Shown in pieces: positions 1-29,878 of a DNA stretch of 29,878 nucleotides. The notes beneath the pieces are model-generated. The model had not been told where the DNA came from, made no database searches, and worked only from the letters and a program-made list of their open reading frames with translations. The DNA lies in IMG/VR virus record IMGVR_UViG_3300013212_000039, positions 1 through 29,878 of that record. One strand, given 5' to 3'. This DNA is from a virus. Within the stretch, counting starts at the first letter, position 1, and every line of letters starts with the position of its first letter. The translations under genes were made by a program, and so were the position numbers.

Positions 1-2
1 TA

Positions 3-158
3 TTTAGGATGTACAACTTGGGTTATGTTCAACCAATAAACATATACACCGTAGCCACAAACGTAACTGGCACGTACGTGACTAGCCCAACAGAATCATC
101 AGTGTACAAACAGCTTGCCGTAAGTGGAATACAATGGAGTAGAGGACCTTGTGAATAA
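3..158 (+). CDS. C-terminal end of an upstream virion gene (partial)
   Basis: An open frame enters from the left edge and encodes 51 residues before TAA at 156-158. The other two plus frames close early, the first at a TAA within the first 40 bases. The tail reads FRMYNLGYVQPINIYTVATN and ends in IQWSRGPCE. The stop overlaps the ATG of the next gene as TAATG, the same junction used between the next two pairs of genes, which supports this as a real gene of the late operon. The peptide is Thr/Val/Tyr-rich and looks beta-structured, as in tail or head-tail connector proteins, but I cannot name the family from so short a piece. By position it is probably a structural protein. Confidence 0.6.
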   Translation, partial: FRMYNLGYVQPINIYTVATNVTGTYVTSPTESSVYKQLAVSGIQWSRGPCE

Positions 159-3100
159 TGGCAGATAATACACGCAGTGCAAACGTGGTACGGCAAACAT
201 ACACGTTTGGCGATAGACGATTTATAGGCATTGACACAAATACTCAACCAAATAATTTACAAGATGGTTTTTTGCAACGTGCCGATAATCTATGGAATGA
301 CGGCGGTGCATTAGTCACTCGATCAGGATTTCAAGCTCAGTTAGACACAGCACATTCGGGAGAAATCCATTCAATGATTTCTTACCGAAGACCAGATAAT
401 ACAGCCACTGACATTATTTATGCACTAGGTAATAGTAGTACAGCTACTTCTACTATATACAGATACACCAAAGATAACCCAAGCCCAGTGTCACTTGGCA
501 CTATTAATGGTTACGCTCCAAATGTCCGTATGGTTCAACACGGCAAGTATATTTATGGTGTTCCCGGAACTGGTGGCGGTAGTCTTTTTAGATATGACGG
601 CAGCACTATGGAGTCGTTGCCACTTGTTAAAGCTCCGTACAAAGACGGTGTTAACTTAATTACTCCGTCAACAACAGTTGTTACAAATCAGATTAAAGCA
701 ATAACTGCTGGTACTGATATCAATAATAATCCATCCACAGCTAACTTTGGTATGGCTTTTAGTAACCTTACGACTGGCGTATACGACCTCATTACTGGCA
801 CTAGTACTAATATAGGATATACGTTTGAAGCCGATATAGCCGGTAGTAACCCTAGTTCTGCCACATGGACTTCGGCTGGTAGCCCGACAGTTAAACAATA
901 CACAAGTATTAATGCTGCTTTGGCTGGCGATGAAACCATATCTAACTACGCAACGCAGACTGGTAATAAAGCTGTTTTGCTTGACGGTGGATCAGACTCT
1001 ATTACTAAATCTATTACGGCATTGCCATCTTATGCGTTTGATGGGACAACTAAAACTACAGCACTTTATGCGTTGAACTGTTTAATGTACAACAACGATA
1101 CTCTTGACTCACGTCGAAATCACGGTGTGCTAATAACAGTTACTGGATATGCAACCAGTACACCAATTGCTGGTGCAGTCTTTACTCAAACCATTAATCC
1201 TACTGTGGCTCAATCAACCACTGATTGGAAATCAATTAGTGCAATAATTGATTTCCGTGCATTTCAAGGAAACCTAACTAGAATTGACGTAAAGCTTCAG
1301 ACAGCAAACCAAGCTCAAGGTACTACTGACAATAAAGGGGTTTTCGTAGACAACATTGGATTTTACGCTATTCAGTCTGATATGTCTTACACAGCTGGTG
1401 ACGTCACAGATGATTTAGGTCTTGTGAAAATCAAAGCCAAACAGCAAAATACAAACCTACTACCTAGCCACGCTGGATATTTAAGAGGTACAGCATTACA
1501 GATTACAGTTTCTGGTGACTATTCGTCTAAAGACACCATAAGTTTGCGAATGGACTTTCCTGAACAGTATAAGAACAACCGACCTTTTATAAGTCTTGGT
1601 ATTAAAAACACAGGAGCTTCTACTGTTAACTGGACTGGCTATGGAATATATGATCCCACTAAAGGATATATCAGCTGGCGAATTTATGGAATTGCACCTG
1701 CATCTAGAAACAATATTCAATATGTTTACGTAAGAATGGAATCCGAGTACGAAAGCCTTTCACACGACTCAACTTTGTTTTCTATTGGTGAGCTTACAAC
1801 TGATGGTGGATTGACTCCAGATACGACATACGAATACATTTACACTAAGTGGTATCCAAAAGATAATAACGCAAGGCCGCCTTATTATCATGAAGGTGAT
1901 GTATGGCAAGAAGGACTAGAGTCTTTACCTAGTGCTGTCTCTAATAGTGTTTCAACTACGTATGCGTTTAGTCGCAATACTATGGTTTTAAATCCTAGGG
2001 AGACAACTACCGGTATTCCTTTAAACCAGGTTTACGATACTTATAGTATTCCTTCCGTAACAACCGCTGCCGAGACTGTTACTCAATACGTTCCAGCTGC
2101 TAATCAAAAATTTGTGTTGTCGGCAACTGTTGGAAACTTAGTGTATGTAGATGTAAACAGCATTACAAGAACACTTAATATCGCAACTGCGTACACTCCT
2201 ATTACTATTCCTAGTGGTCAACAGATTCGTACAGTAACATCGTTTGCTGGTACATTTCCTGTTTGGATACAGCATACTGCCGCATATGGATCTAGTGCTT
2301 ACGAGTACAGTCACCTTTGTGTTTACAGACGAGGTCAAGGTGTATTTCCTGACGGTAGGTTCCGGCTAGTTGCTGTAGTTCCTGTTGCTGCAAGCTCAAC
2401 AGGTAAAGGTTGGACTTCTACTGTAAATACAGTATCGACATGGAAAGAGATTACATTCAATGACTCCGTACCAGATGGTGACATATTCTATGAGGCTGGA
2501 CCATATGATCCAGGTTACCCTTTCGAGCCAGGACGGGACGTCATGCCTGTTGGTGCATCGTCTATAGCCGTTCACACTAAGCGTTTATGGGTTGTTGTAA
2601 ATAACACGGTGTATGCATCTTGGATGTTAAATCCACTAGATGAATATGGTTTGTATACAACGCTTGTTCCTGATTCATCTGACGTAAATATTTACACCAA
2701 AGGTACATCGTTTACAGTTTCGACTAAAAACGACAATGAAAAAATAGCTGCATTGATTTCGTATTCCGGTGACGGAATGTTTGTCAATAACTCTACTTCG
2801 GCATCATTACTTGTCCTCCGAGAGCAAAGCATTCTCCCTATTCTAGGTTTTGATCCAACCAACTTTACTATTCAGTCAATGGTTCGTGAATATGGCATTG
2901 GGTGTATAAGTCCAAAGGGTGCTATATCTTTTTACGGGCAGATCCTTTGGCAGTCACCACAAGGTATGGTCCAGTTTAACGAAGGGATACCAGTTAACAG
3001 GAGTACGGAACTTAGAAAGCTCCTGTCTCTAGACAAAACAAACGATGCTCCTGACATAACACCAGTTGCTTATCGTAATATTGTTTATGCCACACACAAT

Positions 3101-3934
3101 CAACGCCTATATATTTTTGCACCGACCGTAACGGATACGGTCAATACGGCGATATATGTATATGACCTACGAACACAAGGGTGGACTCGTTGGCGCACAC
3201 CTCTAAATGGTTCTACATATATTGGTTTCACTTCTGGATTTAGTCTTGCTACTGGGAATGACACAGCAGATTTCTACGCAGGAGGAAGTAACGGTCAGAT
3301 ATACAGATTACTAGGCTGTGCTGATCGCCTTACATTAAATGGGACTGTACAAAATATTCCATGGTCACTGACCACTCGGCAATATGGGCAGACTTATTCA
3401 GAAGGGATTGCGTACTATAACCAAAACAAGATCTCTCAGCTGAACGTCCATTACAGTAACGTAAAGCCAACATTGGTGGTTACTACAACAACTGGCACAG
3501 ACATAAATGGTAACCATGATTTTACTACTGGTGACACTGTAGTCTTTTCAACGACAGTAGGGTCACTGGTTGCTGGTACTCAATACTTTGTAATAGCAGC
3601 TGGACTTACACGTAATGTGTTTAGAGTAGCAACAAGTGCTGGAGGTACAGCAATAACTATAGGCACGGCTAGTACAGTCATATTGACTTATGGTTTTAAC
3701 CAAACACTAAACTGGCAAGTTCAAAATGAGCTAGGGACTTCTATATTTACTCCTACATCCGGAACGTCATTTACGTTTGTTTCCGGAGTCAATAAGACAG
3801 TGGCTATTCGTAATGTTAATCGCGATGTTCTAGCGACTGTAAGTCAAATTAACTTATTTGGTTCGACTAAAACACCAGCTAGAATAATAGCAACACATGT
3901 GCATTCATCTGATGCTAGGATTGCGAGGTCTTAA
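158..3934 (+). CDS. Large beta-rich tail protein (T7 gp12 / P22 gp10-like propeller, putative)
   Basis: 1258 aa, Thr/Ser/Tyr-rich, with no signal peptide or coiled coil. The start (GDRRFIGIDTNTQPNNLQDG, then ADNLWNDGGALVTRSGF) and the late segment YDLRTQGWTRWRTP followed by FYAGGSNGQIYRLLG match the way tail-tube or DNA-stabilisation beta-propellers of podoviruses begin and end. Those proteins form the nozzle below the portal. Residues about 270-400 (VLLDGG to FVDNIGFYA) look like an inserted jelly-roll, carbohydrate-binding-type module. Residues about 1110-1180 (DFTTGDTVVFSTT ... GTQYFVIAA) match a small beta-sandwich often appended to phage tail proteins. ATG 158 overlaps the previous stop, and AGAGG lies about 13 bases upstream. 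The propeller call rests on overall pattern and on position before the ejection genes. A tail fibre or receptor-binding role is the main alternative, given the extra modules. Confidence 0.55.
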   Translation: MADNTRSANVVRQTYTFGDRRFIGIDTNTQPNNLQDGFLQRADNLWNDGGALVTRSGFQAQLDTAHSGEIHSMISYRRPDNTATDIIYALGNSSTATSTIYRYTKDNPSPVSLGTINGYAPNVRMVQHGKYIYGVPGTGGGSLFRYDGSTMESLPLVKAPYKDGVNLITPSTTVVTNQIKAITAGTDINNNPSTANFGMAFSNLTTGVYDLITGTSTNIGYTFEADIAGSNPSSATWTSAGSPTVKQYTSINAALAGDETISNYATQTGNKAVLLDGGSDSITKSITALPSYAFDGTTKTTALYALNCLMYNNDTLDSRRNHGVLITVTGYATSTPIAGAVFTQTINPTVAQSTTDWKSISAIIDFRAFQGNLTRIDVKLQTANQAQGTTDNKGVFVDNIGFYAIQSDMSYTAGDVTDDLGLVKIKAKQQNTNLLPSHAGYLRGTALQITVSGDYSSKDTISLRMDFPEQYKNNRPFISLGIKNTGASTVNWTGYGIYDPTKGYISWRIYGIAPASRNNIQYVYVRMESEYESLSHDSTLFSIGELTTDGGLTPDTTYEYIYTKWYPKDNNARPPYYHEGDVWQEGLESLPSAVSNSVSTTYAFSRNTMVLNPRETTTGIPLNQVYDTYSIPSVTTAAETVTQYVPAANQKFVLSATVGNLVYVDVNSITRTLNIATAYTPITIPSGQQIRTVTSFAGTFPVWIQHTAAYGSSAYEYSHLCVYRRGQGVFPDGRFRLVAVVPVAASSTGKGWTSTVNTVSTWKEITFNDSVPDGDIFYEAGPYDPGYPFEPGRDVMPVGASSIAVHTKRLWVVVNNTVYASWMLNPLDEYGLYTTLVPDSSDVNIYTKGTSFTVSTKNDNEKIAALISYSGDGMFVNNSTSASLLVLREQSILPILGFDPTNFTIQSMVREYGIGCISPKGAISFYGQILWQSPQGMVQFNEGIPVNRSTELRKLLSLDKTNDAPDITPVAYRNIVYATHNQRLYIFAPTVTDTVNTAIYVYDLRTQGWTRWRTPLNGSTYIGFTSGFSLATGNDTADFYAGGSNGQIYRLLGCADRLTLNGTVQNIPWSLTTRQYGQTYSEGIAYYNQNKISQLNVHYSNVKPTLVVTTTTGTDINGNHDFTTGDTVVFSTTVGSLVAGTQYFVIAAGLTRNVFRVATSAGGTAITIGTASTVILTYGFNQTLNWQVQNELGTSIFTPTSGTSFTFVSGVNKTVAIRNVNRDVLATVSQINLFGSTKTPARIIATHVHSSDARIARS

Positions 3935-4359
3935 TGGGTATACCGAGCTCAGTACTTACACCAGATTCAGAAGGCTTTACCAGTACAGGTAGGTCTAAAG
4001 TATTCATAGACAACACACCTGTTACTCCTGGTGGTTCTGTTGAAATATACAATTACACGTTAAGTAGACAGATTAACATTACTGCGACAAAAACTATAAA
4101 TGACTACAACAGCGTACTTGTCTGCGATGCGACAGCTGCGGCTATTGTGTTGACATTTCCATCTGGTAAAACATCAGTTGGTAAGATGTTAATAGTTGCA
4201 AAAACAGATGCTACGGCTAATTCCGTAACCATTACTGGTATATCTGGCGAAACAATCTTTGCTCCTGCTGGATTTAGTGGGCTAACAACGCAATATGCAA
4301 CAGTGACATTTGTAGGTGTTGTTGTTGGAACTACTGGTGGATGGATGAAGGTGGTCTAA
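3934..4359 (+). CDS. Small beta-rich virion protein (decoration or tail-fibre-type domain)
   Basis: 141 aa. The start overlaps the preceding stop (TAATG), with GAGGT about six bases upstream. Residues about 40-141 (ITATKTINDYNSVLVCDATA ... LTFPSGKTSVGKMLIVAKTD ... VTITGISGETI ... STQYATVTFVG ... GGWMKVV) follow a pattern common in phage tail-fibre and decoration proteins: a strand-rich domain with 'LPSA..VGK.ITIKKTDASANTVTI' spacing and a terminal GGW. The N-terminal 35 residues are Pro/Ser/Thr-rich and may be a linker or attachment segment. Position between the tail protein and the ejection genes supports a virion role. Exact placement on the particle cannot be read from sequence. It has no enzymatic motif. 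Confidence 0.55.
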   Translation: MGIPSSVLTPDSEGFTSTGRSKVFIDNTPVTPGGSVEIYNYTLSRQINITATKTINDYNSVLVCDATAAAIVLTFPSGKTSVGKMLIVAKTDATANSVTITGISGETIFAPAGFSGLTTQYATVTFVGVVVGTTGGWMKVV

Positions 4360-5837
4360 TGAGTAATAATAATACAGGTTATCAATACGGTAATCAAGTT
4401 GCTAATGGATTTCAAGGTAGCGTAGCCGGTCCAACAGGTCAGTTTGCTGGAGTTAAACGGGCGTTAGGTTCTCCAGCTGGTCGAATGGGTACGCAAGCCC
4501 TTATGGGTATGCTGAATGGACAGAATCCCGGTCAAGCCGCACTTGGTGCTGGTATGGACTACGGTAAAAATGAATTAATGAAGTACGGAACCAAACAACT
4601 TCTTGGAGGTGCTTTAGGTGGTCAAGCTGCTGGATTCCTTGGTGGTCCGTACGGAATGCTTGCTATGGCTGCGTTGCCATATCTTGGTAAGGGAATAAGT
4701 AGTCTTGGTAAGTCACTAGGCATTGGTAAGAAGAGTGTTCCATCAGCACAAGACCTTGCAATGGGTGAAGCCAAGGGCAACCTAATGAATATGCGTGGGT
4801 CTTATGGGACAGACATGGGTACTGGTCAGGCAATGCTTGATAAGTACAATCCAATGCTTGAGTCTCAGATTGGTCGTATGCAAGAACTTGCTGATCGAGG
4901 ACTATCTACTGAATACAACACTAGACAAATGGCAGGTGCTGCAGCTAATACGGAAAATGCTCGACGAGCAGCAGAATCACGTATGCAAGCTACCGGCGGT
5001 ATGCTTGGTGGTGGACAAGCCTTGGCGGGATACGGCGGAATTAATCAAGCAGCTGTCGGAGGTATGGCACAAGGTGCATACAACGCCGCGCAAACCAACA
5101 TGAATAGCCAGCCGGGTTATATCAATCAGATGGCAGGAATGATTGGTGGTCAGATTAATCGTGGTCAAGGATTGTTTAATCAAGGCCGTCAAGGAATGAT
5201 GGGTCTTGACCAGAATTTGTACAATCTTAATGTTCAAGAGAAGGCTCGCGCTGATGCACTGAGTCAAGCAAACCGTGCTCGAGAAGCACAGATGATTGGC
5301 GGTGTTGCTAATCTTGCTGGTACAGCGGCAGGTATGGAACAGTCACGTAAACAAAACCGTGACTACATGAATATGTTGTACGGAGATACTAATACTTCTA
5401 AGTCAGGAAACAATCCAAGTGGAAGTGTTCCGCCAAACTTAAGTTTTAATGACACACCTATAAATCCTGATGGCAGCTATTCGGTATTGCCACCCGGTGA
5501 AGGCAGTACATCAGCAGTTCCATCTACAAATTTCCCTCAACCCGGTGATTTCGGATTTGACTCTGAGAGAGACGCACAAAACTACGACACAAATAGTAAT
5601 GAAATAAATTCACGTTCCACACCAGATTTTTTTAATGCACAGCAATTTGGTCAACAATTTACTTCTCCACCGCAAATGAGTAGTGCCGATTATCCACAAT
5701 TTTTACAACAGATGTTTCAAGGTAATACGAGACAGGATTATCCATACGAAGGTTCAAGAAGTGTAGACCCGCGCACATCAGCACAACATGCACAATACGT
5801 TCAGCAAATAATTCAACAACTTTTTGGAGGTAGATAG
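4359..5837 (+). CDS. Candidate ejection / internal virion protein 1 (T7 gp14-like by position)
   Basis: 492 aa from ATG 4359, which overlaps the upstream TAA as TAATG and has AAGGTGG about five bases before it. An in-frame ATG at 4341 would add six residues, but it overlaps the previous gene by 19 bases and is less well placed. The protein is extremely Gly/Ala/Gln/Met/Asn-rich. Residues about 75-120 form a hydrophobic glycine-rich stretch (GGALGGQAAGFLGGPYGMLA, then MAALPYLGKGISSLG) that could insert in a membrane. Residues about 130-330 are helical and Gln/Ala-rich (QNLYNLNVQEKARADALSQA). The C-terminal 150 residues are Pro/Ser/Asn/Gln-rich and probably disordered. This composition and order match the small internal proteins of podoviruses that leave the capsid first and build a channel across the envelope. 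The role is inferred; no catalytic motif is present. Confidence 0.55.
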   Translation: MSNNNTGYQYGNQVANGFQGSVAGPTGQFAGVKRALGSPAGRMGTQALMGMLNGQNPGQAALGAGMDYGKNELMKYGTKQLLGGALGGQAAGFLGGPYGMLAMAALPYLGKGISSLGKSLGIGKKSVPSAQDLAMGEAKGNLMNMRGSYGTDMGTGQAMLDKYNPMLESQIGRMQELADRGLSTEYNTRQMAGAAANTENARRAAESRMQATGGMLGGGQALAGYGGINQAAVGGMAQGAYNAAQTNMNSQPGYINQMAGMIGGQINRGQGLFNQGRQGMMGLDQNLYNLNVQEKARADALSQANRAREAQMIGGVANLAGTAAGMEQSRKQNRDYMNMLYGDTNTSKSGNNPSGSVPPNLSFNDTPINPDGSYSVLPPGEGSTSAVPSTNFPQPGDFGFDSERDAQNYDTNSNEINSRSTPDFFNAQQFGQQFTSPPQMSSADYPQFLQQMFQGNTRQDYPYEGSRSVDPRTSAQHAQYVQQIIQQLFGGR

Positions 5838-5839
5838 TC

Positions 5840-7477
5840 ATGGCACAAAACATGGGTTTTGGAAGTGCATTAACTGGATTTGGAACAGGATACCTTAACG
5901 CTTTAAAGCAAGGTCGTTCTGAGCAAAGCACACTACTCAATGCAAAACTCCGTAAGGATGCATTAGAACAAAGAAAGTCTGAGGCTGCCGCCGCTAATTC
6001 TTTACGTTCTATGCAAGTTGCAGACCATCTTGACGCTCGTGAAGATAGAAGGCAAGCCGGTAAAGACAGAGCCGCTAACGCTGGTAATAAGTTACTGTTT
6101 GGTGCTCATGCTAAAGTGTCTGATTTTTACACTAAGATGCAACCTAATATAGCGGCTATGAATCCAGAGCAACGCAAAACTACACATGACTCTATGAGGG
6201 CTAGTGTACGTGGAATGTTAGTTGCTGGCGGTATGGATAATAAGACCGCTGACGAGCAAGCTGAGTCTATTATCAAACCATACGGTGCGGCTCTTCAAGA
6301 TGAAATGATAGACATTAGCGTTGGGCCGGACATGAGTAAAGAAGGATTATTGTCACAAGGCATGGTTCCTCAATCCTCAATCGATGCACAATTTAGAGGT
6401 GCTGGTCCAGCTCCGGGAACAAACACAGAATTTCAGCTGCAACCTGACGGTACTTATGGACGTGTAGGAACACAAGCACTTGACACACCTGAACGCTCAT
6501 ATCTAGGTATGCAAAACTATCTTGGTGACATAGGCAATAACTTAACTCGAACCGCACTAGGAGGACGAGACCCAAGTGGTGGAAAAGGTTTTCAACAATA
6601 CCAAGACCCAACGTTTGGTGTAACTGAGCAACGTGCAGGTATTACTAAATCAGTTCCGGCTGCCGCAACGTATGGCATTGATTCAAAAACGCAATCACTT
6701 ATTGACAAGAATAATGCGGGTACAGGTCTAGCTAAAGTCCGAACTGAACAACTAATAAAACTTTTCCCTGATCAGGCTGCTTTTCTTAAAAAGAGAGTTG
6801 AAGCACTTGGTGCAAATATTATAGAGAAGGATACACGCACTAAATTTATTGGTCTTAATTACGATCTTGAGGTGCGTAAACTTGCAGCACAGACAGCACA
6901 TCAAAATGCTATGACCGCTATACAAGGTGGTCAGCTTTCTGTGGCACAACAAAATCTTGCACTTAGACAAGTTGGTTTACGACTAAAGGCAATCATTGAC
7001 CCTAACCGTATTGGTGCTAACGCTGGTGCTATTATTGCAGACTTGACTCAAGCAAAAGGAAAGCTTCCAAAGGGAGCAAGTAGTGCAACTCTTGACCAAC
7101 AGATTGCACGGATGCAACAACTTCAAAAGAACATGAAAACTTTTGAAGCAATGTCTACGCAAACACCGCAAGATTTGGCTAATGCAAATAAACTTGCCAG
7201 CGTACTTGGAGAAGGAATGCAAGGACTAGGTATTCTTGGTCAGTTATCAGGGCTGTCACCAAATACGGACGAAATGCGTATGAAAATCTATGGAGGAATG
7301 GCTCCTCAGAGTATTTTTGAAGACCCATTTATGACAGATGACGAATACTACGATGAACAGGATGCATTTGGTAATCATCCATTGGCATATCCAGGCCAAG
7401 CCGCTCGTAACTTTAACATCGGTGGGACTGGTGCTAGACCTATGTCTCCAAATGGTATGAGTATACCTTTTAGGTAA
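5840..7477 (+). CDS. Candidate ejection / internal virion protein 2 (T7 gp15-like by position)
   Basis: 545 aa. ATG 5840 has a strong Shine-Dalgarno GGAGGT at 5826-5831 and lies two bases after the previous stop. The N-terminus (MAQNMGFGSALTGFGTGYLN) is glycine-rich and amphipathic. It is followed by a long charged helical region rich in Ala/Gln/Arg/Lys (residues about 25-90). The middle has Gly/Pro/Gln-rich segments, and residues about 300-450 are again helical (LAKVRTEQLIKLFPDQAAFL, later LRLKAIIDPNRIG). The C-terminus is acidic and aromatic (MTDDEYYDEQDAFGN) and then Pro/Gly-rich. Length, composition and position between a gp14-like protein and a giant gp16-like protein suggest the second ejection protein of a podovirus-type set. 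I see no transglycosylase or peptidase motif. Function is inferred from context. Confidence 0.5.
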   Translation: MAQNMGFGSALTGFGTGYLNALKQGRSEQSTLLNAKLRKDALEQRKSEAAAANSLRSMQVADHLDAREDRRQAGKDRAANAGNKLLFGAHAKVSDFYTKMQPNIAAMNPEQRKTTHDSMRASVRGMLVAGGMDNKTADEQAESIIKPYGAALQDEMIDISVGPDMSKEGLLSQGMVPQSSIDAQFRGAGPAPGTNTEFQLQPDGTYGRVGTQALDTPERSYLGMQNYLGDIGNNLTRTALGGRDPSGGKGFQQYQDPTFGVTEQRAGITKSVPAAATYGIDSKTQSLIDKNNAGTGLAKVRTEQLIKLFPDQAAFLKKRVEALGANIIEKDTRTKFIGLNYDLEVRKLAAQTAHQNAMTAIQGGQLSVAQQNLALRQVGLRLKAIIDPNRIGANAGAIIADLTQAKGKLPKGASSATLDQQIARMQQLQKNMKTFEAMSTQTPQDLANANKLASVLGEGMQGLGILGQLSGLSPNTDEMRMKIYGGMAPQSIFEDPFMTDDEYYDEQDAFGNHPLAYPGQAARNFNIGGTGARPMSPNGMSIPFR

Positions 7478-7516
7478 GTAGCAAAAAATGCTGTTCATGG
7501 TTGGTAAAATGCAATC

Positions 7517-10500
7517 ATGGACAGCAAATCGCGTTTTTCCAGAGCACTTCGTGAGTCTGATATTGTCAAGCAAACAGCCGCTGACAGTCGTAAAGGTTTT
7601 CCTAATTCTCGTGAAGGAATTAGAAAGCGTCTAGAACAAGGAACCGGCTACGATGATGTACTTATTACCGAAGACTTTACTAACTTAAAAGACTATGCCT
7701 TAGACAGTGGCTTCATAACAAAACAAGAAGCACAGCAAATTGCTACTCTCAAAGCAGATCGTGTAGCAACTCTTATTGCTGAAGGCAAAGGCAACCAGTT
7801 TGCAGGGCGTGAATTCCGCCCTGATATGTCACAACAGCAAGCATTAACCAAACGGCAGGAAATCGGGGCAGGTTACGCCGCACAAGCGCCTGTAGAGCGT
7901 CAAAAAGATATTGAACTCCTTGCCAAGATGGGCTACACACCTGAAGACGTAGCAAAGTTTGGAACAGACAGATCAGGATTCATCCCTGCCGGCGTTCCTA
8001 TATTTGGTGGGAACGAAGTTCCGTTTGCTTCTAAGTCATACTACGAAGACTTACCACGTAACTTAGGGATTCATGCATATCAAGGTGCTGTAGGTCTTGG
8101 TGCAACTGCTGAAGGTATGGTTGCTCCTGCTCGTGCACTGGCAACTCGTTTTACTGGCGGAGACCCTACACAGTTTTATGCCCCTAACGACAACCCGCTA
8201 ATTGAAGCAGGAACTATCTTTGGCTCTAATGCAGCTGAGAGTGCCGCTGGATTCCCTGCACGTTACGCCGGTATGCGTATTGGTGGTGAGTTAGGTTTCA
8301 AGGGTGGTATGGCACTTAGTGGTGGTAACCCACTTTGGGGCGGTGTCGGGGCTGTTGCTGGAGGTATGCTCGGTCAACTCGGCATGGGTCAGGCTATGGA
8401 GACCCTAAACGATGCAGCAATGAACGTCATTCTTGGGAAAGACAATGCCGCTCGTTTACAACAACGCAAGCAGGAACTATCTGAAGCGTATCCTCTTGCA
8501 TCCCGTGTTGGTGAGGAACTACCTGACCTTGCAATGTTCGGACCATCCTTTAAGGTAAAAGGATTCAGCGGTAAGGCGGCGGCTAAGGGATTTAAACAGG
8601 CTGGCATGAAGGGTCTGCGTCAGGGTGTAGTAAACACCACTGAGTTTGCAGGTGACCTTGCCGAGCGTGGTGGTGAGTCTGCACTCAACATGGTGCTGGC
8701 ATACAAGCAATCTCAAGACGAAAAGAAACTCGGTATGCCGGGTAAGTCTGCTTGGGACATCCTTGCTGAAGGTGCACTTGGTGCTGTCATGCAGGGCGAT
8801 ACAAAGTTAGGTCGTGCTGTCTATGGTGGTATGAACAGGCTGACTGACCCCGGCATGATTCAACAGGCAATCAATCGAACAGCGCCTGGCGCAATGCCTG
8901 AAGTTGGTGCTACGTCAATGTCTCCTGCGGTAGATACTGGCTCTGCTATGCGTCCCGGTATGCGTAGGTTTAACCTTGGTGGTCGCATTGAGAGTGGTGT
9001 AGATGCAGATGGTAGTCCAATCATCAAGGGTGCACGTTACGCTGTCTACGACCCAGAAACTCGTAAGGCACAGGTTTACACGGACAACGAGTTTGCTCTA
9101 GAAGGTACACGTACTCGCAAGGCAGCACAAAGTCTCCAAGGTACTAGCACAATCTTTAAGCGTCAACCTATTATTTCGTACGATGACAAAGTCGTTGGTG
9201 GTCAGCGTCAGATTCTAGGCATCACTCGAGATGCTGGTGTTCTTGTTCGTGATTACACTAACGATGGTAAGTCTACTATCTCCGCTGTTCCACTTAGTGA
9301 AATCCGTAATGCTAAGATTAACAAGCGTATCAATGAAGTCATTAAGAACCAAGGCGTAAAACCTAACTCACGACCAGCACCATTTATGCCTGAGTCGTTC
9401 ACTAACTTTAACCCAGTAGCGTTTCCTGACACAGTAACATTGACAACGGATTCACAGCCGATTCCTGCAAGAGTTGTAGAACGAATTGGAGGTAAAACGG
9501 ATGCTTCGTATATTGTTGCAATGCCTGATGGCACACACTTTCGCGCTCATGAATCACAGATCAATGTAGATAAGTTCACAGGTGGTGAACACATTACTCG
9601 TGGAGCAATGAAGGACACTGACTTCCCACGGTCATTGGCTGACCTTGCTCCAAAACGTGGTGGGCTGGAAGGTCTTGTTCGTATTGGAGAAGGCTCAGAC
9701 GCACCAAGCGTTGAACTGACTCCAACTCAACGCAAAGACTATCAGTCTATTGCTACAAAGTATCAACCAGATATCAATGCTATTAAGCGTGAACCAGACG
9801 CTACTCGTCGTGAACAGATGTTGGATATTGTTCAAGGCAAAATTGCTAACGAGTATCTTGCTACCAATCCAATACCTGCTCCGACTGGTACGTATAAAGA
9901 AGGTGACGTAGTTGATGTTAAGCTTTCACAGAAAAAATTTGTCGATAAGCCACAAACTGCTATTGTTACTGACGTTAACGATTATGGTTATGCTGTACGA
10001 CTGGTGGATCATCCCAACGTTGGCACATTTACAGTCCAAGATGCAAACGTTATGGGTGAATCTGAACTTGATATACGAGCTACTGGTTCTAACAAGGGAG
10101 TGGAATCTTTAGCTGCTGGTCGTATTTCTGCTGGTAATTCTACAGCCACTAGAGATAAAGGCGTACCTGCGGTGACTCGTGGCTATGCATCGACTGGCAT
10201 GGCTGCTACTGATGTTGCTACAGTCAGTGATGTGGCAAAGCATGTTGACTATGTTTCGTTGCCTGAAGATGTTCAACAGTCTATTCAAAAGCGTTTTAAG
10301 AAGGCTGTAGATGACGGTGAGGTTACGTCTGGTAATAGTATTGATTTTGTAGCACCGATAAAAGACGGCCAGCTACACGGTCAGATTCATGTTCATGCAC
10401 TTGACAATATGACCTTTCAGATTGTTGCGACTACCTTCCCTGAAGGCGGTGGTGCAATCAAAGATCAGTACGTCTCGTCGTACAACGTACGCTACAACCC

Positions 10501-13500
10501 TGATACCGATATGTGGGATGTCTACTCAGTTGACCCAGAGATGGCTAGGCGTATTAGTGAATCTGACGAAGCCGCATACATGGCTATCAGCCATCTGAAA
10601 AATGTTCGACCAGAAAATTTTGCGGAGACTCTTGCTAATCAAGGTGTAGATGCAAAAAACATTAAACTCATCAGTGATACATTTTTGGACGCTGTTAATA
10701 CAAAATTTTTAATACCAGAAAATTACAAAACTGCAGGAGATTATCAAAAACTACTCAAGCGTAATTTTCAAGACATAAAACTGGGTAAGTACATCAATGA
10801 ATTCGAAATTGATAAATACAATCCATCTCGTTATTACATCGACGTTTGGACTAAAACTCCGCTTGATATGTCTGACCCTGCTCAATTTGCACGAGCATCG
10901 GATGCTGGACGTCAAATTTACACGGCATTAAAATACGATCAAGGTGCTATAGCCAACCGAACTAATAGTAGACGTAAAGAGTCATTAAACGAATTAGTGG
11001 ATGCCGTTTACGCTGATGTAAAAAATGGTAATTTGACTTCTCTTGAATTTCAAATGTATTTCATGATGGCATCAAAATGGAATATTGACCCACGATTTGA
11101 TGAAAACAATAACGTCATTGTTAAATTAGCTGAGATATCTAAGAATAACGAAAGTCTACCTATTGTTTACAGTCAAGTTAATATTGTTGAATTTTCTAAC
11201 AACTTGCGCAACGGACAAAACCCTAAATCTGCATTTCTAAATGCGGCTATTACGTCCATGCAAAACAATATTAACTCACGTAACGTTCCATTAAATGGAT
11301 GGAAAACATACAAGGGTCGATCTAAAGACGTCAAAGAATTGATGCAAGACGTACAAGGAACAATCTGGTGTATTGCTAGTAGCGATCAATATGCAGACTC
11401 GTATTTATCCACTGGAGATTTTCATGTTTACTTTAATAACGGAAAACCAACAATAGCTTACGGTGGCGATAGTAATGGTATTTTTGAAGCGCCTCGTGGT
11501 AATCGTTCAAATCAGTCAGTTACAGCATTGGAATCGAAAATTTCTATTGACCATATGAAATCCATTGGTGCTGAGACAGGTTATGAAGACGACATTAAAG
11601 CCAATAAATCTGCAGCCAATATTATTGATGGAATAGGCACACAGGAAGATATTAATAATGTAAATCTTTTAAAATTTGTTAGTCTTCCTACTTATAACGC
11701 TGTTGATATCCTTGCTAATTTGCGTTTAGGGTATGAGTCAGATAGCGGTCAAAATAATACATATACTAATAAATATAGAGATCAGTCAGGAGCAAAATCA
11801 CAATTAACACTGCTTACAGAACTACCTGCGTTTAAAGAAAATTACAATAAGCTAGTTCCACCTAATAACCAAAAATTCAGCATTAACAATGTCAATACAA
11901 TTCAAGTTAATTCACCTGACGACTATGAATCTCTTAAAAGTATTTACAAAGATTTTATAAAAAATAAACCGGCCTCGAATGCCATTGAAATTTCAAGTGA
12001 CACACACTCTGTATATAATTTAGGTAGACAAGGAAGACAAGTATTTAACGCTTCTAGGTCAAGTCGGGATGTAATGGAACTTGCAACAAAGGTTGCCGAT
12101 AACAATCTTGGAATTAATACTGAGGATTTTGATGGAGATTTGTCATGGTTGCAATCTGCACACCACAATCCATTATTAATACACGTACCTCAATATGCAA
12201 AAAACAAAGTAATTAAACTATCTTCTGGTGGAGCTATAGGATTAGTAAACTCAACAAATAACATTGCTATAACGTTTACAGAACATTTTAACTCAAATTC
12301 AGCAAGATATATTAGTGTTGTACAAGGAGATTTTGCAACAACTTCAATAGTTGGAACTGAGGAAGATCATACAGATGTGACAATTGTTGCAAACAACGGA
12401 CTTGTAAATGTAATTGATTCAGTTATTGCCGAAGTAAAAGGCCGGGAATCTAAACTTGTTTTAGATAATTGTAAAACAAATTATTTAATATACGACCAAC
12501 AAGGTGCTGACTCTGATTTTGTAATTGATATTAATTTTAAAGGTGAAAATAAACCAAGTTTAAATCGTATTAGATTACTAGATAGTAAACCGACTGTTAT
12601 TAATCTGTCGAATGCAACTAATGATTTACCATTTCATATAATTGAATATCACGGTTCGATTGTAAATCGTATAACTGGCAATTATGAAATTGGAACTTAT
12701 TTTCCAGCATCGGAAACTGTTGACGTAAAAGAATATAAGTTACGTGTAAAAGTAGACACCATGTATCTTCCTGTTTCTATTGGTCACGCTAAAATTTCAA
12801 CCGATCAAGGAATTCGCCCGCCTCATATTACTATGGCTAATGATAGTCAAGCCCTTACCCTTAATGTAAGTGAAGGCGTTAACAACACACCTATTGAAAT
12901 TACTCGTAGACGTGGAGATACTTCACAAAATTCAATTATTATTAACGATAATGGATCTGGAAATTTCATACGAGTATATAACAATGGCACACCAAGGATG
13001 CGTTTTAAAGTTTATGGAAGTCAAAACAATAGTGTTTCTTTGTTCTACGGAAGAGGTATGGATTATCAAGTACTAGCACAAAAACGCAACGGTATGGTTT
13101 ACGTTAGTTTGGCAGACAACAATAGATTTACACTAAACTCAATCAAAGATGCGTTTAACAATCAAGACCCTATGGCGTCTGCGGCTATGTTTATTCATTC
13201 TGCAGCAATAAAGCAAGTTGTTTCGGCTCTTACCAAAGCAGAATTGTATGGCGATGTTAATACTTTTGTAGACTACGACTTAAGTAAAATCAATCTTGAA
13301 GTAAACATGGAAGAAATTCCAGATGATTTAAAAAATGCATTAATTAACTTTGATGACTTACACCCTAATTTCTTCCCGATGCCGGATCTTAATAACCACG
13401 GTTATAATTCATTGTTTGATAGTTCTGATGACATTCCGCTATTTAATAATGATGATACGACTGCTTCATCCGATGATGTAATAACACTTCCATTTGGACC

Positions 13501-16500
13501 AGCACCTACATCTAACCGTCTTCCTGCTGACGGTGGCGATGAGGCTGCATACCAAGAGATTGACGATGCAGGTGCTACTCCATCTAAGACTCCTAAAAAG
13601 GTTTCTGCTGGATACAAACTACAAGGTTCTTTCCGTGTGTCTGTTCCTACTTCACAGTTGCGTCGATACCGTGAGGAAGTCAACAAGCTTTCAATCCAGC
13701 ATGGTGTTGACTCAGACGCATACAAAAAGGCAATGAAAAAGCTTGATGCGCAATATCGTGACCTTATTAGTCAGGCTAGTACACAGGTGTTGGCAATCAT
13801 CAATAAGATTGCAACTGAGCAACGTCCTAACGTAACTGGCTATCAGCAAAAAGATACAACTGCAGCACGTATTGGATATGCAATCAAGTCTATTGATCGT
13901 AACTTCAATAACCTACCTAAGCCTTCTGGAGATGCTCCTGACAATCGTCTTGGCACATACAAGATGATGTTCAATGCATTAGGCGAAGACTATTCGGTCG
14001 ATGCATTTCGTGTAAGCAATCGTGCACAACTCAAGACTGTCCTACAAAAGCAGTACGTATACGATGCTACGAATGCTGGTCGTGTAGCAGAAGTAGTTGA
14101 TCGTTTTGCTCGAGCATGGGCTATGGGTAAAATTCAAGCTCAAGGATTCCGACCAACGGAAATTGTAGAGGTAACAGGCAAGCTTGCTGAAAACATTCTT
14201 GAGACTGGTGCATACAACACTCCATCATCTGACATGCTATTTCAGCATTTTCCTGGTGGTTCAAAAGCTGAAACAAAACTTGTTGCACAGTATATGCGTG
14301 AGTTTTACGAAGAGCGCTTTGCTGCCTTTGGTGTTCTCGATGACGCATACGACTTTACTAAAAAGTTCCGTGGAGCAATCTTCCGCACCAACAAATCTAA
14401 AGATGACGCCATCTTCAATGTGATTGTTGGTTTTGCATCTCGTGACGAAACCACAGGTATACATGAAATAGCTCACGCACTTTACCGTGGCATGGGTTAT
14501 CCATTCCAAAGAAAAATTGCAGAAGCAATGGGTGTTAATCCAGCAACCCTTAACTCAACTGCTATGAAGGGTCGAGTTCCTGTTTGGGTGGAGGAGAAAT
14601 GGGCTGCTGCATTTGAAGGCTCACTCCGTGCAGGAGTAGCACCACAAGCTAGAGATGTAAATGACTCTACACGTCCACGTCAACAAGATCCTACACTTGC
14701 ACAACTGTGGACGGAACTAGGCGGCTTTCTTACTGGAGCACGTAACGCTACGATTAAAAAGCAGATTGCAAGCGGTGAGATACCAGAATGGGGTAAAGAT
14801 CAAAAGGGAACCCGATGGGTTGCTAGGTTTAAAGCAGCAGACAAACTTTACCGAGGTAATGAACTCGAGCTCAACAATGGACAGTTTGTCACAGTAAACG
14901 CCACTCAAGCAGCCGCTGGTGAACCTGTACAAGTAGTAGATGTTGATAGCGGAAAAGTATCTACTGTAGCAGTTGATGACATCAAACGATACTCCGGTCG
15001 TGTTCCTTCTGGTTTTAATGATGCAACTCTTGACACGTTGTCTAACTGGCTGCGTAGTTACTACGGCAACACAGAGCGTAACATCCGTACAACACTACCT
15101 GACATGGTTTCTCATTATGTTGGTGGTGAAGTAGACCTTGGACAACTCCGAGCTGAAGCAACCAATCCTCAGAAGATAGCCTTCCAAGAAACAATGGATG
15201 AGCCACGCTCACCACTTCTTAGTTCGTTGTCTCGTATGAGTAGCGTACAGGCTGGACTTAAGTCTCTTCTGGCAAACAACCGTTTGGATATTGGCAACAA
15301 GGGTACAGTCAAAAACGCTTACGACAGATACGGTAAGCCATCTAACTCATTCCGTGTGTTGCGTGACGTATACGGATTTGACGGAAACACCGCAGCTGCT
15401 TACTACGCTCAGACTGAAACACCTGAGTTTAAAAAGTGGTCTGAAAACTTGCCGTTACTTGAGGCAGTCAATAGTATTCAGGTCTCACCCGACATTGACA
15501 TGAACAAGATGTCTTCTGAAGAGCGTGTAAACTATCGCCGTTATGAAGCAGGTAACGAACTTGCTAACCTTGCATCTGACATTATGCGTGATGGAGCAGA
15601 TGACAATGACGTCGATAAGTTTGTAGACTTGGCTGACCAGTACTATCGTAATGATGGTCGCAGTCAAAAGGAAATCAGGAATGCTGTTGAGCAGATTGTA
15701 AATGCAAATGAGGATGACAACGTACAGCAGCTCATGTCTTTTGAATCTACTTTGCGTCGAGAATTGGAAACCTCAGAAGACTTTGATCAGGCTCGTAAAG
15801 TTACGGTTACACCCGATGAATATCGGATTGCTGCACATACGCCTAGAACAGGTAAAGGGTTTGTCACTGTATCTTTCCCTGCAATGGAATCTTCTAATCT
15901 CATCCGGTCGAAGAATGGTGTGGTTCTTACCTCTGGCGTTACCTCATTCGATGGTAACCGCCAAGGTGGTGAGTACATCAAGTTTAAAAATCCACAGGTT
16001 GTAAACCTTGAGGGTCAGGGTATTGACCAACAGAATCTTGACCGCATCATAGCAAATGCCACCAAGGCAAAGCGTGATGGTGTAGTAATACTAAACTTAC
16101 GTCACAGCAATACTGTCAACTCTGCATTGCACAATGTAGCTGTACCAATTACCAAGTATCCAACCAAGTCTATTGTTGCAGTACCCGGTGTAGATATTGG
16201 TACGTACTTTAGTGGAGGCGGAACACTTGAAGCAAGCGTGTATGAATCTGTATTCCCTACAGTTGCAGTTGAATACAACGCTGAGATTGCATCTGTCTAT
16301 CGTGCTAACCTAGGTGACCACGTACAGGTTAAAGATGTACAGGAAATTGACCCGACTAGTCTAAAGAATGTCCAGTGGTTCCATGCATCACCAGTATGTA
16401 AGAACTTCTCTGATGCCAGCCCAAATGCTGTTGAGACTATTCTTGATAAGAAGACAGGAAAGGCTGTTGTAGATGCTATTGATCATAGCCATCCGCCTAT

Positions 16501-19500
16501 CGTCACTATTGAGAATGTAGCCAAGTATCGTGAAAGTGAAAGCTTTGACGCTATTCTTGAAGCCCTTCGTCGTAATGGTTACGAGTTTGATTTTGGAGTT
16601 TACAAGACGTCTAAGTATGGCGGTGGTACTAGCCGTCAAAGATTGATTGTACGTGCGGTGCGTGGCTTCGCTCTACCTCCAATCATAAAGACTGATGCCT
16701 CTCAGCGCACTTGGTATGAGTCAATCAAGGACATCATCGACACGTTGCCAATCAGTGAGCTTGCACCAAATCAGTTGCGTAAATTGGAAGCATCTAAGAT
16801 TGACGTACGGGCTATGAAGACACCTCTTCTCTTCAGCCAGAACAGTTACCATGCGGTCGGTATTACAGCAGATAAGGTGTTCCCATCGTTTACTACAAGT
16901 GGTGGAACGTACCGTATCCTGATGCCGGGTGGACAGGTACGTGCTATTACAGGCATTGCATTCCGTAGGATGATGGGTCTTCCAGATGCATATCTGCTTC
17001 CAGAATCCGAGCCACTTGCACGTAAGATTCTTGCTAACGGTGTACCGGCTGAGTTGTCTCAAACCATCATGGCTCCCCTTGCTGATGCATATGCTCGGCA
17101 TAACATGACTCGTATGGCTCAACGAGAGATGCGCCGTCGAGATACAGATGACGAAGCTGCTTATCAAGAAATGGATAATGAACCACGTAAATCGTATGGT
17201 TCTTTCACGGACTTTGTAGTTGGTATTAATACGGCGTTACGAAATAACAATTTACCAATGGTAACTGACAGAACCATTCGTTTTTGGATTAGCAAAAACC
17301 AAGTAAGCAACGGCGTAAAGTCCGGTCGGGCAATGACGTACAGCCAAACAAATGTCAATGAAGTAGTCCAGCTTGTTAAAGATAAGCAAGCTCAAGAAAC
17401 TAGAAACCTTGTAAATGTAGATGGCAAACAAACCTATCCATCTAATCTTTATGAGCAGCCGACATTTACATCGATTGAAGAATTCACTGTTGCAGTAAAT
17501 CAATTCCTTGAGATTGCTGGAGCTCAACCAATCAATGAAAGACTAATACGTTATTACGTAGCAGAAGGATTGTTACCACAAACCACGGAGCGTCAAGGTA
17601 AAGCAAAAGTATGGACACGAGAACACTTGGAACGTACGGCTGAACTTGCTGTTCAATCGCAAGATTACAAGTATCGAACAGAGCAAAGTAAATTGCAACG
17701 TGCACAACAAGAACTGCAAGCAAAAACAGAACAACCAGTTCAACCTGAACCAGTTCGTCCTGAAAATGCTAGACCAATGTCGTATGAAGATATTGTTTAT
17801 AAGGCTAATGTTGAATTACGAAAATTAGGGTTGGAATACGTTACAAAACGAACACTTATGCTTTGGGGTGAAAAAGGAAAAATTAGCAGACCAAATGTTA
17901 TCAGTCAAAAAGCGGTATTCAATTCTAATATTATTGATGAAATCATCAAGGTTAGAAAGCCTAACCCAATAAAAGGATACACAGGTGATCAACTAATTTT
18001 AAAAGCAAACGAGCAGCTTATTAAACTTGGTTTACCAGTTGCTACTGATCGTGCTTTAAGGTTCTGGCTGTCTAGTGGCAGTATTGCAAAACCAGAAAAG
18101 GTTGGAAAATCCTACCTCTTTGGTGATGACGATATTGAAGCAATCGTAAAGATACGGCGTAGTCAAGCACGAGACACAGGTGATGAGGCTGCGTATCAGG
18201 ACGCGGATGACTTGTTCCCATCGCAGCGACGTACAGTTGAAACGTACGATATGCCGGGTGCACCATCTCACGTTGAACGTATCCGTCCTAAGCAGTTGCC
18301 TCCACGTAATGCTTGGTTCTGGGGTGCTATCGATCTGTACAACGACATCACTCGTCTTCCACTCTCTGGTGACCTTGCATTCCAAAACCTACAGGGTGGA
18401 ATCATTGGTCTAAGTAATCCGCTGGTTGGTCTCAAAGCTTTTAAAGCTGGTTTAAAAGGCTTTGCTCCAAACATGCAAGTTGAAGTTGGTGGAAAGTTAT
18501 ATGGCAGTCGTAAGTTTGGTCGTGAAACGTATCATGCCGCAGGTGAGGAGATGCGCCGTCACCCACTGTACAACGCTGCTAAAGAGGCTGGTCTTCCATT
18601 GGCTATGTTTGAAATCGACGCAAGACTACAAGAAGCAAGGGAGATTGAACTCAGTAATTTGAAGATGAGTAACCCTAACGCAACGATGAAGGATGTCAAT
18701 ATTGGATTGATGGACATCGATGAATTGGGTACGGTTGACGAGTGGTACAGCAAGAACCGTATTACTAGGCACTTGCCAATGCAGGGACAGTTTGAACGGT
18801 TTAACAGCCTTGTACACGACACATTGCTTCTTACACAGTTTGATAACTGGGCAAAGATATTGTTGTCAAAAGGATATTCACCAACCTCTACAATGTACAA
18901 GAATGCACTCAAAGATTCAGCACGAATCTTAGCCGTGTCTGTTGGAGACATTAAGTATTCAACTAATCCAGAGACTGACGCAGCTGCATCACGTATTGCT
19001 AAAATCTTCTTTACTGCTCCTCGGTGGTTGATGAGTCGCGCACTTATTGACCCATTTGTTAACCAGATGGTTAGCAACAGCAGTATTTTTGCAAGACTGC
19101 GTGAAATTATGGGTGAAGATAACCCTGCGTTTAACCTTTACAACGGTGATAAGGAAGTTGCTAAACTCGGACAGAGTATGTGGCTCCGTATTGCTGCGGC
19201 AGAAGCAATGCTTGCCATCATGGCATGGGTGTTTTCTAATTGGTATGCAGATACAGAAGTCAATACAGATATACAACCGGGACGTATTCGTATAGGTGAT
19301 TTCCAGATTGACCCAGCAGCAGGTTTGATTGACCACTACAAGTTAGCTGGGCGTATTGCCAAGGCTGTGTTCAGCGTTGACCCAAAAGATGCATCAAGGG
19401 CTGAGAAAGAAGGCATTCCACAATGGATGTTGGCAGTCAAAGACATCAGCAAGGAACTAAGTTACAAGGCCTCACCTGGTATTACATTCCTTCAGGCAAT

Positions 19501-19993
19501 CAGTGGAAGCAACGACCTAAAAGCACAATCAGATAACTTCTTCACTGCTCCGTGGGAAGCAAAATCATTGAACGTAGTTGGTGAACCACTGTTTGAACGC
19601 AGTGCATCCGCCAAGATTTTCTACGAGATGATTCGCCCTCGATTGCGTGAGTTGTTTGGTGATGCTGTAGCAGATGACCTTCCAATCAGCAACATGATGA
19701 TGGATCGTATTCCAATGGCTTTACCCGGATTTGTTGAGTCGTTTGCCGCGGCCAAAGAATATGATCGTGACCCGTGGCTATATGCAATGGCTGATACGAT
19801 TCCTAACTTCTTTGGATTCAAGATTGACGTCATGCCGACCGAAGCACGTAAAGACAGAGCCAAAGACAAGAACACGTCAACTGCACAAGAATCACCAACA
19901 CTTTTGCGGTTGCTTGCTGAAGGTAGAGCCAGCGAAGCATTCACTGGTACGATGAAGTCATCACCTCCGTCAGGAAATGTAAGCCCATGGTAA
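7517..19993 (+). CDS. Giant multidomain polyvalent virion/ejection protein (4158 aa)
   Basis: This is the largest gene of the window, starting at ATG 7517 after a 39-base gap with only a weak Shine-Dalgarno. Order by residue: 1-470, helical N-terminus with glycine-rich hydrophobic stretches (GGVGAVAGGMLGQLGMG) like membrane-interacting ejection proteins; 470-1016, small beta domains including TYKEGDVVDVKLSQKKF; 1017-2007, AT-rich module with W1284-C1285 and GDFHVYF; 2030-2310, helical; 2316-2320, HEIAH; 2635-2888, ADP-ribosyltransferase-like; 2885-3205, C5 cytosine methyltransferase; 3226-3550, four MerR-like HTH repeats; 3565-4158, C-terminal region of a type seen in large phage polyvalent proteins (LPLSGDLAFQNLQGG, FFTAPRWLMSR) with a possible membrane segment near 3890-3911. 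DEAAYQ-type motifs lie at 1017, 2008, 3212 and 3556. Proteins of this class are carried in the virion and injected, where their domains are proposed to counter host defences. Packaging here is inferred from gene order. Confidence 0.75.
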   Translation: MDSKSRFSRALRESDIVKQTAADSRKGFPNSREGIRKRLEQGTGYDDVLITEDFTNLKDYALDSGFITKQEAQQIATLKADRVATLIAEGKGNQFAGREFRPDMSQQQALTKRQEIGAGYAAQAPVERQKDIELLAKMGYTPEDVAKFGTDRSGFIPAGVPIFGGNEVPFASKSYYEDLPRNLGIHAYQGAVGLGATAEGMVAPARALATRFTGGDPTQFYAPNDNPLIEAGTIFGSNAAESAAGFPARYAGMRIGGELGFKGGMALSGGNPLWGGVGAVAGGMLGQLGMGQAMETLNDAAMNVILGKDNAARLQQRKQELSEAYPLASRVGEELPDLAMFGPSFKVKGFSGKAAAKGFKQAGMKGLRQGVVNTTEFAGDLAERGGESALNMVLAYKQSQDEKKLGMPGKSAWDILAEGALGAVMQGDTKLGRAVYGGMNRLTDPGMIQQAINRTAPGAMPEVGATSMSPAVDTGSAMRPGMRRFNLGGRIESGVDADGSPIIKGARYAVYDPETRKAQVYTDNEFALEGTRTRKAAQSLQGTSTIFKRQPIISYDDKVVGGQRQILGITRDAGVLVRDYTNDGKSTISAVPLSEIRNAKINKRINEVIKNQGVKPNSRPAPFMPESFTNFNPVAFPDTVTLTTDSQPIPARVVERIGGKTDASYIVAMPDGTHFRAHESQINVDKFTGGEHITRGAMKDTDFPRSLADLAPKRGGLEGLVRIGEGSDAPSVELTPTQRKDYQSIATKYQPDINAIKREPDATRREQMLDIVQGKIANEYLATNPIPAPTGTYKEGDVVDVKLSQKKFVDKPQTAIVTDVNDYGYAVRLVDHPNVGTFTVQDANVMGESELDIRATGSNKGVESLAAGRISAGNSTATRDKGVPAVTRGYASTGMAATDVATVSDVAKHVDYVSLPEDVQQSIQKRFKKAVDDGEVTSGNSIDFVAPIKDGQLHGQIHVHALDNMTFQIVATTFPEGGGAIKDQYVSSYNVRYNPDTDMWDVYSVDPEMARRISESDEAAYMAISHLKNVRPENFAETLANQGVDAKNIKLISDTFLDAVNTKFLIPENYKTAGDYQKLLKRNFQDIKLGKYINEFEIDKYNPSRYYIDVWTKTPLDMSDPAQFARASDAGRQIYTALKYDQGAIANRTNSRRKESLNELVDAVYADVKNGNLTSLEFQMYFMMASKWNIDPRFDENNNVIVKLAEISKNNESLPIVYSQVNIVEFSNNLRNGQNPKSAFLNAAITSMQNNINSRNVPLNGWKTYKGRSKDVKELMQDVQGTIWCIASSDQYADSYLSTGDFHVYFNNGKPTIAYGGDSNGIFEAPRGNRSNQSVTALESKISIDHMKSIGAETGYEDDIKANKSAANIIDGIGTQEDINNVNLLKFVSLPTYNAVDILANLRLGYESDSGQNNTYTNKYRDQSGAKSQLTLLTELPAFKENYNKLVPPNNQKFSINNVNTIQVNSPDDYESLKSIYKDFIKNKPASNAIEISSDTHSVYNLGRQGRQVFNASRSSRDVMELATKVADNNLGINTEDFDGDLSWLQSAHHNPLLIHVPQYAKNKVIKLSSGGAIGLVNSTNNIAITFTEHFNSNSARYISVVQGDFATTSIVGTEEDHTDVTIVANNGLVNVIDSVIAEVKGRESKLVLDNCKTNYLIYDQQGADSDFVIDINFKGENKPSLNRIRLLDSKPTVINLSNATNDLPFHIIEYHGSIVNRITGNYEIGTYFPASETVDVKEYKLRVKVDTMYLPVSIGHAKISTDQGIRPPHITMANDSQALTLNVSEGVNNTPIEITRRRGDTSQNSIIINDNGSGNFIRVYNNGTPRMRFKVYGSQNNSVSLFYGRGMDYQVLAQKRNGMVYVSLADNNRFTLNSIKDAFNNQDPMASAAMFIHSAAIKQVVSALTKAELYGDVNTFVDYDLSKINLEVNMEEIPDDLKNALINFDDLHPNFFPMPDLNNHGYNSLFDSSDDIPLFNNDDTTASSDDVITLPFGPAPTSNRLPADGGDEAAYQEIDDAGATPSKTPKKVSAGYKLQGSFRVSVPTSQLRRYREEVNKLSIQHGVDSDAYKKAMKKLDAQYRDLISQASTQVLAIINKIATEQRPNVTGYQQKDTTAARIGYAIKSIDRNFNNLPKPSGDAPDNRLGTYKMMFNALGEDYSVDAFRVSNRAQLKTVLQKQYVYDATNAGRVAEVVDRFARAWAMGKIQAQGFRPTEIVEVTGKLAENILETGAYNTPSSDMLFQHFPGGSKAETKLVAQYMREFYEERFAAFGVLDDAYDFTKKFRGAIFRTNKSKDDAIFNVIVGFASRDETTGIHEIAHALYRGMGYPFQRKIAEAMGVNPATLNSTAMKGRVPVWVEEKWAAAFEGSLRAGVAPQARDVNDSTRPRQQDPTLAQLWTELGGFLTGARNATIKKQIASGEIPEWGKDQKGTRWVARFKAADKLYRGNELELNNGQFVTVNATQAAAGEPVQVVDVDSGKVSTVAVDDIKRYSGRVPSGFNDATLDTLSNWLRSYYGNTERNIRTTLPDMVSHYVGGEVDLGQLRAEATNPQKIAFQETMDEPRSPLLSSLSRMSSVQAGLKSLLANNRLDIGNKGTVKNAYDRYGKPSNSFRVLRDVYGFDGNTAAAYYAQTETPEFKKWSENLPLLEAVNSIQVSPDIDMNKMSSEERVNYRRYEAGNELANLASDIMRDGADDNDVDKFVDLADQYYRNDGRSQKEIRNAVEQIVNANEDDNVQQLMSFESTLRRELETSEDFDQARKVTVTPDEYRIAAHTPRTGKGFVTVSFPAMESSNLIRSKNGVVLTSGVTSFDGNRQGGEYIKFKNPQVVNLEGQGIDQQNLDRIIANATKAKRDGVVILNLRHSNTVNSALHNVAVPITKYPTKSIVAVPGVDIGTYFSGGGTLEASVYESVFPTVAVEYNAEIASVYRANLGDHVQVKDVQEIDPTSLKNVQWFHASPVCKNFSDASPNAVETILDKKTGKAVVDAIDHSHPPIVTIENVAKYRESESFDAILEALRRNGYEFDFGVYKTSKYGGGTSRQRLIVRAVRGFALPPIIKTDASQRTWYESIKDIIDTLPISELAPNQLRKLEASKIDVRAMKTPLLFSQNSYHAVGITADKVFPSFTTSGGTYRILMPGGQVRAITGIAFRRMMGLPDAYLLPESEPLARKILANGVPAELSQTIMAPLADAYARHNMTRMAQREMRRRDTDDEAAYQEMDNEPRKSYGSFTDFVVGINTALRNNNLPMVTDRTIRFWISKNQVSNGVKSGRAMTYSQTNVNEVVQLVKDKQAQETRNLVNVDGKQTYPSNLYEQPTFTSIEEFTVAVNQFLEIAGAQPINERLIRYYVAEGLLPQTTERQGKAKVWTREHLERTAELAVQSQDYKYRTEQSKLQRAQQELQAKTEQPVQPEPVRPENARPMSYEDIVYKANVELRKLGLEYVTKRTLMLWGEKGKISRPNVISQKAVFNSNIIDEIIKVRKPNPIKGYTGDQLILKANEQLIKLGLPVATDRALRFWLSSGSIAKPEKVGKSYLFGDDDIEAIVKIRRSQARDTGDEAAYQDADDLFPSQRRTVETYDMPGAPSHVERIRPKQLPPRNAWFWGAIDLYNDITRLPLSGDLAFQNLQGGIIGLSNPLVGLKAFKAGLKGFAPNMQVEVGGKLYGSRKFGRETYHAAGEEMRRHPLYNAAKEAGLPLAMFEIDARLQEAREIELSNLKMSNPNATMKDVNIGLMDIDELGTVDEWYSKNRITRHLPMQGQFERFNSLVHDTLLLTQFDNWAKILLSKGYSPTSTMYKNALKDSARILAVSVGDIKYSTNPETDAAASRIAKIFFTAPRWLMSRALIDPFVNQMVSNSSIFARLREIMGEDNPAFNLYNGDKEVAKLGQSMWLRIAAAEAMLAIMAWVFSNWYADTEVNTDIQPGRIRIGDFQIDPAAGLIDHYKLAGRIAKAVFSVDPKDASRAEKEGIPQWMLAVKDISKELSYKASPGITFLQAISGSNDLKAQSDNFFTAPWEAKSLNVVGEPLFERSASAKIFYEMIRPRLRELFGDAVADDLPISNMMMDRIPMALPGFVESFAAAKEYDRDPWLYAMADTIPNFFGFKIDVMPTEARKDRAKDKNTSTAQESPTLLRLLAEGRASEAFTGTMKSSPPSGNVSPW
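10565..10588 (+). repeat. DEAAY linker motif, copy 1 (left edge of AT-rich module A)
   Basis: Encodes DEAAYMAI at residues 1017-1024, preceded by Ser-Glu-Ser. It shares DEAAY with the three stronger copies but has Met in place of Gln and no trailing acidic pair. The AT-rich region begins immediately after it. It is the weakest copy and could be chance. Confidence 0.4.
10565..13534 (+). other. AT-rich module A inside the giant gene (residues 1017-2006)
   Basis: Base composition drops sharply here: 12241-12300 has 15 G/C of 60, against 31 of 60 at 8281-8340 in the same gene. The frame stays open throughout, so it is coding. The encoded segment is Asn/Ile/Lys-rich. Residues about 1265-1335 contain GWKTYKGRSKDVKELM, then W-C (1284-1285), YLSTGDFHVYFNNGKPTIAY and APRGNRSNQ. 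From memory this resembles an uncharacterised domain with 'GWCTA ... L..GDFYVY ... IAEIRG..NQ', which in other proteins is often followed by repetitive beta structure. Residues about 1570-1860 here are indeed strand-rich (VVQGDFATTSIVGTEEDHTD, IVANNGLVNVIDSV) and could form a beta-solenoid. No function is assigned. The module starts and ends at DEAAY-type motifs. Confidence 0.6.
13538..13564 (+). repeat. DEAAYQ linker motif, copy 2 (right edge of AT-rich module A)
   Basis: Encodes DEAAYQEID at residues 2008-2016, preceded by DGG and followed by a Gly/Ala/Pro/Lys linker. Base composition returns to the gene's normal level just after it. Confidence 0.7.
14462..14608 (+). other. Putative zinc metallopeptidase motif in the giant protein (residues 2316-2364)
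   Basis: The encoded peptide has HEIAH at 2316-2320 (pattern HExxH), preceded by ETTGI and followed by ALYRGMGYPF. About 40 residues later comes EEKWAAAFE, with Glu 2359, 2360 and 2366 as candidates for the third zinc ligand. HExxH plus a downstream helix with Glu is the gluzincin arrangement, and metallopeptidase domains of this sort are an established component of phage polyvalent proteins. A peptidase could process the giant protein itself or cut a host protein. HExxH also occurs by chance in very long proteins; the helical context and the Glu-containing segment make chance less likely. Confidence 0.5.
15419..16180 (+). other. ADP-ribosyltransferase-like segment in the giant protein (residues 2635-2888)
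   Basis: The segment opens with TPEFKKW (2635-2641), a typical opening of ADP-ribosyltransferase domains in phage polyvalent proteins ('TPEFKxWFGDS'). It ends with YIKFKNPQVVNLEG (from 2820), an Ala/Lys-rich helix, then DGVVILNLRHS (from 2854) and ALHNVAVPI. The order 'KNP.VV..G ... A...GYDGVI..N ... VV' is characteristic of the C-terminal half of those domains. The R/H-S/Y-E catalytic triad cannot be placed with confidence; YR at 2769-2770 is one candidate. The domain may be degenerate or a divergent variant. This is a similarity call by eye. Confidence 0.35.
16169..17130 (+). other. C5-cytosine DNA methyltransferase domain in the giant protein (residues 2885-3205)
   Basis: The conserved motifs of m5C methyltransferases appear in order: motif I (SAM binding) DIGTYFSGGGTLEAS from 2893; motif IV SPVCKNFS with the catalytic cysteine C2961; motif VI ENV at 2999-3001; motif VIII SRQRLIV with Q3041, R3042; then a target-recognition-like stretch (about 3100-3130, FTTSGGTYRI) and motif IX/X material including ANGVP at 3173-3177. 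Length (about 320 aa) is normal for a compact enzyme. Motif IV has PVC where most relatives have PPC[QE], and motif I has YFSGGG instead of LFAGxGG, so it is divergent but keeps Cys and ENV. It could protect incoming phage DNA from restriction. No separate methyltransferase gene is seen elsewhere in the window. Confidence 0.8.
17150..17176 (+). repeat. DEAAYQ linker motif, copy 3 (left edge of MerR module)
   Basis: Encodes DEAAYQEMD at residues 3212-3220, preceded by RRRDTD and followed by NEPRKS. It lies between the methyltransferase domain and the first MerR-like repeat. Codons differ from copies 2 and 4 at most third positions, so the repeat is conserved in protein more than in DNA. Confidence 0.75.
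17192..18166 (+). other. Four tandem MerR-like helix-turn-helix repeats in the giant protein (residues 3226-3550)
   Basis: Four units of about 63-75 aa occur at about 3226-3295, 3315-3380, 3421-3483 and 3487-3550. Each has an N-terminal helix with 'N..L...GLP', a recognition-type segment and a wing. The aligned segments are RTIRFWISKNQVSNG, RLIRYYVAEGLLPQ (R3342), RTLMLWGEKGKISRP and RALRFWLSSGSIAKP (R3512), followed by 'G+...Y/F' and a closing I/V-rich helix. The second unit is close to the textbook MerR consensus (R-x-IRYYxxxGLLP). A Gln/Pro/Glu-rich linker separates units 2 and 3. MerR-type HTHs bind DNA; here they sit next to a DNA methyltransferase inside a presumed virion protein. The DNA is more AT-rich than its surroundings (21-22 G/C of 60 in sampled lines) and DEAAYQ motifs flank it on both sides. 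Confidence 0.65.
18182..18208 (+). repeat. DEAAYQ linker motif, copy 4 (right edge of MerR module)
   Basis: Encodes DEAAYQDAD at residues 3556-3564, preceded by RDTG, which is close to the RDTD before copy 3. It lies between the fourth MerR-like repeat and the C-terminal polyvalent region. Composition becomes less AT-rich after it. Confidence 0.75.
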
Positions 19994-20772
19994 ACAAATA
20001 CGGTAAGCGCTTCGTAGAGCTCGCATCCAAGTATGTGGGCGTAACAGAAGAACCACTAGGAAGCAATCGTGGTACACGCATAGACCAATGGAACACCGCA
20101 GTAGGTGTTCCAGTTGGTTCATTCTGGTGTGCTAGCTTTGTTAGTGCAGTCGTGCGTGACTTTCAAAAGTCAGGTATTGACTTCCCGTTACAGCAATCAG
20201 CAAGTTGCGATTCATGGTTGAAGCAAGCCAAAGTCAATGGAATGACGTCTATTAAACCTGAGACGGGTTCATTGTTTCTTATCTGCCCGTCACCAAACGA
20301 TGCTACACACATCGGTATCGTTGGTAATAATGTTGATGGTGTCTGGCATACCATTGAAGGTAACTCCAACATGGGTGGCAGTCGCAACGGCACAGCCGTT
20401 GTCAACAGACCTAATGGTATCAATCGAACCAACATCATCTACGTAAACTGGATGAGTCGTATTGAGGAAGCAAATGAAATGCCTTGGCATGTCGTGTTCC
20501 CCAATACAACCATAGAAGCAGTAAACGTAAGTGGAGCAACTTACATACCGCTGCGAGCAGCCATCGTTGCCTGTGATGGTAACTATGACTTACTCACCTA
20601 CGATGGACAACCACTGTATCGAGGTAGCAAGGTTCCTTGCAAGATGGTTGTACTGAACGGTAAGACTCACGTACCTGTCAGGCAGTTTATGCACTGGGCT
20701 GACCTTGATTTTGAGGTGTTGTCTGCAACACAGACAATCAAAGTACTTCCCGGTGACGAACCTTGGATTTAA
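19987..20772 (+). CDS. Endolysin: CHAP/NlpC-type peptidase with a C-terminal stalk-like (copper amine oxidase N-terminal-like) domain
   Basis: 261 aa. ATG 19987 overlaps the giant gene's stop as ATGGTAA. Residues 1-150 are a papain-like peptidoglycan hydrolase: FWCASFV with catalytic Cys48, ATHIGIV with His108, and HTIEGNSN with Glu124/Asn126 as third residue. Enzymes of this type cut peptide cross-bridges or the amide bond in cell walls. No signal peptide is present, so release would need a holin that I do not see in the window. Residues about 175-255 contain ATYIPLRAAIVACDG and KTHVPVRQFMHWADLDFEVL ending TIKVLP, two units of the 'YVPLR.. ...V.W......I.V' pattern of stalk domains, which are common in envelope-associated proteins of Firmicutes. 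That part probably targets the wall. It is the last gene of the plus-strand block; the enzyme class is well supported and exact bond specificity is unknown. Confidence 0.8.
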   Translation: MVNKYGKRFVELASKYVGVTEEPLGSNRGTRIDQWNTAVGVPVGSFWCASFVSAVVRDFQKSGIDFPLQQSASCDSWLKQAKVNGMTSIKPETGSLFLICPSPNDATHIGIVGNNVDGVWHTIEGNSNMGGSRNGTAVVNRPNGINRTNIIYVNWMSRIEEANEMPWHVVFPNTTIEAVNVSGATYIPLRAAIVACDGNYDLLTYDGQPLYRGSKVPCKMVVLNGKTHVPVRQFMHWADLDFEVLSATQTIKVLPGDEPWI

Positions 20773-21101
20773 GTAGGTAAGTCACCAAACGTAACCCACT
20801 GATCTTCCGGCTGACGTAAAGGAGCGTCAATCTTCAGCGTCATGCCGGGAGACATCATCACATCATCGACCTCAAGCCAATCTGGTAAGAGGTCGTAGTT
20901 GATTTGCACTAACCCTAGTTTAACAGCCGCCCTGATCGGCGTTGGTACGTTTAGTATCTTGTATACGTGCCACAGCTCTTGTTGTAACGTCTCTCTAGTT
21001 ATGCCTAACTTACGAGCGGCCGTGTCCCTATCCTTGTTCAGGATAGTAGTAATGACCACTACCCTGAGCCAAGGACTCATCTTCTTCTTTACTGTTTTCA
21101 T
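20769..21101 (-). CDS. Small LuxR/GerE-type helix-turn-helix protein
   Basis: 110 aa. The start overlaps the dnaB stop as ATGA, so it is translationally coupled to the helicase. Residues about 22-66 (NKDRDTAARKLGITRETLQQ then ELWHVYKILNVPTPIRAAVK) match the LuxR/GerE HTH: 'DIA..LGIS..TV..HL..IY.KL.V..R..AV'. The N-terminus is basic (KTVKKK) and the C-terminal 40 residues carry an acidic stretch with no recognised domain. No receiver or ligand-binding domain is attached, so it is a stand-alone HTH. As the last gene of the early operon, facing the late block, it could regulate late transcription or replication; this is inference. Its stop overlaps the endolysin stop by 4 bases. Confidence 0.65.
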   Translation of the reverse strand: MKTVKKKMSPWLRVVVITTILNKDRDTAARKLGITRETLQQELWHVYKILNVPTPIRAAVKLGLVQINYDLLPDWLEVDDVMMSPGMTLKIDAPLRQPEDQWVTFGDLPT

Positions 21102-22420
21102 AGCAGACTGTATTCCGTATCAACAAAGCGTCCAGTACTAGGCGTGTACTCAAGCACAACACTCCCAACCGGTCCGTTACGATTCTTTGAAACAATGACC
21201 TCACATTCATCGGTCTCTATAGCCTCTCGAATACCTGCCGTGGCATAAAACGATGCACGATACAAGAACATAATGACATCGGCATCAGATTCGATATCAC
21301 CAGACTCTCTTAAGTCAGCCATCATCGGCCTCTTGTCATCCCGCTTGTCAGCCGCCCGATTCAGGCTAGATAGTGCTATGACTGGGCAATCCAGCTCTCT
21401 GGCCAATGCCTTAAGTCCTCGAGATACAGCACCAATTTCCTGTGTCCTGTTCTGTCCTGTAGTTGCAATCATTTGCAGGTAATCGACCACAATCATGTCA
21501 ATTGGCGTTTTTGATTGCAGTTTTATTGCCTTCCCTCGTATATCTGACATAGACATTGGGTTAGATGCAGCAAGGTACAAGTTACTGTCGAACAAGTTAG
21601 CTCGTGTCTTCCTTAACTCTAACTTCTCTTGCAAAGACAAAACACTGTTTGATATTGCCTTCAGGCTGATGCCTGTTTCGTGTGCAAGCAAGCGTTGACT
21701 AGTCATCTTCTCAGACATCTCAATGCTCGCAAATAGTACACACTTGTGCCTCTTAATCGCAGCCAGTGACAGTGACAACGCAAACGCAGACTTGCCCATT
21801 GATGGACGTGCACCAACGATGATGAGCTCACCCTTACGCCATCCACCAACCATGTCATCTAAGTCTCTCCACCCAGATGGGACGCCAGACATCTTATAGT
21901 CAGATGTCCTGTTCTCTATGTCATCGATGGCTTGCTTGATGCCATCGTCTACGTGATTGTATTCAACGCTATTCTGCAACCCAGCAAGTGACTGACTACC
22001 AAGCATGATGTCATTGGTGATTGATACGGGGTCAGCGTTATCTTCTTGTATCTTACTGATCGCACTTGTGCATATCTCAATGACACGCCGCCGGTCGAAC
22101 TCGTAACGAACAGTATTGGCATAGGACATAGCATGACTGGTTGTTGGTAACAACTCACCCATCTGCATGATGTAACCCAAGCCACCAACACGCTCAAGGA
22201 TGTCTTGACGCTCTAACTCATCCCGTGTGGTAACTATGTCAATGTCCAATCCAACCTCATCTACACGCCGCATTGCATCATAGATAAGACCGTTGGCTTC
22301 ACGATAGAAACTACGTCCGTTGGGTACTGATACTTCTACCTTTCGTAGAACTTTAACCCCACCAAGAAGTACTGATGCAATCAGACTCATTTCACTTTCA
22401 ATCGAATAAGGTATCTTCAT
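21098..22420 (-). CDS. dnaB: Replicative DNA helicase DnaB
   Basis: 440 aa, the usual length for DnaB-type helicases. The N-terminal domain starts SIESEMSLIASVLLG and contains the DELERQDILERVGGLGYI segment typical of DnaB. The C-terminal RecA-like domain has Walker A GARPSMGKS at about 203-211, the family segment ASIEMSEKMTSQRLL (H1a), Walker B IDMIVVDYLQMI at about 307-318, DLRESGDIESDADVIMFLYR and the arginine-finger region VSKNRNGPVGSV near 410. It unwinds DNA 5' to 3' as a ring ahead of the phage fork. A Shine-Dalgarno AGGA lies five bases before the ATG. Its neighbours upstream are a loader-like protein and a winged-helix initiator, together forming a compact replication module. No phage polymerase or primase is visible in the window, so host enzymes or genes beyond the edge would be needed. 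Confidence 0.95.
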   Translation of the reverse strand: MKIPYSIESEMSLIASVLLGGVKVLRKVEVSVPNGRSFYREANGLIYDAMRRVDEVGLDIDIVTTRDELERQDILERVGGLGYIMQMGELLPTTSHAMSYANTVRYEFDRRRVIEICTSAISKIQEDNADPVSITNDIMLGSQSLAGLQNSVEYNHVDDGIKQAIDDIENRTSDYKMSGVPSGWRDLDDMVGGWRKGELIIVGARPSMGKSAFALSLSLAAIKRHKCVLFASIEMSEKMTSQRLLAHETGISLKAISNSVLSLQEKLELRKTRANLFDSNLYLAASNPMSMSDIRGKAIKLQSKTPIDMIVVDYLQMIATTGQNRTQEIGAVSRGLKALARELDCPVIALSSLNRAADKRDDKRPMMADLRESGDIESDADVIMFLYRASFYATAGIREAIETDECEVIVSKNRNGPVGSVVLEYTPSTGRFVDTEYSLL

Positions 22421-22646
22421 AAAATCCTATTTCATCTTCTCTATCTGGGTTACGGGCAAACCAAAAACCATGATGTGATGCGACAACATCTAGGTGATAC
22501 TCAATCAGGATGAGTGCATCTGTGTCAGAGAGATTGTCATTTCTCAATCGACGTACTACCTTACGTCTCATAGATCTACTGATATATTTTGCAACCAGAG
22601 GTAGAAGGGCAACAACCAACTCTTCGTTGGTTGTCCATCCCTTCAC
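22398..22646 (-). CDS. Small protein of unknown function between the loader-like gene and dnaB
   Basis: 82 aa from a GTG at 22646, ten bases after the upstream stop. The frame is open back to 22760, but that would overlap the upstream gene by about 100 bases and the extra residues look like a shadow of it. An ATG at 22688 (32-base overlap) is the other choice. The body is helical and basic in the middle (KYISRSMRRKVVRRLRNDN), then acidic; it ends HHGFWFARNPDREDEIGFYE followed by DTLFD. The conserved-looking HHGFWFARNP segment and tight packing (23-base overlap with dnaB) support a real gene. I do not recognise the family. Position suggests a replication accessory role. Confidence 0.55.
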   Translation of the reverse strand: MKGWTTNEELVVALLPLVAKYISRSMRRKVVRRLRNDNLSDTDALILIEYHLDVVASHHGFWFARNPDREDEIGFYEDTLFD

Positions 22647-22656
22647 TACACACCCG

Positions 22657-23199
22657 CTAACTGGTGATTGCTTTAGCCTCTGATGCATTAAATATCTTAC
22701 GAGAACTCTCAACCAATTGGTTGCTTGGTGGATTACGTAGTACTTCTTCGGTGATATCACTACATAGAATCATAGGAAACACTTCTTCAATCAACTTGAT
22801 GTTCTGTGCCTCTGACCTTGCACCACATTGTCCCCATCCACCGACTGCCTCAACAAGTTTGTTAATTGCAGGGTGTAACTTACCTTCACTAACTGCCTTC
22901 GTCGCATAGTCAGCACGAACACCTGGATGTACCCGCCTGACAATTTCACTGATGGTGGAATAGACTTGCCTTGGAGACAGATCAGGAATCAAACTAGCAA
23001 GTGCCAACTTACGCAGCTCTGCTGGACTTGGTCTCCATTCACACATCTGTAGTGCCTTTGTTATAGCCAACACGACTGTGTCATCATGCCAATCTGTCAT
23101 CACTAGTGCGTACGTCACAGCCACACGTTCATCCCACGTCTGGTTGCTTGGCATCACTGCGAGGATGTTACTCGCATATTGAAATGTCTTCTCTGTCAT
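22657..23199 (-). CDS. Candidate helicase loader / G39P-like replication protein
   Basis: 180 aa; ATG 23199 has GGGAG about nine bases upstream. Residues 1-70 (FQYASNILAVMP ... WDERVAVTYALVMTDWHDDT ... ITKALQMCEWRPSPAELRKL) are helical and end in the '[WF].PSPAE[LI]R' signature seen at the end of the N-terminal domain of phage DnaB loader/inhibitor proteins such as G39P and related replication proteins. The middle (HPAINKLVEAVGGWGQCGAR) is also found in small phage replication proteins next to helicases. No Walker motif is present, so it is not a DnaC-type ATPase loader. It lies between the initiator and dnaB, the usual place for a loader. The role is inferred from motif and position. Confidence 0.55.
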   Translation of the reverse strand: MTEKTFQYASNILAVMPSNQTWDERVAVTYALVMTDWHDDTVVLAITKALQMCEWRPSPAELRKLALASLIPDLSPRQVYSTISEIVRRVHPGVRADYATKAVSEGKLHPAINKLVEAVGGWGQCGARSEAQNIKLIEEVFPMILCSDITEEVLRNPPSNQLVESSRKIFNASEAKAITS

Positions 23200-23221
23200 A
23201 CTCTAACTCCCTGCACGTATT

Positions 23222-24046
23222 CTAATCGCGCCCTTGAACAAAGCGCAATGCCGTCGATGCTGTATCTGATATATCTTTGACCTTTCGCATAGCACTAGGC
23301 AGTGTTGTCTTTGCTGTACCGGCGGATGTCCAGTGTTTCCATACTGCCCTCAAGGTGACCATTGATTCAGTCTTCCATTGACCCATGAGATTGTATGTCC
23401 GGTAGTACACATCGTCTGCTGTCACACCTGCTCTAACCATTTCACGGAGCAACAAGTGAACGCCTTGCCATTCACCTGCACTAAACTCATCCGACCATCC
23501 TCGTGCCCTACGAAACGACATGAACACCAACAATGCCGGATCATCAGCGGCTGGTAGCTGTGCTTCCCTCTTCTTCCTTTGGGGGACTATAGGGGTATCT
23601 ATTTCTTTATAAGTCTTGTTCAATGTAATGGGGGGTATAAAATCTGTCCCCTCCACGGGGGTAATATTTGTCCCCTCCCCTACTCCATCAAACTCTATGA
23701 CTTGATCGTCTGTTGGTATCACCACATAAAGATTACTTGTCTGCCGTCCAGACGCCGTGCGTCTTTCACAGACTGCAAGCACCCTCTGGTTGCCCACAGT
23801 GACCGTACACAGGCGTTTGATGGCTGTCTTGACAGTTTGCTCACTAAGCCCTGTCTGCTTGGCTATTTTCGCAAGACTTGGCCAGCAAACATTTGTTTGA
23901 CCAATGTGCATAGTCAGACATGTTAATACCATCCAGTCAGACGGTTGGAACAGGTGAAGATTCTCCACCAATTCCGTTTCAATCCGAATGAATGTAAGGT
24001 TCTCAACACGTTGCCCGTAAGAGCGTCCAGTAAACACACCAATCAT
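23222..24046 (-). CDS. Winged-helix replication initiator (DnaD/O-type)
   Basis: 274 aa from ATG 24046, which overlaps the upstream stop as ATGA; the frame is open 42 bases further but that start would overlap the upstream gene by 46 bases. Residues about 35-80 (QPSDWMVLTCLTMHIGQTNV, CWPSLAKIAKQTGLSEQTVK) are a winged HTH of the kind that binds phage origins. Residues about 115-150 hold a short peptide repeat, EGTNITP and EGTDFIPP, encoded by two iteron-like DNA repeats. A basic linker (PQRKKREAQ) follows. The C-terminal domain (about 170-255, LVFMSFRRARGWSDEFSAGE, then YRTYNLMGQWKTESMVTLRA) is helical like DnaD-type replisome organisers. It likely recognises the origin and recruits loader and helicase encoded just downstream. 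Confidence 0.65.
   Translation of the reverse strand: MIGVFTGRSYGQRVENLTFIRIETELVENLHLFQPSDWMVLTCLTMHIGQTNVCWPSLAKIAKQTGLSEQTVKTAIKRLCTVTVGNQRVLAVCERRTASGRQTSNLYVVIPTDDQVIEFDGVGEGTNITPVEGTDFIPPITLNKTYKEIDTPIVPQRKKREAQLPAADDPALLVFMSFRRARGWSDEFSAGEWQGVHLLLREMVRAGVTADDVYYRTYNLMGQWKTESMVTLRAVWKHWTSAGTAKTTLPSAMRKVKDISDTASTALRFVQGRD
23630..23678. repeat. Pair of iteron-like direct repeats inside the initiator gene (candidate replication origin)
   Basis: On the plus strand two near-copies occur at 23630-23654 and 23657-23678. Both have a run of five or six G, then TA, an A/T-rich core, then TGTCCCCTCC. They differ by a short indel in the core. Each unit also has G-run/C-run ends, giving partial dyad symmetry. 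A third, weaker G-rich element (GGGGGACTATAGGGG) starts at 23581. Many phages, lambda being the classic case, keep their origin as iterons within the initiator gene. Confidence 0.4.
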
Positions 24047-24594
24047 CTGTATGGGCATCCTTCGCAGAGCGTTACTTCTGCGTTGCATTCTTTATGGTTC
24101 TTGAGTATCCGTTCGGCATCCTTTGGCGTCATGCCATCAGGTACTTTGACGAGCTCATTCACTCGAGGTGTAACAGGTTCACCACGTATCGCACCAGTCA
24201 AGTCATCAATGGTCATCTGTGCAGCGTGTGCAGTGTTAAGCCAAGATGTCTGCTCGTTTGAATCAAGTCTCGCAACGACGCGGTGATGTGTCCATGACAA
24301 CCCAACTACCCTGTTGCTATGTGGTACTGATCGTGCCACCCACGCATAGTTTGCCAAGGCCTGATACGAATGACCTGTACTCTCCATGGCTTGGCTGTAC
24401 TTCTCGCCGTATGCAGTACTGCCATAGTTAAGAGCATCACCCAAGGCAAATTGAAATGCCGTCTCCAACCTTGACAACGTAGACATCAATCTAGCCCAGT
24501 CATCAAAAGAAATATCCGATATAAATTCAATTCCCACATCGGATATTCGGACAGTGTCAGGCATACTTGCAAACCTGACTATCTCATTACTCAT
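24043..24594 (-). CDS. Uncharacterised phage/plasmid DNA-binding-type protein with C-terminal cysteine cluster
   Basis: 183 aa from ATG 24594, with GGAAAG eight bases upstream; the frame can be extended with a TTG 36 bases further up, which is less likely. Residues about 45-135 (LETAFQFALGDALNYGSTAY, GEKYSQAMESTGHSYQALAN, YAWVARSVP, LSWTHHRVVARLD) match a helical protein I know from many phages and mobile elements of Gram-positive bacteria ('LGDWLNYGE..YGEKY.QA...TG.SY.TL.NYA.VA..V ... LSWSHH..VA'), thought to be HTH-like and DNA binding. The C-terminus has C-x7-C-x2-C (ECNAEVTLCEGCPYR), a possible metal site. It overlaps the small membrane gene upstream by 8 bases and the initiator downstream as ATGA. 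Confidence 0.55.
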   Translation of the reverse strand: MSNEIVRFASMPDTVRISDVGIEFISDISFDDWARLMSTLSRLETAFQFALGDALNYGSTAYGEKYSQAMESTGHSYQALANYAWVARSVPHSNRVVGLSWTHHRVVARLDSNEQTSWLNTAHAAQMTIDDLTGAIRGEPVTPRVNELVKVPDGMTPKDAERILKNHKECNAEVTLCEGCPYR

Positions 24595-24724
24595 CCCACT
24601 TACTTTCCTTATCTTTGAATGTCTCTTCAATCATAAGCGCAATGTACGCGAACACGGCAACCGGAATGATGAACAGAAGTGCAATGACTGCAATCAAGAT
24701 GATCCATCCTCCGTTTATGCTCAT
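24587..24724 (-). CDS. 45-aa single-pass membrane protein
   Basis: A short gene. ATG 24724 overlaps the upstream TGA as ATGA, and the TAA at 24587-24589 lies within the start of the next gene (ATGAGTAA). The product is MSINGGWIILIAVIALLFII, then PVAVFAYIALMIEETF and a charged tail KDKESKWDE. Residues 7-31 form one long hydrophobic helix, with a short outside N-terminus and a charged C-terminus. Tight packing with both neighbours, in the same junction style as the rest of the operon, is strong evidence that it is translated. Candidates include a superinfection-exclusion or host-envelope-modifying protein; a holin is possible but the early operon is an unusual place for one. Function unknown. 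Confidence 0.75.
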   Translation of the reverse strand: MSINGGWIILIAVIALLFIIPVAVFAYIALMIEETFKDKESKWDE

Positions 24725-25317
24725 TCGTCTAAACCTACCGTCTTGATGACGTACTTGGTTTCCTCTGGCGTGACACTGAAACCATTGATGGTTGCCAATG
24801 AGGGGTCATCAAGCATTGTCTGCTTCAGCTCCTCTGGTATCAGGCTGACAAGCACAGATGCCTTGACTTTGATTACACTAGGGCAGTTAATCTGCGCCCA
24901 GAACACGCTTGCTTCATCATGTGCAACGCTGACCTTAGCCTTGCTATGGCGGATGGCAATGTCACCCCAAGGTGTAGTCAATGTCTTGATACGCAGTGAC
25001 CCGTCTGCCTTGCGTGGAAGAGACCCTTCAGCGTAGCGTCCAAGTTGATTCTGATACGTCTGCAACAGCCAAGCCTCACGATTCTGCAATCGTTTGAGCT
25101 CACGTTCTTGTTGCTTGACAAGTAGATTGTATTTGGCTTGCACTCCGACCTGCCTAGACTTTACGTCTGCGATTGCCCGCAGAACCGCCAAAGCGTCCTC
25201 TTCAGTGGTGACTTCTGGAGTTAGCCACTTAGACTTAGGGCCGGCATATTCTCCGGTATCAGGGTGGTACAGATGCACCACCCCGTCCTCTTCAATCTCT
25301 ACCCATTCGATGTTCAT
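24721..25317 (-). CDS. Gp157-like coiled-coil phage protein
   Basis: 198 aa; ATG 25317 overlaps the stop of the annealing-protein gene as ATGA. The N-terminus is WVEIEEDGVVHLYHPDTGEY. Residues about 45-95 form a charged coiled-coil-like helix (YNLLVKQQERELKRLQNREA WLLQTYQNQL). Next comes a beta segment, KTLTTPWGDIAIRHSKAKVSV, then a C-terminal alpha/beta part (VIKVKASVLVSLIPEELK). Helix followed by 'K+..TP.G.I.IR....V.V' is the layout of siphovirus Gp157-type proteins found beside single-strand annealing proteins. Their biochemical role is not settled; protection from nucleases (Gam-like) has been suggested for some relatives. Here it pairs with a Rad52-like annealing protein and a nuclease upstream. 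Confidence 0.5.
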   Translation of the reverse strand: MNIEWVEIEEDGVVHLYHPDTGEYAGPKSKWLTPEVTTEEDALAVLRAIADVKSRQVGVQAKYNLLVKQQERELKRLQNREAWLLQTYQNQLGRYAEGSLPRKADGSLRIKTLTTPWGDIAIRHSKAKVSVAHDEASVFWAQINCPSVIKVKASVLVSLIPEELKQTMLDDPSLATINGFSVTPEETKYVIKTVGLDE

Positions 25318-25961
25318 TCGACCACCTTCACAATGCGTCCTTCGACCAGACCATTGATGAGCTCGTTAGCTTCATGAAACATCTTGCAATCCCTCAGCAC
25401 CATTGCCGCTGAGTACACTGCATCTACCTCGTAGTCTTCACGACCACTAAGCAGTTGATAAATACGGGCATTGTCTTCCTTTGGCATATCGCCCCAGAGA
25501 CGCACAACTTCTGCCTTAAGCATGGCTCCACCTTCACGCATCGTACGCTTGATTACGGTAGGTGTGGCTGTTAGCGGTATCTTTGACTTTGTATCAATAG
25601 GCGAATCAACGATGCGTGGATTCTCTGCACCTTGCACTACCTCATCAAACTCAGGTGCAAACTGGGTTCCATACCCAAGGATGCCAAGAGCTCGACCAAT
25701 AGCACCGGTCTCTGCCTTCTCAAGGAAGTCAGCAAAGCCACGAGCATCTTCCATCTTAGTTCCTTCAGCAACCACACGTCCATGCTGATCGGATATCTGT
25801 GCCTTGCAGATGGCGTACTTGTTTTCCATGTCAAACGTGACAATGGATGTTGTGATGGCCCAGTCCGGATTTTCATTACGGAACCAGACAAGCCGCCATT
25901 TAACTTCGAGGTATGACTTACCCTTCAGCGAAATCAAATGGTCGTTCGGATTAAAACTCAT
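25314..25961 (-). CDS. Single-strand DNA annealing protein (Rad52/Sak-like)
   Basis: 215 aa, start overlapping the previous stop as ATGA. Residues 17-45 (YLEVKWRLVWFRNENPDWAI), 50-60 (AICKAQISD) and 69-106 (KMEDARGFADFLEKAETGAI, GRALGILGYGTQFAPEFDE) match a large phage family of Rad52-related annealing proteins: 'YL.VA.RL.WFR..HP.W ... EKAETGAIGRAL...GYGTQF'. These bind single-stranded DNA and pair complementary strands during phage recombination and repair, usually with an exonuclease or nuclease partner; the VRR-NUC gene upstream may be that partner. The C-terminal half (about 130-215) is a separate helical part, less conserved, possibly for binding SSB or other partners. Confidence 0.7.
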   Translation of the reverse strand: MSFNPNDHLISLKGKSYLEVKWRLVWFRNENPDWAITTSIVTFDMENKYAICKAQISDQHGRVVAEGTKMEDARGFADFLEKAETGAIGRALGILGYGTQFAPEFDEVVQGAENPRIVDSPIDTKSKIPLTATPTVIKRTMREGGAMLKAEVVRLWGDMPKEDNARIYQLLSGREDYEVDAVYSAAMVLRDCKMFHEANELINGLVEGRIVKVVE

Positions 25962-26197
25962 TTTACTACTCCCTTGAAAAACTCAAGCAACCCTACAGGC
26001 TTAGGTTTAGGCAGCCTGTCATTAATCTTGGCAAGCGTTTCGCTTGCATTACGAAGCTGACGTGTTACATCTTCCAATTCTTTGCGTGTCTCATGGTCAA
26101 TGCAATCAAGCTCCATCGACGTAGCATATGCAACAGTGCAAATGCTACGTGTGTTCACCAACAACGTGGTGATGCAGTCTCTACTCTCCGTCTTCAT
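25958..26197 (-). CDS. Small helical protein of unknown function (79 aa)
   Basis: 79 aa from ATG 26197, with GAGAGA about nine bases upstream and a 17-base overlap with the preceding gene. Its stop overlaps the start of the annealing-protein gene as ATGA, which argues that it is translated. Residues about 33-62 form an amphipathic, charged helix (DHETRKELEDVTRQLRNASE, TLAKINDR) likely to dimerise as a coiled coil. The C-terminus PKPKPVGLLEFFKGVVK is a proline-lysine hinge followed by a hydrophobic amphipathic segment, which might bind a partner or a membrane. No known family is recognised. Confidence 0.6.
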   Translation of the reverse strand: MKTESRDCITTLLVNTRSICTVAYATSMELDCIDHETRKELEDVTRQLRNASETLAKINDRLPKPKPVGLLEFFKGVVK

Positions 26198-26885
26198 TGT
26201 TCATTCTCTCTATGATGGCTTCTTCAGGGTCTTTGCCAGCAACCTTCTCAAGGAAGAATGTGTTAGCGTACAACGCTGTCCGAAGATTACATCGAGTCAT
26301 AAGCAGTTGACACTGCTCAAAGTCAACGCTCCACTCAAACAGTGGCTTGCAAACCCATTCAACTTCACCGTCTGTGTCGTAGTTGTTCTCTTGTGCAATG
26401 AACAGTACCTGCGCGGTGTCGCTGCCCAAAATCACAGCATCATCAACGGTGGTTACAGAACCATTCAACTTCATGCCAAAAGCCATTGTGTATGGGTCAG
26501 AGACAACGTCTCCATGTCCAGGTGACCACGTCAAGCTCTGTGCAAACCATCCCTGTCCGCCCAACAGGCATCGGAATTTATCCTTGTAGAAAATGCCACG
26601 CCATTCCATCCCAAGTGCAGCCCACGAAACTTGACGTGGAACAGATGTGCTACCAAATGCTTCCTTGTCAATTTCATCCTGTGCTTCTTGAAACGTGTCA
26701 AACAACTTGACGAAGTCAATGCCTACATCATTGCCTTCAGCCTTGCTACCGTAACACAGCACACCTTGAAGGCTACCGTCCAATACCTTGATGTCTTGGA
26801 TACAAAACACAGGTGCAGTGGCATACTTGTCTACTACAAACATCCAATCTTCTTTATGGATGGGAAACATCTTTACTGTTCGCAT
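26181..26885 (-). CDS. Unrecognised early protein (234 aa)
   Basis: 234 aa. It begins MRTVKMFPIHKEDWMFVVDK; ATG 26885 overlaps the VRR-NUC gene by 32 bases, and ATG 26870 (MFPIHKEDW) is an alternative start. The product is acidic and rich in Trp/Phe/Asp, with beta-like segments (GSLQGVLCYGSKAEGNDVGI, WRGIFYKDKFRCLLGGQGWF) and a final helix ending AIIERMNNEDGE. No signal peptide, membrane helix or catalytic motif is visible. It sits between the nuclease and the recombination genes and is co-transcribed with them. I do not recognise it. Confidence 0.6.
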   Translation of the reverse strand: MRTVKMFPIHKEDWMFVVDKYATAPVFCIQDIKVLDGSLQGVLCYGSKAEGNDVGIDFVKLFDTFQEAQDEIDKEAFGSTSVPRQVSWAALGMEWRGIFYKDKFRCLLGGQGWFAQSLTWSPGHGDVVSDPYTMAFGMKLNGSVTTVDDAVILGSDTAQVLFIAQENNYDTDGEVEWVCKPLFEWSVDFEQCQLLMTRCNLRTALYANTFFLEKVAGKDPEEAIIERMNNEDGE

Positions 26886-27261
26886 TCAAAAACCTTTCAA
26901 CTCTGGTGACTTGTGAGTCATCCCCAATCGTCTTCTCTGTTTCAATGATGATGTTCAGAACACATTCCACTGTCCGACATATGGTTGTCATGCTCTGATC
27001 AGCAAGGTGCTTCTGTTCGGTGCGTACTTTGCCAGTCTGTGTCTTCAATTCAATGGCTACGCCGCAAGGTATCTTCCACCAAGGTGCGTGGATGTATAAG
27101 TCAGGCACGCCAACCGTGTTACCTTGCCATCCTGTCGCATAACTGTAAGACCCACATCGGGTGCATCTCTGCTTGCCCCTACTCTTGCCAACCTCTAAGA
27201 CTGTGTACCCAAGTAACGCCAAAGTGGAACGCACGATGTTTTGAAACTGTGCTTCTGTCAT
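26854..27261 (-). CDS. VRR-NUC domain nuclease
   Basis: 135 aa. The core of a PD-(D/E)xK-type VRR-NUC nuclease is visible: GYTVLEVGKSRGK in the first strand region, GVPDLYIHAP with Asp54, AIELKTQTGKVRTEQ with Glu71, Lys73 and Gln83, and a closing helix. Stand-alone phage VRR-NUC proteins of about 100-140 aa are thought to cut branched or flap DNA, for example Holliday-junction-like structures. A CTRCGS segment (Cys33, Cys36) is inserted between the first strand and GVPD; with only two cysteines it is an incomplete or dimer-completed zinc site. The C-terminal 35 residues beyond the core are acidic and then polar. A 97-base gap precedes the gene. Confidence 0.75.
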   Translation of the reverse strand: MTEAQFQNIVRSTLALLGYTVLEVGKSRGKQRCTRCGSYSYATGWQGNTVGVPDLYIHAPWWKIPCGVAIELKTQTGKVRTEQKHLADQSMTTICRTVECVLNIIIETEKTIGDDSQVTRVERFLNANSKDVSHP

Positions 27262-27358
27262 GGTATTATCTCTCTGTCTCGATGTTTATACTCCTCTCGG
27301 TCAGGCCAGCATCTATCTCCCAAGGTGCTGGTCTTTTTCTTCTCACGGTAGAAATGTA
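27262..27358. other. 97-base gap inside the minus-strand operon
   Basis: No open frame of note. Read on the minus strand it holds GAGAGG/GAGAGA Shine-Dalgarno-like elements before the VRR-NUC ATG (27261). I could not find a convincing -35/-10 pair. It contains the hairpin described in a separate entry. It is one of the few larger gaps in the early operon and could hold an internal promoter or processing site. Confidence 0.4.
27304..27338 (+). terminator. Terminator-like hairpin read on the plus strand
   Basis: GGCCAGCA (27304-27311) can pair with TGCTGGTC (27326-27333) as eight pairs including one G-T, with a 14-base loop, followed directly by TTTTT (27334-27338). The shape is that of an intrinsic terminator on the plus strand, but all nearby genes are on the minus strand. 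It may stop antisense transcription or simply be a stem in the minus-strand leader. The large loop makes it a moderate candidate only. Confidence 0.3.
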
Positions 27359-27892
27359 TCACCCGTAGGTATCGCTGTCAAGCATCTTCACATTGTGTCC
27401 CCAATGCCACAGATACCGTGTGATTTCCCGTGTAATGCCGTACTTGTGTGCCTTCACGTAACCGGCTAACTTCATTGCTATGTACAGAGATCGTGGTTCA
27501 GGAGCTCGTGCTATCAACTCTCTGAAGTTACCATCCTTGTAGGCAACATCAATCCACGCAGCGTATGAGAGCTTCGGGTGTACTGTTACATCCCATGCAT
27601 CAAACTCAGGTTGGATAGGTTGCTTCACCCATGTGCGCCGAACGACGATACCAGTCCGGAATTTCCATTCCATTCGTCTGATGCCTTGATGTGCACCGTT
27701 GAGGAAATCACACCACTTCTGCCTGTTAGATGGCGTCCTAGGGCATTCATAGCCGTCTATGCACACCAATCCGTTACCCTTCGACCTCCGCATCATGTTC
27801 ACGTATTCAGCAGCAAGCATTCGGGCAGCAGCAATTGTTGCTGCCCATTCGTGTTTGCCCGGCCGACTGACCTTGTAAACGCTGGTTACCAT
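27359..27892 (-). CDS. Unrecognised early protein (177 aa)
   Basis: 177 aa from ATG 27892, which overlaps the previous stop as ATGGTAA, the junction also used by the endolysin. The frame is open to 27955 but a longer start would overlap the upstream gene by 70 bases. The product is basic and Trp/Arg-rich: N-terminal helix (EWAATIAAARMLAAEYVNMM), then GLVCIDGYECPRTPSNRQKW with two Cys, aromatic beta segments (MEWKFRTGIVVRRTWVK, DAWDVTVHPKLSYAAWIDVA) and a helical C-terminus (RSLYIAMKLAGYVKAHKYGI). No catalytic motif is recognised. Being basic, it could bind nucleic acid. Function unknown. Confidence 0.6.
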   Translation of the reverse strand: MVTSVYKVSRPGKHEWAATIAAARMLAAEYVNMMRRSKGNGLVCIDGYECPRTPSNRQKWCDFLNGAHQGIRRMEWKFRTGIVVRRTWVKQPIQPEFDAWDVTVHPKLSYAAWIDVAYKDGNFRELIARAPEPRSLYIAMKLAGYVKAHKYGITREITRYLWHWGHNVKMLDSDTYG

Positions 27893-28320
27893 TTGGGTTT
27901 GCTGATGCCCTTGATGCGATCTCGGCAAAAGCCACAACGCCAAGGTGGTGTCCAATTGCCATTCAGAAATTCGTCAAGCACCATCCACAGCGGAGCCTTC
28001 TCCATGTTGTCCCAGTCTCGCGTCCTGTCTCCGTTGTTGTTACGGCTAACAAGGACATCAAACTCATTCTGCGTTTTAACAACGTATGTGCTGTCTGTCA
28101 CGCTGATTGCGTGTGGCAGTGTTTCCTCATCAGCGGCAAAGGAACACAGGTCAAGACGCCAAGATGGCCAACTTACTGTTGCCATAGGTTTGCCCTGAAA
28201 CAGACTCACCTTGACTTCAAACGTTTTGTATCCGCCCTCGAGGTTGATGTCTCCCTCTTTGCCTAGCTTATCAATGACGGATTCAGCATTTTTAGTCAGC
28301 TCAAAGATATCTCTACTCAT
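27886..28320 (-). CDS. Unrecognised early protein (144 aa) with C-terminal CxxC
   Basis: 144 aa; ATG 28320 has GGAGAAAG about six bases upstream. The N-terminal third is a helix followed by a beta-hairpin (GGYKTFEVKVSLFQGKPMAT, VSWPSWRLDLCSF). The middle is DSTYVVKTQNEFDVLVSRN, and the C-terminus has WMVLDEFLNGNWTPPWRCGF with CRDR, giving a CGFC pair. A lone CxxC may bind metal as part of a dimer. I do not recognise the family. It is in the stretch of accessory early genes upstream of the nuclease and overlaps the next gene by 7 bases. Confidence 0.6.
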   Translation of the reverse strand: MSRDIFELTKNAESVIDKLGKEGDINLEGGYKTFEVKVSLFQGKPMATVSWPSWRLDLCSFAADEETLPHAISVTDSTYVVKTQNEFDVLVSRNNNGDRTRDWDNMEKAPLWMVLDEFLNGNWTPPWRCGFCRDRIKGISKPKW

Positions 28321-28346
28321 GATGTTCTTTCTCCATAATGCCCGAA

Positions 28347-28371
28347 GGCGTACCTGCGTGGTCTGCGTGTG
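28347..28371. repeat. Shared GGCGTACCTGC/TGCGTGTG element, copy 1
   Basis: GGCGTACCTGC, six bases, then TGCGTGTG. It lies in the 51-base gap upstream (on the minus strand) of the 144-aa gene. The same two blocks recur at 29754-29776. The role is unknown. Confidence 0.35.
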
Positions 28372-28761
28372 CTAATCAAAATGCCTATCCAGCATGTCAG
28401 CAACCCATCCCAAGACTTTTACTGAATCGTGTCCGATGCCGCTGAAGCAGATGTCATAAAACGATTCGTGAAATGAGAGCTCGTCTGTTGGGTTGTCATA
28501 GATCTCATCGATGTCCATGTCAATCTTGTTGGCGTATGCAGCCATGCCAAGGAATGCAAGGTTGTTAAATATGTTGCTGTAGTCAGTGTCATCGCTGTGT
28601 TCGATTGTTTTAGCGATAGCGATGCCATGATGGATGTATGGCATCAAGTGTTCAGCAAGACCGCAGACACAGGCGAATTCGCCCGTGTCCTTGGTGTAAT
28701 GCCCTCGCCCATCCCACTCATCTGTGAAGGCGATGTCCCACTCTACTAAATCTCTGTTCAA
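28372..28761 (-). CDS. Unrecognised acidic early protein (129 aa), TTG start
   Basis: 129 aa, very acidic (many Asp/Glu). The start appears to be TTG 28761 overlapping the upstream stop as TTGA; a strong GGAGAGGTGG lies just before it and no ATG or GTG exists nearby in frame, so the rare start codon is well supported. The sequence is helical with aromatic and His residues: WDIAFTDEWDGRGHYTKDTG, CVCGLAEHLMPYIHHGIAIA, NNLAFLGMAAYANKIDMDID. A small acidic protein in an early operon resembles DNA-mimic or anti-defence proteins in character, but there is no motif to prove this. Function unknown. Confidence 0.6.
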   Translation of the reverse strand: MNRDLVEWDIAFTDEWDGRGHYTKDTGEFACVCGLAEHLMPYIHHGIAIAKTIEHSDDTDYSNIFNNLAFLGMAAYANKIDMDIDEIYDNPTDELSFHESFYDICFSGIGHDSVKVLGWVADMLDRHFD

Positions 28762-29438
28762 TCCAGCACCACCTCTCCGAATAGGCAGACTTGGAACACC
28801 TTGCCTGACAGGTCAGCGTCCCAATTCTCAGGATACTCAAGTGTGGAATCAGGAATGAGCTCACGGTCAATAAGATATTGGATTGCCCATGTCATCCACC
28901 GTGGTGTGATTGTCTGCCCCTCATCCTTGCGGATGTTACTGTACACAGCGTTGTCCTTGATATCGCCGTCGAGACACACCGTGCCTGTAGCGTTGTCAAA
29001 GGTTGCTGAGTAAATCCAGTCAGGTTCCGACCAATTCTCCCAGAGTGTCTGTGCCATTCTGATGCTGATACAGCCATGGTCAACACACATGCTGTCCCAA
29101 TAGGACGTGCGATTCTCAAGTGTCTGCACAAAGTCTTCCAAGTCTTCAAAGTTGACTGCGTCATCGGAATCGAGTGTCCGCCACGCTTGGATTGACTTGT
29201 AGACAACAGGCATCGGTGGTGTTCCGCTATTGTGCAGAGTGATGCCATAGGAGATGTCTACACGCTGACGCTTTTCGCGAGTCCGAAATGCAGGGGTCGT
29301 GAATGTCTTTACGAAAATCGTGACAGGCAGCACCATGTTGGTAAGATCGATGTCCTCAACACACTCGGCCTGACGGCTGTGTCCGATGATAGAACCGACC
29401 TTCAGTAGGTCGATGGGTGACATCTTGTAGATACTCAT
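28758..29438 (-). CDS. Unrecognised early protein (226 aa)
   Basis: 226 aa from ATG 29438, with GGAG ten bases upstream; a TTG eight codons further up is less likely because it would run into the stop of the preceding small gene. The protein is acidic and Trp/Thr-rich with beta segments (LPVTIFVKTFTTPAFR, RQRVDISYGITLHNSGTPPM), then FEDLEDFVQTLENRTSYWDS and a Trp-rich middle (MAQTLWENWSEPDWIYSATF). It ends FQVCLFGEVVLD. No known domain is recognised. It is co-transcribed with the 129-aa gene through the TTGA overlap. Confidence 0.6.
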   Translation of the reverse strand: MSIYKMSPIDLLKVGSIIGHSRQAECVEDIDLTNMVLPVTIFVKTFTTPAFRTREKRQRVDISYGITLHNSGTPPMPVVYKSIQAWRTLDSDDAVNFEDLEDFVQTLENRTSYWDSMCVDHGCISIRMAQTLWENWSEPDWIYSATFDNATGTVCLDGDIKDNAVYSNIRKDEGQTITPRWMTWAIQYLIDRELIPDSTLEYPENWDADLSGKVFQVCLFGEVVLD

Positions 29439-29442
29439 AATT

Positions 29443-29616
29443 TTAATTCTCCACACAAACAATCTGGCATCCCGCTGTAGGAAAGGAATGCATCAAACAA
29501 AACTGGAGAGCCTCTGTGCGAGTGTCGAAGACAAGTGTAAGCCCGTCTGCGTCTTGGAGCTCTTGACCATCGCTGTTGACGATGACAAACAATCGGATAA
29601 CCCTTCGTTGTTCCAT
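29443..29616 (-). CDS. Small protein of unknown function (57 aa)
   Basis: ATG 29616 has AGAGAGG ten bases upstream, and the TAA at 29443-29445 lies four bases before the ATG of the next gene. The product is MEQRRVIRLFVIVNSDGQEL, then QDADGLTLVFDTRTEALQFC and a C-terminus LMHSFPTAGCQIVCVEN. It reads as a compact alpha/beta protein (strand, turn, strand, helix, strand) without a membrane segment. Good Shine-Dalgarno and tight spacing to the next gene support it. No family is recognised. Confidence 0.65.
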   Translation of the reverse strand: MEQRRVIRLFVIVNSDGQELQDADGLTLVFDTRTEALQFCLMHSFPTAGCQIVCVEN

Positions 29617-29716
29617 CTATGTAAAACCTCTCTAAGTAAACTCAACTAACAAGGACAGTATACAGCCGAAACCCGCACGTAGGTACGGATTCCATTTGCA
29701 TAATCCTACGATTGTT
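29617..29716 (-). promoter_or_regulatory. Intergenic region; weak candidate promoter of the early operon
   Basis: 100 bases with no gene. On the minus strand a -10-like TATACT lies at 29657-29662, about 40 bases before the ATG of the 57-aa gene, but no good -35 is found 16-18 bases upstream of it. CGTAGG and CCTACG in the same region can form a 6-base stem with a 21-base loop. It may contain a phage or activator-dependent promoter. Confidence 0.25.
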
Positions 29717-29878
29717 TTAGTTTGATGTTGATTCTTTTGGCTCAGAGTTGGATGGCGTACCTGCAGTGTGCGTGTGTACCCTCACCCAACTAACCAACCA
29801 TAACAAACCTTCCAACCTCTTGCGTCTACCAATACTAACAACGTCAACCAGAATGTCAGTCACCGCATCCAGGCCCGA
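29717..29878 (-). CDS. C-terminal end of an upstream gene (partial)
   Basis: An open minus-strand frame runs from the right edge for 53 residues to TAA at 29717-29719; the other two minus frames close within about 25 bases. The peptide starts SGLDAVTDILVDVVSIGRRK, continues RLEGLLWLVSWVRVHTHT and ends AGTPSNSEPKESTSN, a hydrophilic Ser/Pro/Glu tail typical of a natural C-terminus. A hydrophobic stretch (LEGLLWLVSWV) precedes the tail. Too little remains to name a family. Confidence 0.45.
   Translation of the reverse strand, partial: SGLDAVTDILVDVVSIGRRKRLEGLLWLVSWVRVHTHTAGTPSNSEPKESTSN
29754..29776. repeat. Shared GGCGTACCTGC/TGCGTGTG element, copy 2
   Basis: GGCGTACCTGC, four bases, then TGCGTGTG. 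It lies within the partial gene at the right edge, 138 bases upstream of the 57-aa gene's start. It matches the element at 28347-28371. Confidence 0.35.

Follow-up and report, generated by a model that had tools for sequence, protein, structure and literature searches.

An uninterrupted 12.5-kb reading frame in a viral DNA record raises the question of whether it encodes one genuine protein of 4158 amino acids and, if so, what an assembly of unrelated domains in a single chain would do for the virus. The DNA analysed here, referred to as the window, is the whole 29,878-base IMG/VR virus record IMGVR_UViG_3300013212_000039 (positions 1-29,878), and the virus is probably a short-tailed member of the tailed phages. 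Phages and conjugative elements encode polyvalent proteins, which join zincin, methyltransferase and ART domains in one chain and for which packaging and delivery together with the DNA have been predicted (Iyer et al. 2017, PMC5512222). The explanation that we favour, and hold to be probable, is that the window encodes a giant polyvalent protein that would be packaged and ejected with the DNA, and whose conserved backbone carries two linker-edged exchangeable modules.

The giant gene and its recognisable domains

The giant gene (7517-19993, + strand), described in the preliminary description of this DNA as one uninterrupted frame, is indeed open throughout and is also present in two other IMG/VR contigs, L002 and L003, each from another metagenome. 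The L002 homologue (4431 amino acids, on a contig of 54.6 kb) and the L003 homologue (4072 amino acids, with its 5′ end cut off) both have open frames, and the family as it stands has three members, two of which (L002 and L003) are close to each other. Backbone identity between the window and these relatives is about 83-87% for nucleotides and 86-94% for amino acids. Since the frame is open in both relatives and the backbone is conserved, the gene is real and under purifying selection; an artefactual frame is ruled out by its being open in three contigs.

A tblastn search of 50,697 phage records gave matches confined to the methyltransferase part of the giant protein, and relaxed searches of the phage records with four slices of the protein returned chance-level matches only. 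Two pattern-based scans of a prokaryote genome collection did not find the giant protein, and queries with DnaB, the N-terminal part, the C-terminal part, the core and module 1, together with the two genome scans, yielded no closer relatives. The DnaB helicase gene, intact in the window and L003, is seemingly frameshifted in L002 (24651-25703, − strand), where the window's DnaB, used as a tblastn query, matches in separate pieces (1-346 and 348-440) that lie in different frames. The features of the window on which the argument rests are as follows.

4341-7477, + strand: proteins of 498 and 545 amino acids, both cysteine-free, upstream of the giant gene
7517-19993, + strand: giant-protein gene, 4158 amino acids; homologues open in L002 and L003
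7517-10564, + strand: N-terminal backbone, residues 1-1016; cysteine-free, with a hydrophobic Gly/Ala-rich stretch at about 190-320
10565-10582, + strand: linker copy 1, DEAAYM, residues 1017-1022; divergent, bordering module 1 on its left
10607-13525, + strand: variable module 1, residues 1031-2003; GC 0.346, 18-46% amino acid identity to relatives
11369-11371, + strand: Cys1285 in module 1, part of a 'WC' that is invariant; present in all three relatives
12170-13117, + strand: half of module 1 (residues about 1552-1867) that a low-confidence model shows as beta-rich and possibly solenoid-like
13538-13567, + strand: linker copy 2, DEAAYQEIDD, residues 2008-2017
14414-14641, + strand: putative zincin, HEIAH (2316-2320) with distal EExxA; motif only
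15737-16186, + strand: part of the segment earlier called ART-like, residues 2741-2890; no profile or tblastn match
16193-17071, + strand: m5C DNA methyltransferase domain, residues 2893-3185; Pfam, PHROG and motif alignment
16397-16399, + strand: Cys2961, predicted methyltransferase nucleophile (SPVCKNFS); sole cysteine within residues 2008-4158
17150-17179, + strand: linker copy 3, DEAAYQEMDN, residues 3212-3221
17201-18175, + strand: module 2, four MerR-type HTH units; Pfam MerR_1/MerR and held-out unit HMMs
18182-18211, + strand: linker copy 4, DEAAYQDADD, residues 3556-3565
18215-19990, + strand: C-terminal backbone, residues 3567-4158; cysteine-free
19987-20772, + strand: endolysin (phrog_9589, E 6e-9), overlapping the stop of the giant gene

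Residues 2899-3185 match Pfam PF00145 (DNA_methylase) at E 1.6e-18, and the domain matches PHROG_116 at E 1.2e-27, which bears out the full m5C motif set noticed earlier at residues 2893-3177. The features taken to define a C5-cytosine DNA methyltransferase (motif I FxGxG, motif IV PC with the catalytic cysteine, ENV, QxRxR and motif X) are found as FSGGG, SPVCKNFS, ENV, TSRQR and NGVP, in alignment with the enzymes of Planktothrix phage PaV-LD and Bacillus phage phi3T. The domain has a single cysteine, the nucleophile Cys2961, compared with five to nine in free-standing relatives; that cysteine has been shed elsewhere but kept at the nucleophile argues for a working methyltransferase. A second, free-standing m5C methyltransferase of 564 amino acids with nine cysteines is encoded on L002's contig (L016:5179-6873, − strand; PHROG_116, E 1e-87), in a region that the window stops short of, and the giant protein is therefore not necessarily the sole source of methylation.

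For the peptidase-like domain proposed at residue 2316, the motif stood and the profile evidence did not. HEIAH, with EExxA about 45 residues downstream as a plausible third ligand, is conserved in all three giant proteins, and shuffling the protein gives an expectation of 0.03 HExxH motifs per copy. The MPTase-PolyVal model (PF18818) gives no match to the giant protein at E ≤ 10, and it also misses BcepIL02 with its HEAFH motif; a structure model of residues 2007-3204 was unusable (mean pLDDT 33). The segment at 2635-2888 had been called ART-like, an identity that was dropped: ART-PolyVal (PF18760) gives no match at E ≤ 10, Pfam and PHROG give none of significance, tblastn finds no relative among the 50,697 phages, and by eye the C-terminal half alone resembles ARTs. 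The N- and C-terminal regions, previously assigned to an ejection or polyvalent type, gave no family match in HMM searches. An LPD38 C-terminus, BcepIL02-like by eye, was rejected when hhalign and the LPD38 model PF18857 gave nothing; PF18857 has no match in G000 or G001, and the giants of four other phages match it at E<1e-35.

Exchangeable modules and the linker peptide

The giant protein is a cassette array in which a backbone carries two exchangeable modules bounded by linker copies. In a codon alignment of L002 and L003, nucleotide identity is 93-97% in the backbone and 45-64% in module 1, and at each edge of the module the drop lies no more than about eight codons from a linker. Module 2 (residues 3225-3550) shows 41-43% nucleotide identity between the window and L002/L003, and its flanks about 85%. 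Both modules are GC-poorer than their flanks in all three phages; in the window the values are 0.346 for module 1 and 0.388 for module 2, against 0.45-0.48 for the flanks. The 545-amino-acid protein encoded upstream (5840-7477) is 57% identical to that of L002, compared with 80-90% for most other genes, and it may co-vary with the giant protein.

In the window, module 2 consists of four MerR-type HTH units (residues 3229-3289, 3306-3385, 3413-3486 and 3481-3553), in agreement with the four MerR-like HTHs previously placed at 3226-3550. Pfam MerR_1 matches the module in three stretches (E 1e-12). When an HMM built from three units was used to search for the remaining fourth, units 1, 3 and 4 were recovered at E 1.9e-11, 6.6e-9 and 8.2e-13, so that three of the four lie below 1e-8; unit 2 reached E 0.31 only and is matched by Pfam MerR instead. 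In both relatives this module is made up of a T4-Pnk-like kinase (AAA_33, E 1.7e-14; PDB 1ly1, E 3.5e-5) that an additional linker copy separates from an array unlike the window's, whose MerR match is weak (E 0.0011) and falls short of Pfam's cut-off. The P-loop kinase domain is thus shared between T4 polynucleotide kinase and the L002/L003 module, whereas the window's protein has no kinase. Because the methyltransferase is kept at 94% amino acid identity in the relatives while the MerR array is replaced, the array is no fixed part of the methyltransferase.

Module 1 has a first half that contains GTIWCIAS, with the invariant Cys1285, followed by conserved D1301, E1324, R1327 and H1346. The cysteines common to all three relatives are Cys1285 and the nucleophile Cys2961, with no others. 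Since cysteines kept in a depleted protein point to active sites, Cys1285 is, by analogy with Cys2961, a candidate active-site residue, and the first half of the module is possibly an unrecognised cysteine enzyme. The structure model of module 1 (pLDDT 48.6; best PDB match E 1.1) gives a hint of what may possibly be a beta-solenoid.

The linker has the consensus (D/E)xAAYQExDD, with copies at the edges of both variable modules and five copies in each relative. The chance that four random positions in 4158 residues would each fall within 16 residues of one of four edges is about one in a million. When the window's three DEAAYQ copies are compared pair by pair, 11 of 18 third codon positions are different and every first and second position is the same; the codons vary and the peptide is constant, which indicates selection on the linker peptide and not a recently copied DNA repeat. 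A role as a DNA recombination repeat is ruled out for recent events by the same codon differences. None of these phages' other proteins contains the linker, which gives no indication of a shared head protease, and no comparable repeated linkers were seen in the four other giant proteins tested. When viral contigs were scanned for the linker as degenerate DNA, the hits were the two relatives already known and three short ORFs, unrelated and matching by chance. The score of an extra degenerate linker at residue 2552 (KIAFQETMDEPR) falls within the shuffle range in the window (7.3) and at its edge in the relatives (12.5), and this copy is not claimed.

Cysteine depletion and probable carriage in the virion

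The giant protein contains three cysteines in 4158 residues, against a cysteine content of 1.59% for non-virion genes of the window (P about 7e-25). The ejected virion RNA polymerases of N4-like phages are without cysteine, a property that has been tied to passage through the tail and periplasm (PMC3715699, PMC3915230, PMC2784036). The giants of BcepIL02 and of the Vibrio and Planktothrix phages have none, and that of a Bacteroides phage has 8 in 5481 residues. The cysteine-free polyvalent giants, of 2803-4667 residues, lie at L020 16609-30612 (Burkholderia), L021 6849-15260 (Planktothrix) and L023 7326-16718 (Vibrio). Ejected proteins may in general be marked by a lack of cysteine, and the 498- and 545-amino-acid proteins upstream of the giant gene are probable ejection proteins.

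The giant gene is the last of the virion module and is followed directly by the endolysin gene, whose product (window 19987-20772) has a weak copper-amine-oxidase-N-like match at its C-terminus (Pfam E 0.03). On the L002 contig the order is TerL, portal (phrog_156), major head protein (phrog_212), phrog_399, phrog_240 and, further on, the giant gene and endolysin; the head families phrog_399 and phrog_240 are common to this phage and BcepIL02, whose DarB-like gene (4667 amino acids) is also the last of its virion module. At this position BcepIL02 and related phages have DarB-like proteins of 4.5-4.7 thousand residues. In JC1 the counterpart gp69 (4515 amino acids) was detected in virions by mass spectrometry with 51 peptides (PMC9144972). 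Because the gene closes the virion module, the protein is depleted of cysteine, and a Bcep22-like giant at the same position occurs in virions, the giant protein would, by analogy, travel in the virion and be ejected together with the DNA, a conclusion that is indirect but well supported.

Comparison with known systems and possible modes of action

A polyvalent protein joins several unrelated effectors in one chain of a phage with portal and terminase, and the chain described here joins the methyltransferase, the MerR array and the putative zincin, with a kinase in the relatives. It shares with the surveyed polyvalent proteins (PMC5512222) this union of unrelated enzymes, but matches none of the tested LPD38, MPTase-PolyVal and ART-PolyVal models. 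The main text of that survey contains neither 'MerR' nor 'linker', and linker-bracketed exchange was not found described in it; judged by title and abstract, none of the open-licence papers found on 'polyvalent protein', phage and MerR describes such a protein. The Bcep22-like DarB giants (BcepIL02 gp70, JC1 gp69) are alike in size (4.1-4.7 thousand amino acids), in having few or no cysteines, and in position as the last virion-module gene near the lysis genes, and the phages share two head-protein families. They differ in carrying other enzymes and domains (SLT, Eco57I-type methyltransferase, helicase, LPD3, LPD38) without repeated linkers, and neither blastp nor hhalign detected significant similarity between the window's giant and BcepIL02 gp70. 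The N4 virion RNA polymerase is likewise a giant, cysteine-depleted, ejected enzyme, but it is an RNA polymerase with no known methyltransferase or HTH array and is packaged unprocessed despite a peptidase domain (PMC5512222). Phage P1 Dar likewise provides virion-carried protection of incoming DNA and differs in comprising several separate proteins.

The earlier proposal of a virion-carried counter-defence array is strengthened by the gene's position, the depletion of cysteine, the Bcep22-like counterpart and the real methyltransferase and MerR domains; its ART component has fallen away and its peptidase stands at motif level. The best reading, which is partly supported, is that of a polyvalent (Dar-like) counter-defence protein carried in the virion. 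The protein would be packaged in the virion and ejected together with the DNA, its backbone providing an N-terminal ejection or packaging part, the putative zincin, the m5C methyltransferase and a C-terminal part. The methyltransferase would mark or protect incoming DNA against restriction, and the MerR array, or the module in its place, would have nucleic acid as its target, either holding the protein on DNA or redirecting transcription. Module 1, as the most variable part, probably faces a fast-changing host target. The linkers would join the modules and may be sites of cutting. The methyltransferase and HTH domains, the module borders and their exchange, the constant linker peptide with its varied codons and the scarcity of cysteine are read from the sequences themselves, and these modes of action are inferred.

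That the giant protein is not ejected at all, but is a cytoplasmic or structural protein whose domains serve another purpose, is improbable: several parts have no recognised domain, as such a reading would allow, yet cysteine is depleted as in known ejected giants, the gene lies in the virion module, and the catalytic cysteine and motifs of the methyltransferase are retained. MerR HTHs are usually those of transcription regulators, and the array may bind host or phage promoters and redirect transcription at entry with no guidance of the methyltransferase. This is a possibility short of probable; replacement of the array in relatives that keep the methyltransferase fits it, whereas the position of the array directly after the methyltransferase does not, and no effector-binding or dimerisation domain was recognised.

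The function of the linkers allows two further readings. Compatible with ejection of a polyvalent protein is cleavage, tentatively proposed, into some five pieces (N-part, module 1, zincin-methyltransferase core, HTH array and C-part), either by the putative zincin of the same chain or by a different protease; the pieces would be packaged as such or released in the host. A constant peptide with saturated codons, a copy at every variable-module edge with another between kinase and array in the relatives, and a putative peptidase in the same chain speak for cleavage, as does the processing that P1 DarA is believed to undergo (PMC9024508). However, the N4 polymerase remains uncut in the virion, the motif is absent from these phages' other proteins, copy 1 reads DEAAYM rather than DEAAYQ, and the zincin is recognised at motif level only. 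Mere flexible hinges or insertion-tolerant joints, copied at module insertion and left uncut, have a nearly even chance of being the explanation; the linkers are acidic, probably unstructured and always between domains, but a neutral joint would not need A-Y-Q-E kept through saturated synonymous change. It is rather unlikely that one peptide is both the border of module exchange between strains and a cut or recognition site of the delivered chain, as interchangeable multi-effector delivery would have it.

The giant protein that we favour, packaged and ejected with its exchangeable modules, would represent a natural design for swappable effectors within an injected phage protein. Its linker is a short peptide that may be a processing or docking signal, and the cysteine pattern allows ejected proteins to be tested for inexpensively from sequence. 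If a virion-borne m5C methyltransferase does act on DNA as it enters, that would be an anti-restriction route.
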